Assembly (NCBI GenBank): GCA_018268465.1
Contig: JAFDWN010000035.1
Location: 57,098-121,097, forward strand
From: Actinomycetota bacterium
GTDB lineage: Bacteria; Actinomycetota; Actinomycetes; Mycobacteriales; Mycobacteriaceae
Direction: 5' to 3'
Length of the DNA: 64,000 nt
Positions 1 through 64,000 of this stretch are shown here, one piece after another. Below the pieces are notes generated by a model. It did no database searches and had not been told where the DNA came from. It worked only from the letters and a program-made list of their open reading frames with translations. Positions within the stretch are counted from its first letter, which is position 1; the number at the start of each line of letters is the position of its first letter. A program made the translations under genes and the position numbers.

Positions 1-673
1 CGTAGGCGAGCATCAACATCAGCGCCGCACCCACGTGCAGCCGCAACGGGTCGAAGTCGGGTTCGACGAGGCCGCGCTTCTGCATGAGTTTGGCGATGAC
101 ACCGAGGATGCCCAGTGCGGTGGGCAGCAGCATGGCCACGGTGGCGGTGTTGGAGACGAACGCCGACAGCAGGCACGTGATCGCGCCGAAGGCGAGGATC
201 ACCCCGGTGGTGGAGCGGCCGGCCCGTTTGAGGGCGAGAATCCGGAATGCGAATCGACGCGCGACACCGTGTTTGAGCATGGCCTGGGCCAGGATGAAGG
301 CTCCGATGAAGGTGAAGATCGTCGACGAGCCGAAGGGGCCCAGGACGTCGTCGACGGGCGCCACACCGAGGAAGACGGCGACGGCGACACCCAGCAGTCC
401 GCCGATCGGGATGGGTACGGCCTCGCTGATCCACAGCGTGATCACCCCGAGCAGCACCGCGGCCAAGACGTGCTGTTCGCGGGGAATGCCGATCGGTACC
501 AGCAGGAACACCACCGTGATCAGCGGGGCCAGGAACAGGCCGACGGTGCGCCTGCCCTTTTCGAAACGTTCCTCGGCGGGGGAGAGTCGCTGTTCACCAA
601 GGCTGCGATAGGTGGCGTTGCCGAGTAGTGCCTTGTCGACGTCGGTTCGCCGGGCGGGGTTTTCGGTCGTCAT
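1..673 (-). CDS. SLC13/DASS-family anion (dicarboxylate or sulfate) transporter, N-terminal part
   Basis: Only the first 224 codons are in the window; the gene runs off the left edge. Translated from the ATG at 673, the protein has a short hydrophilic start of about 45 residues, then several hydrophobic segments. The early segments include a WISEAVPIPIGGLLG stretch, and a later SNTATVAML motif lies near residue 174. The SNT motif is the sodium/substrate site of the divalent anion:Na+ symporter family (SLC13, CitT/DASS). The expected role is uptake of dicarboxylates or related anions across the inner membrane; the substrate cannot be told from this part. A GGAG ribosome-binding site lies about 9 nt before the ATG. 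The start was found by reading the minus strand directly. Confidence 0.8.
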   Translation of the reverse strand, partial: MTTENPARRTDVDKALLGNATYRSLGEQRLSPAEERFEKGRRTVGLFLAPLITVVFLLVPIGIPREQHVLAAVLLGVITLWISEAVPIPIGGLLGVAVAVFLGVAPVDDVLGPFGSSTIFTFIGAFILAQAMLKHGVARRFAFRILALKRAGRSTTGVILAFGAITCLLSAFVSNTATVAMLLPTALGILGVIAKLMQKRGLVEPDFDPLRLHVGAALMLMLAY

Positions 674-820
674 GGCGTGCTCCGGGGGCAGGCGCGGCCG
701 CTGCGCGCATGTGTCCTACATCACAGCACCGGTATGCCCGCCAATACCCGCGCCGTAAACCTCGACCGTGAGGGCGGCGTCACGATGGCGTTCGCCCGCC
801 CTCAGTGACATGGTTGAGCC

Positions 821-1249
821 ATGAGTACGCCGAATGATGCCATCGACGGGATCGACGACGACTACGACGGTTACGACGAGGAGGACCGCGTCGAGGACCA
901 GATCCCGCAGGAGGACAGCCTGCTCGACCGCGGCGTCGACGATCTGCTCGACGAGGGTTACTCCCCGCCCGACCGCCCCTACGCGCGTGATCGCTACGAC
1001 GAACACGAGACGCTGGACGAACTGCTCGCCGCGGAGGAGCCCGACATCTCGCTCGACGACCCCGACGACCCGGAGTCCGAATTCCCCGAGGACGCCGAGA
1101 TCGGTCGCAGGCGCGCGGGACGACTGGTGGCCGCCGGCGGCGATCTCACCGACAACGAGGACGAACTGCTGGCGTGGGATGTCGGCATCGACGGCGGCGC
1201 GGCGTCGGCCGAGGAGGCCGCGATCCACGTCATCGACGACGACGAGTGA
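821..1249 (+). CDS. DUF5709-type very acidic protein
   Basis: A 142-aa protein, extremely rich in Asp and Glu, with no membrane segment or signal peptide. The layout (acidic N-terminus, a SLLDRGVDDLLDEGYSPPDRP-like middle, GRRRAGRLVA, acidic tail) matches the DUF5709 family found in mycobacteria and other actinomycetes; I know of no function. The ATG lies 6 nt after CATGGT, close to a TANNNT -10 box, so the message could be leaderless. It stands alone between a leftward transporter and a convergent DUF5996 gene. Confidence 0.75.
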   Translation: MSTPNDAIDGIDDDYDGYDEEDRVEDQIPQEDSLLDRGVDDLLDEGYSPPDRPYARDRYDEHETLDELLAAEEPDISLDDPDDPESEFPEDAEIGRRRAGRLVAAGGDLTDNEDELLAWDVGIDGGAASAEEAAIHVIDDDE

Positions 1250-1256
1250 ATCGCAG

Positions 1257-2174
1257 CTACCGTTCCAGCGCGGCCCGATCCCAGCCGGCGCGGTCCGCGG
1301 CGATCTCGTAGGTGCTCTGCAGGAACTCCAGCAGGACGGCGTCGGGATCGTCCGCGGTGCGCACCGCGGTGTAGGGCAGGACGAATTCGCCCAGCCCGGT
1401 ATCGAAGGATGCCGCAGCCGGTGACACGGCCGCCTCCCGGTACCCGTCCGGTTCGGGATAGGCGTAGGAATAGAAAATGCCCTCACCGTCGGGGCCGGGC
1501 CAGTAACCGGCGCTGCTGACCTCGTGTGAGTATGCCTCCCACATCACGTGCGGACCGCAATTGGGCGCGCCGCCAGGATGTTTGGGCGCCCCTCGGCCGG
1601 AAAACCTGGTCACCGCCAGGTCCAGTGCGCCCCAGAAGAAGTGCACGGGGCTGACCTTGCCGAGGAAGCGTGAGCGGAAGACTTCGAAGACCCGGTTGAT
1701 CTGCACCATCGCCAGCCAGAACCGGTGCACCGCCTCGGGGTCGTAGGCGGCGTGCTGATCATCGGTGTTGAACGGGATCGCACCGGGTATCTCCACGGGC
1801 ATCGTCCAGATCTCCGTCGACAGTCCGAGCGCGTCGAGTGTGCCCATGAACTCGCAGTAGAAATCGGCGACGGGCCTTGCGGACATCGCCATCGACACCC
1901 GGTCGCCGGCCGTGGTGGTGACCACCAGCTGATGGTCGATGAAGTCGAAATCGATCTGGAACCCGTTTTGAAAACCCTTGCCGGCGTGTGGGATAAGTCC
2001 CGTCGTCAGCCCCCTGGCCGACAGGTAGAGCACCACATTCCACCAGTGACTCATCAGCGGGGTGTTCTCCATCCGGACCTTGCCGACGATCTGGGTCATC
2101 AACTGCAGTGTGTCGCGGGTGTCGGCCCATTCGGCCACCGGCAATTCGGGCCATGCCGAAACGGATTCAGGCAT
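1257..2174 (-). CDS. DUF5996 family protein
   Basis: A 305-aa soluble protein. The sequence (WPELPVAEWADTRDTLQLMTQIVGKVR, then MSHWWNVVLYLSARGLTTG, later FFWGALDLAVTRFSGR and PHVMWEAYSHEVSSAGYWPG) is typical of DUF5996, a family of unknown function with conserved Trp, His and Asp residues that could form an active site. The ATG at 2174 overlaps the stop of the sulfatase gene upstream by 8 nt, so the two are probably translationally coupled. A longer reading frame extends upstream, but that part lies inside the sulfatase gene and is not likely to be translated. Confidence 0.8.
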   Translation of the reverse strand: MPESVSAWPELPVAEWADTRDTLQLMTQIVGKVRMENTPLMSHWWNVVLYLSARGLTTGLIPHAGKGFQNGFQIDFDFIDHQLVVTTTAGDRVSMAMSARPVADFYCEFMGTLDALGLSTEIWTMPVEIPGAIPFNTDDQHAAYDPEAVHRFWLAMVQINRVFEVFRSRFLGKVSPVHFFWGALDLAVTRFSGRGAPKHPGGAPNCGPHVMWEAYSHEVSSAGYWPGPDGEGIFYSYAYPEPDGYREAAVSPAAASFDTGLGEFVLPYTAVRTADDPDAVLLEFLQSTYEIAADRAGWDRAALER

Positions 2175-3966
2175 CGTGTGCACTCCTCGTGGTGAGACGG
2201 TCGCGCCAGGTCCGGCGCCGGGTTTGCGGCGTGGGTCCCCGTCGGGAGACATACGGCCACGGGTTGTTCCGCTCGGGTACGGCGGCGGCGCGCACCTGTT
2301 TGAGCAGGGTGCGCAGCTGCCGCCGGAGTTCTGGCAGGCCGGGATCGGACCACCGGTTGACGGATTCGGCCGGATCGTCGGTGAGATCGTAGAGCTCCCA
2401 CTGGTCGTCCAGCGGGTCCGTGCGATACGTCTCGCCGCGGCCGCTGGCGGCAAGGTGGCGGACCCCCGGCTCGGTCCAGGTGGACGGATCGTCGAAGGTG
2501 CGCACCAGCTTCCACAGATGGCCGGCGTCGCCGGCGCGCACCACCAGACCTTCGAAGTTGGATGCGGTGTTAGCGGGCACTCGGATGCGTAGCAGCGCAG
2601 GTGGATTCACGGTCCTGTGCAGTCTGCGCGCCAGGCCCGAGGCGCCGCTGTCGCCTTCGAGTACGTTGTCGCGCGTCATCAGGTACACCGCGCGATCCTC
2701 GTCGGGCTCGGCTCCGTCGACGACCGGCATCAGATTGCGCCCGGGCAGGTCGTGGACCTCCGAGAAGGTCTCGGCCAGCCGCGCCGCCGCCGCGGCGACG
2801 TCCACCCCCGCCGCACCCAGGACGGTCGGCACCAGATCGACGTGCGACGTCGGCGCCGTGACCGTCGTGCCGGTCGTCGCGCGTGACCCGACACGCGCGA
2901 TGACGAACGGGACCCTGGTCGCCTCGTCGTAGAGGTTGAACCACTTCTGATGCAAGCCGCCGTGCGCACCGAGCAGATCGCCGTGATCGGCGGTGCGGAT
3001 CAGGACCGCGTCGCCGGTGCCGTTCTCGGTCACCGCCCGGCGCACCCGGTCGATCGGCGCGTCGACCTCGGCGTGCAGCCGGTAGTACAGATCGCGGTAG
3101 CGCTGCGCGTTGCGGCGATAGGTGCGGCTGATGGCGGCCGCGGGGCCGTAACCCGAGTAGTAGGCCGCACGGAACGCGCTCTGCGCCGCCGGCTTTGCCG
3201 ACAGGTCCTCCTCGGCGGTGGGGGCTGCCGGCACATGGGGCGGATCCAGCGGTGAGGGTGCGACGGGCCCGCGCCGCACCCACGCCGGGAACAACACGAT
3301 GTCGTGCGGATTGACGAAACTGGCCACCAGGAGGAACGGGCGCAAAGCGGCGGGGTCGCCGGCGCGACGGCGGATGTACCGGTCGGTCAGCCAGGCGACC
3401 ACCCGGTCAGCGATCAGCGGATCGCGGCGGATCCCCGCGTTGGCCAGCGCGGCACCGTGCGGTTCGGGTCCGACCCAGCCCGAGAAGCCGTACGGGGCAA
3501 GCGGATCGGCGTCGAGATAGCGGCGCACCGCGGCGGGGTCGACGACGCCTTCGTCGTCGTTGGTCGCCAGCACCCGGCCGGTCGCCGGGTCGGTCAGGTC
3601 GGCGTGGGAGATATGCCATTTGCCGTCGTAGTGGGTGTCGTAGCCCGCGGCGCGCAGCCAGTTGCCCAGCGTCGGTACCTCATCGGCGCGCAGCCAGCGC
3701 ATCCGGGAATCGTCGTACGCCTTGCCGATGCCGTCGGTCTGGGTGACACCGTGCAGGTCGGGGTAGTGACCGGTGAACATCGTCGGCCGGCTCGGCACGC
3801 AGGCCAGCGAGCCGGTGTAGTGCCTGCCGAAGCTGACACCGTGTTGGTCGAACCATCGGCGGCCGCTCAGAGTCCTTGTACGCCAGTCCAGTACGGCGTC
3901 GGATTCGTACGGCGGCACCGCGCGCTCCTCGTCGGTCATCAGGATGACGATGTCGGGTCGGGCCAC
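2167..3966 (-). CDS. Type I sulfatase (arylsulfatase family)
   Basis: A 599-aa alkaline-phosphatase-superfamily sulfatase. It opens with PDIVILMTDEERA, the first metal-site Asp pair. The formylglycine signature C-V-P-S-R begins at Cys56, which a formylglycine-generating enzyme would oxidise. Further family motifs are GKWHISHADL and ADHGDLLGAHGGLHQK. There is no obvious signal peptide, so it may act in the cytoplasm or on an imported or biosynthetic sulfate ester. The start is GTG at 3966. It lies 18 nt downstream of an acyltransferase-3 gene and overlaps DUF5996, forming a leftward three-gene operon. The substrate is unknown; a sulfated glycan or lipid is an inference from the acyltransferase neighbour. 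Confidence 0.88.
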   Translation of the reverse strand: MARPDIVILMTDEERAVPPYESDAVLDWRTRTLSGRRWFDQHGVSFGRHYTGSLACVPSRPTMFTGHYPDLHGVTQTDGIGKAYDDSRMRWLRADEVPTLGNWLRAAGYDTHYDGKWHISHADLTDPATGRVLATNDDEGVVDPAAVRRYLDADPLAPYGFSGWVGPEPHGAALANAGIRRDPLIADRVVAWLTDRYIRRRAGDPAALRPFLLVASFVNPHDIVLFPAWVRRGPVAPSPLDPPHVPAAPTAEEDLSAKPAAQSAFRAAYYSGYGPAAAISRTYRRNAQRYRDLYYRLHAEVDAPIDRVRRAVTENGTGDAVLIRTADHGDLLGAHGGLHQKWFNLYDEATRVPFVIARVGSRATTGTTVTAPTSHVDLVPTVLGAAGVDVAAAAARLAETFSEVHDLPGRNLMPVVDGAEPDEDRAVYLMTRDNVLEGDSGASGLARRLHRTVNPPALLRIRVPANTASNFEGLVVRAGDAGHLWKLVRTFDDPSTWTEPGVRHLAASGRGETYRTDPLDDQWELYDLTDDPAESVNRWSDPGLPELRRQLRTLLKQVRAAAVPERNNPWPYVSRRGPTPQTRRRTWRDRLTTRSAHDA

Positions 3967-3984
3967 GACATCAATACAACACGA

Positions 3985-5193
3985 TCACCGGCCGTCGCGT
4001 CGGGTACTTCCTGCGACCGGCGCCGGGCGGTGTGTCACCCGCCGCAGCAGCACCGCGAGCGGGATGGTCAACGCCAGCGTCGTGGTGAACAGACCCGAAA
4101 GCGACCCGGTGAACAGCGGCCATCGCAGCACCAGACCCATCGCGACGGCCATCAGCGTGACGTGGAGCAGGAACACCTCGTAGGAGATCTCACCCAGCCA
4201 CACGAGTCCTCTGCTGCCAAGCAGGCGTGAGTACCAGCCGCGGTCGCCCAGCACCAGGGGGGCGACCACGAGCGTGGCGATGGCGGCGTAGAAGAACGTC
4301 TTGCTCAGCGGCACCGTCAGCGCCACGGGAGCGAAGCTCACGTCACCGGCGACCGGGGTCGACACGACGAGGTAGGCGAGCACGGCAAGCGGGAGCGCCA
4401 CCGTCGCGCGGCACCGCACCCCGATGGCCTGCAGGACCGCCAGCGCCATCCCGCCGGCGAAGTGCACCAGGTGGGCGGGCAGCCACGTCCCGGCCGAGTT
4501 GGGCAGCCACTCGGTGCTGTGTGTCACGATCAGCCATATCGCGGTGACCGCGGCCAGGGCGCCCAGCCCGCACAGCAGTAACGCGGGCCGCCAGCGCCGT
4601 CGGCACAGCACCACCAGCAGCAGGAAGGCCAGCGCGGGCAGCGCGGCATAGAACGCCACCTCCACAGCCAGGCTCCACATCTGCGTCAGGCCCTGATGCG
4701 CGAAGGTCAGCAGGTAGTTGTCGGTGTAGATCTGCGTCAGCGTGAGATGGCGGAACAAACCCATCCACGTCTGACCGGGGTTCGGACCGGCGGTGTAGAA
4801 GTGGAATACGAGATAGGCCAGGAACACCGTCGCGGTGTAGGCCGGTAGCACGCGCCGGATTCGGCGCCGCGCGTAGGGGCCGACCCGGGGTGGCGCCGAT
4901 CCGGTGGCTGCCGCCCGCACCCACGGCGCGAAGAGCAGGAATCCGGACAGGGCGAAGAAGATCGGTACGCCGACCTCCAGGCGTGCGTACATGAGCCCGA
5001 GATAGCCGTGGGTCAGTTTGCCTGTCCCGAATGCCGAGTGGGTGGCGACGACCATGAGTACCGCCACCCCGCGCAGTCCCGTCAGCGCCGCGACGCGGTC
5101 GGCGGTCGACGTGTCGGGCGCCCCGCCGCTCCCGGCGCCGCTGTCGCCGCCGGCGCGGCCCGCGGGCACCTGCGTCGACGGGCTGGCTAACAC
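3985..5193 (-). CDS. Acyltransferase 3 family membrane protein (OafA/YrhL-like)
   Basis: A 402-aa integral membrane protein with about ten hydrophobic segments. It starts with the family signature LTGLRGVAVLMVVATHSAF, containing the conserved His, followed by GVPIFFALSGFLLFAPW and the R-R-I-R-R-VLPAY loop. Such enzymes move acyl groups onto sugars of surface glycans, glycolipids or antibiotics. It is the first gene of a leftward operon with the sulfatase and DUF5996 genes. The start chosen is GTG at 5193; the first 30 residues are Pro/Gly/Ala rich and may be partly untranslated. C-terminal Arg-rich tail. Confidence 0.85.
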   Translation of the reverse strand: MLASPSTQVPAGRAGGDSGAGSGGAPDTSTADRVAALTGLRGVAVLMVVATHSAFGTGKLTHGYLGLMYARLEVGVPIFFALSGFLLFAPWVRAAATGSAPPRVGPYARRRIRRVLPAYTATVFLAYLVFHFYTAGPNPGQTWMGLFRHLTLTQIYTDNYLLTFAHQGLTQMWSLAVEVAFYAALPALAFLLLVVLCRRRWRPALLLCGLGALAAVTAIWLIVTHSTEWLPNSAGTWLPAHLVHFAGGMALAVLQAIGVRCRATVALPLAVLAYLVVSTPVAGDVSFAPVALTVPLSKTFFYAAIATLVVAPLVLGDRGWYSRLLGSRGLVWLGEISYEVFLLHVTLMAVAMGLVLRWPLFTGSLSGLFTTTLALTIPLAVLLRRVTHRPAPVAGSTRRDGR

Positions 5194-5229
5194 CGCACTG
5201 ATTGTAGCCAGCCGTTGGATAGCTATGCT
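5183..5229. promoter_or_regulatory. Divergent promoter region with 7-bp inverted repeat
   Basis: Between the leftward acyltransferase gene and the rightward DUF1345 gene. CTGGCTA (5183-5189) and TAGCCAG (5205-5211) form a perfect inverted repeat with a 15-nt spacer across the acyltransferase start. On the plus strand TTGTAG (5202-5207) and TATGCT (5224-5229) are 16 nt apart and look like -35/-10 boxes. No regulator gene lies next to it. Confidence 0.35.
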
Positions 5230-5348
5230 AATTACCAGCCCGGCCGCCGGGTGCCGTGGCGGCCCGCCGGGCGGGATGGCGACGGGCCTTCGCGTCGGGC
5301 TTTCGCGTCGGCACGGCGTGCGGGGACGTGCGCTGGTTCACTGGATGG

Positions 5349-6011
5349 GTGGAGCAGCCGCCGGAGACAGTGGGGCGCCGACTGCCGCTGTGGCAAGGTC
5401 CGGCGGTCCGCGTCGCCGGCGGCGCGGTCGTGGGTCTGGCCGCCACCGCCGCCGCCGCGCGCCATCACTTCGGGTTGTTCTCGCTGCTGGTCGGCTGGGA
5501 CGTGCTGGCGCTCACCTTCATGGTGTGGACATGGGTGATCGTCTGGCGGTTCGATCCCGGCCAGACCGCATCCCACGCCGAGTACGAGGAGCCCGGTCGC
5601 AAGACCGTGTTCGCGCTGATCCTCGGCGGTGCGCTGGCCAGCCTGGTCGGAGTCGGACTGCTGCTGGCCAATTCGCGGCCCGACAAGCTCGAACACGTGG
5701 TGCCCTGGGTCGCGGTGTGCAGTGTGCTGGTGTCCTGGTTCGCCGTCCACACCCTCTACGCACTCACCTACGCCAAGATCTACTTCAAGGAAAAGCCCGT
5801 CGGCGGAATCGATTTCAACTCCGACGAGGACCCCCGCTACAGCGACTTCCTGTATGTCGCGTACGCGGTCGGGATGAGCTTCGCGATCTCCGACACCAAC
5901 CTCACCTCCTCGACGATGCGCCGCGCCGCGCTCGGCCACGGTCTGCTGTCCTACCTCTTCGGTTCGGTCATCGTCGCGACGGTCGTCAACCTCATCGCAG
6001 GCGGGCTGTGA
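5349..6011 (+). CDS. DUF1345 family membrane protein
   Basis: A 220-aa protein with about five hydrophobic helices, ending in a short hydrophobic tail. The stretches [17 protein letters not shown] and [13 protein letters not shown], and then [20 protein letters not shown] and [12 protein letters not shown], are characteristic of DUF1345, a small inner-membrane family of unknown function. I place the start at GTG 5349. The frame is open from an upstream start at 5256, but that part is basic, poorly conserved in style and contains an imperfect 13-nt tandem repeat. Confidence 0.8.
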
Positions 6012-6138
6012 TTCCGGACGCATCCTTTCGCTGAGCGGAACGGCGCCCTTGGCGCGCCGTGCGACGCCTCCGTACGTTCGGTGGCTTGCGCACCTGTCGA
6101 TCCGGTGTGCCGGCGTGGGATGCGGGAACGGGGGCCAG

Positions 6139-7428
6139 GTGAGCGGACGGACACCGATGCGGGCCTACACGGTCTGGGGTGTCGGCGTGTTCGCCTTCGT
6201 GATCATGGTCATGCAGCGGACCACGCTGGGTGTTTCCGGACTGGACGCCACCCAGCGTTTCGCCGTGACACCGACGTCGCTGTCGCTTTTCGCGTTCGTC
6301 CAGGTACTCGCCTACGTACTGGTGCAGATCCCGGCGGGTGTGCTCGTCGACCGCTTCGGGTCGCGGGCCATGGCCGTCCTCAGCTGTCTGATCGCCGCCT
6401 GCGGCCAATTGCTGATCGCCGTCAGCAGCCAGCTGGCGACCGCGATCGGCGCGCGCGTCGTCGTCGGTGTCGGTGACGCGCTCATCCTGATGGCCGTCCT
6501 CGCGCTGATCCCGCGCTGGTTCGCGCCGCGGCTCGTCCCCGTCATCACGCAGCTGACCGTGATCATCGGACAGCTCGGCCAGATTCTCTCGGCGATTCCG
6601 TTCCTGTCGCTGCTGCACGCCAGTGGATGGACCGTTGCGTTCGCATCGGCGGCGGCACTGAGCGTGCTGGCCGCCCTGGTGGTGTGGGCCGCAGTGCGAA
6701 ACGCCGCCCCGGGCGCGGCTGCGGAAAACCCGGCGGCCGTCCCGCTGCGCGCGATGGCGGGACAAGTGCGCGTGGTGTGGCGGCGGCCGGGTACGAAACT
6801 CGGGTTCTGCGCGCATACCGCGACACAGTTCCCGGTCATGGTGTTCTGCCTGTTGTGGGGCTATCCGTACCTGGTCAGCGCCCAGGGCGTGGGGCCCGCT
6901 GTGGCCAGCGGGATGCTGACCGTGCTGGTGCTGTGTTCGGCGGTGGTGGCACCCGTGATGGGCATCCTGGCGGCCCGGTACCCGGGCCGGCGCACCTGGC
7001 TGCTGGTGGGCTCCGCGCTGGCCACCATCACGGTGTGGACGGTGCTCGTCGCCCTGCCCGAACCGGCGCCCGTGTGGCTGCTGTACGTCCTGATCGGCGT
7101 GCTGTCGCTGGGCAGTCCCGCGTCGGTGGTGGCGCTCGATATCGCCCGCACCGCCAATCCCAGCGCGAACGTCGCCGCCGCGCAGAGCATCGTCAACGTC
7201 GGCGGCTTCACCGCCACCCTGGTCGTGCTGGTGACCATGGGACTGGTGCTGGACCACTTCGGCGGTTTCACGCTGGACGCGTTCCGCATCGCATGGCTTG
7301 CGCAGTACCCGTTCTGGGTGTTCGGCCTCGTCGGCATGGCCGTGTACGGCCGCAGGGTGCGGCGCATCCGTGCGGCACCGCCGGAGACGGTGCCGTCGGC
7401 CGAGTGTTCCACCGCGGCTCGCGGCTGA
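6139..7428 (+). CDS. MFS transporter (paralogue of the one at 37686-39023)
   Basis: A major facilitator with 12 predicted helices, about 430 aa. After a short N-terminus come RTTLGVSGLDA in helix 1, then LVDRFGSRA, which is the MFS motif A loop, and GARVVVGVGDALI. TQLTVIIGQLGQILSAIPFL follows. The substrate is unknown; the family includes anion:cation and metabolite transporters. A second MFS gene in this window (minus strand, 37.7 kb) shares these same stretches almost word for word, so the two are paralogues. The start could be GTG 6139, after a GGGGG site, or ATG 6157; the frame is open from 6049. Confidence 0.82.
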   Translation: MSGRTPMRAYTVWGVGVFAFVIMVMQRTTLGVSGLDATQRFAVTPTSLSLFAFVQVLAYVLVQIPAGVLVDRFGSRAMAVLSCLIAACGQLLIAVSSQLATAIGARVVVGVGDALILMAVLALIPRWFAPRLVPVITQLTVIIGQLGQILSAIPFLSLLHASGWTVAFASAAALSVLAALVVWAAVRNAAPGAAAENPAAVPLRAMAGQVRVVWRRPGTKLGFCAHTATQFPVMVFCLLWGYPYLVSAQGVGPAVASGMLTVLVLCSAVVAPVMGILAARYPGRRTWLLVGSALATITVWTVLVALPEPAPVWLLYVLIGVLSLGSPASVVALDIARTANPSANVAAAQSIVNVGGFTATLVVLVTMGLVLDHFGGFTLDAFRIAWLAQYPFWVFGLVGMAVYGRRVRRIRAAPPETVPSAECSTAARG

Positions 7429-7524
7429 CACCCACCCGCCGCACCCGGCCGCACGGGTTTACGACTGCCGCCACGGGGCAACACTCAAGCGCCCGTCAAT
7501 TTCTGGGGGCGGAGGCGAGGCGCA

Positions 7525-10116
7525 ATGGGCAGGACCGTCGGTGTCGAGGAGGAATTCCACCTCGTCGACCTGCAGACGCGGCGGTTGACCGCACGCGCCC
7601 CCGAAGTGCTGTCGGCGCTGGAGGAAACGTCGGGCAGTTACGTCGCCGAACTGCAACGCTGCGTCGTCGAGATGAACAGCTCCGTCGTGCACACCCTCGA
7701 TGCGCTCAGAGACGACCTGCGGCGGCAGCGGCGGGTGCTCGTGGACGCGGCGGCGCGGCTGGGTATCGGTGTTGTCGCCGCGGGTGCGGTGCCGCTGTCG
7801 GTGCCCGCCGAGATGCAGGTCACCGCCACCCCGCGGTACCGGCAGATGCTCGCCGACTACCAGCTGCTCGCCCGCGAGCAACTCATCTGCGGCACCCAGG
7901 TGCATGTGGGCGTCGACAGCCGCGACGATGCGGTGGTGGTCGCCGACCGGGTCGCGCCCTACGTGCCCACCCTGCTGGCGCTCTCGGCGTCCTCGCCGTT
8001 CTGGGCGGACGGCTCCGACACCGGTTACGCCAGCGCCCGCACCCTGGTCTGGCAACGCTGGCCGACATCCGGGTCGGCGCCGCCGGCCGCCACCGCCGCT
8101 GAATACGACGCCCTGGTGGCGGACCTGGTCGCCAGCGGGGTCATCGCCGACGCGGGAATGGTGTACTTCGACGTCCGTCCCGCCACCGCCGTACCCACCC
8201 TCGAGCTGCGCATCTGCGACAGCTGCCCGTCGGTGGACACCATCGTGCTGATCGCGGGGCTGTTCCGGGCAATGGTCGACCGCGAGATCGACGGACTGCG
8301 GGCCGGCACGCCCCCGCGGCCGATGTCGCCCACCCTCGGACGGGCGGCGACCTGGCGTGCCGCACGATCCGGGCTGGAAGGTGAGCTGGTCGACATCGTC
8401 CACCCGGCGAGCCGTCCGGCCGCTGAAGTGCTCGGCGACCTGGTGGGCTCGCTGCGCCCACAATTGGAGGACAGCGGTGACTGGGACGAGCTGTGCGACC
8501 TCAGCCGTCAGGTACTGGCCACCGGGACCTCGGCCGCCAGGCAGCGCAGAGCGATGCGCCGCCGCGGCAGGCTCACCGATGTCGTGGACCAGCTGATCGC
8601 CGAGACCGCAGGACGATGGTCCGACGGCACCGGGGCGGCCAGCGACGACCCGACGCTGTTGTTCGGCTACGGCGGGGACAGCGCCTACGGCTACGACGAG
8701 GCGGTAGACGACCGCGGCCGACCCCGCCCGTCCTACGCGGCGCTGCTGGACGGGGTCGCGGCACTCGGGCTGGCGACGCTGCGGTCCCGCGAAGGTGAGA
8801 TCGAACAGGAGCAGCGCGCCGACAATGTCACCTTCCGGGTCACCGGCCAGAGCAGGCCGCGACTGTTCCCGGTGGACCTCGTACCGCGGCTGGTCGATTC
8901 CACCGACTGGCACCGGCTGACGTGCGGGCTGGGGCAGCGAGCCAAGGCGCTCAACGCCTTCCTCGACGACGTCTACGGCGAGCAGGCGATCGTCGCCGAC
9001 GGCGTCGTCGACATGGCCCTCCTCGATCGCGCGCCGCACTTCCGCACGTCCGGGCGGGCAGTCACCGGTGCGGTGCGCGCACACATCAGCGGGACCGACC
9101 TGGTGTGCGACGCGCAGGGGCGGTGGCTGGTGCTGGAGGACAACCTGAGGATCCCTTCGGGTCTGGCGTACGCGATCGTCAACCGCCGCCTACTCGACAA
9201 ACACATGTCCGACCTGGCCAGACCCCCGGCCGTCAGCGGCCTCGACGAGGCGCCCGCGACACTGCTGGCCACGCTGCGTGCGGCCGCCCCGCGCCGCTGC
9301 GACGGTGAGCCGCGGGTGGTCGTGCTGTCGGCGGGCTGGCAGGACTCCGCCTGGTTCGAGCACACCTTCCTCGCCGAGGAGATGGGTGTCGACCTGGTGC
9401 TCACCAGCGACCTGTCGGTCCGCGACGGCAGGGTGCTGCACCACGTCGGTTCGCGCACGTCGCCGGTCGACGTCGTCTACGCGCGGTTGGACGAGGACAT
9501 GCTGTTGTCCTCCTCCGGGCGCGACGGCCGGCCATTGGGCCCGGGACTGCTGGCGGCGCTGGCCACCGGCACCGTGACGGTCGCCAACGCGCTGGGCAAC
9601 GGTGTCGGCGACGACAAGGCGATCTACGCCTACGTGCCGGCCATGATTCAGTACTACCTGGGCGAGAAGCCCATCCTGCCGCAGGTGCCGACCTGGCTGT
9701 GCGGTCAGCGCGATCACCGCGACTTCGTCCTGGACCACCTCGATGAACTCGTGGTGAAACCCGTCGACGGGTTCGGCGGTGTGGGAGTGCTGATCGGCCC
9801 GGAGGCCTCCGAGGAACAGCTCGCGGCCCGCCGCCAGGAGTTGCTGACCCAGCCCGAACGGTTCATCGCCCAGGAGACGGTGGCGCTGTCGACGCATCCG
9901 ACGTTCGACGGGGACGGCCTGTATCCCCATCACGTCGACCTGCGCACCTTCGTCCACCTGCGTCCCGGGGGCCACGGCGAACCGGTCACCGCGCAAGTCC
10001 TGCCGGCCGCGCTGACCCGGGTCGCGGCACGGGGATCGCGGATCGTCAACTCGTCGTCGGGCGGTATCAGCAAGGACACGTGGATTCTCGGCGCACGCCG
10101 GGGCGAGGAGCAGTGA
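7525..10116 (+). CDS. Amidoligase fusion: glutamate-cysteine-ligase-like (GCS2/YbdK) domain plus circularly permuted ATP-grasp
   Basis: An 863-aa two-domain enzyme. Residues 1 to about 360 are a carboxylate-amine ligase of the GCS2/YbdK type: GVEEEFHLVD at residues 6-15, CGTQVHVGVDSRDD, then a conserved DVRPATAVPTLELRICDS. Residues about 373-855 are a type 2 circularly permuted ATP-grasp: a YGYDEA start, GQRAKALNAFLDDVYG, WLVLEDNLRIPSG, and KPVDGFGGVGVLIGP near 747. Both halves form amide bonds with ATP, so the protein probably joins two amino acids or extends a dipeptide. It lies 3 nt upstream of an asparagine-synthase-like amidotransferase, so together they may make a peptide amide. The ATG has a GGAGGCGAGG site. 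The product is unknown. Confidence 0.85.
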   Translation: MGRTVGVEEEFHLVDLQTRRLTARAPEVLSALEETSGSYVAELQRCVVEMNSSVVHTLDALRDDLRRQRRVLVDAAARLGIGVVAAGAVPLSVPAEMQVTATPRYRQMLADYQLLAREQLICGTQVHVGVDSRDDAVVVADRVAPYVPTLLALSASSPFWADGSDTGYASARTLVWQRWPTSGSAPPAATAAEYDALVADLVASGVIADAGMVYFDVRPATAVPTLELRICDSCPSVDTIVLIAGLFRAMVDREIDGLRAGTPPRPMSPTLGRAATWRAARSGLEGELVDIVHPASRPAAEVLGDLVGSLRPQLEDSGDWDELCDLSRQVLATGTSAARQRRAMRRRGRLTDVVDQLIAETAGRWSDGTGAASDDPTLLFGYGGDSAYGYDEAVDDRGRPRPSYAALLDGVAALGLATLRSREGEIEQEQRADNVTFRVTGQSRPRLFPVDLVPRLVDSTDWHRLTCGLGQRAKALNAFLDDVYGEQAIVADGVVDMALLDRAPHFRTSGRAVTGAVRAHISGTDLVCDAQGRWLVLEDNLRIPSGLAYAIVNRRLLDKHMSDLARPPAVSGLDEAPATLLATLRAAAPRRCDGEPRVVVLSAGWQDSAWFEHTFLAEEMGVDLVLTSDLSVRDGRVLHHVGSRTSPVDVVYARLDEDMLLSSSGRDGRPLGPGLLAALATGTVTVANALGNGVGDDKAIYAYVPAMIQYYLGEKPILPQVPTWLCGQRDHRDFVLDHLDELVVKPVDGFGGVGVLIGPEASEEQLAARRQELLTQPERFIAQETVALSTHPTFDGDGLYPHHVDLRTFVHLRPGGHGEPVTAQVLPAALTRVAARGSRIVNSSSGGISKDTWILGARRGEEQ

Positions 10117-10119
10117 CGA

Positions 10120-11901
10120 ATGTGCGGACTGTGCGGTGAGATCCGCTTCGACGGCACCACCGCGGATGTCGCCGCGGTGGCCAGGATGACCGGGTCGATG
10201 GCGTCCCGCGGCCCCGACGCCGAGGGCGTCGTCGCCAACGGCCCCGTCGCGCTCGGGCATCGTCGGTTGTCCATCATCGACCTGTCGGAGCGCGGAGCGC
10301 AGCCGATGGCCGACGCCGACCTCGGCCTCACGCTGGTCTTCAACGGGTGCATCTACAACCACCGCGAGCTGCGCGCCGAACTGGGAGCCGCCGGCTACCG
10401 GTTCTTTTCCAGTGCGGACAGCGAGGTGGTCATCAAGGCGTTCCACCGCTGGGGGCCCCGTTGTGTAGACCGGTTCAAGGGGATGTTCGCATTCGCCATC
10501 CACGACCGTGACACCGGCGAGGTGACGTTGGCCCGCGACCGGCTCGGCATCAAGCCGCTGTACCTCGCGCACACTCCCGGACGGCTGCGCTTCGCCTCGA
10601 CGCTGCGCGCGCTCGTCGACGCGGGCGATCTGGACACCGATATCGATCGCGAAGCGCTGCACCACTACCTGACGTTCCACTCGGTGGTTCCCGCGCCGCT
10701 CACCATCCTGCGGGGGGTGCGCAAACTGCCGCCGGCCACGGTGCGAGTGATCTCTCCCGACGGCGCCAGTACCGACATCCGCTACTGGACACCGCGGTTC
10801 GGGCGCACACCTCAACGCGCATCTTGGACGGCCGCGGACTGGCAAGAGGCACTGATGGATTCGCTGCGCACTGCGGTCGCCCGCCGCATGGTCGCCGACG
10901 TTCCCGTCGGAGTACTGCTGTCGGGCGGGATCGACTCGTCGCTCGTGGTGGCGCTGCTCGCCGAGCAGGGCCAGCACGAGTTGCAGACGTTCTCCATCGG
11001 ATTCGACTCAGCCGGAGGGGAATCGGGGGACGAGTACGTGTATTCCGACACGATTGCGCGCACCTTCGCCACCGACCATCACCGGATTCACATCGACTCG
11101 TCGCGGCTGGTGCCCGCGGTGCCGCCCACCGTCGCGGCGATGAACGAACCGATGGTCAGCCACGACTGTGTGGCGTTCTACCTGCTCTCCGAGGAAGTCA
11201 GCAGGTCGGTCAAGGTGGTGCAATCCGGTCAGGGGGCCGACGAGATCCTCGCAGGCTACGACTGGTACCCGCCGCTGGCGACAGTCCCGCGCGAGAACAC
11301 CACCGACGCGTATGCCAAGGTGTTCTTCGATCGTGGGCACGCCGACGTGCGTGCGCTGTTGACCCCCGACTTCTGCGTGGACGCCGATGTCAGCAGGGAT
11401 TTCGCCACCGCGCATCTGCAGGCCGACGGCGCCGACACCGCGGTGGACGCCGCGCTGCGACTGGACACCACGGTGATGCTGGTCGACGACCCGGTCAAGC
11501 GCGTGGACTCGATGACCATGGCCTGGGGTCTGGAAGCGCGGGTGCCGTTCCTCGACCATGAGTTCGTCGAACTCGCCGCGACCTGCCCTCCTGACCTCAA
11601 ACTGTCCGGCGGGGGCAAGGGTGTGCTCAAGGAGGCGTCACGGAAGTTGTTGCCCGCGACTGTGATTGATCGCACAAAAGGGTACTTCCCGGTTCCCGGC
11701 ATCCGGCACCTGCATGGCGAAGTGCTCGATCTGGTCGGTGACGCACTGACCAATGACGCCGCGCGCGCCCGAGGGATCTACCGTGCCGATGCGGTCAATG
11801 CCCTGCTCGATGCACCCAACACGACGCGAACAACGTTGGGGTCCAACGCGCTCTGGCAGCTGGCGGTGCTGGAGATGTGGCTGCAGAGCTTGCGGCGCTG
11901 A
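10120..11901 (+). CDS. Asparagine-synthase-like glutamine amidotransferase (NAGGN-amidotransferase type)
   Basis: A 593-aa class II glutamine amidotransferase. It begins M-C-G-L-C-G, so Cys2 is the N-terminal nucleophile that releases ammonia from glutamine. It has RGPDAEG and FNGCIYNH in the glutaminase half and the PP-loop SGGIDSS near residue 268 in the synthetase half. The general layout is that of the family that amidates N-acetylglutaminylglutamine, an osmolyte, rather than free aspartate. Its start is 3 nt from the stop of the amidoligase fusion. A MscS channel lies downstream in the same direction. The role as last step of a small peptide amide is an inference; ordinary asparagine synthetase activity is the alternative. 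Confidence 0.82.
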   Translation: MCGLCGEIRFDGTTADVAAVARMTGSMASRGPDAEGVVANGPVALGHRRLSIIDLSERGAQPMADADLGLTLVFNGCIYNHRELRAELGAAGYRFFSSADSEVVIKAFHRWGPRCVDRFKGMFAFAIHDRDTGEVTLARDRLGIKPLYLAHTPGRLRFASTLRALVDAGDLDTDIDREALHHYLTFHSVVPAPLTILRGVRKLPPATVRVISPDGASTDIRYWTPRFGRTPQRASWTAADWQEALMDSLRTAVARRMVADVPVGVLLSGGIDSSLVVALLAEQGQHELQTFSIGFDSAGGESGDEYVYSDTIARTFATDHHRIHIDSSRLVPAVPPTVAAMNEPMVSHDCVAFYLLSEEVSRSVKVVQSGQGADEILAGYDWYPPLATVPRENTTDAYAKVFFDRGHADVRALLTPDFCVDADVSRDFATAHLQADGADTAVDAALRLDTTVMLVDDPVKRVDSMTMAWGLEARVPFLDHEFVELAATCPPDLKLSGGGKGVLKEASRKLLPATVIDRTKGYFPVPGIRHLHGEVLDLVGDALTNDAARARGIYRADAVNALLDAPNTTRTTLGSNALWQLAVLEMWLQSLRR

Positions 11902-11940
11902 GCACGCGCCGCGCGATGCTCTGCCAATTGGCTTGGATTA

Positions 11941-11954
11941 CTTGACAAGTCAAG
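11941..11954. promoter_or_regulatory. Inverted repeat upstream of the MscS gene
   Basis: CTTGAC-AA-GTCAAG, two perfect 6-bp arms around a 2-nt centre, in the 125-nt gap between the amidotransferase and MscS genes. It contains TTGACA, a perfect -35 hexamer, but I see no convincing -10 box at 16-18 nt. Confidence 0.3.
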
Positions 11955-12026
11955 ATGACATCCGGGCTCGGTCTCGGTAGCGTCGCTGACGAACCGACCC
12001 CGACCCACGGAGGCTGAGTACCCACG

Positions 12027-13262
12027 ATGCCCGAGGAAATCGAGCTCGCGTCTGCCACCACGCTCGCCGTCACGGCGGCATGGATCGCAGGTGCCGTCGT
12101 CGCCGCGTACCTGCTGGGACTGCTGCTGTCCGGGCTGCTGCGGCGGATCGGCCGCCGCAGCGACGCGCTCAACGACGTGATGGTGTTCACCCGGCGGCCG
12201 CTGCGGGTGCTGCTGATGGTGATCGCCGCGACCGCGGCGGTACGCCGCACCTCGGCCGCCGACGCGCACTGGCGCGGCTGGTTCGACCACGTCCTGCTCA
12301 TCCTGCTGATCGCGGCGTTCACCTGGCTGATCGCCAGTTTCGCGCCGGTCGCGGAGCGGCGGGTCATCGCGCGGTTCGCCGGCGGCGAGACCGAGATGAC
12401 CGATGCCGACCGCCACCGCCGACGCATCCGTACCCAGGTGACGACGCTGCGCAGGCTCGCGGTCGCCGTCATCGTGCTGCTCGGACTCGCCGCGGCGCTC
12501 ATGACGTTCCCGTCGTTCTCCGATATCGGCACCACCCTGTTCGCGTCGGCGGGCGTGCTGTCGGTGGTGGCGGGGCTGGCGGCGCAGACCTCGCTGGGCG
12601 CCGTCTTCGCGGGGATGCAGATCGCGTTCTCCGACGCCATCCGGGTCGGCGACGTGGTGGTGCTCGAAGACGAGTGGGGCCGCATCGAGGAGATCACCCT
12701 GACCTACGTCGTGGTGCGGCTCTGGGACGAACGGCGGCTGGTGCTGCCGTGCACCTACTTCACCACCACACCGTTCCAGAACTGGACGCGTAAGGCGACC
12801 GAGCTCATGGGCACGGTCGAACTCGACGTCGACTTCACCGTGCCCCTCGACGCGATGCGCGCCGAATTGGACCGACTGCTGTCCGGGACCGATCTGTGGG
12901 ACGGGCGCGTCGGAGTGCTCCAGGTGACCGACGCGGTCGGCGGCTCGGTGCGGGTGCGCATTCTCGTCAGCGCACCCAACGCGGGAGCGCTCTTCGACCT
13001 GCGGTGCATCATCCGCGAGGGCATGGTGGAGTGGTTGCGCCGCAGCGCCTCCGGCGCGCTGCCACGCTGGCGGTTCGAAGAGTCACGCGGCCAGGTCAAC
13101 CGCGTCGCGCTGCACGACACCGTCACCCGCGATCGGGCCGATGCCACGCTGTTCACCGGCAGCGAGGAGGCCGAAGAGCGCGCGCGGGCGTTCGACGGTC
13201 CCGGCGCCGCCGCACTCGAGCAGCGTGCGGTGGACGACGGGATGACACCCAGCGAGAGATGA
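12027..13262 (+). CDS. MscS-family mechanosensitive ion channel
   Basis: A 411-aa membrane protein. Four hydrophobic segments occupy the first ~190 residues. The last is the pore-lining helix (GTTLFASAGVLSVVAGLAAQTSLGAVFAGMQIAFSDAIRVGD), rich in Ala and Gly as in MscS TM3. A beta domain follows (VVVLEDEWGRIEEITLTYVVVRLWDERRLVLP), then a C-terminal alpha/beta domain. It should open on membrane tension and release solutes during hypo-osmotic shock. Its place behind the possible osmolyte genes fits that role, although the 125-nt gap suggests it can be transcribed on its own. Confidence 0.9.
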   Translation: MPEEIELASATTLAVTAAWIAGAVVAAYLLGLLLSGLLRRIGRRSDALNDVMVFTRRPLRVLLMVIAATAAVRRTSAADAHWRGWFDHVLLILLIAAFTWLIASFAPVAERRVIARFAGGETEMTDADRHRRRIRTQVTTLRRLAVAVIVLLGLAAALMTFPSFSDIGTTLFASAGVLSVVAGLAAQTSLGAVFAGMQIAFSDAIRVGDVVVLEDEWGRIEEITLTYVVVRLWDERRLVLPCTYFTTTPFQNWTRKATELMGTVELDVDFTVPLDAMRAELDRLLSGTDLWDGRVGVLQVTDAVGGSVRVRILVSAPNAGALFDLRCIIREGMVEWLRRSASGALPRWRFEESRGQVNRVALHDTVTRDRADATLFTGSEEAEERARAFDGPGAAALEQRAVDDGMTPSER

Positions 13263-13281
13263 CGCAGGCGGTGCGGCAGCG

Positions 13282-15762
13282 TCAGATCATGTCCTTGCGG
13301 GTCAGCCAGCGCATGATCGGCCACCCGACGAACACCGGTAGCCAACAGGTGAGGATCCGGTAGAGCAGCACCGACGGCACGGCCACCGCGGTGGGCACCC
13401 CGAACGCGGCGAGGCCGCCGATCAGGGCTGCCTCCACCGCGCCGACACCGCCGGGTGTCGGCGCCGCCGACGCCAGCGTGCCGCCGACCATCGTCACGAC
13501 GGTCACGGTGACGAACGAGGTGTCGCCACCGAACGCCTCGATGCTGGCCCACAACGCCAACGCTGCGCCGAGAGTCGTTCCGGCGCAGCCCAGCACGATC
13601 AGGGCCAGCCGCTTCGGCTCGCGGGCCAGGTCGACGAGGTCGTGGGACACCTCGCGCAGCCGTGGGCGCACGGCCGTCCCCAGCCAGTTGCGCAGCCGCG
13701 GCACCACCAGGAAGGCGCCGACGATACCCAGCGCGACACCGGCGATCAGGTACAGGACCGTGGCCTTCGGGACGAAATGCGACAGGTCGGCCGTCGCGCC
13801 GGCGGCGGCGCTGAAGAAGATGAGCAGTCCGATGTGGACGATGACCTGCACCGTCTGCTGCAGGGCGACGGCCGCCGTCGCCCGCAGCGTACCCAGCCCC
13901 GCCTTCTGCAGGAATCTGGTGCTCAATGCCAGGCCGCCGACGCCCGCGGGGGTGGTGGTGGCGGCAAAGGTGTTGGCCACCTGCATGATCGTCAGGTTCC
14001 GGAAGCTGACCGTCTCGTCGGCGCACGCCCACAACGCTGCCGCCGCGCCCACGTACGTCAGCGCCGAGACCGCAAGCCCGAGCACCGCCCACCACCAGTT
14101 GGCGTGACGCAGTTCGGAGAAGAATGCGGGCACCGTGCTGATGAACGGATACGCGACGTAGACCAGAGCGACCAGCAACACGAGCTGGATCACCTGGTTG
14201 CGGGTGAACCGGGTGATCGTCTCGGCCTGGATCTGATCTGCGCCGGTCTGGTGCATCACCTCCTGGCGGGCCGATTTCATGACCCCGGCCGCGTCGGGTA
14301 CCGAATCGCGGATCCGGGACGGCATCGCCGATTTCGTCAGGCGCCCGGACGCGCTCAGCACGGCGTCCTTGTCGAACGCCGTGATGGCCGCGGCGACCGC
14401 GGGCTGCGCGCCGTAGAGCGCTGCGGTGGTCAGCAACAGCTGCGCCACGTCGGCCTGCAGTTGGGCGTCGGTCGCCCCGTACTCGGCGCTGCCGAAACCG
14501 CCGAAGAGGACGGCGCTGGCGGTCTTCCCCCGCCCGTTGTCGGGGGCGGTGCGGTCCGGGCCGTCGGCGGCGGAGTTCTCTGTATCGGGGTGGCCGTCGG
14601 TGGGGTCGTCCTGGCTGCCTGCCGCGACGGTGATCTCCTTGCCGCGCAGGTCGCCGTGGGAGATCTGATGGTCGTGCAGCACGCGGAGCGCATCCCACAC
14701 GCGCTGCACCGGGGCGGCGCCGGAACTCTCGTGCAGCGGCGTGCCCCGGGTGGGACTGTGGGCGTAGAGCGTCCAGCCGCGGTCGAGTGCGGCCATGGCG
14801 ATGGTCGTGGTGTTGGCGACACCGAGATCACCGATCGCGATCGCCATCAGCGCCCGGTGCTCGACGGCCCGGCGCATCGACGCCTGTAGTGGTGCGGTTT
14901 CGCTGGCGCGCAGGGTGAACTTCCGCCACAGTTGGCGCAACGCCCCGCCGCTGCGCTGGTTGGGCCCGTACAACTCGACGACGCTCGCCGAATCCGGCTC
15001 GTCGGCGGCCGCCGCGGACAGCACGAGCGGGCCTGGGCCTGCCGGCCGCACCACCGTCAACGTGCTGACGTGAAAGCCCCTTCGGGACAATGCCCGTACC
15101 GCGCCGTCGAGCGGAACCTCCAGGGCAGGCGTGCCGACGACCAGGACGACGAGCGCCCCGACGAACCACCCCACGGTGAGCCCGAGCAGCGAGCGGGCGG
15201 GTACGACAGCGCTGACGACGAGGTGGATCGGGACGAATGCCAGCAACAGTGTCCACCACCAACGGCGCCAGCGAGACGGCAGCCACGGTCCCGACACCGT
15301 CAGCACCGCGGCGAGCATGGCGATCCATCGCGGATCGTCGAGAAATTGGGAGAGCACGGTGTCGAGGCGGTCGGTGAGATCGAAATGCCATCGCGGAGCC
15401 GCGATTCCGTTTCCGGTGATGGACAACGACAGGATGGCCAGGAGCCCCGCGGCCGCGTAGGCGCCGAGCAGCTTCCACTGGCGCGCGGCGAGTAGACCGA
15501 TGAGGATCATGAACGGCAACGCCAGGATGGCGAGGCCGTAGGCGAGATAGACGAGATTGGACTGGGTCGGGGTGAGCACCCCGACGATCTCCGAGATCGA
15601 CCGTTCGAGAGCCACCCACTCGTTACGGGTGATGAGCGAACTCGTCACCACCGCGACAAGCGCGACGGTTGCCACTGCCAGGCGCGCGATGTCGTTGGTG
15701 CGCCGCGCGAGCGGTTGCAGCAAACTGCCCGCAACGGTGACTTCTCGTCCGTCGACTCGCAT
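13282..15762 (-). CDS. LPG-synthase-TM/UPF0104 flippase-like membrane protein with an internal pseudokinase domain
   Basis: An 826-aa protein. Residues 1 to ~230 form about six membrane helices. A cytoplasmic part (~240-520) resembles an aminoglycoside-phosphotransferase/kinase fold: it keeps H369-G-D-L, but the metal-binding D-F-G is G-G-F-G at about 421, so it is probably inactive or regulatory. A Pro/Asp-rich insertion of about 35 residues separates the two motifs. The C-terminal ~310 residues are the polytopic domain of PF03706, with ANTFAATTTPAGVGGLAL and APTPGGVGAVEAAL. That domain is found in lysylphosphatidylglycerol synthases and AglD-type lipid-glycan proteins. The start at ATG 15762 has an AGATCTCC site; the frame is open to 15798. 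It converges with the MscS gene. Confidence 0.8.
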   Translation of the reverse strand: MRVDGREVTVAGSLLQPLARRTNDIARLAVATVALVAVVTSSLITRNEWVALERSISEIVGVLTPTQSNLVYLAYGLAILALPFMILIGLLAARQWKLLGAYAAAGLLAILSLSITGNGIAAPRWHFDLTDRLDTVLSQFLDDPRWIAMLAAVLTVSGPWLPSRWRRWWWTLLLAFVPIHLVVSAVVPARSLLGLTVGWFVGALVVLVVGTPALEVPLDGAVRALSRRGFHVSTLTVVRPAGPGPLVLSAAAADEPDSASVVELYGPNQRSGGALRQLWRKFTLRASETAPLQASMRRAVEHRALMAIAIGDLGVANTTTIAMAALDRGWTLYAHSPTRGTPLHESSGAAPVQRVWDALRVLHDHQISHGDLRGKEITVAAGSQDDPTDGHPDTENSAADGPDRTAPDNGRGKTASAVLFGGFGSAEYGATDAQLQADVAQLLLTTAALYGAQPAVAAAITAFDKDAVLSASGRLTKSAMPSRIRDSVPDAAGVMKSARQEVMHQTGADQIQAETITRFTRNQVIQLVLLVALVYVAYPFISTVPAFFSELRHANWWWAVLGLAVSALTYVGAAAALWACADETVSFRNLTIMQVANTFAATTTPAGVGGLALSTRFLQKAGLGTLRATAAVALQQTVQVIVHIGLLIFFSAAAGATADLSHFVPKATVLYLIAGVALGIVGAFLVVPRLRNWLGTAVRPRLREVSHDLVDLAREPKRLALIVLGCAGTTLGAALALWASIEAFGGDTSFVTVTVVTMVGGTLASAAPTPGGVGAVEAALIGGLAAFGVPTAVAVPSVLLYRILTCWLPVFVGWPIMRWLTRKDMI

Positions 15763-16000
15763 GTTCTGGAGATCTTTCCGTTCGCGGTAAAGGCACAACG
15801 TAACCCGCCGGCAGACGGATGGCCCGGATTGCCGGGCCGCCGGGCGTCGTCCCCGGCTCCGTGCCTATGGCCTATCTCACAGGCGGCGGTGACCTCGCTC
15901 CCTTCGGTTGCGTCACCGTAGGTTGGCGATGGTTACGCTTGCGTAGGCCTTTCCCGGACTTCGACACTGCGGTTGTCGGTGTGCGACGAAGGGATATTCC
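15763..16000. promoter_or_regulatory. Divergent intergenic region, flippase-like gene and fadE
   Basis: A 238-nt gap between divergent genes, so it must hold both promoters. A GAAGGGA ribosome-binding site precedes the fadE ATG. I see no clear operator. Confidence 0.3.
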
Positions 16001-17833
16001 ATGAGCCACTACCTCACCAACGTCCGCGATATCGCGTTCAATCTCTTCGACGTTCTCGGCCTCGACGCCGTGCTCGGCTCCGGCCGCTACCGAGACCTCG
16101 ACGTGGACACCGTGCGCACGATGCTCGACGAGGTCGCGCGCTTGGCCGAAGGGCCGATCGCCGATTCCTTCGTCGAGGCCGACCGGCATCCACCCGTCTT
16201 CGATCCGCATACCCACACCCTGACCCTTCCCGCGGGACTGGTGGCATCGGTGAAGGCCGCCAAGGAGGCGGGGTGGTGGCGTGTCGGGCTTCCGGAGGGG
16301 ATCGGTGGTGTGCCGGCGCCCGCACCCCTGACATGGGCGATCACCGAGCTGATGCTGTGCGCGAATCCGTCGGCAGGCTTCTTCTACAGCCTGGGCCCCG
16401 CTATGGCACACGCGTTGTACGTGGAGGGTGACGAGCAGCAGCGCCGCTGGGCTGCCGAGGGGATCGAGCGCGGCTGGGCGGCGACCATGGTGCTGACCGA
16501 ACCCGACGCGGGTTCCGATGTCGGTGCGGGCCGTGCCAAGGCGATTCCGCAACCGGACGGGACGTGGCATATCGAGGGTGTGAAGAGGTTCATCTCCGGA
16601 GGGGATGTCGGCGACACGGCCGAGAACGTCTTCCATCTGGTGCTGGCCCGTCCCGAAGGGGCGGGCCCGGGAACGAAAGGTCTGAGCCTGTTCTACGTGC
16701 CCAACCATCTCTTCGACCCGGATACCCTCGAACTACGTTCTCGTAATGGTGTTTTCGTCACGGGCCTGGAACACAAGATGGGGTTGAAGGCCTCGCCGAC
16801 GTGTGAGCTGAGTTTCGGCCTGCACGGCACCCCCGCCGTTGGTTATCTGGTGGGTGGTGTGCACAACGGCATCGCGCAGATGTTCACGGTGATCGAGCAC
16901 GCGCGCATGACGATCGGCGTGAAGGCCGCGGGCACCTTGTCCACGGGTTACCTCAACGCTCTGGCATACGCCAAGCAGCGGGTGCAGGGTGCGGACATGG
17001 TGCAGATGTCGGATAAGGCCGCGCCCCGGGTGACGATCATCCACCACCCCGACGTCCGCAGGAGCCTGATGACCCAGAAGGCGTACGCGGAGGGATTGCG
17101 GGCGGTCTACCTGTATGCCGCTGCGCATCAGGATGGTGAAGTCGCGCAATTGGTTTCGGGCGCCGATCCGGATCTGGCGCATCGCGTCGACGATCTGCTG
17201 CTGCCGGTGGTCAAAGGTGTGGGGTCCGAACGGGCCTATGAGGTCCTCACCGAATCGCTGCAGACGATCGGGGGATCGGGGTTCCTCATCGATTATCCGC
17301 TCGAGCAGTACATCCGGGACGCCAAGATCGACTCGCTCTACGAGGGCACGACCGCCATCCAGGCGCTGGACTTCTTCTTCCGCAAGGTCGTGCGGGACAG
17401 GGGAGTGGCGCTGGCGCACGTGGCCGGCCAGATCGAGAAGTTCGTGGCCACCGGGTCGGGGGAGTTGAAGGCCGAACGTGAGCTGCTGGCGACCGCCCTG
17501 GAGGACGTGCAGGCGATGGCGGCGACGATGACGGGCTGGTTGATGGCGGCCACGGAGGAGCCGTCGCAGATCTACCGGGTCGGGTTGGCGTCCGTGCGGT
17601 TCCTGCTCGCCGTCGGCGACCTGCTCATCGGATGGCGGCTACTGGTGCAAGCCGAGGCGGCGGGCGCGGCGCTGCTGTCGCAGCACGATGCGTCCGATGA
17701 ACCGTTCTATACCGGCAAGATCGCGACGGCGGCATTCTTCGCCAGGAATATGCTGCCCGCACTGACCGCCGTGCGCGGTGTCCTCGAATCGCTGGAGTCC
17801 GATCTCATGGACGTGCCCGAGGCCGCGTTCTAG
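16001..17833 (+). CDS. Acyl-CoA dehydrogenase, FadE5-like
   Basis: A 610-aa flavoprotein of the long acyl-CoA dehydrogenase class. It starts [22 protein letters not shown], close to what I remember of FadE5 of M. tuberculosis, and keeps the same length and many blocks: [40 protein letters not shown] and [25 protein letters not shown]. The likely catalytic base is Glu448 in LYEGTTAIQ. It should oxidise acyl-CoA to trans-2-enoyl-CoA in beta-oxidation, with FAD. The N-terminal third differs from FadE5 more than the rest, so it is best called a FadE5 paralogue. It is monocistronic and converges with the GntR gene. Confidence 0.88.
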
Positions 17834-17976
17834 ACGTTCCAGGCGGTGCCGAGACGGCGGTCCGCCGCATAGCGACGATGCGGCCGGTGGTGCCACTGGT
17901 GCTGTCGGGGTCGGCGGCGAGGCTCGGGGTGCATATGGTTCCCGAGGTGCCCGCAGTCGATTGGCATGACCGCGCG

Positions 17977-18804
17977 TCAGTAGTGCGGGTTCGTCAGCGG
18001 CGCCACCGCCCAATTCGACAGCTCCGACGGCCCGAGGATGCGGTGCCGGGTCTGGCCGGCGGTATAGAACGTGAATTTGGTTGCGCGGTAGCACTGTTCG
18101 AAGCAATCGAAGGCTCGCCCGCCGGGGTCGAAGCTGACGCCGCGTACCCGCACGATCGGATCACCGGGGTCCAGCTCCAACTGCTCGGCCTCCCAGCTGC
18201 TGGGAGTGTCGACCTCGAAAGCCTGCTCTGTGTAGTCGTCGACGAGTCCATAGCGCTCCTCGATGAAGCGGTACAGCGATTCGCCGCGTGCGAGCAACTC
18301 CTGATCGATGGCGGGAACCCGGATCAGTGGCAGCACCGCACGTTCGAGAATCCGGTCGGTGCCACCGATGTTGCGCCTGCGCCAGATCTCCCACACGGGC
18401 TGGCCGTGCTCGACGCCGAGAGCGGCGGCGATGGTCGAACTCGGCAATCCGACGCCCACGGTGATCAGTGACGTGGTCACCGTGGGCAGTCCGCCGCCCT
18501 CGTCGATCAACGTGTGCAGGAGTTCCCCTCGACGGGTCGGGTCGCTGGCGATCCGCGGCGCCGCTACGAACGTCCCAAGGCCCTGGCGACGCTGGATCTT
18601 CCCGGCCCGCTCCAACTCGTCGAGCGCACGGCGCACCGAGATCGTGCTGACCTCGGCGATCTCGGCCAGTTCGGTCGTCGACGGCAGTTTGTCACCCGGC
18701 TTCAGGCCCCGCTCCGACATGATGTCCAGTACCAGGTCGTGGACGTACTGATAGCGCAGTTTGCGGTCTCCACGGGCCGGCGCATCCCTTCCGGTTGCCG
18801 ACAT
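17977..18804 (-). CDS. GntR-family regulator with UTRA (HutC-type) domain
   Basis: A 275-aa protein. An N-terminal winged helix lies at about residues 15-85 (LRYQYVHDLVLDIMSERGLKPGDKLPSTTELAEIAEVSTISVRRALDELERAGKIQRRQGLGTFV pattern, the GntR fold). A C-terminal UTRA ligand-binding domain follows, with ILERAVLPLIRVP and the usual R-V-R-G segment. HutC-type regulators are usually repressors released by a small metabolite. It is transcribed away from the ABC/catabolic operon at 19.0 kb, and two GCATACTC boxes lie between them, so it very likely controls that operon and itself. Confidence 0.88.
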   Translation of the reverse strand: MSATGRDAPARGDRKLRYQYVHDLVLDIMSERGLKPGDKLPSTTELAEIAEVSTISVRRALDELERAGKIQRRQGLGTFVAAPRIASDPTRRGELLHTLIDEGGGLPTVTTSLITVGVGLPSSTIAAALGVEHGQPVWEIWRRRNIGGTDRILERAVLPLIRVPAIDQELLARGESLYRFIEERYGLVDDYTEQAFEVDTPSSWEAEQLELDPGDPIVRVRGVSFDPGGRAFDCFEQCYRATKFTFYTAGQTRHRILGPSELSNWAVAPLTNPHY

Positions 18805-18860
18805 TCAAAACCCCCAAACTCCGCAATCCGCTGACCGGCGGACTGTGTGTGTGAATCAGA

Positions 18861-18996
18861 GCATACTCACTATGCAGGATTGCCCGGCGGCTTCTCGGGT
18901 CAGGTACCTGCGCTTTCGTGTAACACGATGACACCAGGCGGAAACTTCCGCGATATGCGATAGAAATCAGCCGCATTCAGCATACTCTGCATACAC
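18861..18996. promoter_or_regulatory. Probable GntR operator pair in the divergent region
   Basis: The 225-nt gap between the GntR gene and the ABC operon has two copies of GCATACTC. The first lies within GCATA-CTCAC-TATGC (18861-18875), a perfect 5-bp inverted repeat with a 5-nt centre. The second is GCATACTCTGCATAC (18980-18994). They are 119 bp apart, one near each gene. CATACT inside each copy may also act as a -10 box. Binding by the adjacent regulator is an inference. Confidence 0.5.
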
Positions 18997-19029
18997 AGTG
19001 CCGGAGCAGGCGTGGAGAGGACTGGCGCG

Positions 19030-20670
19030 ATGGTTGAGTTGAATCGGCGAGATTTCTTCCGGACCTCGGCGGTGGCGGCCCTCGCGATGACGGGTCTGGC
19101 CGCGGTTTCGGCCTGTGCGCCCGAAACGGCCACCCGAACCGTGCTGCGGGTCGGTTCCACGACCGACATCGATTCACTGAACCCTTTCACCGCGTTCTCC
19201 ACCCAGTCCTACGACGTCCTGCAGCTCATCTACGACAAGCTCATGGACTACGACGCGCAACTCGACGTCAAACCATCACTCGCGACCGAGGTCGCGGTGG
19301 CCGACGGCGGCAAGACGTTCACCTACACGCTGCGTGACGGCGTGAAGTGGCAGGACGGCCAGGACTTCAGCGCCGACGACGTGGTCTTCACCTTCCTCAT
19401 GGTGCGTGACAACGACTACGGCACCTATGGCGCCTACTTCAAGGACCTCACCGACGTCGTCAAGGTCGGCAGCAACCAGGTCCGTCTCACCTACGCCCAG
19501 CCGCAGACGCTCGACCCGGCCGTGATCATGCCCATCGCGCCGAAACATCTCTGGGACTCGGTCTCCAAAGACGATCTGCCGGGGTTCTCCAACGACACAC
19601 CCGTCGGCACCGGCCCGTTCAGATACGAATCGTGGGAGAAGGGCAGCGTCGCCTCCGTCGTCCGCAACGACGACTGGTGGGGGACCGCGCCCGCCGCCGA
19701 GAAAGTCACGTGGACCAAGTTCGGCAGCGACGACATCGTCACCCAGGCACTGCGAACCGGGGACATCGACATCGTCGCGGAGATCCCACCCACCATCTTC
19801 ACCGGGATCCAAGGTGCTAGTGACGTCAAAACCGAAGAGCTGGAATCCTTCTCGTTCCACATGATCGGTTTCAACTGTTCGGCGGCGCCCGGTTCGAAGG
19901 GCAACAAACTGCTGCTCGATCAGTCGGTGCGTCAAGCGTTGTCCTGCGCCGTCAGCCGCGAGCAGCTCGTCGAACTCGCCCTATCGGGGTTCGGCCAGCC
20001 GGGCACGGACCTGTTACCGCCGGCATTCGGCGACTTCCACTTCAGCCCCGGGCCGGATGCGGTGCTGGACGACAACCCCGCCAAGGCCAATCAGTTGCTC
20101 GATGCGGCAGGTTTCACCGGACGCGATGCCAACGGCATCAGAGTCACGAGAGACGGTGCCCCACTGGACTTCCGCATACTCGCGATCGCCGACACCGCCG
20201 TCGACGTCAAGGCCGCGCAGCTCTTCGTCACCGCGGCCAAAGCGGTGGGCGTCAACCTGAAACTGTCCACCACCGACGCCGACACCATGGGTGCGACGGT
20301 GTTCAACACCGAAACCCCCGACTGGGACATCATGGTCTGGGGCTGGGATTCTGCGTTCTACGATCCGTCCTACCTGCTGGGTATCGCGACGACGGACCAG
20401 ATCGGCGGAAACAACGACACGTTCTGGACCGACCCGCGATACGACGAGCTGTACGCCGAACAGTCCGTCACCGTCGACCGCCCGGCACGTGTCGCGCTCG
20501 TGCAGGAAATGCAGGCCATCCACTACGCCGCCTGCCCGTACATCGTGATGTGGTACCAGAAGAAGCTCACCGGCACCCGGACCACCACGTGGACGGGGTG
20601 GCAACCCATCAAGGGCGGAATGATCCTGAACTTCCCGCGCGTCAACTACCTCGACGTGAAGCCGGCCTGA
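19030..20670 (+). CDS. Extracellular solute-binding protein family 5, Tat-exported lipoprotein
   Basis: A 546-aa periplasmic binding protein of the Dpp/Opp type. The signal peptide carries a twin-arginine motif (NRRDFF) and ends in the lipobox VSAC, so it is probably folded before export and lipid-anchored. The mature part has the family blocks ADGGKTFTYTLRDGVKWQDGQDFSADDVVF and DTPVGTGPFRYESWEKG. Family members bind peptides, nickel, opines or oligosaccharides, so the ligand is open. The ATG at 19030 with GAGAGG upstream is preferred to the GTG at 19012. First gene of the operon under the GntR sites. Confidence 0.9.
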   Translation: MVELNRRDFFRTSAVAALAMTGLAAVSACAPETATRTVLRVGSTTDIDSLNPFTAFSTQSYDVLQLIYDKLMDYDAQLDVKPSLATEVAVADGGKTFTYTLRDGVKWQDGQDFSADDVVFTFLMVRDNDYGTYGAYFKDLTDVVKVGSNQVRLTYAQPQTLDPAVIMPIAPKHLWDSVSKDDLPGFSNDTPVGTGPFRYESWEKGSVASVVRNDDWWGTAPAAEKVTWTKFGSDDIVTQALRTGDIDIVAEIPPTIFTGIQGASDVKTEELESFSFHMIGFNCSAAPGSKGNKLLLDQSVRQALSCAVSREQLVELALSGFGQPGTDLLPPAFGDFHFSPGPDAVLDDNPAKANQLLDAAGFTGRDANGIRVTRDGAPLDFRILAIADTAVDVKAAQLFVTAAKAVGVNLKLSTTDADTMGATVFNTETPDWDIMVWGWDSAFYDPSYLLGIATTDQIGGNNDTFWTDPRYDELYAEQSVTVDRPARVALVQEMQAIHYAACPYIVMWYQKKLTGTRTTTWTGWQPIKGGMILNFPRVNYLDVKPA

Positions 20671-20686
20671 GGCCGCCCGACGGGCC

Positions 20687-21655
20687 ATGCTGCGTTATCT
20701 CGGGCAAAAGCTGGTCTACCTGGTGCTCACCCTCGCCGCCGTCCTCGCCACGAACTTCGTGATCTTTCACCTGATGCCGGGAGACCCCGTCACCCACATC
20801 GCCCGCGGCCAGCACCTGGACGCAGCCGCCATCGACCGCCTGCGCGCGTACTACGGACTGGATCAACCCCTCGCCTCGCAATTCCTCACCTACGTGCAGC
20901 ATCTGCTCACCGGCGATCTGGGGTTCTCCTACACCTACCAGGCGCCCGTCGGCCCGATCGTGTGGACCGCATTGGGGAACACGCTCATCCTGGTGACGGT
21001 TTCGACCGTGCTCGTCATCGCATTGGGGGTACTCGTCGGCGTGTACGCCGCGTCCCGGCGCGGCACGCGGGTGGACGGTGGCCTCGTGATCGGTTCGCTG
21101 GTGTTCTGGAGCCTGCCGACATTCTGGGTCGGCATGCTGCTGATCTTCGCATTCGCCGTGACCCTGGACTGGCTGCCGATCGCCGGGATGGCCACCGCCG
21201 ATGCCATCTACCCGACTGTCTTCACCCGGATCTCCGACCTGGCAAGGCATCTGGTGCTCCCGACGATCGCGATGCTGCTGGTGGACATCGCACAGTTCGT
21301 CCTGATCACCCGCAGCTCCTTGCTGGCCACCCTTTCGGAAGACTTCATGACGACCGCCGCCGCCAAGGGGCTGAGCCCGCGCCGGGTGCTGTGGCGCCAC
21401 GGCGTGCGCAACGCGCTGCTACCCGTCGTCACGGCGACCACGCTGTACGCCAGCGCCACCGTCGGAGGCACCATCCAGGTGGAAACGGTGTTCTCGTGGC
21501 CCGGTATGGGCCAGCTGATCTACCTCTCGGTGGTGCGTCGCGACTATCCGGTGATGGAGGCCTGTTTCCTGGTCTTCGCGGTCGTGGTCGTGTTGGCGAA
21601 CTTCGGCAGCGACGTCCTCTACCGGCTGCTGGACCCGCGGGTGCGGTTGACATGA
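20687..21655 (+). CDS. ABC transporter permease, DppB/OppB type
   Basis: A 322-aa inner-membrane permease with six helices. It starts MLRYLGQKLVYLVLTLAAVL and has HLMPGDPV soon after helix 1. The cytoplasmic EAA loop is TTAAAKGLSPRRVLWRHGVRNALLP, which contacts the ATPase. It forms the translocation channel with the DppC-type subunit. It follows the binding-protein gene by 16 nt and overlaps the next gene in ATGA. Confidence 0.92.
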   Translation: MLRYLGQKLVYLVLTLAAVLATNFVIFHLMPGDPVTHIARGQHLDAAAIDRLRAYYGLDQPLASQFLTYVQHLLTGDLGFSYTYQAPVGPIVWTALGNTLILVTVSTVLVIALGVLVGVYAASRRGTRVDGGLVIGSLVFWSLPTFWVGMLLIFAFAVTLDWLPIAGMATADAIYPTVFTRISDLARHLVLPTIAMLLVDIAQFVLITRSSLLATLSEDFMTTAAAKGLSPRRVLWRHGVRNALLPVVTATTLYASATVGGTIQVETVFSWPGMGQLIYLSVVRRDYPVMEACFLVFAVVVVLANFGSDVLYRLLDPRVRLT

Positions 21656-22539
21656 CCGGAGCAGCCTTCGAATTCGGAAACCTCACCGGATGGCGCGGCG
21701 TCGTCCGCCAACTCTGGCGCGACTGGATGGGACGCAGCGGACTGATCCTGGTGGCCGCGGTCGCGATCGTCGCGATCGGGGGTCCGCTGCTGGCGCCCTT
21801 CGACCGTGCCGACGTCGCCGAGTCCCGCACGGGCATCCTGCAGGCCCCCACCGCGGCGCACTGGATGGGCACCGACGAACTCGGTCGCGACGTGTTGCGG
21901 CAGGTGCTGGCCGGGACCGGGATCTCACTGCAGATCGGTTTGGCAGCCACGGTTTTCACGGTGATGATCGGAACGGTCGTGGGGATGGCGGCGGGCTGGT
22001 TCACCGGATTCACCGATGCGCTGTTGATGCGCGTCACCGACTTCTTCCTGGTGCTGCCGAACCTCCCACTGATGATCGCGCTCGGGGCGATCGTGGGACA
22101 GAGCCTTCCGATGATCGTCCTCGTCATCGCGATCACCAGCTGGCCGAGCACCGCGCGCATCGTCCGATCCCAGACTCTGTCGCTGCGGGAGCGGGGGGTG
22201 GTGGCCCGCGCCAGAACGATCGGCCTGTCCTCGCCCGCGATCCTGTGGCGGCTCATCCTGCCCGGCGTCCTCGCCCTGGTCATCGCGAACGCGGTGCTGG
22301 TGATCGCCGGATCCATTCTGGCGGAGGCGACGTTGTCGTTCCTCGGTCTGGGCGACCCGTCGCGAACCTCGTGGGGTCAGATCCTGCACAACGCGTTCGT
22401 CTCCGGTGCCGTCGGCAACGGTTACTGGTGGTACTTCCTGCCACCCGGCATCGGCATCGTCGTCGTGGTACTCGGGTTCTCCCTGATCGGCCAGAGCCTC
22501 GAACGCATCCTCAACCCGAAACTGGCGGCCGCGCAATGA
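21652..22539 (+). CDS. ABC transporter permease, DppC/OppC type
   Basis: A 295-aa permease. N-terminal RDWMGRSGLILVAAVAIVAIGGPLLAPFD and HWMGTDELGRDVLRQVLAGTG are the standard OppC N-terminal domain. The EAA loop reads VARARTIGLSSPAILWRLILPGV. The ATG at 21652 overlaps the previous stop by four bases (ATGA), as does its own stop with the next gene. Confidence 0.92.
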   Translation: MTGAAFEFGNLTGWRGVVRQLWRDWMGRSGLILVAAVAIVAIGGPLLAPFDRADVAESRTGILQAPTAAHWMGTDELGRDVLRQVLAGTGISLQIGLAATVFTVMIGTVVGMAAGWFTGFTDALLMRVTDFFLVLPNLPLMIALGAIVGQSLPMIVLVIAITSWPSTARIVRSQTLSLRERGVVARARTIGLSSPAILWRLILPGVLALVIANAVLVIAGSILAEATLSFLGLGDPSRTSWGQILHNAFVSGAVGNGYWWYFLPPGIGIVVVVLGFSLIGQSLERILNPKLAAAQ

Positions 22540-23549
22540 CGGCCGCCTCCCCCACCGCCCCGGCGGTCCTGCAGATCCGCAACCTCACGGTGACCTACCG
22601 GACGGCCGACGGTGCGGGTGTGCGGGCCGTCGACGGAGTGGACCTCGATGTCCATGGCGGCGAGGTGCTCGGCCTGGCCGGTGAATCCGGCTGCGGAAAG
22701 AGCACATTGGCGCTCGCGGTGGCGCGCCTGCTGCCACGGGGGGCCGAGGTGCGTGCCGACCGTGTGCGCCTCGGCGGTCAGGATCTCCTGGCGCTCGACG
22801 AACCCGGCCTGCGCCCGCTGCGCTGGCGCCGGATCTCGCTGGTGTTCCAGGCCGCGATGAACGGGTTCAACCCCGTGATGACCATCGGCAGCCAGATCGC
22901 CGAGGCAATCCGGGCGCACGAACCCGGCATTGGGCGCCGTGAGATCCGCGACCGGGTCGGCGAGTTGCTCGATCAGGTCGGAATCGCACCCCGGCGGTCC
23001 GCGGACTATCCCCACCAGTTCTCCGGGGGCATGAGGCAGCGCGCGATGATCGCGATGGCGCTGTCCTGCCGGCCCGACCTGGTCATCGCCGACGAGCCAA
23101 CCACCGCGCTCGACGTGTTGACCCAGGCGCAGATCCTCGACCTGATCCGTCGGCTCGCCGACGAGCTCGGGCTCGCGATGGTGATCATCTCCCACGACCT
23201 GACGGTCCTTGGCGAGCTGTGCGACAGAGCCGCGGTGATGTACGCGGGCCGGATCGTCGAATACGGCCCCGCGGCCGCGGTCCTCGGCGACTCGCCGGCA
23301 CACCCCTACACCCGCCAGCTGCTCGACTGCTTCCCCCGCCTCGAGGAGGGGCACGCCCGCATCAGCGGGATCCCCGGCAGTCCGCCCGATCTCGCGCACC
23401 CCCCGGCCGGCTGCCGCTTCCACGGGCGGTGCGCCGTCCCGACGTCGGCGTGCCCCGACATAGAGCCGCCCCTGCGCCCGGTCGCCGGGGACGCCGCGCA
23501 CATCGCGGCGTGCCACCGGGTCGGCTCGGCGGTCGAGGTTCCGTCATGA
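22536..23549 (+). CDS. ABC transporter ATPase, DppD/OppD type
   Basis: A 337-aa ATP-binding subunit. Walker A is GESGCGKST near residue 50, the signature is FSGGMRQR, and Walker B is LVIADEPTTALD, with the H-loop ISHD. The C-terminal oligopeptide-transporter extension has the CRFHGRC...C...C cluster that can hold an iron-sulfur centre in this family. It pairs with the second ATPase encoded next. Both gene ends overlap neighbours in ATGA. Confidence 0.92.
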   Translation: MTAASPTAPAVLQIRNLTVTYRTADGAGVRAVDGVDLDVHGGEVLGLAGESGCGKSTLALAVARLLPRGAEVRADRVRLGGQDLLALDEPGLRPLRWRRISLVFQAAMNGFNPVMTIGSQIAEAIRAHEPGIGRREIRDRVGELLDQVGIAPRRSADYPHQFSGGMRQRAMIAMALSCRPDLVIADEPTTALDVLTQAQILDLIRRLADELGLAMVIISHDLTVLGELCDRAAVMYAGRIVEYGPAAAVLGDSPAHPYTRQLLDCFPRLEEGHARISGIPGSPPDLAHPPAGCRFHGRCAVPTSACPDIEPPLRPVAGDAAHIAACHRVGSAVEVPS

Positions 23550-24610
23550 CGACGCCGGCGCCGCGGGTCATCGCCGAGATCCACGACCTTCGGGTGCACT
23601 TTCCGGTGCGCCGCGGTCGCGACCGACTGACCGCGCGTGCCGTCGACGGCGTCGACCTGGTGATCCGGGAGCGCGAGATCGTGGCCCTGGTCGGTGAATC
23701 GGGCTGCGGGAAGACGACGATCGCCCGCACCATCATGCGTTTGCAGGATGTCACCGCAGGCTCGGTGGGTATCGGCGGTGTGGACGTGACACACCTTCGC
23801 GGCCGGCGGCTGCGCCGGCTGCGTCGCGACTTCCAGATGATCTTCCAAGACCCCTACGAGAGCCTTTCCGCCAACGCCACCGCGCTCGACGTGGTGCTCG
23901 AGGGTGTGAAGATCCACCGTAGCGACCTCACCGCCCAGGCGCGCCGGGACGCCGCGCTGGCCGCGCTGACCGCATGCGGGCTGCCCTCGGTCGCCGACCG
24001 GCGCATCTTCCAGCTGTCGGGCGGCCAGCGGCAGCGGGTGGCGATCGCGGCCGCCGTCGCGGTGCAGCCGCGGCTGCTGGTCGCCGACGAACCGGTCTCG
24101 ATGCTCGACGTGTCGCTGCGCGCCGGAGTACTGCAGGTTCTCCTCGATATGCGTGAAAAGCTCGGTATCGCAACGCTGTTCATCACTCACGACCTCGCGC
24201 TGGCCGGGGTGTTCGCCGACCGTGTCGCGGTCCTGTACCTGGGCAGAGTGGTCGAGACGGGGGTGGCCGCGGAGGTGATCGGCGCCCCGGCACACCCCTA
24301 CACACGCGCGCTGGTCGCGGTCATGCCCACCCCCGGCGGCCGGCGCGGGCCCCGCGTCCTGCTCTCCGGAGAGCCGCCCAACCCGACGGACACCGCACCT
24401 GGATGCCGGTTCGCCCCCCGGTGCCCGCGCTACCAGGAGCTCGGCCGGCCGGAGCGGTGCCGCACCGAGGAACCCGCGCTGCACGCAGTGGGGGACCAAC
24501 ACAGCGCCGCATGTCACTTCGTCGCGACAGCGCCGCCGAACCCGCGTCCCGTTCCCGAGAACTCGACGTCCGCCACATCCCATCCCACCGAAGAGGAGTA
24601 CCTCCCATGA
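23546..24610 (+). CDS. ABC transporter ATPase, DppF/OppF type
   Basis: A 354-aa ATPase. Walker A is GESGCGKTT, the signature is LSGGQRQR, and Walker B is LLVADEPVSMLD, with ITHD as the H-loop. The C-terminal region has CRFAPRCPRYQELG...CRTEEP, again the cysteine cluster of the Dpp/Opp ATPases. It completes a five-part importer. The stop overlaps the next ATG. Confidence 0.92.
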   Translation: MTTPAPRVIAEIHDLRVHFPVRRGRDRLTARAVDGVDLVIREREIVALVGESGCGKTTIARTIMRLQDVTAGSVGIGGVDVTHLRGRRLRRLRRDFQMIFQDPYESLSANATALDVVLEGVKIHRSDLTAQARRDAALAALTACGLPSVADRRIFQLSGGQRQRVAIAAAVAVQPRLLVADEPVSMLDVSLRAGVLQVLLDMREKLGIATLFITHDLALAGVFADRVAVLYLGRVVETGVAAEVIGAPAHPYTRALVAVMPTPGGRRGPRVLLSGEPPNPTDTAPGCRFAPRCPRYQELGRPERCRTEEPALHAVGDQHSAACHFVATAPPNPRPVPENSTSATSHPTEEEYLP

Positions 24611-25797
24611 CCGTCCGCCGCGAAGAGGCGATCCAGCTCCTGGATGCCCTCGTCCGAATCGACTCGGTGACCCCGTGGCTCATCCCGGGAGGCGCCGGCG
24701 AGGGAGCGGTCGCGCGCTACATGCAGCACTGGCTGACCGACGCCGGATTGGAGGTGACCCTCGAGGAAGTCGAACCCGGCAGGCCCAACGTCCTGGCCTG
24801 GCTGAGGGGCAGCCAGCCGGGGCCGACGATCTGCCTGACCGCCCACAGCGACACCGTCGGCTACGCCAACTGGCCCGATCGCGCATTGACCCCTGTCGTC
24901 GACGGCGACCGGATGGTGGGCATCGGCGTCGCCGACGACAAGGGTGGCTGCGCTGCGGCCATGCTCGCGGCGCGCGAACTGGTGCGCGGCGGGGCGCAGC
25001 TGGCAGGTGATGTGCTGGTCGCGCTGGCCATCGACGAAGAAGGCATCAGCATCGGCACCGAACACCTCGTGGCCAACCATGCCGGGGAGATCGACCTCGC
25101 CATCGAACTGGAACCCGAAGGCTCCCATGTGATCTTCACCGAGCACCAAGGGTTCGGCTGGATCGACATCGTCGTGCGGGGGGTGCCCGCGCACGGCTCG
25201 GCACCGGACAAGGGTGTCGACGCGATCGTGCACATGGCCGAGGTCATCACCCGGCTGCACCGTCTCGACGAGACGCGGTGGCGGCCCAATCCGGATCCGA
25301 GGAACGGCCGCACGGTGTTCCACACCGGCACCATCCACGGCGGCACCGACTACGCGACCTATCCCGGTGAGGTGGTGCTCGGCATCGAGATCGGTACCCA
25401 GCCGGGGGAGACCCTGGCCGACCGCGTCGCCGACATCGAGGCCGTCTTCGCGGAGGTGCGGGCCGCCGAACCGGCGTTCAGCGGTGAGGTGCGGGTCAGG
25501 TTGGACCGCGACCCGTTCACCGGATCCGGCAACGCGGCACTGGTCGAGGCACTCGGTGACGCCGCCGAGGCCGTCAACGGCGCCCGGCCGACGGTCACCG
25601 GCCTCAACGCGTGGACCGACGCCGCGCTGCTGCAGAGCGCCGGAATCCCGACCGTGCTGTTCGGTCCGCTCGGCGGCAACTACCACGCCGCCGACGAGTG
25701 GGTTTCGATCCCCGACGTCGTGGCCACCGCAGAGATCCTGCGCCGGACCGTCGTCACACTGCTCGGCGTGCCGGTGCGTGCGGCGCACGACGCGTGA
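24607..25797 (+). CDS. M20-family metallopeptidase/deacylase (ArgE/DapE-like)
   Basis: A 396-aa zinc hydrolase. Zinc-site motifs are H80-S-D-T, D110-D-K-G and the catalytic D-E144-E; a dimerisation domain follows and the C-terminal zinc His lies in NYHAADEWV. M20 enzymes remove acyl groups from amino acids or cut dipeptides. Being coupled to a peptide-type importer, it probably acts on the imported compound right after entry. The GGAGT site and the ATGA overlap fix the start. Confidence 0.88.
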   Translation: MTVRREEAIQLLDALVRIDSVTPWLIPGGAGEGAVARYMQHWLTDAGLEVTLEEVEPGRPNVLAWLRGSQPGPTICLTAHSDTVGYANWPDRALTPVVDGDRMVGIGVADDKGGCAAAMLAARELVRGGAQLAGDVLVALAIDEEGISIGTEHLVANHAGEIDLAIELEPEGSHVIFTEHQGFGWIDIVVRGVPAHGSAPDKGVDAIVHMAEVITRLHRLDETRWRPNPDPRNGRTVFHTGTIHGGTDYATYPGEVVLGIEIGTQPGETLADRVADIEAVFAEVRAAEPAFSGEVRVRLDRDPFTGSGNAALVEALGDAAEAVNGARPTVTGLNAWTDAALLQSAGIPTVLFGPLGGNYHAADEWVSIPDVVATAEILRRTVVTLLGVPVRAAHDA

Positions 25798-25835
25798 TCC
25801 CATCCGCAGCCACCACCGAGACGAAAGAGGAACCG

Positions 25836-27200
25836 ATGGCCTTCGCCGAGGCGTTCACCGACCGCACGCCGCACACCCTCATGCTCTTCGAGCGGGCCAA
25901 ACGCACGGTGCCTGGCGGCGCGGGTTCGACTGCCCGTCTGCCCCGCAACGGATGGCGGCCCTACCCGATCTTCATGGCGGACGGGGACGGCTCACGGCTC
26001 ACCGACGTCGACGGCCACACCTACATCGACTATCTGCTCGGGCTGGGGCCGATGATCCTCGGGCATCGGCACCCCACGGTGACGGCGGCGGTAGCACAGG
26101 CGATCACCGACCTCGGCACGTGTTTCGGGCTGCCCTACGAACTGGAGGTCGAGGCCGCCGAGAAGGTGGTCGACGCGGTGCCCGGTATCGAGCAGGTGCG
26201 CTTCACCAACTCGGGTTCCGAAGCCGTCGGGACCGCGGTCCGGCTGGCGCGCGCCACCACCGGGCGGCGTCTGATCGTGCGGTTCGAGGGTCACTATCAC
26301 GGTTGGCAGGACACCGTGTACTGGTCCAACCACGTCGACCCGGCGCTGGCGGGGCCGGCAACACACCCGCGCCCGGTGGCGATGGGCCTCGGTGTCCCTG
26401 CCGAACTCGAGGACACCCTTGCGGTGCTGACCTGGAACGACCCGGAGAGCTTCACCCGCCTGATGGACGCTCGCGGCCACGAGGTGGCGGCGGTCCTGAC
26501 CGAGCCCGCGGTGTTCAACACCGGCTGCATCCTGCCGGAGCCGGGCTATCTCGAACTGCTGCGCAGCGAAACCCGCAAGCACGGCGCCCTGCTCATCTTC
26601 GACGAGGTGATCACCGGCTTCCGCTTTGCCCGCGGTGGAGCACAGGAGTGGTTCGGTGTGCTGCCCGACCTGACCACCCTCGCCAAAGGACTGGGCGGCG
26701 GATTCCCGGTAGCCGCGGTCGGTGGCACGGTCGAGGCGATGAAACTGATCGCCGAAGGGGTGTATTCCCACTCGGGCACCTACAACGCCAATGTCGTGCA
26801 GTGCGCGGCCGTCTCGGCGACGATGGATGTGCTCGCCCAGCCCGGACTCTACGAACGGCAACGCGCGCTGGGGAATCGGTTGGCCGAAGGGCTGGCGACG
26901 CTGACCGCGGAGCGGGGTTTGGATGCCTACGTCGAAGGCCTCGGCACCGTCTTCCAGCTGTGGTTCGCCGACGGCAAGATCCACAATTGGCGTGACGCCG
27001 TGGCCCACGCCGACGAGGACCTGTTCACCCGGTGGTACCAAGAGATGGTGATCCGCGGAGTGCTGTTCCACCCGTTGCAGTTCGAGAATCTCTTCGTCTC
27101 GCTGGTACACGACGATCGCGATATCGACGAGACGTTGAACGCGGCCGCCGATGCACTGACCGTCATCGCCCGTGAGCGCAGCGCCGCGCGCACGCCGTGA
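25836..27200 (+). CDS. Class III PLP enzyme, glutamate-1-semialdehyde aminomutase-like
   Basis: A 454-aa aminotransferase-fold protein. Conserved points are the GHRHP turn, NSGSEAVGTAVRLAR, FEGHYHGW, FDEVITGFR, and the PLP lysine K284 in LAKGLGGGFP. The nearest enzyme type by eye is HemL/GSA aminomutase, but the gene is in a catabolic operon, not with heme genes, so a transaminase or phospho-lyase on another amino compound is likely. The ATG at 25836 has a strong AAAGAGGAA site; a GTG at 25794 that overlaps the upstream stop is an in-frame alternative adding 14 residues. Confidence 0.85.
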   Translation: MAFAEAFTDRTPHTLMLFERAKRTVPGGAGSTARLPRNGWRPYPIFMADGDGSRLTDVDGHTYIDYLLGLGPMILGHRHPTVTAAVAQAITDLGTCFGLPYELEVEAAEKVVDAVPGIEQVRFTNSGSEAVGTAVRLARATTGRRLIVRFEGHYHGWQDTVYWSNHVDPALAGPATHPRPVAMGLGVPAELEDTLAVLTWNDPESFTRLMDARGHEVAAVLTEPAVFNTGCILPEPGYLELLRSETRKHGALLIFDEVITGFRFARGGAQEWFGVLPDLTTLAKGLGGGFPVAAVGGTVEAMKLIAEGVYSHSGTYNANVVQCAAVSATMDVLAQPGLYERQRALGNRLAEGLATLTAERGLDAYVEGLGTVFQLWFADGKIHNWRDAVAHADEDLFTRWYQEMVIRGVLFHPLQFENLFVSLVHDDRDIDETLNAAADALTVIARERSAARTP

Positions 27201-28618
27201 CCGCATTCGTCGGGATCGACCTGGGGACATCCGCACTCAAGGCGGTGGCCGTGAGCGGCGACGGGACCATCCTGGCGACCGCGCGGCGCGCCTACCCCAC
27301 TGCACGCCCGGAACCCGGTGCCGCAGAGCAGGATCCGGCCGACTGGTGGGCGGCGTTGGACGGCGCGATCGGTGACATCGCCCGGACGGTTCCCCCTCGG
27401 ACGTGGGCGGGTGTCGGCCTGTCGGGGATGTTGCCCACACTCGTGCGCATCGGCGACTCCGGGTCGGCACTGGCTCCCGCCATCACCTGGGAGGACGCGC
27501 GCGCCGAGCCGCAGGCGCGCGAGCTGCTCGGTACGGTCGGCGTGGACCGGCTCTACCGGGTCACCGGGCAACTGGTGGACGGCCGCTACCTGGCGCCGAT
27601 GTATGCCAGGCTGGCCCGCGCCGGCGACCGCGCGGCGGTGGTGGCGGGCGCCAAGGACGCCCTCTTCGCGCACCTGACCGGCGAGCTGTACACCGATCCG
27701 AGCACCGCCGCCGGATTCGGCGTCTTCGACCTGGACAGTGGCGGCTGGAATAGCGAATTGACCTCTGCGGCAGGTATTTCCCGGTTCCCAGACGTCCTTG
27801 CAGCGGGTTCGTGGCGGCCGGTCCTACCGGCGTGGCGGGACCGCTGGGAGTTGCCCGAGGGTCTTCCGGTGGTACTCGGCGCGGCGGACTCCGTGCTCGG
27901 TGCCCTGGGTATCGGCGCCACGGCACCGGGCGATGTCGCCGTGATCGCCGGTAGCAGCGCCATCGTGCTCGGGCTCTCCGCGACCCCGGTGCGTGATCCA
28001 CAGCGCCGTTATCTGGTCACCCCGCTGGCCGGCGCCGGGTGGGGACTGGAAATGGACCTGCTGGCGATGGGGACCGCGTTCGACGGGATCGCGGCGTTGC
28101 TCGGGCTGCCCGGCCCGGCGGCGCTGATGGCCGCCGCGGCGACCGTACCCGCCGCCGATGCACCCCTGTTCCTGCCCTATCTCAGCCCCGGCGAGCAGGG
28201 TGCGCTGTGGGATCCGGGGCTGACCGGGACGCTGCACGGTCTGACCCTGGCGATGGGCGCCGGGCACGTCGGCAGGGCCTTGCTGACCGGAGTGGTGAAC
28301 GAATTGCGCCGCTGTACAGAAGTATTGGCGACGGCGACGGGCTGTCGAGGACCGATCCTGCTCGGCGGGGGAGCGGCGGCGAGTCCGTTGCTGTGGCAGG
28401 ACCTCGCCGACGCGACCGGCCGCGAGGTTTGGGTCGACCCAGCGATCCGTGACCATTCGGCGCTCGGCGCGGCACTGCATGCGGCGGCGAGCCTGCACCA
28501 CCCCGTCGCGGTGCGCGGCGACAAACGCATCGTGGCGCCTCACCCCGCGCGGCTCGGCTGGTGGACCGACGCCGCCGAGCGGCACGACGAACTGCGCCTG
28601 CGCCTGGCGGACCCGTGA
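27197..28618 (+). CDS. FGGY-family carbohydrate kinase
   Basis: A 473-aa kinase of the xylulokinase/gluconokinase superfamily. GIDLGTSALKAV near the N-terminus is the phosphate-1 loop, with GVGLSGM and EDARAEPQ in the sugar-site half, and VIAGSSAIVLG and ILLGGGAAASPLLWQDLAD in the second half. It phosphorylates a polyol or ketose-like substrate with ATP. The GTG start overlaps the aminotransferase stop (GTGA). A sugar-type kinase between a PLP enzyme and a decarboxylase is unusual and suggests a hydroxylated amino compound or sugar-amine as substrate. Confidence 0.88.
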   Translation: MTAFVGIDLGTSALKAVAVSGDGTILATARRAYPTARPEPGAAEQDPADWWAALDGAIGDIARTVPPRTWAGVGLSGMLPTLVRIGDSGSALAPAITWEDARAEPQARELLGTVGVDRLYRVTGQLVDGRYLAPMYARLARAGDRAAVVAGAKDALFAHLTGELYTDPSTAAGFGVFDLDSGGWNSELTSAAGISRFPDVLAAGSWRPVLPAWRDRWELPEGLPVVLGAADSVLGALGIGATAPGDVAVIAGSSAIVLGLSATPVRDPQRRYLVTPLAGAGWGLEMDLLAMGTAFDGIAALLGLPGPAALMAAAATVPAADAPLFLPYLSPGEQGALWDPGLTGTLHGLTLAMGAGHVGRALLTGVVNELRRCTEVLATATGCRGPILLGGGAAASPLLWQDLADATGREVWVDPAIRDHSALGAALHAAASLHHPVAVRGDKRIVAPHPARLGWWTDAAERHDELRLRLADP

Positions 28619-28730
28619 CGGCGGGTCTTCCCGCGTCGGTTCTGCAGCGGCATGATGCAGGGACGGTGGTCGCAGACCGCGCCGCGGCGGCGATGGTCTC
28701 GCGGCGCGCCGACGAGAACGGAGGCACCAT

Positions 28731-29999
28731 ATGACCACGCCCCTGCAGTCCGCCGAGGTGCTCGACCTCTTCCCGCCCGGGACCCGTGTCGCCGACGACG
28801 GCACCCTCGTCGTCGCCGGTTGCCGCCTGGACGACCTGGCCCGCGAATTCGGCACCCCGGTGATGGTCGTCGCCGAGGACGCCGTGCGCCAACGAGCCCG
28901 TGACTACCTGGCAGCCTTCCGCGCGGGCTGGCCTCGCGTCGACGTCGCCTTCGCCTCCAAGGCGTTCCCCTGCACCGCGATTCAGCGGTTGATGGTCGAA
29001 GAAGGGCTGTATCTGGACGTGGCGGGCGGCGGCGAGATCATGACCGCACTGGCCGCGGGCGCCGACCCCGGACGGATTCTGCTCCACGGCAACGCCAAGA
29101 CCGACGAGGAGATCGAACTGGCGGTGCGCGAGGGCGTCGGGCTGGTCGTCGTCGACAACTTCGACGACATCGACCGGCTCGAGCACATCGTGGCGCCGGG
29201 GCGGGTTCAGCCGTGTCTGGTGCGGGTCATCCCCGGCGTGCAGGCATCGACGTACGCCGCCGTGGCGACCGGACACGAGGGCTCCAAATTCGGGTTGATG
29301 CCCGCCGCCGCCCGCGAGGCGATCAACCGCATCGAACGCAGCAGCGTCCTGCGCTGCGACGGGGTGCACACCCACGTGGGCAGCCAGTTGCTCAACGTCG
29401 ACCAGCTGGCGGCGGCGGTGGCGCCGATCGCCGCGCTCGGCACCTTCGACACCTACGACCTCGGCGGCGGCCTCGGCGTGCGCTACACCTACGACGACCA
29501 TCCGCCCACCCTCGACGACTATGCGAGCGCGATGCTGACCCAGGCACGCGAGCTGCTCCCGTCCGGGAGCCGGATCATCGTCGAACCGGGCCGCAGCATG
29601 ACGGCCGCGGCAGCCTGCACGGTGTACCGCGTCACCACTGTCAAACGGGGATTGGTCACCCATGTGGCCGTCGACGGCGGGATGGGCGACAACCTCGAAG
29701 TGTCGCTCTACGGGCAACGATTCGAGGCCAGCATCGTCGACCGGGTCGGCGGCGGCGACGACGTCACCGTGGTCGGCAGGCACTGCGAATCCGGCGACCA
29801 GCTGATCGACGGTGTGGCGTTGCGCGACCCGTCGGTCGGCGACCTGCTCGCCGTCCCGGTGACCGGCGCCTACTGCTACACGATGTCCAACCAGTACAAC
29901 GGCGCACGGCGCATCCCGGTCGTGTTCGCCGCCGACGGCCGGGCACGGCTGGTGGTCCGCCGCGACACCTGGGCCGATCTGCTTGCCCGCGACGTCTGA
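28731..29999 (+). CDS. Diaminopimelate/ornithine decarboxylase-family PLP enzyme (fold type III)
   Basis: A 422-aa alanine-racemase-fold decarboxylase. PLP lysine K77 is in AFASKAF; GSKFGLMP, THVGSQLLN, LGGGLGV and EPGRSM follow in the expected order; CESGDQL and GAYCYTMSNQYN supply the cross-dimer residues. The general pattern is that of LysA. LysA proper is usually beside argS/thrA in mycobacteria, so this is probably a second copy with a different substrate. It lies 112 nt after the kinase gene with its own GGAGG site, so it may be the last gene of the operon or have its own promoter. Confidence 0.85.
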   Translation: MTTPLQSAEVLDLFPPGTRVADDGTLVVAGCRLDDLAREFGTPVMVVAEDAVRQRARDYLAAFRAGWPRVDVAFASKAFPCTAIQRLMVEEGLYLDVAGGGEIMTALAAGADPGRILLHGNAKTDEEIELAVREGVGLVVVDNFDDIDRLEHIVAPGRVQPCLVRVIPGVQASTYAAVATGHEGSKFGLMPAAAREAINRIERSSVLRCDGVHTHVGSQLLNVDQLAAAVAPIAALGTFDTYDLGGGLGVRYTYDDHPPTLDDYASAMLTQARELLPSGSRIIVEPGRSMTAAAACTVYRVTTVKRGLVTHVAVDGGMGDNLEVSLYGQRFEASIVDRVGGGDDVTVVGRHCESGDQLIDGVALRDPSVGDLLAVPVTGAYCYTMSNQYNGARRIPVVFAADGRARLVVRRDTWADLLARDV

Positions 30000-30074
30000 G
30001 CACCGCGGTCGCGATGTCCGGCGGGGTCACCGGGAGCGCAGGCCTCCTCGGCGGCCAGGTGTCCACGGATCACG

Positions 30075-30425
30075 TCAACCCCGTTGCTGAGCCGCGTTTT
30101 CCACCACCGCGAACTTCTCCGGGCAGTACGTGCTGACGCCGGTGGCGAGGAACTGCCACGCCTGCGTCTCGGTGCTGTCCTTGGGCAGATTGCGGGAGAT
30201 GAATCGCGCCGAGTCGACCGCGTCGGCGTCCACACCCCGGAACAGGCGCTCACATGCGATCTTGGCCAGCCAGGCGTTGTAGTCCTTCTGACCGTAGATC
30301 CCGAAGGTGTGCAGCTGTCTGGCGAAGTCGGTGTCGACGTCGGCGTGGGCGGGCGCCGCGAGGCTCAGCGCCCCCGCCGTCAGCCCGGCGGCCGCCGCGG
30401 CGCCGAGCATTCGACGAACACGCAT
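30075..30425 (-). CDS. DUF732 secreted protein
   Basis: A 116-aa protein with a Sec signal peptide ending APAHA-D. The mature part (VDTDFARQLHTFGIYGQKDYNAWLAKIACERL, then CPE near the end) is the DUF732 fold of mycobacterial exported proteins, with two cysteines. Function unknown. It starts 3 nt after the mmpL stop, so it is the third gene of the mmpS-mmpL operon. Confidence 0.85.
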   Translation of the reverse strand: MRVRRMLGAAAAAGLTAGALSLAAPAHADVDTDFARQLHTFGIYGQKDYNAWLAKIACERLFRGVDADAVDSARFISRNLPKDSTETQAWQFLATGVSTYCPEKFAVVENAAQQRG

Positions 30426-30428
30426 CGC

Positions 30429-33314
30429 TCAGCTTCCCGTCAGCGCTTGTTGCGGATGACTCTGGAAACGCCGGGACGGGCGGCTGCGGACGATCTGCGG
30501 CCACCAGAACCACTTGCCGAGGAGCGCGGCGATCGACGGGGTCATGAAGGAGCGGATGACGAGGGTGTCGAACAGCAGACCCAGCCCGATCGTGGTGCCG
30601 ACCTGTCCGATCACCGTCAGATCACTGACCACCATCGACATCATGGTGAACGCGAACACCAGGCCGGCCGCGGTGACAACCGAGCCGGTGCCGCCCATCG
30701 CCCGGATGATGCCGGTGTTGAGGCCGGCGTGGATCTCCTCCTTGAAGCGTGAGACCAGCAGAAGGTTGTAGTCGGCGCCGACGGCCAGCAGGATGATGAC
30801 CGACATCGCCAGCACCATCCAGTGCAGTTCGATACCGACGATGTGTTGCCAGATCAGCACGGACAATCCGAACGACGCCCCCAGCGACAACACCACCGTG
30901 CCCACGATCACGGCCGCCGCGACGATGGCGCGGGTGATGATGAGCATGATGATGAATATCAGCGCCAACGACGCGATACCGGCGATGACGAGGTCGTATC
31001 TGGAGCCGTCGGCCATGTCCTTGAAGGTGGCGGCGGTACCCGCAAGGTAGATCCGGGAACCTTCCAGCGGCGTGCCCTTGATGGCTTCCTTGGCGGCCTG
31101 TTTGATGGCGTCGATGTGCTTGATGCCCTCCGGGCTCATCGGGTCGCCCTCGTGGCTGATGATGAACCGTACGGCGTGGCCGTCGGGTGACAGGAACATC
31201 TTCATGCCGCGTTTGAAGTCGGGGTTCTCGAACGCCTCCGGTGGCAGATAGAACGAGTCGTCGTTCTTGGCGGCGTCGAACGCCTGCCCCATGGCGGTGG
31301 CGTTGTCCTGGGCGGCGTTCATCTGTTCCTGCATGCCGTTCTGGGTGGCATACATCGTGAGCATCATCGACTTCATCGACTTCATGGTCGTGATCATCTC
31401 GGGCATGAGCGTCACCAGCTGCGGCATGAGGGTGTCCAGGCGCTCCATCTCGGGCAGTAGCTGCTGGATGTCGTCGGTCATGGTGTCGATGCCGTCAAGG
31501 GTGTCGAACACCGACCGCATCGCCCAGCACAGCGGGATGTTGAAGCATTTGGGTTCCCAGTAGAAGTAGTTGCGGATGGGCCGGAAGAAGTCGTCGAAAT
31601 CCGCGATGTGGTCCCGCAGCTCGGCCACATCGACGGTCATGTCCTTCATCTTGGCCACCATGTTGTGCGTGGTGTCGGCCATCTGCTGGGTCAGGCTCTG
31701 CATCTTCTCCATCGTGTTGATGGTGTTCTGCATGTCGTCGGCCTGGACGAGCATGTCCGCCATCCGGTCGGAGAGGTACTTCTGGTTCATCTTCTGGGTG
31801 GTGCCCTGCATGCTGATCTGGAACGGGATCGAGGTGTGCTCGATCGGCGTGCCCAGCGGCCGGGTGATGGCCTGGACGCGGCCGATACCGGGCACCCGGA
31901 AGATGGCTTTGGCGATCTTGTCGATGACCAGGAAGTCCGCGGGGTTCCGCATGTCGTGATCGGTCTCGATCATCAACAATTCGGGGTTCATCCGGGCCTG
32001 GGAGAAGTGCCGATCGGCCGCGGCGTAGCCCTCGTTGGCGGGCAGATCGCCCGGCAGGTAGTTGCGGTCGTTGTAGCTGGTCTGGTAGCCGGGCAGGGCC
32101 AGAAGGCCGATGAGCGACAGGGCGATGGTGGCCACCAGGATCGGTCCCGGCCAGCGGACGACGGCGGCGCCGATCTTGCGCCAGCCGCGGGTGCGCATCG
32201 CGCGCTTGGGTTCCAACAATCCGAATCGGCTGGCCACCGTGACGATGGCGGGCCCAACCGTCAGTGCCGTGACGATGAGCACGACCATGCCGATCGCCAG
32301 CGGGATGCCGAGGGTCTGGAAGTAGGGCAGCCGGGTGAAGTGCAGGCAGAACGTCGCACCGGCGATGGTCAGCCCGGAGCCGAGCACCACATGCGCGGTG
32401 CCGCGGAACATCGTGTAGTACGCCTGTTCGCGGGATTCGTCGACCGACCGGGCTTCCTGATATCGGCCTATCAGGAAGATGGCATAGTCCGTCGCCGCCG
32501 CGATGGCAAGTGTCACCAGCAGGTTCGTGGCGAATGTGGAGAGCCCGATCACGTCGTGATAGCCGAGGAAGGCCACCACGCCACGGGCGGCGGTGAGCCC
32601 AAGCACGACCATCACCAGGACCAGCAGCACGGTCACGATCGACCGATAGACCAGCAGCAACATGGTGATGATGACCGCGAAGGTGACCATCTCGATCATC
32701 CGCATACTGCGGTCACCGGCGTCGTTCTGGTCGGCGGCCACCGCCGCCGGCCCGGTGACATAGGCCCGCACACCGTCGGGTGCAGGGGTGGTGTCCACGA
32801 CGGTCTGTACGGCTTCGACCGACTCATTGGCCAGTGCTTCACCGAAGTTGCCTGCCAGGTACACCTGCACGTACGCGGCTTTGCCGTCGGGACTCTGCGA
32901 GCCGGCCGCGGTCAGCGGGTCGCTCCAGAAGTCCTGTACGTGCTCGACGTGGGCGGTGTCGGCCTTCAGCTCGGCGACGATCTTGTCGTAGTAGGCATGC
33001 GCTTCGTCGCCGAGGGGTTCCTGACCCTCGAGCACGATCATGATCGAGCTGTTGGACTTGAACTCGCCGAACGTCTCGCCGATGCGCTTCATCGCGATCA
33101 TCGACGGCGCCTGATCCGGGCTCATCGACACCGCGCGCATCTGCCCGACGGTCTCCAGCTGAGGCACGCTCACGTTGAGCGCGGCGATGATCGCGATCCA
33201 GCCCAGGATGATCGGCACCGCGAGACGGCGGATCCAGCGCGCCAAACCCGAGCCGTGCCCGTGGTCCCCGCTGGGTACCGCGTCGGTCGGTGCGTCGTGA
33301 ACGGGCGCGCTCAT
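30429..33314 (-). CDS. mmpL: MmpL-family RND transporter (MmpL4/MmpL5 type)
   Basis: A 961-aa RND lipid/siderophore exporter with 11-12 membrane helices in two bundles. The length and layout (~960 aa, insert of about 200 residues between the second-half porter parts, Met-rich coiled coil with repeated MxxM) fit the cluster with MmpL4 and MmpL5. [17 protein letters not shown] in the first half and [15 protein letters not shown] in the second hold the D-Y pairs of the proton relay. It overlaps mmpS in ATGA. Exported cargo could be siderophores, glycopeptidolipids or drugs. Confidence 0.92.
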
Positions 33315-33739
33315 GCCGACTTCACCAGGCAGAAGGTTTGGGCGTTCAGCCCGGAGGACGAGTTCTCGTCCTTGACCTCATCGTCGACGGTGATACGGCA
33401 GGAGATCGAATTGCCGTCGCCCTGGGCGACGATGTTCGGGAACGCCGACGGAGCCGTCGTCGACAACGTCAGCGACCACGGCAACGCCGCCCCGTCCACC
33501 CGCTGCGGCTGGGCGTCGAGGTCGAGGTAGTTGATATCGGCTGTCGCGCCGGGCACGCCGAACACTTCGTAGGTCACCACCTTGGGATTGAACGGTTTCG
33601 TGTCCTCGGCGACCACACTGGATATCCCGCGCGGATCTTCGGCGCCGAAAAACGTCCGCACCCGCATCACCGTGAACCCGGCAACCAACGCCACCACGAG
33701 GATCACCAGCGGGATCCACGTCCGCTTCACTAAACGCAT
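33311..33739 (-). CDS. mmpS: MmpS-family accessory protein
   Basis: A 142-aa protein with one N-terminal membrane helix ([20 protein letters not shown]) and a periplasmic beta domain containing [19 protein letters not shown] and the C-terminal pair of cysteines (C...C in ISCRITV and TFCLV). MmpS proteins partner the MmpL transporter encoded next. The start at ATG 33739, preceded by GGAGGG, is preferred to longer frames. Confidence 0.92.
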
Positions 33740-34080
33740 CTCGAAATGCCCTCCACCCGTTGCTGTTTCAGCGGTGTGCGGACGGGCCGGGGATGGCGGG
33801 TCGGGACATGCCGGGCGCAGCCGGGGGGTTCCCCTGGCCACGGTCGCTCACGGTCACCGCCACAGGTGCGCTCCTCTGCTGCATCGTCAACGGTCGCCGC
33901 CGGCTCCCGCATTGCACGTCTGTGCAGGTGCTCGTCGGTATGGAGACCACTAAAGTTTCTGATCGACAGGCGAACGCTAACCGAATGGCTATGCTCTAGC
34001 AAGCCGATCGGCTAACTACTCGGCGTGTGGCCGGTCACTGCGCGGCAGTCGGCACGGTCCCGGCGTCCGGCGAGACCCGA
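33740..34080. promoter_or_regulatory. mmpS / tetR divergent control region with palindromic operator
   Basis: A 341-nt gap between divergent genes. AGCCGATCGGCT (34002-34013) is a perfect 12-bp palindrome; with its flanks it becomes TAG-NN-palindrome-NN-CTA, 22 bp. GCTAACC...GGCTA at 33976 is a second weak half-site pair. On the minus strand TTGCTA and TAGCGT are 17 nt apart and would give an mmpS promoter overlapping the palindrome. The TetR protein encoded alongside is the likely binder. Confidence 0.5.
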
Positions 34081-34713
34081 ATGATGCGACGGAGGAGCGG
34101 TTTGGCCAAGCCTGTGGCTCAACGCGGATTCGCGCGCGAACGGGTGATCGAGGCCGCGCTTGCGCTGTTTGCCGAGCACGGCGTCACCGGCGCCTCGCTG
34201 CAGATGATCGCCGACCGCCTCGGCGTGAGTAAGGCCGCGGTCTACTACCAGTTCCAGTCCAAAGACGAGATCGCCCTGGCGGTCGTGGGCCCGGTGTTCG
34301 ACGACATCGCGCGCCTGGTCAGGATCGCCGAGGCGCTCCCGTCGGCGGCGGCTCGCCGGGAGACCGCGGTGAGCGGCCTGGTCGAGCTCGCGGTCCGCCA
34401 CCGCAAGGTCTCCGCGGTGTTCTACGGGGATCCCACCGTGGAGCGGCTGCTCGATGGCCGCGCCGAATTCAAGGATGCGGGCGAGCGGTTCCTGGCGCTG
34501 CTGCTCGGACCCGAACCCGACGCCGCGACGAGGGTCGCGATCTCGTTGCTGACCGCGGGGATCCATGGCTGCTGCTCGGATCCGACGCTCGACGACGTCG
34601 ATGACGCGGAGCTTCGTCGTGCGCTGCTCGGGTGCTGCCAGCGGTTGCTGGACGGCGTAGGTCTCGCTCCGCGCGAGTTCGGCGCGCACGCCGACGCCGA
34701 GCACATCCGATAG
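34081..34713 (+). CDS. TetR-family regulator
   Basis: A 210-aa regulator: RERVIEAALALFAEHGVTGASLQMIADRLGVSKAAVYYQFQSKDEIALAVV is the TetR helix-turn-helix at about residues 20-70; the remainder is an all-helical ligand domain with two adjacent cysteines (GIHGCCSD). It is divergent from mmpS-mmpL and probably represses them, as other local TetR proteins do for MmpL pumps. The frame is open from GTG 34027; tandem ATG codons at 34081 and 34084 are more likely starts. Confidence 0.88.
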   Translation: MMRRRSGLAKPVAQRGFARERVIEAALALFAEHGVTGASLQMIADRLGVSKAAVYYQFQSKDEIALAVVGPVFDDIARLVRIAEALPSAAARRETAVSGLVELAVRHRKVSAVFYGDPTVERLLDGRAEFKDAGERFLALLLGPEPDAATRVAISLLTAGIHGCCSDPTLDDVDDAELRRALLGCCQRLLDGVGLAPREFGAHADAEHIR

Positions 34714-34806
34714 GACCGAACCACCGGGGCCTCGCCCCGCGGGCTGTGCTGTGATCCGCACCTCATCTGGGGATCGGCCCACCGCTCCGCGACGTTCGGG
34801 ACAGGC

Positions 34807-35547
34807 ATGACATCACGTGATCTCAATGCTGCGGCACATTCACGACGCCGATGTGCCCCCGGCTTTCGCCGGTTCCTGCGCGTTGCCGCTCCGGCAGTCC
34901 TCGCCTTGACGACGCTCGTGGCGCCGGCGGTGTCGGGAGCCGGGGGGTACGGCATCCCGTCGGCCTCGGCGGACTCATGTCCCGACATCCAGGTGGTCTT
35001 CGCGCGCGGCACCGGAGAACCGCAGGGCGCGGGTCGGGTCGGTGACGCGTTCGTCGACGCCTTGCGCTCCGATGTCGGTGGCCGGTCGGTGGCGGTGTAC
35101 GGGGTGAACTACCCGGCGTCGGACGATTTCCTGCGCGCGGTCGACGGGGCCAACGATGCGAGCGCCTTCGTCCAGCGTGTCGTTGCCACCTGCCCCGGCA
35201 CCCAGATCGTCCTCGGCGGGTACTCCCAAGGTGCCGCCGTGGTCGACATCATCACGGTCGCGGGACAGCCCGTCTTCGGCTTCAGCAACCCGATGCCGCC
35301 GGCCATCGCCGACCGCGTCGCCGCGGTGGCCGTGTTCGGCAACCCGTCGAACCGGGTCGGCGGACCGCTGACGGCCCTCAGTCCCGGGTACGGCGCCAAG
35401 ACCATCGATTTGTGCACCACCGGCGATCCGATTTGTTCCGACGGCGACGACCGCGCCGCGCACAGCCAGTACGTGCAATCCGGCCTGACGAGTCAAGCGG
35501 CCACGTTCGTGGCTGACAGGTTGACCGCGGCCGAGTCGGCGGCCTAG
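34807..35547 (+). CDS. Cutinase-family secreted esterase
   Basis: A 246-aa alpha/beta hydrolase. Residues 1-56 form a long signal region with a hydrophobic core (APAVLALTTLVAPAVSGAG). The mature part starts near SCPDIQVVFARGTGEP. The catalytic triad is Ser140 in GYSQG, Asp207 in GDPICSDG and His219 in AHSQY. Cysteines are placed for two disulfides, as in the Culp proteins of mycobacteria. It should hydrolyse short to medium chain esters outside the cell. Confidence 0.9.
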   Translation: MTSRDLNAAAHSRRRCAPGFRRFLRVAAPAVLALTTLVAPAVSGAGGYGIPSASADSCPDIQVVFARGTGEPQGAGRVGDAFVDALRSDVGGRSVAVYGVNYPASDDFLRAVDGANDASAFVQRVVATCPGTQIVLGGYSQGAAVVDIITVAGQPVFGFSNPMPPAIADRVAAVAVFGNPSNRVGGPLTALSPGYGAKTIDLCTTGDPICSDGDDRAAHSQYVQSGLTSQAATFVADRLTAAESAA

Positions 35548-35563
35548 CCGGCCGAGCCGGGTT

Positions 35564-35680
35564 TCAGTCCTCGGCGTGGCGGTCGTGGTCCCACCGCTCC
35601 AGCCGCACCTGCAAATCGTGCAGGCCCAGCGCCAGCAGCGGGGCGCTCAGCGACATCACGGTGATCAGCAGTGCGTTCAT
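35564..35680 (-). CDS. 38-aa single-pass peptide, coupled to the SARP-like gene
   Basis: A very short gene: ATG at 35680, TGA at 35564. The peptide begins MNALLITVMSLSAPLLALGL, one membrane helix, followed by a charged amphipathic tail (RLERWDHDRHAED). The ATG overlaps the stop of the SARP-like gene (ATGA), so it is translationally coupled. Function unknown; it could anchor or modulate the regulator. Support is the coupling and the membrane-helix-plus-tail design. Confidence 0.65.
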   Translation of the reverse strand: MNALLITVMSLSAPLLALGLHDLQVRLERWDHDRHAED

Positions 35681-36240
35681 GGCTCGCTCTGGTCGTTGGT
35701 GGATCTGACGATATCCACGTTATGGTCGTGCGCCGCGGTGCCACACGGGTAGCCGGCTACCCGAGTTTCGGGCATTGTGGCGAGCCTGTTCTCGACCGCC
35801 ACCCGCATGGCCTGGAAGCGGCGGCGCTCGTGGACGCACCAGGGGTCGGGCCAGCCGTCGAGGAGTTCGGCGGACGCGGACGGGGCGGGGCTGTGCGCGT
35901 CACGGCGGGCGCCGCCGAGCGCTCCGGTGAGCGCGTCGGTCGCGTGGTACCAGTCCACGGAAACGTTGGGCGCCAAGCCAATCGATCCGGCGTCGAGATC
36001 CAGCAGCGGCTCGGCACCGAGCGGGCGCAGGCGCCAGAGGGCCGAACGCAGACTCGCGGACGCCTTGGCCGGCGGTGCGTACGGCCAGAGGGTGGCGCAG
36101 ACCCAGGTGCGATGCAGCCTACGGCGTTTCAGCGCGGCCAGCGCGACAACTCGCTGGCACGACGGCGGCAGGATGATGGGTCGCATACCTCGATAGACGG
36201 CGAAGTCGCCCAACAGGTTCAACGAAAACTGTTCCCGCAC
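35677..36240 (-). CDS. Short SARP/BTAD-type transcriptional regulator
   Basis: A 187-aa protein. An OmpR-like winged helix (FSLNLLGDFAVYRG, then LPPSCQRVVALAALKRRRLHRTWVCATLWPYAPPAKASASLRSALWRLR) is the DNA-binding part of SARP regulators. It is followed by a shortened BTAD-like helical part (WYHATDALTG..., ELLDGWPDPWCVHERRRFQAMR). It lacks the ATPase and TPR modules of AfsR. The GTG at 36240 is chosen because homology-like sequence starts there; the frame is open to 36486. Divergent from ltrA. Confidence 0.75.
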   Translation of the reverse strand: MREQFSLNLLGDFAVYRGMRPIILPPSCQRVVALAALKRRRLHRTWVCATLWPYAPPAKASASLRSALWRLRPLGAEPLLDLDAGSIGLAPNVSVDWYHATDALTGALGGARRDAHSPAPSASAELLDGWPDPWCVHERRRFQAMRVAVENRLATMPETRVAGYPCGTAAHDHNVDIVRSTNDQSEP

Positions 36241-36386
36241 CCACAGATCGTTGCCCGGCGGCCGGCCGCCGCACACGCGTAGTGCACTACCTGTCCCGTG
36301 CCCGCAGCGGTTGCGTACACCTCGGCTGGGATGGAATGTTCCCGTCGGGGTCGCGATTGTTGCGGACCCGGGAAGGGGACACACTC

Positions 36387-37655
36387 GTGAGCACCGTCGA
36401 ACCGCCACTGTCAGGACCCTCGCCCGGACACCGGCTGCGCCGCATGGTCGGCAGGAACCCGCATGAGCGACACCGCGTCGCCACACCGCTGGAACTGCTG
36501 TTCGACCTGACCTTCGTGGTCGCCTTCGACATCGCGGCTTCCCAGCTCGCTCACATGCTCGCCGACGACCATGTCCGTTCCGGGCTGGAGGCTTTCGGGT
36601 TCGCCACCTTCGCGATCTGCTGGGCGTGGATCAATTTCAGCTGGTTCGCATCGGCATTCGACACCGACGACTGGATCTATCGCGTCTTGACGATGCTGCA
36701 GATGGTCGGTGTCATCGTGCTCGCCCTCGGGCTGCCGCAGATGTACACGTCGATCGAACACGGCGAACACGTCGAGAACGAGGTCATGGTCGCCGGCTAC
36801 ATCATCATGCGAATTGCGCTGGTGGCACAGTGGTTACGGGCCGCGCGGCAGGACCCCGCCCATCGGTCGGCCTGTCTGACCTATGCCACCTTCGTGATCG
36901 TGGCCCAGGTCGGCTGGGTGGGTCAGATCGTCGCGCACACCTCCGTGGAGGTCTTCGCCGCCACCGCGGCGCTGCTGATCCTGCTGGAATTCGCCGGACC
37001 GTACGTGGCCGAGACCCGCAAGGGGGGTACGCCATGGCATGCGCACCACATCGCCGAGCGATATGGCCTGCTGGTGATCATCGCACTCGGCGAGGGGGTG
37101 GTCGGGACGGTGGCGTCGATTTCGGCGGTGGTGGGTGAGAGCGGATGGTCGGTCGACGCTGCCCTGGTAGCGGTGGCGGGCACGGGCCTGACCTTCGGGA
37201 TGTGGTGGCTGTACTTCCTGATCCCCGCGGGGGAGCTGCTGCACGCCGACCGCAGGGTGTCGTTCCCCTACGGCTATCTGCACATCCTGGTATTCGGCGC
37301 CATCGTGGCCACCGGCGCCGGGCTGCACGCCGCCGCGTACTACATCGAGCACCAGTCGAAGCTCGGCTCCACGGCGACGGTGCTGGCCGTGGCGATTCCG
37401 GTCGCTATCTACATCGTCGGCGTGTACGCGATCTACCTGCTGCTGATACGGCGGGCCGACGCGGCGCACGCACTGCTGCTGGGGCTGGCCCTTGCGGTGC
37501 TTGCCGGCGCGATCTGGCTGGCGAATTCCGGCGTCGAGATGTCGGTGTGCCTGATCATCGTCATGCTCGCCCCGTTCGCGATCGTCGTCGCGTACGAGTC
37601 GGTGGGTCACCGGCGGGTCAGCGCGGCGGTCGCCGTGCGCCTCGGGAGCCCATGA
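36387..37655 (+). CDS. ltrA: LtrA family (low temperature requirement) membrane protein
   Basis: A 422-aa protein with about 11 hydrophobic helices. TPLELLFDLTFVVAFDIAASQLAHML near the N-terminus and HIAERYGLLVIIALGEGVVG in the middle are the LtrA family signatures. Function is poorly known; the gene was first linked to growth of Listeria at low temperature. The GTG at 36387 has a GGAAGGGGAC site; the frame is open from 36282. Confidence 0.85.
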   Translation: MSTVEPPLSGPSPGHRLRRMVGRNPHERHRVATPLELLFDLTFVVAFDIAASQLAHMLADDHVRSGLEAFGFATFAICWAWINFSWFASAFDTDDWIYRVLTMLQMVGVIVLALGLPQMYTSIEHGEHVENEVMVAGYIIMRIALVAQWLRAARQDPAHRSACLTYATFVIVAQVGWVGQIVAHTSVEVFAATAALLILLEFAGPYVAETRKGGTPWHAHHIAERYGLLVIIALGEGVVGTVASISAVVGESGWSVDAALVAVAGTGLTFGMWWLYFLIPAGELLHADRRVSFPYGYLHILVFGAIVATGAGLHAAAYYIEHQSKLGSTATVLAVAIPVAIYIVGVYAIYLLLIRRADAAHALLLGLALAVLAGAIWLANSGVEMSVCLIIVMLAPFAIVVAYESVGHRRVSAAVAVRLGSP

Positions 37656-37685
37656 CCGGCTGCCGCCGCGACGGCACAGGGGTCC

Positions 37686-39023
37686 TCAGCGGTTGTGGGG
37701 CCGGGCGGGGTGCGCCTCGAAGCCTTCCAGCAGCATGCGTTCCTGCTCCAGCTTCATCAGTCTGCGCGCCTTGCCGCGGGTGATGAGGATGCCGACGGTG
37801 GCCAGCAGCCACACCGCGTACTGCACCGTCCAGGCCAGCCGGAACGAACCGAAGGAGTACCCGCCCGCGGCGTCGATGATCAACCCCATCGCCGTCATCA
37901 CCAGCAGGGACGCCAGAAAACCGCCCATGTTGACCATGCCCTGTGCGGTGCCGAGGGTGGCGCTCGGGTTGAACGTCCGCGCGAAGTCGAACCCGACCAT
38001 CGAGCCGGGGCCGCCCACCGAGATGACCACGATGAGCACCACCAGCAGCCACAGCGGTGCACGGCCGGGCAGGGCCAGCAGGGCCGTCCAGGCCGCAGCG
38101 TTGCTGGCGATGATGATCAGCACGATGCGCGACCGGCGGTGCGGAAGCCTGCCGGTGATCACGCCGACGGCGACGCCCGCAAAGACAGCCGCGAGGACCG
38201 AGACGGTGAGGAGCACGCCGGCGACACCGGTCGACAGACCCTGCGCGACGGTCAGATACGGTACGCCCCACATCAGCGCGAAGACGGTGACCGAGAACTG
38301 GGTGCCCATGTGGGTGAAGAACCCCAGCCGCGTCCCCGGCCGCAGCCACACCGTTTTGATGCTGCCCAACACCTCCGAGACCGACATCGTCTCCGCCGCC
38401 ACCACACGCCCGTGCGGCGTGTCGCGTACCAGCGCCAGCGTCAGGACGATCGCGATGACCCCGAGCGCGGCCACTGACGCATAGGCGGTGGTCCACCCGC
38501 GCCCGCTGAGCAGTGCGAGGAAGGGTACCGCCGAGAGCACCTGGCCCAGCTGTCCGCAGATCCCGGTCAACTGCGTCATCAGCGGCGCCTGGCGGGGCGA
38601 GAACCAGTGCGGGACCAGCCGCAGCACGGAGATGAACGTCACCGCGTCGCCGAGGCCGACCACCGCGCGGGCGCCGAGCGCGGCGGGCAGCGACTCGGTG
38701 AAGGCAAGCACCAGCTGTCCGGAGGACATCAATGCCGCACCCGCCAGGATCAGCGCCTTGGACCCGAACCGGTCCAGCAGCAGACCTGCCGGAACCTGCG
38801 CCCCGGCGTAGACCACGACCTGCAGGACGACGAACGTCGACAACACACTGGGGCTGGCAGCGAACCGGTGCGCGGCATCGAGGCCAGAGACACCGAGAGT
38901 GGTGCGGTCGAGCACCGCCACGATATAGGCAAGAAGTCCGGTGGCCCAGACGATCCAGGGACGCACACCGAACCCCTCGTCGAACAGATGTCGCGCTGAT
39001 TTCCGCAACCCATAGTCGCGCAT
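37686..39023 (-). CDS. MFS transporter (paralogue of the one at 6139-7428)
   Basis: A 445-aa, 12-helix major facilitator. RTTLGVSGLDAAHRF, LLDRFGSKA, GARAVVGLGDAV and TQLTGICGQLGQVLSAVPFL closely match the MFS protein at 6.1 kb. The start could be ATG 39023 or GTG 39062. A MerR-type gene is transcribed away from it, and may control it. The C-terminus ends in a long basic tail (RGKARRLMKLEQERM). Confidence 0.85.
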   Translation of the reverse strand: MRDYGLRKSARHLFDEGFGVRPWIVWATGLLAYIVAVLDRTTLGVSGLDAAHRFAASPSVLSTFVVLQVVVYAGAQVPAGLLLDRFGSKALILAGAALMSSGQLVLAFTESLPAALGARAVVGLGDAVTFISVLRLVPHWFSPRQAPLMTQLTGICGQLGQVLSAVPFLALLSGRGWTTAYASVAALGVIAIVLTLALVRDTPHGRVVAAETMSVSEVLGSIKTVWLRPGTRLGFFTHMGTQFSVTVFALMWGVPYLTVAQGLSTGVAGVLLTVSVLAAVFAGVAVGVITGRLPHRRSRIVLIIIASNAAAWTALLALPGRAPLWLLVVLIVVISVGGPGSMVGFDFARTFNPSATLGTAQGMVNMGGFLASLLVMTAMGLIIDAAGGYSFGSFRLAWTVQYAVWLLATVGILITRGKARRLMKLEQERMLLEGFEAHPARPHNR

Positions 39024-39314
39024 CGGCCGGTCCCGAGGCCAATTCCGTCGCGGTGAGATCACTCACCGGCCGTTCGCCGCATTCGGCCGACCGACGGCCG
39101 TCCAGTTGGCTGTAGTTGCAGTCACTGACATATTTGAGAACGAGAACACCGGCATATCCGCAGATGAGGTGCGATTGGGTACCGAAATAGGGCCGAAAAG
39201 CGACTCGTGTCAAAAATTCGCTCGCGCACTCCTGCGAGGGGTAAGGTGTGCCCATGCGACGTTCGGGATTGCCGAGGTGCCGCCCCTGTGTGCGCGTGGA
39301 CGGGGTGCGTCGGC

Positions 39315-40064
39315 TTGGCTGAGTACCGGCTGGACGAGCTGTCCAGGCTCTCCGGGGTGAGCGCCCGCAACATCCGCGCCTACCGGGAGCGCGGGCTGCT
39401 CGACCCGCCGCGCCGCGAGGGTCGGTCGGCGTATTACGAGGACATCCACCTCGCCCAGTTGGAGACCATCGACCAGCTCCTGCGCAAAGGATTCAACTCC
39501 GCGCACATCGCCGAATTCTTCGCCAGCATGCGCGAGGGCACGGACCTGGCCGACGCGCTGGGGTTGCGTCGCTCGACCTTTTCGGCGCCCCGTCCGCGCA
39601 ACGGAACCGGGCCCGCGCCGGAGGCGACCGGCGCCGGCCGCCCGACGGCGGTGCCCGGACTGGATCCGGAGGCCGACGAGGTCCGCCGACTGCGCGCGCG
39701 CGGGGTGGTCCGGGTGGTCGACGGCATGGTTGTGCTCGTCGATCCGGTGATCGGCAGGATCGTCGCCAGGGCCCCGGATAAGGCCAGCCTCCTGCGCGCG
39801 ATCGGGCGCATCCACGACACCACCGACGGTGCCGTCGACCAGATCGCCGCGGAGTTCGTCGCCGGCCTGCGCGGCAGCATCGCCGCACGGACCGGTCGCG
39901 CCACCGCACCCGGCAGCCGCGACGAGCCGGAGGTCAGCCAGATCGTGCGGGACTACGGCGAACTGGCCGACGCGATGCTCGCCGATCGTCTCCGCGCCAC
40001 GGTCCGCGGGCGGATCGCCGACGCGGCCGCCGGCTACCTCGCCACCGCCACCGCCGAGGGCTAG
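39315..40064 (+). CDS. MerR-family regulator
   Basis: About 250 aa. The N-terminal winged helix reads YRLDELSRLSGVSARNIRAYRERGLLDPPRREGRSAYY, followed by a short dimer helix (IHLAQLETIDQLLRKGFN). The C-terminal ~150 residues hold no cysteine cluster, so a metal is not the obvious signal. Start choice is uncertain: the conserved part begins at TTG 39315, a GTG lies at 39288 and the frame is open from 39207. It is divergent from the MFS gene, its likely target. Confidence 0.82.
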   Translation: MAEYRLDELSRLSGVSARNIRAYRERGLLDPPRREGRSAYYEDIHLAQLETIDQLLRKGFNSAHIAEFFASMREGTDLADALGLRRSTFSAPRPRNGTGPAPEATGAGRPTAVPGLDPEADEVRRLRARGVVRVVDGMVVLVDPVIGRIVARAPDKASLLRAIGRIHDTTDGAVDQIAAEFVAGLRGSIAARTGRATAPGSRDEPEVSQIVRDYGELADAMLADRLRATVRGRIADAAAGYLATATAEG

Positions 40065-40091
40065 GACGGCCGCACGCGCCGGGCACTACGC

Positions 40092-40892
40092 TCACACCCG
40101 GGTGGCCGCGGGATCGCCGCCGAAGCGCTGCGCCAGCCACACCGGGATGACCGCCAACACCGTCAGCGCGGCCGCCACCACATTGATCACCGGGGCCTGG
40201 TTGGGCCGGAACAGGTTGCCGAAGATCCAGATGGGCAGGGTCTGCACCGCCGGGCCTGCGGTGAATGTCGTCACCACGATCTCGTCGAAGCTGAGCGCGA
40301 AGGCCAGGATCGCCCCTGCCAGCAGCGCACCCCGCATCATCGGGAACGTCACGTAGCGAAATGTCTGCCACGACGACGCCCCGAGGTCGGCAGACGCGTC
40401 GTCCAGGTCGGTGCCCAGGCGCCGCAATCTGGCCTGGGTGTTGTTGAACACGATGACGATGCAGAACGTCGCGTGTCCGATGATCACCGTGGCGAGACCG
40501 AGCGTGACGCCGAGGGCGGAGGTGAACGTGGCATTGAGTGCGATGCCGGTGACGATGCCGGGCAGTGTAATGGGGAGCACCACAAGGAAACTGATGACGT
40601 TGCGGCCGAAGAAGCGGTAGCGCTGCACGGCGAACGCGGTCATGGTGCCCAGCACCAGCGCGATGGCGGTGGCGCCGAGGCCGACCACCGCGGAGTTGGC
40701 CAGCGACGTCCACAGCCCCTCGCTGTGCCAGGCGTCGCGCCACCACCGCAGGGTGAACCCGCTGGGTGGGAAAGCGAAGGTGCGTGACGAGTTGAACGCG
40801 TTGACCACCACCAGCAGCAGCGGCGCGTAGAGGAACACCAGCACCAGCACCGCCCATGCCCGCACCGCGTGCCGTGCACTACCCGAGAGCAT
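40092..40892 (-). CDS. potC: Spermidine/putrescine-type ABC permease (PotC-like)
   Basis: A 266-aa six-helix permease. LLVVVNAFNSSRTFAFPPSGFTLRWW and the EAA loop DASADLGASSWQTFRYVTFPMM are typical of PotC. DEIVVTTFTAGPAVQTLPIW follows. It is the last gene of the leftward operon, 12 nt after potB. The ligand may be a polyamine or another small cation; PotC-like permeases are also used for other substrates. Confidence 0.88.
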   Translation of the reverse strand: MLSGSARHAVRAWAVLVLVFLYAPLLLVVVNAFNSSRTFAFPPSGFTLRWWRDAWHSEGLWTSLANSAVVGLGATAIALVLGTMTAFAVQRYRFFGRNVISFLVVLPITLPGIVTGIALNATFTSALGVTLGLATVIIGHATFCIVIVFNNTQARLRRLGTDLDDASADLGASSWQTFRYVTFPMMRGALLAGAILAFALSFDEIVVTTFTAGPAVQTLPIWIFGNLFRPNQAPVINVVAAALTVLAVIPVWLAQRFGGDPAATRV

Positions 40893-40904
40893 CAGAACTC
40901 CACC

Positions 40905-41744
40905 TCACACATTGTCGAGCGCACCGGTGCGTCGCATCGCGAGCAGGTACAGCACGATGGCGGTCAGCGGGATGAGCGACAGCGCCGCGGCCAGCGGCTG
41001 GTTGTTCGCCGTGACCAACTGGCCGTAGATGATGTTGCCGAGCATCTGGGTCTTGCCGCCGACGATCGTCACCGCGATGTAGTCGCCGAGCGACAGCGAG
41101 AACGTGAAGATGGAACCTGCGGCGATACCGGGGAAAACCAAGGGCGCCACCACCATCCGCAATGTCGACAGATCCGAGGCGCCCAGGTCGGAACTGGCGT
41201 CGACCAGTGCGTCGGGCACCCGTTCGAAGGCCGCGAACACCGGGATGATCATGTAGGGCAGCCACAGGTAGGTCAGCGTGAGCACGGTGGCCACCAGGCC
41301 GTATCCGGGACTGAAACCCGTCGCCCACGCCATCGGCCCCTCGGGGGACAGCAGCATCCGCCACGCATAGGCCTTCACCAGATAGCTGGCCCACAGCGGA
41401 GTGGTCACCGCGACCACGAGGGCCAGCCGAAGCCGCGGACTGGCGATCTTGGCCATGTACAAGGCCAGTGGTACCGCCAGCACCGCGCACAACACCGTGA
41501 CCACCGCGGCCACCGCCAGAGTGCGCAGGGTGGCGGTACGGAAGACCTCGTCGGTCAACACCCGCACGATGTTGTCCGAGGTCACCGTGCGCACCACCGC
41601 GCCGGTGAACGTGTCGGTCGTCCAGAACGCCGAAACCAGCAGTACCGCAAGCGATCCCAGGTAGGCGATGGTGAGCCAGGCCAGCGGGGGCACGAGCAGC
41701 AAGGCCAGCCCCGCCCGGTGGCGCAGCGTGTTCACGGTGCTCAC
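40905..41744 (-). CDS. potB: Spermidine/putrescine-type ABC permease (PotB-like)
   Basis: A 279-aa permease with six helices. The EAA loop is DASSDLGASDLSTLRMVVAPLVFPG; the helix after it ends SLGDYIAVTIVGG, as in PotB. The GTG at 41744 is chosen; the longer frame back to 41813 would run into the palindromic repeat that separates it from potD. Confidence 0.88.
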   Translation of the reverse strand: MSTVNTLRHRAGLALLLVPPLAWLTIAYLGSLAVLLVSAFWTTDTFTGAVVRTVTSDNIVRVLTDEVFRTATLRTLAVAAVVTVLCAVLAVPLALYMAKIASPRLRLALVVAVTTPLWASYLVKAYAWRMLLSPEGPMAWATGFSPGYGLVATVLTLTYLWLPYMIIPVFAAFERVPDALVDASSDLGASDLSTLRMVVAPLVFPGIAAGSIFTFSLSLGDYIAVTIVGGKTQMLGNIIYGQLVTANNQPLAAALSLIPLTAIVLYLLAMRRTGALDNV

Positions 41745-41784
41745 CCCCGCCTCATCCCCCCGCGAGCTAGGGACACGTCCGGCT

Positions 41785-41846
41785 CGCGAGCGTGCGTGTC
41801 TGCGCCGCGACACGCCGTTCGGCGACCGAGAACGCGCACGCTCGCG
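41785..41846. repeat. 62-nt palindromic intergenic repeat, copy 1
   Basis: CGCGAGCGTGCG (41785-41796) pairs perfectly with CGCACGCTCGCG (41835-41846). It lies in the 121-nt gap between potD and potB. The same unit, of the same 62-nt length and sharing its first 19 bases exactly, occurs at 55301-55362. The RNA should fold into a long hairpin. Confidence 0.8.
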
Positions 41847-41865
41847 CGGGACCGGGCCGCCAGGA

Positions 41866-43056
41866 TCAGCCCTTGATCTGCTGCCACTTGTCGACCCACT
41901 CGTTGTAGGCCGTGCAGTTGTCGCCGCTGCCGTCGACGCACTTCTTCTGCGGTGTGGTCCAGTAGTGGATCTGCGACGCGTACGCCTCGTCCGTCGCGTG
42001 GTAGATGTCGCAGAAGTCCTTCTGGGTGGTGTAGTCGCACGCCTTCGTCTGGGCGGGCGCCTCGCCGAAGTACTCGGCGACCTGCGCGTTGATCTCCGGT
42101 GAGGTGATCCAGTCCATCCACTTGTACATGCAGTTGGGATTGGCCGCCTTCGACGAGACCATCCAGGTATCCGACCAACCGGTGGACCCCTCCCGCGGCA
42201 GCACGGTGTTGACCTGCACCTTGTTGTCGGCGCCGATGGTGTTGGCGATGACCTGCCAGGTGGTTCCGATCACCGACGTGCCCGATTCGAACGCCTGGAC
42301 TTCCTTGGTGTAATCCGACCAGTACTCGCCGATGTTCTCCCGCTGCGCCTTGAGCAGGTCCACCGCGGCGTCGAGTTGCTCCGGTGTCAGCGAGTAGGGG
42401 TCCTTGATGCCCAGCTCCGGCTTGGTCTTCGACAGGTACAGCGCTGCGTCGGCGATGTAGATGGGGGAGTCGTAAGCGGTCACCTTGCCCTTGTGCGCAC
42501 CGGCCTGGTCGAACACCGCGCCCCACGAATTCGGCGCGTCACGAACGACGTTCACGTTGTACATGAGCAGGTTGGCTCCCCAGCCGTGCGGCACGCCGTA
42601 CATCTGGCCGTCGACGGAGTTCCACGGCTGGTCCTTGAGGAACGACGAGATGGTCGCGTAGTTGGGCACCAGATCGGTGTTCACCGGGGCGACGTCGCCG
42701 CCGTAGATCAGGCGCAGGGTGGCGTCACCGGACGCCGAGACCCCGTCGTACTGGCCGCTGCGCATCAGCTGCACCATCTCGTCGGAGGTGTTGCCGAGTT
42801 TGACGTTGACCTGGCATCCGGTCTTCTGCTCGAACGGCGTAACCCAGTCCACGGCCGGATCGTTGGAGCCGTTCTCGGCGTAGCCCGCCCAGGCGATGAG
42901 GTTGAGCTGTCCCTCCCCGTCGCCGACCGAGCTGAGCGGCTCGAGTTTGGGGGGCGTCTCACCCGATCCGCCCGACTGTTGCGAGCCGCTCGAACAGGCC
43001 GCCACGAGCGTGACGCACGCCGCGAGCGTGAAACCAAGGCGCATCAGGGATTTCAT
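41866..43056 (-). CDS. potD: Polyamine-type solute-binding lipoprotein (PotD-like)
   Basis: A 396-aa binding protein. The signal peptide ends in the lipobox VAAC, followed by a Ser/Gly linker. The mature protein has LNLIAWAGYAENGSNDPAVDWVTPFEQKTGCQVNV, then a YAT..FLKDQPWN stretch and WMVSSKAANPNCMYKWMDWI, as in PotD/spermidine-binding proteins. It carries six or more cysteines after residue 300, more than usual for PotD, likely making disulfides. It overlaps potA (ATGA). Confidence 0.88.
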   Translation of the reverse strand: MKSLMRLGFTLAACVTLVAACSSGSQQSGGSGETPPKLEPLSSVGDGEGQLNLIAWAGYAENGSNDPAVDWVTPFEQKTGCQVNVKLGNTSDEMVQLMRSGQYDGVSASGDATLRLIYGGDVAPVNTDLVPNYATISSFLKDQPWNSVDGQMYGVPHGWGANLLMYNVNVVRDAPNSWGAVFDQAGAHKGKVTAYDSPIYIADAALYLSKTKPELGIKDPYSLTPEQLDAAVDLLKAQRENIGEYWSDYTKEVQAFESGTSVIGTTWQVIANTIGADNKVQVNTVLPREGSTGWSDTWMVSSKAANPNCMYKWMDWITSPEINAQVAEYFGEAPAQTKACDYTTQKDFCDIYHATDEAYASQIHYWTTPQKKCVDGSGDNCTAYNEWVDKWQQIKG

Positions 43057-44198
43057 GGTTGCTCCTCGTGTGACGGTGGGGTGCTGCCCGGCGAATCGCC
43101 GGTGTCGATGTCGTGGACGGCGTCGTGCGGCCAGGCCATGGTGATCGCGGTGCCGTGTTCCAGTTCGGGCGGCAGGGTGGCGCTCGCGGTCAGCACCGTC
43201 GCGCTCAGCGTCACCCCCGGTTCGGCGTTGGCGGCGATGCGGGTGAGCGGTCCGGCGTAGATGATCTCGGCAACCGTGGCGTCGACCGCCCGCATACCGG
43301 AGGGAACCGCTCCGCCGCGCGCCAGGACCGCGACGCGCTCGGGGCGCACCGCGAACATCCCCGGGCGCCCGACGAGCGCCTGGGCGGCTGCGCCGTCGAG
43401 GACGTTGGACGTGCCGACGAAGTCGGCGACGAACCGGTTGGCCGGGTTCTCGTAGACCTCACGGGCGCCGCCCACCTGTTCGATGCGCCCGTTGTTGAAC
43501 ACCGCCAGCCGGTCGCACAACGTCAGCGCCTCGTCCTGGTCGTGGGTCACGATCACGAAGGTGATGCCGACCTCGCGCTGGATGGCCTTGAGTTCGACCT
43601 GCATCTGTTCGCGGAGTTTGAGGTCAAGCGCACCCAGGGGCTCGTCGAGCAGCAGCACCTTGGGCCTGCCGACCAGCGCGCGCGCCAGGGCGACCCGCTG
43701 GCGCTGGCCGCCGGACAGCTGTGCGGGCCGGCGCGGCGCCTGGTCGGTGAGCCGGACCATGTCCAGTGCGTCGGCGGTGCGCTTGCGCCGTTCGGCCCTG
43801 GGCACACCGCGGACCTTCATGCCGTACTCGACGTTCTGGGCCACGGTCATGTGCGGGAACAGCGCGTACTCCTGAAAGACCGTGTTGACGTCGCGGCGGC
43901 GGGCGGGCAGGGCGGTCACGTCGACACCGCCGAGCCGGATAACTCCCGCGGTGGGCTGTTCGAACCCGGCGATCATGCGCAGCACGGTGGTTTTACCCGA
44001 ACCCGACGGACCCAGGATCGCGAACAACTCACCGTCGCCGACCGACAGATCCGCCCCTTCGACGGCGACGACCCGGCCACGACCGCCACGATCGGTGGCG
44101 CCGAACTCTTTGCGCACCCCGATCAGCTCGATCTGCGGATCGCGCACGGCACCGGCCGCGGGCGCGCCCGAACGCGAGCTGACGGTCCCCGAAGGCAT
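43053..44198 (-). CDS. potA: Spermidine/putrescine-type ABC ATPase (PotA-like)
   Basis: A 381-aa ATPase. Walker A is GPSGSGKTT, the Q-loop FQEYALFPHMTVAQNVEYG, the signature LSGGQRQR, Walker B VLLLDEPLGALD, and VTHDQDEA the H-loop. A TOBE domain follows (MFAVRPERVAVLARGG). First gene of the leftward potADBC operon, which imports a polyamine or similar compound. The first ~20 residues are Ser/Ala rich. Confidence 0.92.
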   Translation of the reverse strand: MPSGTVSSRSGAPAAGAVRDPQIELIGVRKEFGATDRGGRGRVVAVEGADLSVGDGELFAILGPSGSGKTTVLRMIAGFEQPTAGVIRLGGVDVTALPARRRDVNTVFQEYALFPHMTVAQNVEYGMKVRGVPRAERRKRTADALDMVRLTDQAPRRPAQLSGGQRQRVALARALVGRPKVLLLDEPLGALDLKLREQMQVELKAIQREVGITFVIVTHDQDEALTLCDRLAVFNNGRIEQVGGAREVYENPANRFVADFVGTSNVLDGAAAQALVGRPGMFAVRPERVAVLARGGAVPSGMRAVDATVAEIIYAGPLTRIAANAEPGVTLSATVLTASATLPPELEHGTAITMAWPHDAVHDIDTGDSPGSTPPSHEEQP

Positions 44199-44394
44199 GG
44201 CTCATCGTAAGAATTCGCCCGTCGGGGCGCACGCTCATTGCGGATTTCGCGCCGACGGGGGCGTTATGGTGCGATTTCCGTCCCGACGGGATACCGGGCG
44301 CGCGGTCTGCTGCCGTCGTTTCGGCCCCGCCGTCGCGGTGAAACTGATGCACCTGTGACCAGGCGCGTTGCTGTGACGGGCGATCTTGTTGTCG

Positions 44395-44408
44395 TACCCT
44401 GTGGCTCG
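44395..44408 (+). promoter_or_regulatory. -10 box for leaderless DUF1906 transcript
   Basis: TACCCT at 44395-44400 is followed by 7 nt and then the GTG start at 44408, the usual spacing between a mycobacterial TANNNT box and a transcription start at the first codon. Confidence 0.5.
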
Positions 44409-45130
44409 TGGGGATGTCGCGGCGCACCATGCTCAGGTGCGCCGCCGTCGCGCCCGCGGTGCTCGGATTGGGCGCCGGCCTACCACTGGCGACCGGGCCA
44501 CAGGCCTCCGCCGCCCCGCTGGGCGTGCTGCTCGACTACGCGGCCGGGGTGATCAAGGCCGCCGATATCCGTGCCTCCGGGGCGCTTGGAGCAATCCGCT
44601 ACGTATCCGACCGCAGGCCCGGCGGGGCGTGGATGCTGGGCAAGCCGATCCAACTGCCCGAAGCGCGCGATCTGTACCAGAACGGACTCAAGATCGTGTC
44701 CTGCTACCAGTACGGCAAGCAGGACACCGCGGATTGGCTGGGCGGGCAGCCCGCCGGTGTCACACACGCCAAGCGCGGGTGGGATCTGCACGTGGCCGCG
44801 GGCGGATCCTACGGGGCTCCGATCTACACCTCGATCGACGACAATCCGACGTTCGAACAGTACAAGCAGCAGGTCGCACCCTATTTACGGGGCTGGGAAG
44901 CGGTGCTCGGCCATCAGCGGGTGGGTGTCTACGCCAATTCCACCACCATCGACTGGGCGCTCCAGGACGGGCTGGGCTCGTACTTCTGGCAGCACAACTG
45001 GGGTTCGCCGGAAGGCTTCACCCACCCCGCCGCCCATCTGCACCAGGTGGAGATCGACAAGCGCAAAGTCGGGGGGATCGGCGTCGACATCAACAACATC
45101 CTCAAGCCCGGCTTCGGGCAGTGGGACTGA
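44408..45130 (+). CDS. DUF1906 glycoside-hydrolase-like protein, Tat-exported (Rv2525c type)
   Basis: A 240-aa protein. The signal peptide has twin arginines (MSRRTM) and a hydrophobic stretch ending SASAA. The mature domain (LLDYAAGVIKAADIRASGALGAIRYVSD, then CYQYGKQDTADW, IYTSIDDN and VGVYANSTTIDWAL) is the TIM-barrel DUF1906 fold. The M. tuberculosis homologue Rv2525c, which also precedes fas, is a Tat substrate tied to cell-wall properties. Two cysteines at most; Asp residues line the putative active site. Confidence 0.88.
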   Translation: MGMSRRTMLRCAAVAPAVLGLGAGLPLATGPQASAAPLGVLLDYAAGVIKAADIRASGALGAIRYVSDRRPGGAWMLGKPIQLPEARDLYQNGLKIVSCYQYGKQDTADWLGGQPAGVTHAKRGWDLHVAAGGSYGAPIYTSIDDNPTFEQYKQQVAPYLRGWEAVLGHQRVGVYANSTTIDWALQDGLGSYFWQHNWGSPEGFTHPAAHLHQVEIDKRKVGGIGVDINNILKPGFGQWD

Positions 45131-45651
45131 CCGGACCTACTGGCCGGTAAGTAGTTCCAGCAAACGCCGAGGGTAGGTTTTCCGGCCGGGGCGGGTAAAT
45201 GTGGCGTGGATCTCATCTGTCCGTGAACGCTTTGTCGACAGGAAATCCCTAGGTAACGATTTGATAACGGTACTGCTGTGATCTGCACTGTTGGGCCTAC
45301 TGGACCGTAACCACCCGCCAGCAGGACGTTTGTACCGGTGCTGTTCGGCGCCCTCGCGACAGCGTGTTATCGCGCGGGTTGTTACCCGTGCGTAGAACTC
45401 GCCAGTAACCGAGAGCGACGCGAAAATGGACCTGGTTCTTATGCCACCCTTATGACGGCAGGAGTGTCGGGCCCGCACGGGCAGCCAAACCGGCACACCA
45501 GGGATTCGACGCTGAATCGCGTGGCACGCGCAGGGGAGCGCTGGCCACCACGACAACACGACACACGGCAGCCCCACACTCGCCCGGCGACCACGCGACC
45601 GCGACCGCGTCGCCGCAAGCGCGAGATGAGCAATCGAGGAGAAGCAACCAC
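45131..45651. promoter_or_regulatory. fas upstream control region with paired CCTACTGG...GTAA boxes
   Basis: A 521-nt stretch without a credible gene. Two 15-nt boxes match at 13 of 15 positions: CCTACTGGCCGGTAA (45136-45150) and CCTACTGGACCGTAA (45296-45310). The first lies inside CTAC...GTAG, an imperfect palindrome (45137-45154). Other GTAAC/GGTA words occur around 45252-45272. TTGTCG (45232) and TAACGA (45254) are 16 nt apart. In mycobacteria FasR activates fas through inverted repeats in this region; assigning these boxes to FasR is inference. Confidence 0.5.
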
Positions 45652-48600
45652 GTGACGATCTACGAGCACGACAGGGTATCGGCCGGTTGGGACGGCGAAT
45701 CGGATTCGGCGAAGTCCACCCACGCCCTGGTGGATCGTCTCACCGCCGGAGAGCCGTTCGCCGTCGCGTTCGGCGGCCAGGGCAGCGCATGGCTGGAGAC
45801 CCTCGAGGAGCTGGTGTCGGCCGCGGGGATCGAAGCCGAACTGGCGACGCTGGCCGGTGAGGCCGCGCTCATGCTCGAGCCGGTCGCCAAGGAGCTCGTC
45901 GTCGTCCGGCCGATCGGCTTCGAGCCGCTGCAGTGGGTCCGCGCGCTCGCCGCCGAGGAGCCCGTACCGACGGCCAAGCAACTCACCTCCGCCGCCGTCT
46001 CGGTGCCCGGCGTCCTGCTGACCCAGATCGCCGCCATCCGCGCGCTGGCCCGCCAGGGTATGGATCTGCAGGAGACGCCGCCCGTCGCCGTCGCAGGGCA
46101 CTCACAGGGCGTGCTGGCCGTCGAGGCGCTCGCCGCCGCCGGTGCCAAGGATGTCGAACTGCTCGTGCTGGCGCAGCTGATCGGTGCCGCGGGCACCCTG
46201 GTCGCGCGCCGCCGGGGTATCACCGTGCTCGGCGACCGTCCGCCGATGGTCTCGGTGACCAACGCCGAACCCGAGCGGATCTACGAACTGCTCCAGGAAT
46301 TCAGCCAGGACGTCCGCACGGTGCTGCCGCCCGTGCTGTCCATCCGTAACGGCCGCCGCTCGGTCGTCATCACCGGCACGCCCGAACAGCTGTCGCGGTT
46401 CGAGCTGTACTGCACCCAGATCTCGGAGAAGGAAGAAGCCGAGCGCAAGAACAAGCTGCGCGGCGGCGCCATCTTCAGCCCGGTCTTCGACGCGGTCCAG
46501 GTCGAGGTCGGCTTCCACACCCCGCGTCTGTCCGACGGCATCGAGATCGTCGGCCGCTGGGCCGAGGCCGTCGGCATCGACGCGGACCTGGCCCGCAAGA
46601 TGACCGAGTCGATCCTGGTCGAGCAGGTCGACTGGGTCGACGAGATCAGCGCGCTGAACGACGCCGGCGCCAAGTGGATCCTCGACCTCGGTCCCGGTGA
46701 CATCCTCACCCGCCTGACCGCCCCCGTGATCCGCGGCCTGGGCATCGGCATCGTGCCCGCGGCGACCCGCGGCGGTCAGCGCAACCTGTTCACCGTCGGC
46801 GCGGTCCCGGAGGTCGCCAAGCCGTGGTCGAGCTACGCGCCGTCGGTGGTCACGCTGCCCGACGGTGCGGTCAAGCTGTCGACCAAGTTCACCCGCCTCA
46901 CCGGACGGTCCCCGATCCTGCTGGCCGGCATGACGCCGACCACCGTGGACGCCAAGATCGTCGCGGCCGCCGCCAACGCCGGGCACTGGGCCGAACTGGC
47001 CGGCGGTGGCCAGGTCACCGAAGAGGTCTTCAACGACCGCGTCGCCGAGCTCACCACGCTGCTCGAACCCGGCCGCGCCATCCAGTTCAACTCGCTGTTC
47101 CTCGACCCGTACCTGTGGAAGCTGCAGGTCGGCGGCAAGCGCCTGGTACAGCGGGCCCGCCAGTCCGGTGCGCCGATCGACGGCCTCATCGTCACCGCGG
47201 GCATCCCCGACCTCGAGGAAGCCGTCGAGCTGATCGAGGAACTCAACGGCATCGGCATCGCCCACGTGGTGTTCAAGCCCGGCACCGTCGAGCAGATCCG
47301 TTCGGTCATCCGCATCGCCGCCGAAGTTCCCACCAAACCCGTCATCGCCCACATCGAGGGCGGCCGCGCCGGTGGCCACCACTCGTGGGAGGACCTCGAC
47401 GACCTGCTCCTGGCCACCTACTCCGAGCTGCGTGGCCGCTCCAACATCACCGTCTGCGTCGGCGGCGGCGTCGGCACCCCGGAACGGGCCGCCGAGTACC
47501 TGTCCGGCCAGTGGTCGCAGGCATACGGATTCCCGCTGATGCCCGTCGACGGCATCCTCGTCGGCACCGCCGCCATGGCGACCCTCGAGTCCACCACCAG
47601 CCCGCAGGTCAAGCAGATGCTGGTGGACACCCGGGGCACCGACCATTGGGTCGGCGCCGGAAAAGCCCAGGGCGGCATGGCCTCCGGGCGCAGTCAGCTC
47701 GGTGCGGACATCCACGAGATCGACAACACCGCCTCGCGCTGCGGCCGTCTGCTCGACGAGGTCGCCGGTGACGCCGACGCCGTCGCCGAGCGCCGCGACG
47801 AGATCATCGCCGCGATGGCCAACACCGCCAAGCCGTATTTCGGTGACATCGCCGACATGACCTACCTGCAGTGGCTGCAGCGCTACGTCGAGCTGGCGAT
47901 CGGCGACGGGAGCAGCACCGCCGACACCAAGAAGGCCGACTCGCCGTGGCTGGACATCACGTGGCGGGACCGGTTCGCCGAGATGCTGCAGCGCGCCGAG
48001 GCGCGGCTGCACGCAAACGACGTCGGCCCGATCGACACCCTCTACGGCGCAACCGAAGCCGGTGAGGCGCTGCTGGAGAACCCCGACGCCGCCATCGCCG
48101 CGCTGCTGGCCGCCTACCCGGACGCCGGCACGGTCACGCTGCATCCCGCCGACGTGCCCTTCTTCGTCCAGCTGTGCAAGACGCTCGGCAAGCCGGTGAA
48201 CTTCGTGCCGGTCATCGACAAGGATGTGCGCCGCTGGTGGCGCAGCGATTCGCTGTGGCAGGCGCACGACGCGCGCTACGACGCCGACCAGGTGTGCATC
48301 ATCCCGGGCACCCAGTCGGTGGTGGGGATCACCCGCGTCGACGAGCCGGTCGGCGAATTGCTCGATCGTTTCGAGAAGGCCGCGATCGACGAGGTGCTCG
48401 CCACCGGCGGTCAGCCCGTCGCCGTCATCTCGCGTCTGCATGACGTCGACGGTCCGCTGGCACTCGTACTCGCCTCGCCCGACGTGTTGTGGGCCGGCCG
48501 CACCGCCACCAACCCGGTCCACCGCATCGCCGCTCCCGCCGAGTGGCAGGTGCACGAAAACGGCACCGCCACACACCATTCCACCGGTGCGCGGCTGGAG

Positions 48601-51600
48601 GTCGTGTCCGCAGACACAGTTGTGCTGAACGTGCCGCTGTCAGACACGTGGATCGCCATCACGTTCACACTGCCCACCACCACCGCCGACGGCGGTGCCC
48701 CCGTCGTCTCCACCGAGGACGCCGCCACCGCCATGCGTGCGGTGCTGGCGATCGCCGCCGACGTGGCCGGTCCCGACGCGCTGCCCGAGGTCGTGAACGG
48801 CGCGACGACGGTGACGGTGGCGTGGGATCCCGAGCGCGTGGCCGATCACACCGGCGTCACCGCGACGTTCGGCGCTCCGCTGGCCCCGACGCTGACCATC
48901 GTGCCCGACGCGCTGGTGGGCCGCTGCTGGCCGGCCGTCTTCGCCGCGATCGGTTCGGCGGCCACCGACTCCGGCTTCCCGGTCGTCGAGGGCCTGCTGA
49001 GCCTGGTGCACCTGGACCACGCCGCACAGCTGATCAAGCCGCTGCCGACGGTTCCGGCCGAATTGACCGTGACCGCAACGGCTTCGGCGGCCTACGACAC
49101 CGAGGTGGGCCGCGTGGTCCCGGTGTCGGTGACCGTTGCCGATGCCGATGGCACCGTGCTGGCCACCCTCGAAGAGCGTTTCGCGATCCGCGGCCGCACT
49201 GGTGGGGCCGAATTGGCCGACCCGCTGCGCGCCGGGGGAGCGGTGTCGGACAACGCCACCGACACACCGCGCCGCCGTCGCCGCGACATCACGCTGACCG
49301 CGCCCATCGACATGCGGCCGTTCGCGGTGGTCTCCGGTGACCACAACCCGATCCATACCGACAAGGCGGCCGCACTGCTAGCGGGCCTGGAATCGCCCAT
49401 CGTGCACGGCATGTGGCTGTCGGCGGCTGCCCAGCACGTCGCCACCGCCACCGACGGAAAGCCGATGCCGCCCGCCAAACTGATCGGCTGGACGGCGCGC
49501 TTCCTGGGCATGGTCATGCCCGGCGACGAGGTCGACTTCCGCGTCGACCGGGTGGGTGTCGATCTCGGCGGTGAGGTGCTGGAGATCTCGGCGCGGGTCG
49601 GCTCCGACCTGAAGATGTCGGCAACCGCCCGGCTGGCTTCGCCCAAGACCGTCTACGCCTTCCCGGGTCAGGGCATCCAGTCCAAGGGCATGGGCATGGA
49701 CGTGCGTGCCCGTTCCAAGGCCGCCCGCAAGGTCTGGGACAAGGCGGACAAGTTCACCCGCGACACGCTGGGCTTCTCGGTGCTGCATGTGGTGCGGGAC
49801 AACCCCACCAGCCTGATCGCTTCCGGTGTGCACTACCACCACCCCGAGGGCGTGCTCTATCTGACGCAGTTCACCCAGGTGGCGATGGCGACCGTCGCCG
49901 CCGCCCAGGTGGCCGAGATGCGCGAGCAGGGCGCCTTCGTCGAAGGCGCCATCGCCTGCGGGCATTCGGTCGGTGAGTACACCGCCCTGGCTTGCGTGTC
50001 CGGCGTGTACGAACTGGAAGGCCTGCTCGAAGCGGTCTTCCACCGCGGCAGCAAGATGCACGACATCGTGCCCCGCGACTCGCAGGGCCGCTCGAACTAC
50101 CGGATGGCGGCGATCCGCCCGTCGCAGATCGACCTCGACGACGCCGACGTCAAGGCCTTCGTGGCCGGAATCTCCGAAGAGACCGGAGAATTCCTGGAGA
50201 TCGTCAACTTCAACCTGCGCGGTTCGCAGTACGCCATCGCCGGCACCGTCGCCGGCCTGGAGGCACTGGAGGCCGAGGTCGAGCGCCGTCGCGAACTCGC
50301 CGGTGGCAGAAGGTCGTTCATCCTGGTTCCCGGTATCGACGTACCGTTCCACTCCAGTGTGCTGCGCGTCGGCGTCGCCGACTTCCGCCGTGCCCTGGAG
50401 CGGGTCATGCCCGAAGGTAAGGACCCCGAACTCGTTGTCGGGCGCTACATCCCGAACCTGGTGCCGCGGCCGTTCACCCTGGACCGCGACTTCATCCAGG
50501 AGATCCGCGACCTGGTGCCCGCCGAGCCGCTCGACGAGATCCTGGCCGACTACGACACGTGGCTCAACGAGAAGCCCGCGGAGTTGTGCCGCAAGATCAT
50601 CATCGAGCTGTTGGCCTGGCAGTTCGCCAGCCCGGTGCGGTGGATCGAGACCCAGGATCTGCTGTTCATCGAGGAGGCCGCGGGCGGTCTGGGTGTCGAA
50701 CGGTTCGTCGAGATCGGCGTGAAATCCGCCCCGACGGTTGCCGGTCTGGCCACCAACACGCTCAAGCTGCCCGAATACGCCCACAGCACAGTGGAAGTGC
50801 TCAACGCGGAGCGTGACGCCGCGGTGCTGTTCGCCAGTGACGAGGATCCGGCGTCGGATTCCGATATCGACGAGGCACCGGCGAGCGCGCCCGCCCCGGC
50901 GGCGCCCGCTGCCGAGTCCGCGCCCGCACCGGCGGCCGCCCCCGCACCGGCGGCCGGCGGACCGCGCCCGGACGACATCGCGTTCGACGCGGCCGATGCC
51001 ACGGTGGCGCTCATCGCGCTCTCGGCCAAGATCCGCATCGACCAGATCGAGGCGCTGGACTCCATCGAGACCATCACCGACGGTGCGTCCTCGCGGCGCA
51101 ACCAGATGCTCGTCGACCTCGGGTCCGAATTGAATCTCGGCGCCATCGACGGTGCCGCCGAAGCCGACCTGGCCGGACTGAAGGGGCAGGTCACCAAGCT
51201 GGCCCGCACGTACAAGCCGTTCGGTCCGGTGCTGTCGGATGCGATCAACGACCAGCTGCGCACGGTGCTCGGCCCGTCGGGTAAGCGGCCGGCCTACATC
51301 ACCGAGCGCGTCACCAAGACGTGGCAGCTGGGTGGCGGCTGGGCCAAACATGCGATCGTCGAGGTCGCGCTGGGCACCCGCGAAGGCTCCAGCGTGCGCG
51401 GCGGCGCCCTGGGCGGTCTCAACGACGGTGCGCTGGCCGACGCCAACGCCGTGGACCGGGCGATCGACTCCGCGGTGAGCGCGATCGGCGCCCGCAAGGG
51501 CATCCCGGTGTCGCTGCCGTCCGCGGGCGGTGGAGGCGGCGGGGTCGTCGACTCCGCGGCGCTGGGCGAATTCGCCGACAAGGTCACCGGCCCCGACGGT

Positions 51601-54600
51601 GTGCTGGCCTCGGCCGCGCGCCTGGTGCTCGGACAGCTCGGCCTGGACACCCCGGTCACCGCGGCGCAGAACGTCAACGACGCCGACCTGGTCGACCTGG
51701 TCAGCGCCGAACTCGGTTCGGACTGGCCGCGTCTGGTGGCGCCGTCGTTCGACGCGCGCAAGGCCGTCGTGCTCGACGACCGCTGGGCCAGCGCCCGCGA
51801 GGATCTGGTGCGGCTGTGGCTCGTCGAGGACGGCGAGATCGACGCCGACTGGCAGCGCCTGTCGGAGCGGTTCGAGGGCGCCGGCCACACCGTGGCCACC
51901 CAGGCCAGCTGGTGGCAGGGTAAGGCGCTGGCGGCGGGACGCACCGTCCACGCGTCGCTGTACGGCCGCATCGCGGCCGGCGCGGAGAACCCGGATGCGG
52001 GCCGCTACAGCGAGGAGATCGCGGTGGTTACCGGCGCCTCCAAGGGGTCGATCGCGGCCGCGGTGGTGGCCCAGCTGCTCGACGGCGGCGCGACGGTGAT
52101 CGCCACGACGTCCAAGCTCGACGACAGCCGCCTGGCGTTCTACAAGGAGCTCTACCGCGAAAACGCGCGGTTCGGCGCCACGCTGTGGATCGTGCCCGCC
52201 AACATGGCCTCCTACGCCGACGTCGACGCACTCGTCGAATGGGTGGGCAACGAGCAGGTCGAGAGTCTTGGCCCCAAGTCCATGCACGTCAAGGATGCCC
52301 AGACACCGACGCTGCTGTTCCCGTTCGCCGCACCGCGGGTCGCCGGGGACATGTCGGAGGCCGGTTCGCGCTCCGAGATGGAGATGAAGGTGCTGCTGTG
52401 GGCCGTGGAACGGCTCATCGGCGGACTGTCGACCATCGGCGCCGAACGCGACATCGCCTCGCGGCTGCATGTCGTGCTGCCCGGTTCACCCAACCGCGGC
52501 ATGTTCGGCGGTGACGGCGCCTACGGCGAGTCCAAGGCCGCGCTGGATGCGGTCGTGGCCCGCTGGAGCGCGGAAACTTCGTGGGCGCAACGCGTCACGC
52601 TCGCCCATGCGCTGATCGGTTGGACCAAGGGCACCGGGCTGATGGGTCACAACGACGCCATCGTCGGTGCGGTCGAGAAGGCCGGGGTCACCACCTACAC
52701 CACCGCGGAGATGGCGGCCATGCTGCTGGATCTGTGCACGGTCGACGCCAAGGTGTCCGCCGCGGCCACGCCGATCAAGGTCGACCTCACCGGCGGTCTC
52801 GGCGGGGTCAAGCTGGACATGGCCGCGCTGGCCGCGGAGGCCCGCGAGGAGATGCTCGCCGCGGCGTCGGCGGACGCCGATGAGGACGATCTGGACGGCA
52901 CCATCTCGGCGCTGCCGTCGCCGCCGCGCGGCTACACCCCGGCACCGCCGCCGGCGTGGGGCGACCTCGACGTCGACCCCGCCGACCTGGTGGTCATCGT
53001 CGGTGGCGCCGAACTCGGCCCGTACGGCTCGTCGCGCACGCGCTTCGAGATGGAGGTCGACAACGAGTTGTCGGCGGCCGGTGTGCTCGAACTGGCGTGG
53101 ACGACCGGGCTGATCACGTGGGAGGACGACCCCAAGCCGGGTTGGTACGACACCGCCAGCGGTGATCTGGTGCCCGAGGCCGAACTGGTCGAGCGTTACC
53201 ACGACGCGGTCGTGGAGCGTTGCGGCATCAGGGAATTCGTGGACGACGGCGCGATCGATCCGGATCACGCTTCGCCGCTGCTGGTTTCGGTGTTCCTGGA
53301 CAAGGACTTCTCGTTCGTGGTGTCCAGCGAGGCCGACGCCCGCGCCTTCGTCGAGTTCGATCCCGAGCACACCGTCACCCGGCCGGTGCCGGATTCGTCG
53401 GACTGGCAGGTGATCCGCAAGGCGGGCACCGAGATTCGGGTGCCGCGTAAGACCAAGCTGTCGCGGACGGTCGGCGCCCAGATCCCCACCGGGTTCGACC
53501 CGACGGTATGGGGTATCACCCCGGACATGGCCAACTCGATCGACCGGGTGGCGCTGTGGAACATCGTCGCGACCGTCGACGCGTTCCTGTCGTCGGGCTT
53601 CACCCCGACCGAGTTGATGCGCTGGGTGCACCCCAGCCTGGTGGCCAGCACCCAGGGCACCGGTATGGGCGGTATGACGTCGATGCAGACGATGTACCAC
53701 GGCAACCTGCTCGGGCGGGCCAAGCCGAATGACATCCTGCAGGAGGTTCTGCCCAACGTCGTTGCCGCGCATGTGGTTCAGAGCTATATCGGCAGCTATG
53801 GCGCAATGATCCACCCGGTCGGCGCGTGCGCCACCGCGGCGGTGTCGGTCGAGGAGGGTGTGGACAAGATCCGCCTCGGCAAGGCCGAACTCGTGGTCGC
53901 GGGCGGCTACGACGACCTGACGCTGGAGGCCATCATCGGCTTCGGTGACATGGCGGCGACCGCCGACACCGAGGTGATGCGCGGCAAGGGCATCAGCGAC
54001 TCCAAGTTCTCGCGCGCCAACGACCGGCGCCGGCTGGGCTTCCTGGAAGCTCAGGGCGGCGGCACGATCCTGCTGGCCCGCGGTGACCTTGCGCTGAAGA
54101 TGGGTTTGCCGGTGCTCGCGGTCGTCGGTTACGCACAGAGCTTCGCCGACGGTGTGCACACCTCCATCCCGGCTCCCGGTCTCGGTGCCCTGGGCGCCGG
54201 CCGCGGCGGCAGGGATTCGGTGCTGGCGCGTTCGCTGGCCAAGCTGGGTGTCGGTGCCGACGACATCGCGGTGATCTCCAAGCACGACACCTCGACGCTG
54301 GCCAACGATCCCAACGAGACCGAGCTGCACGAGCGGCTGGCCGACTCGATGGGCCGGTCCGACGGGGCACCGCTGTTCATCGTCAGCCAGAAGACGCTGA
54401 CCGGCCATTCCAAGGGCGGCGCGGCGGTGTTCCAGATGATGGGTCTGTGCCAGATCCTGCGCGACGGCGTCATCCCGCCCAACCGCAGCCTGGACTGCGT
54501 CGACGAGGAGATGGCCACGTCGGGTCACTTCGTCTGGGTGCGCGAGACGCTGCGGTTCGGCGAGAAGTTCCCGCTGAAGGCCGGTCTGATCACCAGCCTC

Positions 54601-54879
54601 GGGTTCGGGCACGTGTCGGGTCTGATCGCGCTGGTGCATCCGCAGGCGTTCCTGGCGGCTCTGCCCGCCGAGGAGCGTGCGGACTACATCAAGCGGGCCG
54701 AGCAGCGCACGCTGGCGGGTCAGCGCCGGCTGGCGTCGGCGATCGCGGGCGGACGTCCGATGTACGAGCGTCCCGACGGTCGCCGGTTCGACCACGATCG
54801 TCCGGAGAAGCGGCAGGAGGCGGCGATGTTGCTCAACGCGGATTCGCGTCTCGGTGACGACGACGTGTACATCGGCTAA
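45652..54879 (+). CDS. fas: Type I fatty acid synthase (FAS-I), single multidomain chain
   Basis: A 3075-aa multienzyme that makes C16-C26 acyl-CoA from acetyl- and malonyl-CoA, with mycolate precursors among the products. Domain order: acetyltransferase with Ser151 (GHSQG); enoyl reductase near 424 (LAGMTPTTV); dehydratase with His1231 (GDHNPIHTD); malonyl/palmitoyl transferase with Ser1439 (GHSVG); an Ala-Pro linker at ~1745; ACP with phosphopantetheine Ser1825 (DLGSELN); ketoreductase near 2128 (TGASKGS); ketosynthase with Cys2726 (GACATA) and the GHSKGG His. GTG start with an AGGAGAAG site. No frameshift or missing active residue was seen. acpS follows and activates it. Confidence 0.98.
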   Translation: MTIYEHDRVSAGWDGESDSAKSTHALVDRLTAGEPFAVAFGGQGSAWLETLEELVSAAGIEAELATLAGEAALMLEPVAKELVVVRPIGFEPLQWVRALAAEEPVPTAKQLTSAAVSVPGVLLTQIAAIRALARQGMDLQETPPVAVAGHSQGVLAVEALAAAGAKDVELLVLAQLIGAAGTLVARRRGITVLGDRPPMVSVTNAEPERIYELLQEFSQDVRTVLPPVLSIRNGRRSVVITGTPEQLSRFELYCTQISEKEEAERKNKLRGGAIFSPVFDAVQVEVGFHTPRLSDGIEIVGRWAEAVGIDADLARKMTESILVEQVDWVDEISALNDAGAKWILDLGPGDILTRLTAPVIRGLGIGIVPAATRGGQRNLFTVGAVPEVAKPWSSYAPSVVTLPDGAVKLSTKFTRLTGRSPILLAGMTPTTVDAKIVAAAANAGHWAELAGGGQVTEEVFNDRVAELTTLLEPGRAIQFNSLFLDPYLWKLQVGGKRLVQRARQSGAPIDGLIVTAGIPDLEEAVELIEELNGIGIAHVVFKPGTVEQIRSVIRIAAEVPTKPVIAHIEGGRAGGHHSWEDLDDLLLATYSELRGRSNITVCVGGGVGTPERAAEYLSGQWSQAYGFPLMPVDGILVGTAAMATLESTTSPQVKQMLVDTRGTDHWVGAGKAQGGMASGRSQLGADIHEIDNTASRCGRLLDEVAGDADAVAERRDEIIAAMANTAKPYFGDIADMTYLQWLQRYVELAIGDGSSTADTKKADSPWLDITWRDRFAEMLQRAEARLHANDVGPIDTLYGATEAGEALLENPDAAIAALLAAYPDAGTVTLHPADVPFFVQLCKTLGKPVNFVPVIDKDVRRWWRSDSLWQAHDARYDADQVCIIPGTQSVVGITRVDEPVGELLDRFEKAAIDEVLATGGQPVAVISRLHDVDGPLALVLASPDVLWAGRTATNPVHRIAAPAEWQVHENGTATHHSTGARLEVVSADTVVLNVPLSDTWIAITFTLPTTTADGGAPVVSTEDAATAMRAVLAIAADVAGPDALPEVVNGATTVTVAWDPERVADHTGVTATFGAPLAPTLTIVPDALVGRCWPAVFAAIGSAATDSGFPVVEGLLSLVHLDHAAQLIKPLPTVPAELTVTATASAAYDTEVGRVVPVSVTVADADGTVLATLEERFAIRGRTGGAELADPLRAGGAVSDNATDTPRRRRRDITLTAPIDMRPFAVVSGDHNPIHTDKAAALLAGLESPIVHGMWLSAAAQHVATATDGKPMPPAKLIGWTARFLGMVMPGDEVDFRVDRVGVDLGGEVLEISARVGSDLKMSATARLASPKTVYAFPGQGIQSKGMGMDVRARSKAARKVWDKADKFTRDTLGFSVLHVVRDNPTSLIASGVHYHHPEGVLYLTQFTQVAMATVAAAQVAEMREQGAFVEGAIACGHSVGEYTALACVSGVYELEGLLEAVFHRGSKMHDIVPRDSQGRSNYRMAAIRPSQIDLDDADVKAFVAGISEETGEFLEIVNFNLRGSQYAIAGTVAGLEALEAEVERRRELAGGRRSFILVPGIDVPFHSSVLRVGVADFRRALERVMPEGKDPELVVGRYIPNLVPRPFTLDRDFIQEIRDLVPAEPLDEILADYDTWLNEKPAELCRKIIIELLAWQFASPVRWIETQDLLFIEEAAGGLGVERFVEIGVKSAPTVAGLATNTLKLPEYAHSTVEVLNAERDAAVLFASDEDPASDSDIDEAPASAPAPAAPAAESAPAPAAAPAPAAGGPRPDDIAFDAADATVALIALSAKIRIDQIEALDSIETITDGASSRRNQMLVDLGSELNLGAIDGAAEADLAGLKGQVTKLARTYKPFGPVLSDAINDQLRTVLGPSGKRPAYITERVTKTWQLGGGWAKHAIVEVALGTREGSSVRGGALGGLNDGALADANAVDRAIDSAVSAIGARKGIPVSLPSAGGGGGGVVDSAALGEFADKVTGPDGVLASAARLVLGQLGLDTPVTAAQNVNDADLVDLVSAELGSDWPRLVAPSFDARKAVVLDDRWASAREDLVRLWLVEDGEIDADWQRLSERFEGAGHTVATQASWWQGKALAAGRTVHASLYGRIAAGAENPDAGRYSEEIAVVTGASKGSIAAAVVAQLLDGGATVIATTSKLDDSRLAFYKELYRENARFGATLWIVPANMASYADVDALVEWVGNEQVESLGPKSMHVKDAQTPTLLFPFAAPRVAGDMSEAGSRSEMEMKVLLWAVERLIGGLSTIGAERDIASRLHVVLPGSPNRGMFGGDGAYGESKAALDAVVARWSAETSWAQRVTLAHALIGWTKGTGLMGHNDAIVGAVEKAGVTTYTTAEMAAMLLDLCTVDAKVSAAATPIKVDLTGGLGGVKLDMAALAAEAREEMLAAASADADEDDLDGTISALPSPPRGYTPAPPPAWGDLDVDPADLVVIVGGAELGPYGSSRTRFEMEVDNELSAAGVLELAWTTGLITWEDDPKPGWYDTASGDLVPEAELVERYHDAVVERCGIREFVDDGAIDPDHASPLLVSVFLDKDFSFVVSSEADARAFVEFDPEHTVTRPVPDSSDWQVIRKAGTEIRVPRKTKLSRTVGAQIPTGFDPTVWGITPDMANSIDRVALWNIVATVDAFLSSGFTPTELMRWVHPSLVASTQGTGMGGMTSMQTMYHGNLLGRAKPNDILQEVLPNVVAAHVVQSYIGSYGAMIHPVGACATAAVSVEEGVDKIRLGKAELVVAGGYDDLTLEAIIGFGDMAATADTEVMRGKGISDSKFSRANDRRRLGFLEAQGGGTILLARGDLALKMGLPVLAVVGYAQSFADGVHTSIPAPGLGALGAGRGGRDSVLARSLAKLGVGADDIAVISKHDTSTLANDPNETELHERLADSMGRSDGAPLFIVSQKTLTGHSKGGAAVFQMMGLCQILRDGVIPPNRSLDCVDEEMATSGHFVWVRETLRFGEKFPLKAGLITSLGFGHVSGLIALVHPQAFLAALPAEERADYIKRAEQRTLAGQRRLASAIAGGRPMYERPDGRRFDHDRPEKRQEAAMLLNADSRLGDDDVYIG

Positions 54880-54889
54880 GGTGCTCGCG
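54877..54889 (+). promoter_or_regulatory. Possible internal -10 box for leaderless acpS
   Basis: TAAGGT (54877-54882) includes the fas stop codon; six bases later comes the acpS GTG. The spacing fits a leaderless start. Co-transcription with fas is also expected. Confidence 0.3.
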
Positions 54890-55281
54890 TGGCGATAGTC
54901 GGAGTGGGGATCGATCTGGTCTCCATTCCCGACTTCGCCGAGCAGGTCGACCAGCCGGGCACGGTGTTCGCGGAGACGTTCACTCCGGGTGAGCGCCGTG
55001 ACGCCGCGGACAAGAGTTCGTTGGCGGCACGGCATCTGGCGGCCCGCTGGGCGGCCAAGGAGGCCGTGATCAAGGCGTGGTCGGGGTCGCGGTTCGCACA
55101 GCGGCCGGTCCTGCCCGAGGGGATCCATCGCGACATCGAGGTGGTCACCGACATGTGGGGCCGGCCCAAGGTGCGGCTGACCGGTGACATCGCCAAGCAT
55201 CTGGCCGCGGTCACCATCCATGTGTCGCTGACCCACGAGGCTGATACCGCCGCGGCGGTGGCGATCCTCGAGGAACGCTGA
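54889..55281 (+). CDS. acpS: Holo-ACP synthase (4'-phosphopantetheinyl transferase)
   Basis: A 130-aa AcpS. GVGIDLVSIPDF holds the first Mg-binding Asp and AARWAAKEAVIKAW the second-site Glu and Lys; THEADTAAAVAI is the C-terminal block. It moves phosphopantetheine from CoA onto the serine of the FAS-I acyl carrier domain. The GTG start lies 9 nt after the fas stop. Confidence 0.96.
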   Translation: MAIVGVGIDLVSIPDFAEQVDQPGTVFAETFTPGERRDAADKSSLAARHLAARWAAKEAVIKAWSGSRFAQRPVLPEGIHRDIEVVTDMWGRPKVRLTGDIAKHLAAVTIHVSLTHEADTAAAVAILEER

Positions 55282-55300
55282 CCGCCCCTCCCCCCTTTTG

Positions 55301-55362
55301 CGCGAGCGTGCGTGTCTGCAGCCGACATGCCGGGTACTTCCGCGAGTTCACGCACGCTCGTG
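55301..55362. repeat. 62-nt palindromic intergenic repeat, copy 2
   Basis: CGAGCGTGCGTG (55303-55314) pairs perfectly with CACGCACGCTCG (55349-55360). It lies between acpS and the M20 peptidase gene and shares its first 19 bases (CGCGAGCGTGCGTGTCTGC) and its total length with the copy at 41785. Confidence 0.8.
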
Positions 55363-55381
55363 CCGGGCGGCGCCCGCCCAC

Positions 55382-55394
55382 TAGCCTGTGGCCA
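55382..55394 (+). promoter_or_regulatory. -10 box for leaderless M20 peptidase transcript
   Basis: TAGCCT (55382-55387), six bases, then the ATG at 55394. Confidence 0.45.
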
Positions 55395-56722
55395 TGACTG
55401 ATCTCGTCGACCGTGTGGATGAGGTGCTGCCGTCGGTGCGGCGCGACCTCGAGGATCTGGTGCGCATCGAGTCGGTGTGGGCCGATCCCGCCCGCCGCCC
55501 CGAGGTGCACCGCAGCGCCGAGACGGTCGCGCGGCTGCTGGCCGACGCGGGATTCCCCGACGTCCGCGTCGTCAGCGAGGGCGGTGCGCCTGCCGTCATC
55601 GCCCGTTACCCCGCGCCGGAGGGGGCGCCGACGGTGCTGCTCTACGCCCACCACGACGTGCAACCCGAAGGCGACCCCGCCCAGTGGCAGTCGGCCCCGT
55701 TCGAGCCGACCGAACGCGACGGGCGGCTCTACGGCCGCGGTACCGCCGACGACAAGGCCGGAATCGCCACTCATCTGGCCGCCTTCCGGGCCCATGGGGG
55801 ACGTCCGCCGGTCGGGGTCACGGTGTTCGTCGAAGGCGAGGAGGAGTCGGGTTCGCCGTCGTTGAGCCGGCTGCTGGCGGCGCATCGGGACCTGCTGGCC
55901 GCCGATGTCATCGTGATCGCCGACTCGGACAACTGGAGCACCGAGATCCCCGCGCTGACGGTGTCGCTGCGCGGACTGGCCGACTGTGTGGTCGAGGTGG
56001 CCACCCTCGACCACGGACTGCATTCCGGGCTGTGGGGCGGCGTCGTGCCGGATGCGCTCAGCGTGCTGGTCCGGCTGCTGGCCGGCCTGCACGACGACGA
56101 CGGCAACGTCGCGGTGGCCGGGTTGCACGAGGGCACCGCCGCCGAAGTCGACCGCGGCCCCGACTGGGTGCGGGCGGAGTCCGGCCTGCTCGACGGCGTC
56201 ACCGAGATCGGATCGGGCAGTGTGGTGCAACGACTTTGGGCCAAACCGGCGATCACCGTCATCGGCATCGACGCGACCACGATCGCGGCGGCGTCGAACA
56301 CCCTTATTCCTCGTGCCCGGGCCAAGGTCAGCATGCGGGTGGCCCCGGGCGGTGACGCGGCTGCGCACCTCGACGCGCTCACCCGTCACCTCGAGAAATC
56401 CGCGCCGTGGGGTGCGCGGGTGACCGTCACCGCCGGCGACATCGGGCAGCCGTACGCGATCGACGCCACCGGCGCGGTCTACGACGCGGCGCGTGCGGCG
56501 TTCCGCCAGGCGTGGGGCACCGATCCGGTGGACATGGGGATGGGCGGTTCGATTCCGTTCATCGCCGAGTTCGCGGCCACGTTCCCCGACGCGACGATTC
56601 TGGTGACGGGGGTCGAGGACCCCGGGACACAGGCGCACAGCATCGACGAGAGCCTGCATCTCGGGGTCCTGCGCAAGGCCGCCACCGCGGAGGCGCTGCT
56701 TTTGGCGGCCTTGGGTGGTTAG
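55394..56722 (+). CDS. M20-family dipeptidase (Rv2522c type)
   Basis: A 442-aa zinc peptidase. Motifs: YAHHDVQP with the first zinc His and Asp, GRGTADDKAG, the catalytic Glu pair in EGEEESGS, IADSDNW and the C-terminal His in QAHSIDESL. The N-terminal third is followed by a dimerisation domain. It holds the same place beside acpS as in M. tuberculosis. Likely a cytoplasmic dipeptidase. The ATG at 55394 is preferred to GTG 55388 because of the -10 box spacing. Confidence 0.9.
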   Translation: MTDLVDRVDEVLPSVRRDLEDLVRIESVWADPARRPEVHRSAETVARLLADAGFPDVRVVSEGGAPAVIARYPAPEGAPTVLLYAHHDVQPEGDPAQWQSAPFEPTERDGRLYGRGTADDKAGIATHLAAFRAHGGRPPVGVTVFVEGEEESGSPSLSRLLAAHRDLLAADVIVIADSDNWSTEIPALTVSLRGLADCVVEVATLDHGLHSGLWGGVVPDALSVLVRLLAGLHDDDGNVAVAGLHEGTAAEVDRGPDWVRAESGLLDGVTEIGSGSVVQRLWAKPAITVIGIDATTIAAASNTLIPRARAKVSMRVAPGGDAAAHLDALTRHLEKSAPWGARVTVTAGDIGQPYAIDATGAVYDAARAAFRQAWGTDPVDMGMGGSIPFIAEFAATFPDATILVTGVEDPGTQAHSIDESLHLGVLRKAATAEALLLAALGG

Positions 56723-57903
56723 CGGAGCGCGACCTCGCTGAGGCCCGGCGCGCCGACCGATTCGCGCCGGTCGACGGCCGTCGCGACGATCAGGACGGCA
56801 AGCCCGAGGGCGGTCACCGCCGCACCGGCCCACAATGGCGAGGTGTAGCCCAGGCCGGCTCCGATGGTCACACCGCCCAGCCAGGCGCCCAGCGCGTTAC
56901 CGACGTTGAACGCGCCGATGTTGGCGCCCGAGGCCAGGGTTGGGGCGTCGGCCGCGTAGTTCATGATGCGCATCTGCAAGCCCGGTACGGTCGCAAATCC
57001 CAACGTGCCCATGAGGAACAGGGCGATCGCGGTGAGGGTCTTGTCGTGGGCGACGAGGGCGAAGCCGACCAGCACGACGGTGAGCAGGGCCAGTGTCCAG
57101 AGCAGGGTCGAGGCCAGTGCCCGGTCGGCGGCCTTGGCGCCCAGCGTGTTTCCGACGACCAAGCCGATGCCGAACAGCATCAGCAACCATGGGACCGTCG
57201 CTGCGCCGAATCCCGTGACGCCGGTGAGTGTGAACGCGATATAGGTGAAGGCGCCGAACATGCCGCCGTACCCCAGGATCGTGATCAGGATCGACAGCCA
57301 CACCTGCTTGAGCCGGAACGCCCCGAGCTCGCCGCGCAGTCCCGTGCTGTGGTCATGGCGCGTGGCGGGTACCAGCGCGGCCATCCCGATCATCGCGACG
57401 ACCCCGATCACGGTGATGGCCCAGAACGTCGCGCGCCAGCCCAGCTGTTGGCCCAGCAGCGTGCCCAGCGGTACGCCGAGCACGTTGGCGAGGGTGAGGC
57501 CGGTGAACATCAGGGCGATGGCGCCCGCCCTCTTGTTCGGAGCGACCATGTCGGCGGCCACGACCGAGCCGATACCGAAGAAGGCGCCGTGGCACAGCGC
57601 GGCGACGATACGCCCGCCGAGCATCAGGCCGTAGGTCTGCGCGAGGGCTGACATCAGGTTGCCGGCGATGAACAGCACCATCAGGAGTAGCAACGCACGC
57701 TTGTGGCTGAGCCGGATCAGCGCGGCGGTGACGGCGATGGCGCCGACGGCCACCGCGAGGGCGTACCCCGAGATGAGGTATCCCGCGGTGGCCTCGTCGA
57801 CGCCGAAGTCGGCGGCGACCTCCGGCAGTAGTCCCATGATGACGAATTCGGTGAGGCCGATTCCGAAACCGCCGACGGCGAGGGCGAGCAGGCCCAGAGG
57901 CAT
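56719..57903 (-). CDS. MFS efflux transporter (DHA1, AraJ/Cmx type)
   Basis: A 394-aa, 12-helix protein. Its N-terminus (GIGLTEFVIMGLLPEVAADFGVDEATAGYLISGYALAVAVGA) is the signature of the sugar/chloramphenicol efflux branch, followed by GRIVAALCHGAFFGIGSVVAADMV. It probably exports a small drug-like or sugar compound. AGGAAGGA precedes the ATG. It overlaps the end of the M20 gene by four bases on the opposite strand and is divergent from the MarR gene. Confidence 0.9.
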   Translation of the reverse strand: MPLGLLALAVGGFGIGLTEFVIMGLLPEVAADFGVDEATAGYLISGYALAVAVGAIAVTAALIRLSHKRALLLLMVLFIAGNLMSALAQTYGLMLGGRIVAALCHGAFFGIGSVVAADMVAPNKRAGAIALMFTGLTLANVLGVPLGTLLGQQLGWRATFWAITVIGVVAMIGMAALVPATRHDHSTGLRGELGAFRLKQVWLSILITILGYGGMFGAFTYIAFTLTGVTGFGAATVPWLLMLFGIGLVVGNTLGAKAADRALASTLLWTLALLTVVLVGFALVAHDKTLTAIALFLMGTLGFATVPGLQMRIMNYAADAPTLASGANIGAFNVGNALGAWLGGVTIGAGLGYTSPLWAGAAVTALGLAVLIVATAVDRRESVGAPGLSEVALR

Positions 57904-57948
57904 GGCGCAGTCCTTCCTAGCGAGTGCCTATATAGCGCGTACACAAAA

Positions 57949-58006
57949 GTTGCATACGCCTGCTAAATAGTTGCAGACGCTTGATATCGGCGCAAGCCTG
58001 TAGCAT
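57949..58006. promoter_or_regulatory. MarR operator candidates and leaderless marR promoter
   Basis: GTTGCATACGC (57949-57959) and GTTGCAGACGC (57970-57980) are direct repeats starting 21 bp apart, two helical turns, with one mismatch. TAGCAT (58001-58006) is followed by 7 nt and the marR ATG, so that message is probably leaderless. The MFS gene reads away from here. Confidence 0.5.
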
Positions 58007-58013
58007 CTGTGTG

Positions 58014-58463
58014 ATGGGGATCGCAGACGACGCGGTGGAGATCCGTTCACAAGGCTGGCGAACGCTGGCCGCGCTCTACGGAGCGCTCGACACCGCGCTG
58101 GAACGCGCACTGCAGCAGGGCCACCAGCTGTCGGTGGTCGAGTACACCGTCCTGGACGCGTTGAGCCGCCAGGACGGCTGGCATATGCGGATGTCGCAGC
58201 TGGCGCGCGCGACCGCGCTGAGCAGCAGTGCCACCACGCGCCTGGTCAACCGGCTGGAGGAGCGCGGGCTGTTGATCCGGGTGCTGTGCGCCGACGACCG
58301 CCGCGGTATCTACACCGAGTTGACACCCACCGGCCGTGACCTACTCGACGACGCCCGCCCGACGCACGACGCGACGCTGGAGAGCGCGCTGAACCGCGCT
58401 GCGGAGGTGCCCGAGCTGGCACCCCTGGTGCGCGCGCTCGGCCAACTGTCCGTGCCGACCTGA
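58014..58463 (+). CDS. MarR-family regulator
   Basis: A 149-aa winged-helix protein: VEYTVLDALSRQDGWHMRMSQLARATALSSSATTRLVNRLEERGLLIRVLCADDRRGIYTELTPTGRDLL is the MarR DNA-binding domain with its wing. Divergent from the MFS efflux gene, it probably represses it until an exported compound binds. The ATG at 58014 fits the -10 spacing; an in-frame start at 57981 lies inside an operator repeat. Confidence 0.9.
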   Translation: MGIADDAVEIRSQGWRTLAALYGALDTALERALQQGHQLSVVEYTVLDALSRQDGWHMRMSQLARATALSSSATTRLVNRLEERGLLIRVLCADDRRGIYTELTPTGRDLLDDARPTHDATLESALNRAAEVPELAPLVRALGQLSVPT

Positions 58464-58476
58464 GGACGGCCCCGGA

Positions 58477-58542
58477 TCACACCGACAGGTCGCGGCGCAG
58501 TTTGGCGACGTGCCCGGTGGCTCTGACGTTGTACTGTGCTGC
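58477..58542 (-). pseudogene. bcp: 3' end of bcp (peroxiredoxin), cut off by the integrated element
   Basis: Read on the minus strand the last codons encode AQYNVRATGHVAKLRRDLSV and stop. I recognise this as the C-terminus of mycobacterial Bcp (Rv2521), where only Arg for Lys differs. Upstream of codon AQ the reading frame continues into the integrase gene region and no longer resembles Bcp; the catalytic part must lie beyond the far end of the element. Bcp is expected here from its place next to Rv2522c in M. tuberculosis. Confidence 0.8.
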
Positions 58543-58550
58543 ACTATGGA
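58520..58550. other. Left attachment site (attL) region of the element
   Basis: Host bcp codons end at about 58539-58542 and the integrase ATG lies at 58546. The crossover core must lie within this interval, probably 58526-58542. Serine integrases use a short core inside a ~40-50 bp site; the exact core cannot be set without attR. Confidence 0.6.
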
Positions 58551-60174
58551 CAACGTAACACAGCGGCGGAAGCTCCGCGCGATTGTCGGCGCTCGGGTGT
58601 CCCATCTGGACGACGACAAAGAGAGCACCCGCAAGGTGTCGCACATAGCGCAGACCGAGGAGGGCGTGCGCTGGGCTCAATCGCGCGGATTCGATGTTGT
58701 GGGCACATTCGAGGATCTCGGCGTGTCCGCAGGCAAAACAACTCCATTCGAGCGGCCAGAGCTGGGGGAGTGGCTATCTCCGCAGCGGCTCCACGAGTGG
58801 GACGTGCTGGTGTTCTCCAAGATTGACCGGGCGTTTAGGTCCACCAACGACTGTGTCGAGTTCGCAAAGTGGACCAAAGACAACCGGAGGATTCTCGCGT
58901 TCTCCGGTGACGGAGTAGTGCTTGACTACCTCAATCCGGCAGGCGACTCGCTTGATCAGATGATGTCGGAGTTCTTCATCTACGTCGGTTCTTTCTTCGC
59001 AGCTATAGAGCTGGCGCGGTTCAAGACGCGCGCCACCGACCGGCTGGCAGTGCTCAAAATGACCGACCGGGTATCACACGGTGTCGCACCGCTGGGGTTC
59101 AAAACCGTGCAACACCCGAGCGGAATAGGTAAGGCGCTCGCACGCGACCATGAAGGGTTCGCGCTACTCCACGAGATCCAAGCCAAGCTGGTACACGAGG
59201 GACAATCGCTCACCGAAGTGGTTCGGTGGCTGAACGACTCCGGTCACCGCACCAACCACGCCAAAGTGGCGGGCAAAGGCAAGTGGTCAGTGACCACACT
59301 CAAACGGACGCTGACATCGCAGCGACTCCAAGGGTTGCGGGTGTCAGGTGGCCAGGTTGTATTGGACCCACACGGCCAGCCGATCAAGATGGCTGAGCCT
59401 ACGTTCACAAACGCGGAGTGGGTGCAACTACAGGATGCGATCGCCCAAAGGTCCGCTAGTGGCCGGCATCGGCAGATGTCACCAAACCCCCTGTCGGGTA
59501 TCGGCTACTGCGGCTGCATCCTGCACACCGCTGATTGCGAGTACCCACAGACATGGGTACCGCGCCGATGCGACTGCCCAGAGTGCGGGTACGCGCTGGC
59601 ACTGCACCGGCGGAGGTCGACCAGCGGCAAGACGCATACGTATGTCCGCTGCGGCAGGCAGGTCACCGGCTGTCGCGGCGCGATGCGGTTGGACGATGTC
59701 GAAGAGTCGTTGCAGGGCAGGTTCCTAGAGGACTACGGAGACCGGGAGATGACCCGGCGAGTATTCGTTCCCGGGGAGGACCACAGCGCCGAGCTTGCCC
59801 AGACTGAGCAATCGCTAGAACGACTTCGATGGGAGTCAGACAGCGGCCTGGTGGACGATGAGGAGTTGTATCGCTCCCGGTTGTCCGCGCTGGTGGCTCG
59901 GAAAGCTGAGCTGTCGGCCAACCTCATCGTCCCGGCGCGCTGGGACTACGTTGGCACCGGCCAGACGTACCGCGAGCTATGGGACGACCCCTCTACCGAC
60001 CGCCGTCAGGTTCTCCGAGACTCAGGCATAAAGTTCATGCTCTTCGGGCTACCGCACGGTTCCAGCGGCTCGACCAGGGCAATACTCAGCGGGTACCGCG
60101 TTCCCGAGTCGTGGCCTGCCCCATCGTTGACGAGCGAGCAACGGCACACGCGCGACACGCTGGCGAAGCTGTAG
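58546..60174 (+). CDS. int: Large serine recombinase (phage integrase)
   Basis: A 542-aa serine integrase. The catalytic Ser19 is in GARVSHLDDDKE; the resolvase fold continues through EWDVLVFSKIDRAFRS. A recombinase domain (HGVAPLGFKTV, then LTEVVRWLNDSGHRTN) follows. A zinc ribbon is seen around residues 325-385 with the cysteines CGC, CDCPECG and CGRQVTGC. A coiled coil (AELAQTEQSLERLRWESDSG) comes next. It should integrate the element into bcp by attP x attB recombination. The ATG at 58546 is preferred; the frame from 58510 runs through bcp codons. GC is lower than the host's. Confidence 0.95.
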   Translation: MDNVTQRRKLRAIVGARVSHLDDDKESTRKVSHIAQTEEGVRWAQSRGFDVVGTFEDLGVSAGKTTPFERPELGEWLSPQRLHEWDVLVFSKIDRAFRSTNDCVEFAKWTKDNRRILAFSGDGVVLDYLNPAGDSLDQMMSEFFIYVGSFFAAIELARFKTRATDRLAVLKMTDRVSHGVAPLGFKTVQHPSGIGKALARDHEGFALLHEIQAKLVHEGQSLTEVVRWLNDSGHRTNHAKVAGKGKWSVTTLKRTLTSQRLQGLRVSGGQVVLDPHGQPIKMAEPTFTNAEWVQLQDAIAQRSASGRHRQMSPNPLSGIGYCGCILHTADCEYPQTWVPRRCDCPECGYALALHRRRSTSGKTHTYVRCGRQVTGCRGAMRLDDVEESLQGRFLEDYGDREMTRRVFVPGEDHSAELAQTEQSLERLRWESDSGLVDDEELYRSRLSALVARKAELSANLIVPARWDYVGTGQTYRELWDDPSTDRRQVLRDSGIKFMLFGLPHGSSGSTRAILSGYRVPESWPAPSLTSEQRHTRDTLAKL

Positions 60175-60490
60175 CTGGCACGCTGCGAGGTGACCCATCG
60201 TGTGCGTTGCTGAACCGCTACGAGCTGCGAATCCCAGCGGTGTATTTTCGCAGATCTGGCATCTCTTCTGATTGTCGGACACCAGGTGTAGGGTGTTGCC
60301 TACCGACAAGTAAGTAAGAACCACGGAAACCCTCGACCGAGGTAGACCGTCAGCCGAGGGTTACGCGCGGGTTGCATTGTCGCAGATGCAGAGGCTCACG
60401 CTACACCGAAGCGGGCCTGGTGCGCCAAATTTTGCACCAGATCTACGGTCTTTGTTTCCAGCTTGCCGGTGTGGAATGAAGGGAGCGCCA
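60175..60490. other. Non-coding stretch with two hairpins
   Basis: A 316-nt gap after the integrase. Hairpin 1: AACCCTCG (60328-60335) pairs with CGAGGGTT (60355-60362). Hairpin 2: CTGGTGC (60417-60423) pairs with GCACCAG (60434-60440) around a 10-nt loop. Neither has a U tract. They may be leader structures for the small gene at 60491 or part of the attachment/control region. Confidence 0.45.
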
Positions 60491-60634
60491 ATGGCCTCGA
60501 CGTCAACGAGTAAGTCTGTCAGCTACCAGACCGTCTATCAGACGGTCACGATCAGGACCGCTCGCGGGACTGAGACCCGGCGGGTGCCTGTGCGGGTCAG
60601 GGTAGAGACTGTCAAGACGACCTACCGCCCGTAA
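60491..60634 (+). CDS. Small basic phage protein
   Basis: 47 aa: MASTSTSKSVSYQTVYQTVT followed by TVTIRTARGTETRRVPV-type repeats of Thr, Arg and Val, very basic. A GAAGGGA site precedes the ATG at 60491 and a strong hairpin follows the stop. I do not recognise a family; the frame is open from 60377 but the Met here has the site. Confidence 0.55.
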   Translation: MASTSTSKSVSYQTVYQTVTIRTARGTETRRVPVRVRVETVKTTYRP

Positions 60635-60636
60635 CT

Positions 60637-60682
60637 CCTAAGGGCAGGGGGTGGGCCTTCGGGCGCACCCCCTCCCCTTAGG
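60637..60682. terminator. Long hairpin, likely bidirectional terminator
   Basis: CCTAAGGG and CCCCTTAGG form the base of the stem with GGGGGTG/CACCCCC above and a TTCG-containing loop. It sits between the small plus-strand gene and the leftward gene cluster ending at 60695. No poly-T tail is present. Confidence 0.6.
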
Positions 60683-60694
60683 CGGGACCTCTCC

Positions 60695-61126
60695 CTACCA
60701 AGCGTCGGATGGACGCGGCGCACTTCGACCGTCCGCGCCTGTGATGACGAAGCCCGCAGCTCGTAGTCGGGCACCGGACTCATCGGGCACCAGTATCTTC
60801 GGGTCTACGAGGATGCTCAAGGCGGTTTCGTAGTCCTCCTCGGTGGTGGCCGGGTGTTCCTGTATCCGCCGCAGCCACTGCCGTTTCAATACCTCTTGCA
60901 CGTCTGTCCACCTCGGCCACGGAGCTTTTCCACGGAAGGTGTGTGCGCGTTCGTAGAAGGCACAGTCGGATAGGTGGTCTAACGCCTTCTGCACGTCCGC
61001 TGGCGCTCCCAGATTTATCCCCATGTCACACGGAAGATGTCGGACGTACTCCGCACTGCCATTGTTGCCGTCGTGGACAAACTGGTTGTCGAGCAGCTCG
61101 GCTCGTTCCGCCTCAGTGAGTGCCAT
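60695..61126 (-). CDS. Hypothetical phage protein
   Basis: A 143-aa soluble protein, start ATG 61126, charged with a W-rich middle (GKAPWPRWTDVQEVLKRQWLRRIQEHPATTEEDYETALSIL). I recognise no family. It follows the head-tail connector-like gene by 52 nt and ends at the hairpin, so it is last in the leftward set. Confidence 0.65.
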   Translation of the reverse strand: MALTEAERAELLDNQFVHDGNNGSAEYVRHLPCDMGINLGAPADVQKALDHLSDCAFYERAHTFRGKAPWPRWTDVQEVLKRQWLRRIQEHPATTEEDYETALSILVDPKILVPDESGARLRAAGFVITGADGRSAPRPSDAW

Positions 61127-61178
61127 GTCCGCGACGGTACCAATCCGACGCGTATGCGGTCGCCGATGGTTAACAAAC

Positions 61179-61535
61179 TCAGCTCCTCACAAGTACATAC
61201 GTTGCATGCGCCGTCCTGCGGCTGCCGGTGTGGATCCGGGCATCGCCTTCGATGGAGTAGAGCTTGCCGCGCCATTCGACTTTGGACTGTGCGCCGAGGA
61301 TGCCGCCGCCGGTCGGCCATCCGCCTGCGAGCCGCAGCCGGTATCGGCTCTCGGTGTTGAATCCGGCGTTGTCGTTTTCACGCGGTGTTCCATTGACCGC
61401 GCTTACCGGCTGCACGGACGCGCGTACGACCACGCCGACCGAGCCGGCTCGGGTGAGCTTGTTGCCATCGGCGTCGGTTACGGTCTCTTCGGGGTAAACA
61501 GTGACCGTCTCGCTGCCGCGTCTTAGGAGGCTCAC
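61179..61535 (-). CDS. Head-to-tail connector (stopper)-like protein
   Basis: A 118-aa protein starting MSLLRRGSETVTVYPEETVTDADGN (GTG 61535). It continues with SRYRLRLAGGWPTGGGILGAQSKVEWRGKLYSIEGDARIHTGSRRTAH. This resembles the small beta-rich head-tail stopper proteins of mycobacteriophages, which close the connector after DNA packaging. The link is by style of sequence and length. Confidence 0.6.
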   Translation of the reverse strand: MSLLRRGSETVTVYPEETVTDADGNKLTRAGSVGVVVRASVQPVSAVNGTPRENDNAGFNTESRYRLRLAGGWPTGGGILGAQSKVEWRGKLYSIEGDARIHTGSRRTAHATYVLVRS

Positions 61536-61578
61536 CGGACCACCCCGATACGGGGCATGTTTGCGTTGCGTTGCGTCA

Positions 61579-62046
61579 TTAGGTGCCTTTCGGTTGGTTG
61601 GTCATGGCGGTGGCCATACCGAGGTCAAACGGTCTGGCGGCTAGGGTTTTCCGGTGTTCCATACGTGCCCGGTCGTCGTCGTCGGTCCAGGTGTGGGCGG
61701 TTGGCTCTGGCGGGAGGTACGGCGGATCGGGGTGTTCGTCGTCAGCCTGCGTCCTCGCGGGCCGGTAGGTGGCTGTGTAGGCCTCAAACCGGACGGCGGC
61801 TGCGGTAAGCCTGTTGCGGAGAAACATCGCGAGCGTGACTCCGGTTGCGGCAGACACGGCGGGAGCCAACTGCTCATCGGCATCTAGCGACCTGAGGTGT
61901 TCGGCAACCGATTGTTGGTGATCGCTTGCGGCGACACCGTTGCCGACACCGTTCGGGTTGCGGAGGTGCTCGGGGAGGCTGGCGGCTAGCGCTGTTACAT
62001 CGGAGAACACGGCGCGTTTCTGGCTGTGCCGCTTGGGCCTACCCAC
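61579..62046 (-). CDS. Hypothetical phage protein
   Basis: A 155-aa protein, GTG start at 62046 overlapping the end of the terminase-like gene by 8 nt. It opens MGRPKRHSQKRAV and has an Ala/Leu-rich centre (APAVSAATGVTLAMFLRNRLTAAAVRF) and an acidic-Pro tail. No family is recognised. Confidence 0.6.
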   Translation of the reverse strand: MGRPKRHSQKRAVFSDVTALAASLPEHLRNPNGVGNGVAASDHQQSVAEHLRSLDADEQLAPAVSAATGVTLAMFLRNRLTAAAVRFEAYTATYRPARTQADDEHPDPPYLPPEPTAHTWTDDDDRARMEHRKTLAARPFDLGMATAMTNQPKGT

Positions 62047-62410
62047 GGTTGGCCCATCGTGCAGTGGCGCCGAGCTTGCCCAGCTCGGAGCGACTCAGGG
62101 TGTCGTCGTCGTCGGGGCACCCTAGGGCCTTGAGCAGTTGGACCAGCAGCGCGCGGTACTGCCGAAGCTCCAACAGCTCAGGCATAGCGACCGGCTGCTG
62201 CTGCGAACCTTTGACCCTGAGGTTGTCGGCACCATCGACAATCGCCTGTAGACGTTTGACCACGTCGGCGGTACGGCAAGCCTCCTCCAGGATGGCTTGT
62301 TTCTCGGGAGCTTCGGAGAAGTCGTAGACGGCGTGCAGCTCTCGCCAGAGGTGCTTTCCGCGCGCCAAGAGGCCCGTAGGAGCCCTCGGAATCTCGGGTT
62401 TGTCGGCCAT
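62039..62410 (-). CDS. terS: Phage terminase small subunit-like protein
   Basis: A 123-aa protein. PRAPTGLLARGKHLWRELHAVYDFSEAPEKQAILEEACRTADVVKRLQAIV is the pattern of the small terminase subunits of actinobacterial phages, which recognise the packaging site; the C-terminal part is ELLELRQYRALLVQLLKALG. The ATG at 62410 has a perfect AGGAGG site. No large terminase gene follows. Confidence 0.72.
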   Translation of the reverse strand: MADKPEIPRAPTGLLARGKHLWRELHAVYDFSEAPEKQAILEEACRTADVVKRLQAIVDGADNLRVKGSQQQPVAMPELLELRQYRALLVQLLKALGCPDDDDTLSRSELGKLGATARWANRG

Positions 62411-62836
62411 TAGGCCTCCTTTATGGATTGTTTGACAGGCCCTCGGAGGGCCGTTAGAGCAGGTCAGGAGTTGAATCGGGATCGGAAAAACACCAGGCGT
62501 GCGGCATCGGCGTTTCTCGCGCGTGCCCGGACAATTCACATGGATGCCACGGCATGGGATTCAGCACCCGCATTACCGACCGGTCACGGAGGTACCCCTA
62601 GGGGTATACCCCCTGGGGGGTGCGAGCTAATTAGATGGCTGGGGAGCGCATGGCCGGCTAGCAGCTCAGACGGTCGGGTGCTGCCTAGAGCTAGCTAACT
62701 AAGTGCGTACACATGCAAGATTGCGTGCACAGGGGACTATGCGTGAAATATGTTGGTGCACTTCATGATTGGTGTTGCACAGCGTGGATGGCTGTGCTAC
62801 TGTTGTCGTAACAGCAACGGGGAGAAGGGAACTCAG
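62411..62836. promoter_or_regulatory. Non-coding control region of the element
   Basis: A 426-nt gap between the leftward terS and the rightward gene at 62837. TACCCCTAGGGGTA (62593-62606) is a perfect 14-bp palindrome followed at once by CCCCCTGGGGGG. TGCAC/GTGCAC words recur at 62700-62780. TTGCAC (62775-62780) and TACTGT (62798-62803) are 17 nt apart, a very good promoter. CTGTTGTCGTAACAG (62800-62814) is an inverted repeat covering its start, a likely repressor site. Confidence 0.6.
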
Positions 62837-62995
62837 ATGACCGAGACGCAGCGCAGGGCCTACGGAATTGGCAAGGATGCCAAGCTCACGGGTGAGGACC
62901 TGACCAAGGCTCTGGATTGGGCGGTGGCCGAGGGAATCGTCCCCGACAGCTACACCGTGGATCTCCACGCCAGGATGGGCTACGCCGCAGCCTGA
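62837..62995 (+). CDS. 52-aa phage protein under a strong promoter
   Basis: A small acidic protein (MTETQRRAYGIGKDAKLTGE...DLHARMGYAAA). ATG 62837 has GGAGAAGGGA 5-12 nt upstream. It has the best promoter in the element and is followed 18 nt later by a classic terminator, so it forms its own transcription unit. No family recognised; a small early regulator is possible. Confidence 0.65.
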   Translation: MTETQRRAYGIGKDAKLTGEDLTKALDWAVAEGIVPDSYTVDLHARMGYAAA

Positions 62996-63012
62996 GCCGC
63001 ACCCAGGAGAGG

Positions 63013-63036
63013 CCCCCGCTACGGCGGGGGTTTTCT
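63013..63036 (+). terminator. Rho-independent terminator
   Basis: CCCCCGC-TACG-GCGGGGG hairpin followed by TTTTCT, right after the 52-aa gene. Confidence 0.88.
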
Positions 63037-63189
63037 GCTGTCAGGGGTTGGGTACGTCGCCTTGTTTTCAGGCAGGGTGACCGTCCCCCTCTCGGCTCCC
63101 GCTAGTAGCGTATCACGTATTCCGTTGAAGCACAACATGATTCATTGACTCCTCTTGTGCCCTGGTGCTGGACTTGAGAGGGTCTAGTC

Positions 63190-63315
63190 ATGTGCGACGA
63201 CAACAAACCTCCGACCAGATACATCCAAGAAGAGTTACGTGACCTCGGTGTCATCGGCCCCGATGAGTTCATCTGCATCGCGCAGGACATTCCGCCTATA
63301 CCGGATACGGATTGA
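63190..63315 (+). CDS. 41-aa phage peptide
   Basis: ATG 63190 to TGA 63315; begins MCDDNKPPTRYIQEELRDLG and ends acidic/Pro rich. GAGAGGG lies 8 nt upstream. It is read opposite to the gene on its right. No family recognised; too short to be sure. Confidence 0.45.
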   Translation: MCDDNKPPTRYIQEELRDLGVIGPDEFICIAQDIPPIPDTD

Positions 63316-63330
63316 GCAGCATGTGGTGCC

Positions 63331-63642
63331 TTAGCGGCTGCCGTGTTTGATCACCCGCCATTGATCGGCGGTGATACCGACCTCTGCTGCTGCTTTGTAG
63401 AGGCGTCGGTCTAGCTCCTGGTATCGAGTCCAGCAGTCGCTGAGTGCGACTGCTTCGGTCCACAGCTCCGAGGTCAGCGGGTTATCGGTGCCAAGGGACT
63501 CACACACTCGCCGTGATCTATCAAGCTCCTCATCGATCACTCGGCAGATGAAGCTGCAATGCGCGTGTCTTGCTGTCCGGACTCGGCAACCCTCTCGGGC
63601 GCACCGCGCGCCGGATCGGTTAGCGCCGGTTTTGGTCGTCAT
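63331..63642 (-). CDS. Hypothetical phage protein with Cys/His cluster
   Basis: A 103-aa protein. Near the N-terminus CAREGCRVRTARHAHCSFIC has four Cys and two His, which could hold a zinc. The rest is helical (ELDRSRRVCESLG...LYKAAAEVGITADQWRVIK). It lies between the capsid-like gene and the terS region, same strand as both. Confidence 0.6.
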   Translation of the reverse strand: MTTKTGANRSGARCAREGCRVRTARHAHCSFICRVIDEELDRSRRVCESLGTDNPLTSELWTEAVALSDCWTRYQELDRRLYKAAAEVGITADQWRVIKHGSR

Positions 63643-63677
63643 GTGGGTGCTCGCTCCTCGATAGAAAAGTAGTAGAT

Positions 63678-63715
63678 CTGAGACGCCGAAGGGCCGTCCG
63701 AAGACGACCCCTCAG
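63678..63715 (-). terminator. Terminator-like hairpin after the capsid-like gene
   Basis: On the minus strand GGGTCGTC-TTCG-GACGGCCC forms a hairpin with a UUCG loop (63691-63710), closed further out by CTGAG/CTCAG. Confidence 0.6.
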
Positions 63716-63744
63716 CGACTTATTCAGTTGTGGTTCAAGCGGTA

Positions 63745-63975
63745 TCAGGCAGCGTCGTATCCACGGATCACCGCAGCCGGGTGCAGGAACCCGATACCAA
63801 CGCGGGTGATCGCCCGCACGTCGAGGGCGTCATTGTAGAAACCGGAGTCCTTCGACCGGGTCACCTCGGCGTCCTTGCGGAGCACGGTCACAACGCGATC
63901 CTTGGGGATACCCCAGAACAGGGTATTGGCGTCGACAGCAGGCAACGTGTGGACGGGCAGACCGCAAATGGACAA
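63745..63975 (-). pseudogene. Capsid-like protein C-terminus, possibly frame-broken
   Basis: The last ~75 residues of what looks like an HK97-type major capsid protein (IPKDRVVTVLRKDAEVTRSK, then DVRAITRVGIGFLHPAAVIRG). The frame is closed by a TGA at 63979-63981, just four codons before the recognisable part, and the only in-frame start is a TTG at 63975. Either the gene has a frameshift or stop near the window edge, or a short gene starts here. Assignment to capsid is by pattern only. Confidence 0.45.
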
Positions 63976-64000
63976 ATGTCAATGGTCAAGTGGAAGTATC

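What the first reader, a model, noticed from the sequence alone, without database searches (positions are those of the whole stretch)
18861..29999. Uncharacterised uptake and catabolic cluster under a GntR regulator
A peptide-type ABC importer, M20 hydrolase, GSA-type class III PLP enzyme and FGGY kinase overlap by four bases in each case (one possibly by start choice), with a DAP-decarboxylase-like enzyme behind them. I know no pathway with this combination. A plausible scheme is import of an acylated or peptide-linked hydroxy-amino compound, release by the M20 enzyme, phosphorylation, then PLP-dependent conversion (transaminase or phospho-lyase) and decarboxylation.
Basis: partly seen in the sequence, partly recalled or inferred. 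Interest (0 to 1): 0.72.

Follow-up and report, generated by a model that had tools for sequence, protein, structure and literature searches.

The report
Uncharacterised amino-sugar uptake operon
A set of genes that travels together through many soil and freshwater bacteria appears to import an amide-linked amino-sugar compound and break it down by an undescribed route, using a heme-type PLP enzyme and an unusual sugar kinase.

Summary
In detail: window 18861-29999 carries a peptide-type ABC importer, an M20 hydrolase, a glutamate-semialdehyde-aminomutase-like PLP enzyme (GSAT), an FGGY kinase and a DAP-decarboxylase-like enzyme behind a divergent GntR gene. The set is real: of 44 distinct loci with GSAT plus FGGY, 43 have the GntR gene, 40 an importer and 40 an amide hydrolase. 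Importer and hydrolase change family between lineages; GSAT, FGGY and GntR do not. A palindromic operator has one exact match in the 6.88-Mb genome, in front of this operon. I read it as a local regulon for an N-acyl or peptidyl amino sugar: import, amide hydrolysis, GSAT and FGGY steps, then deamination. Substrate and GSAT reaction are unknown. In all 20 distinct cluster copies the decarboxylase lacks an arginine seen in solved DAP decarboxylases, so DAP is an unlikely substrate. Nine literature searches found no such route.

The parts
17977..18804 (-). GntR-family regulator with UTRA ligand domain, divergent from the operon
   Evidence: Pfam GntR and UTRA; in 43 of 44 loci with GSAT+FGGY
18984..18999 (.). 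Operator-like palindrome ACTCTGCATACACAGT (consensus ACTNNGYATRCNNAGT)
   Evidence: No mismatch; only site with at most 1 mismatch in the 64-kb window; only exact site in the 6.88-Mb genome, reversed control 0; a site with at most 1 mismatch lies within 200 bases before SBP or GSAT in 29 of 42 relatives' loci
19030..20670 (+). Peptide-type (SBP_bac_5) substrate-binding protein; GTG 19012 is an alternative start
   Evidence: Pfam PF00496, E 2e-81
20687..21655 (+). ABC permease B (Opp/Dpp type)
21652..22539 (+). ABC permease C
   Evidence: 4-base overlap
22536..23549 (+). ABC ATPase D
   Evidence: 4-base overlap
23546..24610 (+). ABC ATPase F
   Evidence: 4-base overlap
24607..25797 (+). M20-family amidohydrolase/peptidase
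   Evidence: PF01546 and PF07687; DapE-ArgE subfamily 184.1 bits, below its 217.6 cut-off; 4-base overlap
25836..27200 (+). GSAT: glutamate-1-semialdehyde-aminomutase-like class III PLP enzyme (alternative start GTG 25794)
   Evidence: TIGR00713 388 bits, below 527.3 cut-off; clade apart from the genome's true HemL
27197..28618 (+). FGGY carbohydrate kinase, own subfamily
   Evidence: FGGY_N and FGGY_C; nearest folds xylulokinase and glycerol kinase; orthologue gap
28621..28686 (+). C-terminal remnant of a nagB (glucosamine-6-phosphate-deaminase-like) gene
   Evidence: 16 of 22 residues identical to the NagB that sits at this place in L042; score 75 against at most 52 in 1000 base shuffles
28731..29999 (+). 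DAP-decarboxylase-like fold-III PLP enzyme with Glu in place of Arg in the DN.R..LYG motif
   Evidence: TIGR01048 362.6 bits, above cut-off; Glu in 30 of 31 homologue rows, 1 row truncated, 20 distinct genes

Best explanation
A GntR-controlled local regulon for uptake and breakdown of an amide-linked (N-acyl or peptidyl) amino sugar. The ABC importer brings the compound in; the M20 enzyme (in relatives M17, S12, M55 or a phosphotriesterase-like hydrolase) cuts the amide and frees an amine; GSAT acts on that amine and the FGGY kinase phosphorylates the sugar, in an order I cannot fix; a glucosamine-6-phosphate deaminase (NagB or NagB-II type) ends the route in a hexose phosphate and ammonia. 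In the window the local nagB is reduced to a remnant, and the genome's canonical NagB presumably serves. The decarboxylase would handle a D-amino acid released from the peptide part. Shown: gene set, core conservation, operator, deaminase co-occurrence and exchange, nagB remnant, changed decarboxylase motif. Inferred: the substrate, the order of steps, binding of GntR to the operator and every reaction.
For: 44 distinct loci with GSAT+FGGY: GntR 43, importer 40, amide hydrolase 40, NagB or SIS 27 (21 of the 34 with about 7 kb or more on both sides). A NagB-like gene lies within about 10 kb of the kinase, next to the cluster, in 11 of 11 other same-genus genomes with the FGGY orthologue (in G009 it is split in two). 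In L194 an SIS gene sits between FGGY and the decarboxylase, where mycobacteria have NagB: two unrelated deaminase families at one place. Window remnant of nagB. Of 17 loci without a local deaminase, 13 genomes were searched and 11 have one elsewhere: NagB at 218-281 bits in 3, a NagB-II-like gene at 156-210 bits in a frame under 500 codons in 8; the window's genome has a NagB above cut-off. No NagB or SIS hit at 1e-10 in the 49 control loci with 39-46% GSAT relatives. One exact operator in 6.88 Mb. The importer is CUT1 sugar-type in L058, CUT1 is added in L191, and an APC permease is present in 5 loci, which suits a compound that is part sugar, part amino acid.
Against: 17 of 44 loci have no local deaminase; 2 of 13 such genomes searched show none at all (G929, G433), and three (L076, L078, L192) were not searched. 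How often cluster-free genomes have a deaminase was not measured, so the 11 of 13 has no control. Cluster NagB and SIS score below the curated cut-offs (216.7 of 236.9; 206.9 of 430), and L071's SIS scores slightly higher against a GlmS model (216.8), so their substrate may differ from glucosamine-6-phosphate. GSAT relatives of 51-56% identity occur without a NagB or SIS hit and without an FGGY orthologue: L079 and L200 with a glycerol-1-phosphate-dehydrogenase-like gene (L200 has an FGGY kinase of another subfamily, 130 bits), and alphaproteobacterial plasmids with phosphatase and acetyltransferase genes. The D-peptidases and the decarboxylase are explained only loosely. No substrate follows from sequence.
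Confidence: 0.5

Rival explanations
1. A non-sugar hydroxy-amine route close to the first reader's: a peptide-linked amino alcohol is freed by the hydrolase, phosphorylated by the FGGY kinase and turned by GSAT into a carbonyl compound by transamination or phospho-elimination; NagB is only a passenger.
Against: NagB and NagB-II-like genes are found beside the core and exchange for each other at one place, and a nagB remnant lies in the window.
Confidence: 0.2
2. An Amadori (fructosamine) route: the FGGY kinase phosphorylates a sugar-amino-acid conjugate, NagB or SIS cleaves it as a deglycase, and GSAT processes the released amine.
For: The L080 operon puts a GSAT relative (45%) behind FrlB-like (150 bits) and FrlD-like (207 bits) genes; APC permeases with weak FrlA similarity (46.7 bits) recur; Bacillus subtilis takes up fructosevaline through the ABC importer FrlONM (PMC12632257, listing and passages).
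Against: FrlB and FrlD scores are below cut-off; the cluster SIS proteins match NagB-II and GlmS models and no FrlB model at the limits used; an amide hydrolase before the sugar steps is not needed for Amadori compounds.
Confidence: 0.14
3. Peptidoglycan-fragment use: peptidases and the decarboxylase handle the stem peptide, while GSAT and FGGY turn muramic acid into glucosamine-6-phosphate without MurQ.
For: D-aminopeptidase-like S12 (20 of 44 loci) and M55 (2 of 44) genes; decarboxylase family; NagB as end point. A 2026 preprint speaks of an unidentified lactyl etherase in mycobacteria (PMC13041923, abstract and passages).
Against: The decarboxylase has Glu where three solved DAP decarboxylases have Arg. 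PLP-driven ether cleavage that keeps the nitrogen has no precedent I know of. Only 12 of 148 same-genus genomes have the kinase. I noticed no peptidoglycan hydrolase or MurNAc gene in the gene lists read by eye, which is not a search.
Confidence: 0.1
4. An ordinary peptide importer beside unrelated metabolic genes.
For: Each gene alone belongs to a large family.
Against: The GSAT-FGGY-GntR core persists while importers are replaced.
Confidence: 0.02

Closest known systems
NagA/NagB and NagB-II amino-sugar catabolism
   Same: A gene of a glucosamine-6-phosphate deaminase family stands beside the cluster in 27 of 44 loci; two unrelated deaminase families exchange
   Different: No NagA or PTS gene in the window cluster; an FGGY kinase and a GSAM-like PLP enzyme are the core instead
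frl fructosamine (Amadori) operons
   Same: Kinase plus SIS-type enzyme plus importer under a local regulator; a 45% GSAT relative sits in an FrlB/FrlD-like operon (L080)
   Different: FGGY kinase instead of PfkB-type FrlD; NagB or NagB-II-like instead of FrlB; amide hydrolases and GSAT added
Glutamate-1-semialdehyde 2,1-aminomutase (HemL)
   Same: Closest solved structures together with PctV; Ser, Arg, Asn, Lys and Glu positions kept by alignment (their roles recalled)
   Different: Below HemL cut-off, separate clade, gating loop replaced and longer; the genome has its own HemL
Xylulokinase-type FGGY kinases
   Same: Fold; best sequence and structure matches
   Different: 23-30% identity to the xylulokinases and gluconate kinase at the top; below cut-off; own conserved motifs SGMLPT, TWED.RA and TGQ.VDGRYL
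Diaminopimelate decarboxylase (LysA)
   Same: Above the family cut-off; CESGD motif kept
   Different: Arg of DN.R..LYG replaced by Glu in 20 distinct cluster copies; the genome has two other LysA-family genes, of 491 and 398 bits

Membership tests
Glutamate-1-semialdehyde 2,1-aminomutase (HemL, TIGR00713) | Score above curated cut-off 527.3 | tested here: not met
   388 bits; the genome's HemL scores 611. The broader subfamily model PRK00062 is passed, 412.4 over 398
Glutamate-1-semialdehyde 2,1-aminomutase (HemL, TIGR00713) | Gating loop of the aminomutase (GSG region) | tested here: not met
   Replaced by a longer stretch with WSNHVDP; meaning of the loop recalled
Glutamate-1-semialdehyde 2,1-aminomutase (HemL, TIGR00713) | Amino transposition activity | not testable with these tools
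   needs enzyme assay
Xylulokinase (TIGR01312) | Score above cut-off 380.25 | tested here: not met
   206.7 bits
FGGY carbohydrate kinase superfamily | FGGY_N and FGGY_C domains and fold | tested here: met
Diaminopimelate decarboxylase (TIGR01048) | Score above cut-off 297.9 | tested here: met
   362.6 bits
Diaminopimelate decarboxylase (TIGR01048) | Arginine of the DN.R..LYG motif (role in binding the far carboxylate recalled) | tested here: not met
   Arg in the 4 solved sequences shown, which are 3 different proteins; Glu in 30 of 31 cluster rows, 1 truncated
Glucosamine-6-phosphate deaminase NagB (TIGR00502), relatives' gene | Score above cut-off 236.9 | tested here: not met
   L042 copy 216.7; same-genus cluster copies 204-225, G009's split in two pieces of 133 and 69
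Glucosamine-6-phosphate deaminase NagB-II (NF046059), relatives' gene | Score above cut-off 430 | tested here: not met
   L071 copy 206.9; L194 copy 154
ArgE/DapE deacylase (TIGR01910) | Score above cut-off 217.6 | tested here: not met
   184.1 bits
Peptide-type ABC importer (SBP_bac_5, Opp/Dpp) | SBP_bac_5 protein, two permeases, two oligo_HPY ATPases | tested here: met
Fructosamine (frl) pathway | FrlD-type PfkB kinase and FrlB-type deglycase | tested here: not met
   none among the ten window proteins; an FrlB/FrlD-like pair was seen only in L080, below cut-offs

The most novel reading that the evidence does not exclude
A ketosamine route: GSAT is a PLP aminomutase that moves the amino group between C2 of an amino-aldose and C1 of a 1-amino-1-deoxy-ketose, as HemL does between glutamate-1-semialdehyde and 5-aminolevulinate; the FGGY kinase phosphorylates the sugar and NagB, NagB-II or an FrlB-like enzyme removes the nitrogen. 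That would be a new way to dispose of hexosamines whose stereochemistry or N-position blocks direct deamination, and a new biological role for aminomutase chemistry.
Probability: 0.22. Interest if true: 0.75.

Novelty: new variant of a known kind. Interest (0 to 1): 0.52.

Why it matters
It defines an undescribed, testable catabolic regulon (constant core, exchangeable importer and hydrolase, one operator) in soil mycobacteria, freshwater actinobacteria and some other phyla. It predicts functions for three enzyme subfamilies that family models would label otherwise: the GSAT as glutamate-1-semialdehyde aminomutase, the kinase as xylulokinase, and the decarboxylase as lysA. It also points to an amide-linked amino-sugar nutrient whose identity is unknown.

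Tried and rejected
Considered and rejected: GSAT as the heme enzyme (a HemL above cut-off in 12 of 12 same-genus cluster genomes searched); the decarboxylase as the cell's only lysine enzyme (a 491-bit LysA elsewhere); only the ABC genes conserved together; an RNA element in window 15000-33000 (none above Rfam gathering scores); the sigma-70 and terminator scan (2 promoter-like sites against 0.8 expected, 0 terminator-like against 3.1). Muropeptide and Amadori routes and a hydroxylysine-like phospholyase were considered; the first two are kept as weaker rivals, the third is folded into the first rival. Literature searches that gave nothing on this set; the FGGY family paper (PMC3245297) held none of six terms looked for. 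FGGY had no plasmid match at 1e-40. The FGGY model (pLDDT 90.9) and GSAT model (pLDDT 76.3) gave only family-level matches.

Rows dropped before counts, and limits: six loci were removed as duplicates by equal contig length (L051, L056, L067, L073, L188, L190). still hold two duplicate pairs (L046/L051, L048/L056); without them 27 of 40 loci have the operator before SBP or GSAT. The motif was derived from these same loci, so the 42 sites against 2.4 expected is not an independent test; 13 of 42 loci lack it before SBP or GSAT. rows include repeated loci of one gene. The S12 count of 20 leaves out L191's more distant S12 gene (25% identity). The decarboxylase, hydrolase and importer counts rest on tblastn identity limits set by me.
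Full report
What is there. The window lies in a 6.88-Mb genome at G000:C28:57098-121097. The search tool calls the neighbours used here the same genus, and one of them, G109, has a contig of the same length (82,868) as a named Mycobacterium sp. record, so this is a Mycolicibacterium/Mycobacterium-type genome by inference. From 17977 to 29999 it carries a divergent GntR/UTRA regulator, an SBP_bac_5 binding protein, two permeases, two ATPases, an M20 hydrolase, a class III PLP enzyme nearest to glutamate-1-semialdehyde aminomutase (GSAT here), an FGGY kinase and a fold-III decarboxylase of the LysA family. Five junctions overlap by exactly four bases; SBP/PermB is a 16-base gap and M20/GSAT most likely a 38-base gap.

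Is the set real? A search of 148 same-genus genomes with the kinase gave 12 orthologues (window included; 52-100% identity, 452-1022 bits) and then nothing listed above 124 bits. A profile search of 394 same-class genomes gave 11 at 612-721 bits and then 284. A pattern-based scan of the genome collection with GSAT kept the best 80 of 581 relatives: 31 at 54% identity or more and 49 at 39-46%. Merged with the same-genus and same-class loci, and with six duplicates removed, 44 distinct loci hold GSAT and FGGY: GntR in 43, an importer in 40, at least one of M20, M17, S12 or M55 in 40, the decarboxylase in 20, NagB in 19 and an SIS-type deaminase in 8. One further locus, L052, has GSAT without FGGY.

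The periphery is exchanged. An M17 leucyl-aminopeptidase-like gene stands in place of M20 in 11 loci; S12 proteins nearest to D-aminopeptidase are present in 20 loci and M55 DppA-like genes in 2; a phosphotriesterase-like hydrolase stands there in L058. The peptide importer gives way to a CUT1 sugar importer in L058, is joined by one in L191, and an APC permease is present in 5 loci. The constant part is GSAT, FGGY and GntR.

The missing enzyme. In 11 of 11 other same-genus genomes with the kinase a NagB-like gene lies beside the cluster, within about 10 kb of the kinase. In other lineages an SIS-domain protein related to NagB-II is found instead, and in L194 it sits exactly between FGGY and the decarboxylase. 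The window has no such gene, but the 112-base gap between FGGY and the decarboxylase still encodes 22 residues that match the NagB C-terminus at 16 positions (score 75; best of 1000 base shuffles 52), so its operon descends from one with nagB. The genome keeps a NagB above cut-off at C55 (274 bits). Seventeen of the 44 loci have no local deaminase. The window's genome apart, 13 of these genomes were searched and 3 (L076, L078, L192) were not. Eleven of the 13 have one elsewhere: NagB at 218-281 bits in 3 (2 above cut-off) and a NagB-II-like gene at 156-210 bits, below cut-off but in a frame shorter than GlmS, in 8. Two (G929, G433) show none. The rate in cluster-free genomes was not measured. 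Among the 49 loci with 39-46% GSAT relatives none had a NagB or SIS hit at 1e-10, although L080 holds a more distant FrlB-like SIS gene. Two unrelated deaminase families brought to the same place argue for an amino-sugar phosphate as intermediate.

Regulation. A palindrome ACTNNGYATRCNNAGT with at most one mismatch lies within 200 bases before SBP or GSAT in 29 of 42 loci scanned (27 of 40 without duplicates); in all there are 42 sites in 32 loci against 2.4 sites expected. The motif came from these loci, so this is descriptive. In the window it occurs at 18984-18999 without mismatch, the only exact site in the whole genome, with a reversed control of 0. By exact match the regulon is therefore local and does not include the canonical nagB. 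That GntR binds it is inferred.

Mechanism offered. Import, amide hydrolysis to a free amine, GSAT and FGGY steps on the sugar, deamination to a hexose phosphate. A GSAT relative in L080 stands in one operon with FrlB-like and FrlD-like genes, which suggests that GSAT belongs with ketosamine chemistry; hence the boldest reading, a C2/C1 amino shift. Against it: the changed loop, the low identity of L080 (45%), and GSAT relatives in contexts without a cluster-type kinase and deaminase.

Literature. Nine searches of the held library showed no description of this combination. I saw the abstract and passages of PMC13041923, the listing and passages of PMC12632257, and looked for six terms in PMC3245297 without a hit; other papers were seen in listings only.

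Verdict. A real, conserved, undescribed catabolic regulon; most likely for an amide-linked amino sugar (0.5). Interesting because it is sharply testable, not because any reaction is established.

Noticed in passing
L202:10842-13290; L203:10829-13296: Alphaproteobacterial plasmids (Aureimonas, Roseomonas) carry a GSAT relative of 53-56% identity divergent from a HAD-IB phosphatase, hydrolase, GNAT and sigma-54 two-component genes: a different, possibly biosynthetic use of the same enzyme family.
   Followed up: partly
L080:487-4813: Anaerolineales operon LacI, FrlB-like SIS, FrlD-like PfkB kinase and a 45% GSAT relative, next to a CUT1 importer, SDR, glycerol-1-phosphate-dehydrogenase-like, ROK and FGGY genes.
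   Followed up: partly
L200:6858-16144; L079:5042-11116: Chloroflexota clusters pair M20 and GSAT with a CUT1 importer and a glycerol-1-phosphate-dehydrogenase-like gene; L200 also has an FGGY kinase of another subfamily and, by eye, a TIM-barrel isomerase-like gene.
   Followed up: partly
L054:1-21323: In a Homoserinimonas MAG the cluster lies among ribosomal-protein genes (by eye), which suggests recent arrival.
   Followed up: no
L039 (G009): NagB, GSAT and PermB each match in two pieces, so this copy is decayed or has sequencing errors; described only.
   Followed up: no
L052: Mycolicibacterium komossense keeps the importer, M20 and GSAT but shows no GntR, FGGY, NagB or decarboxylase hit in the held flank.
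   Followed up: no
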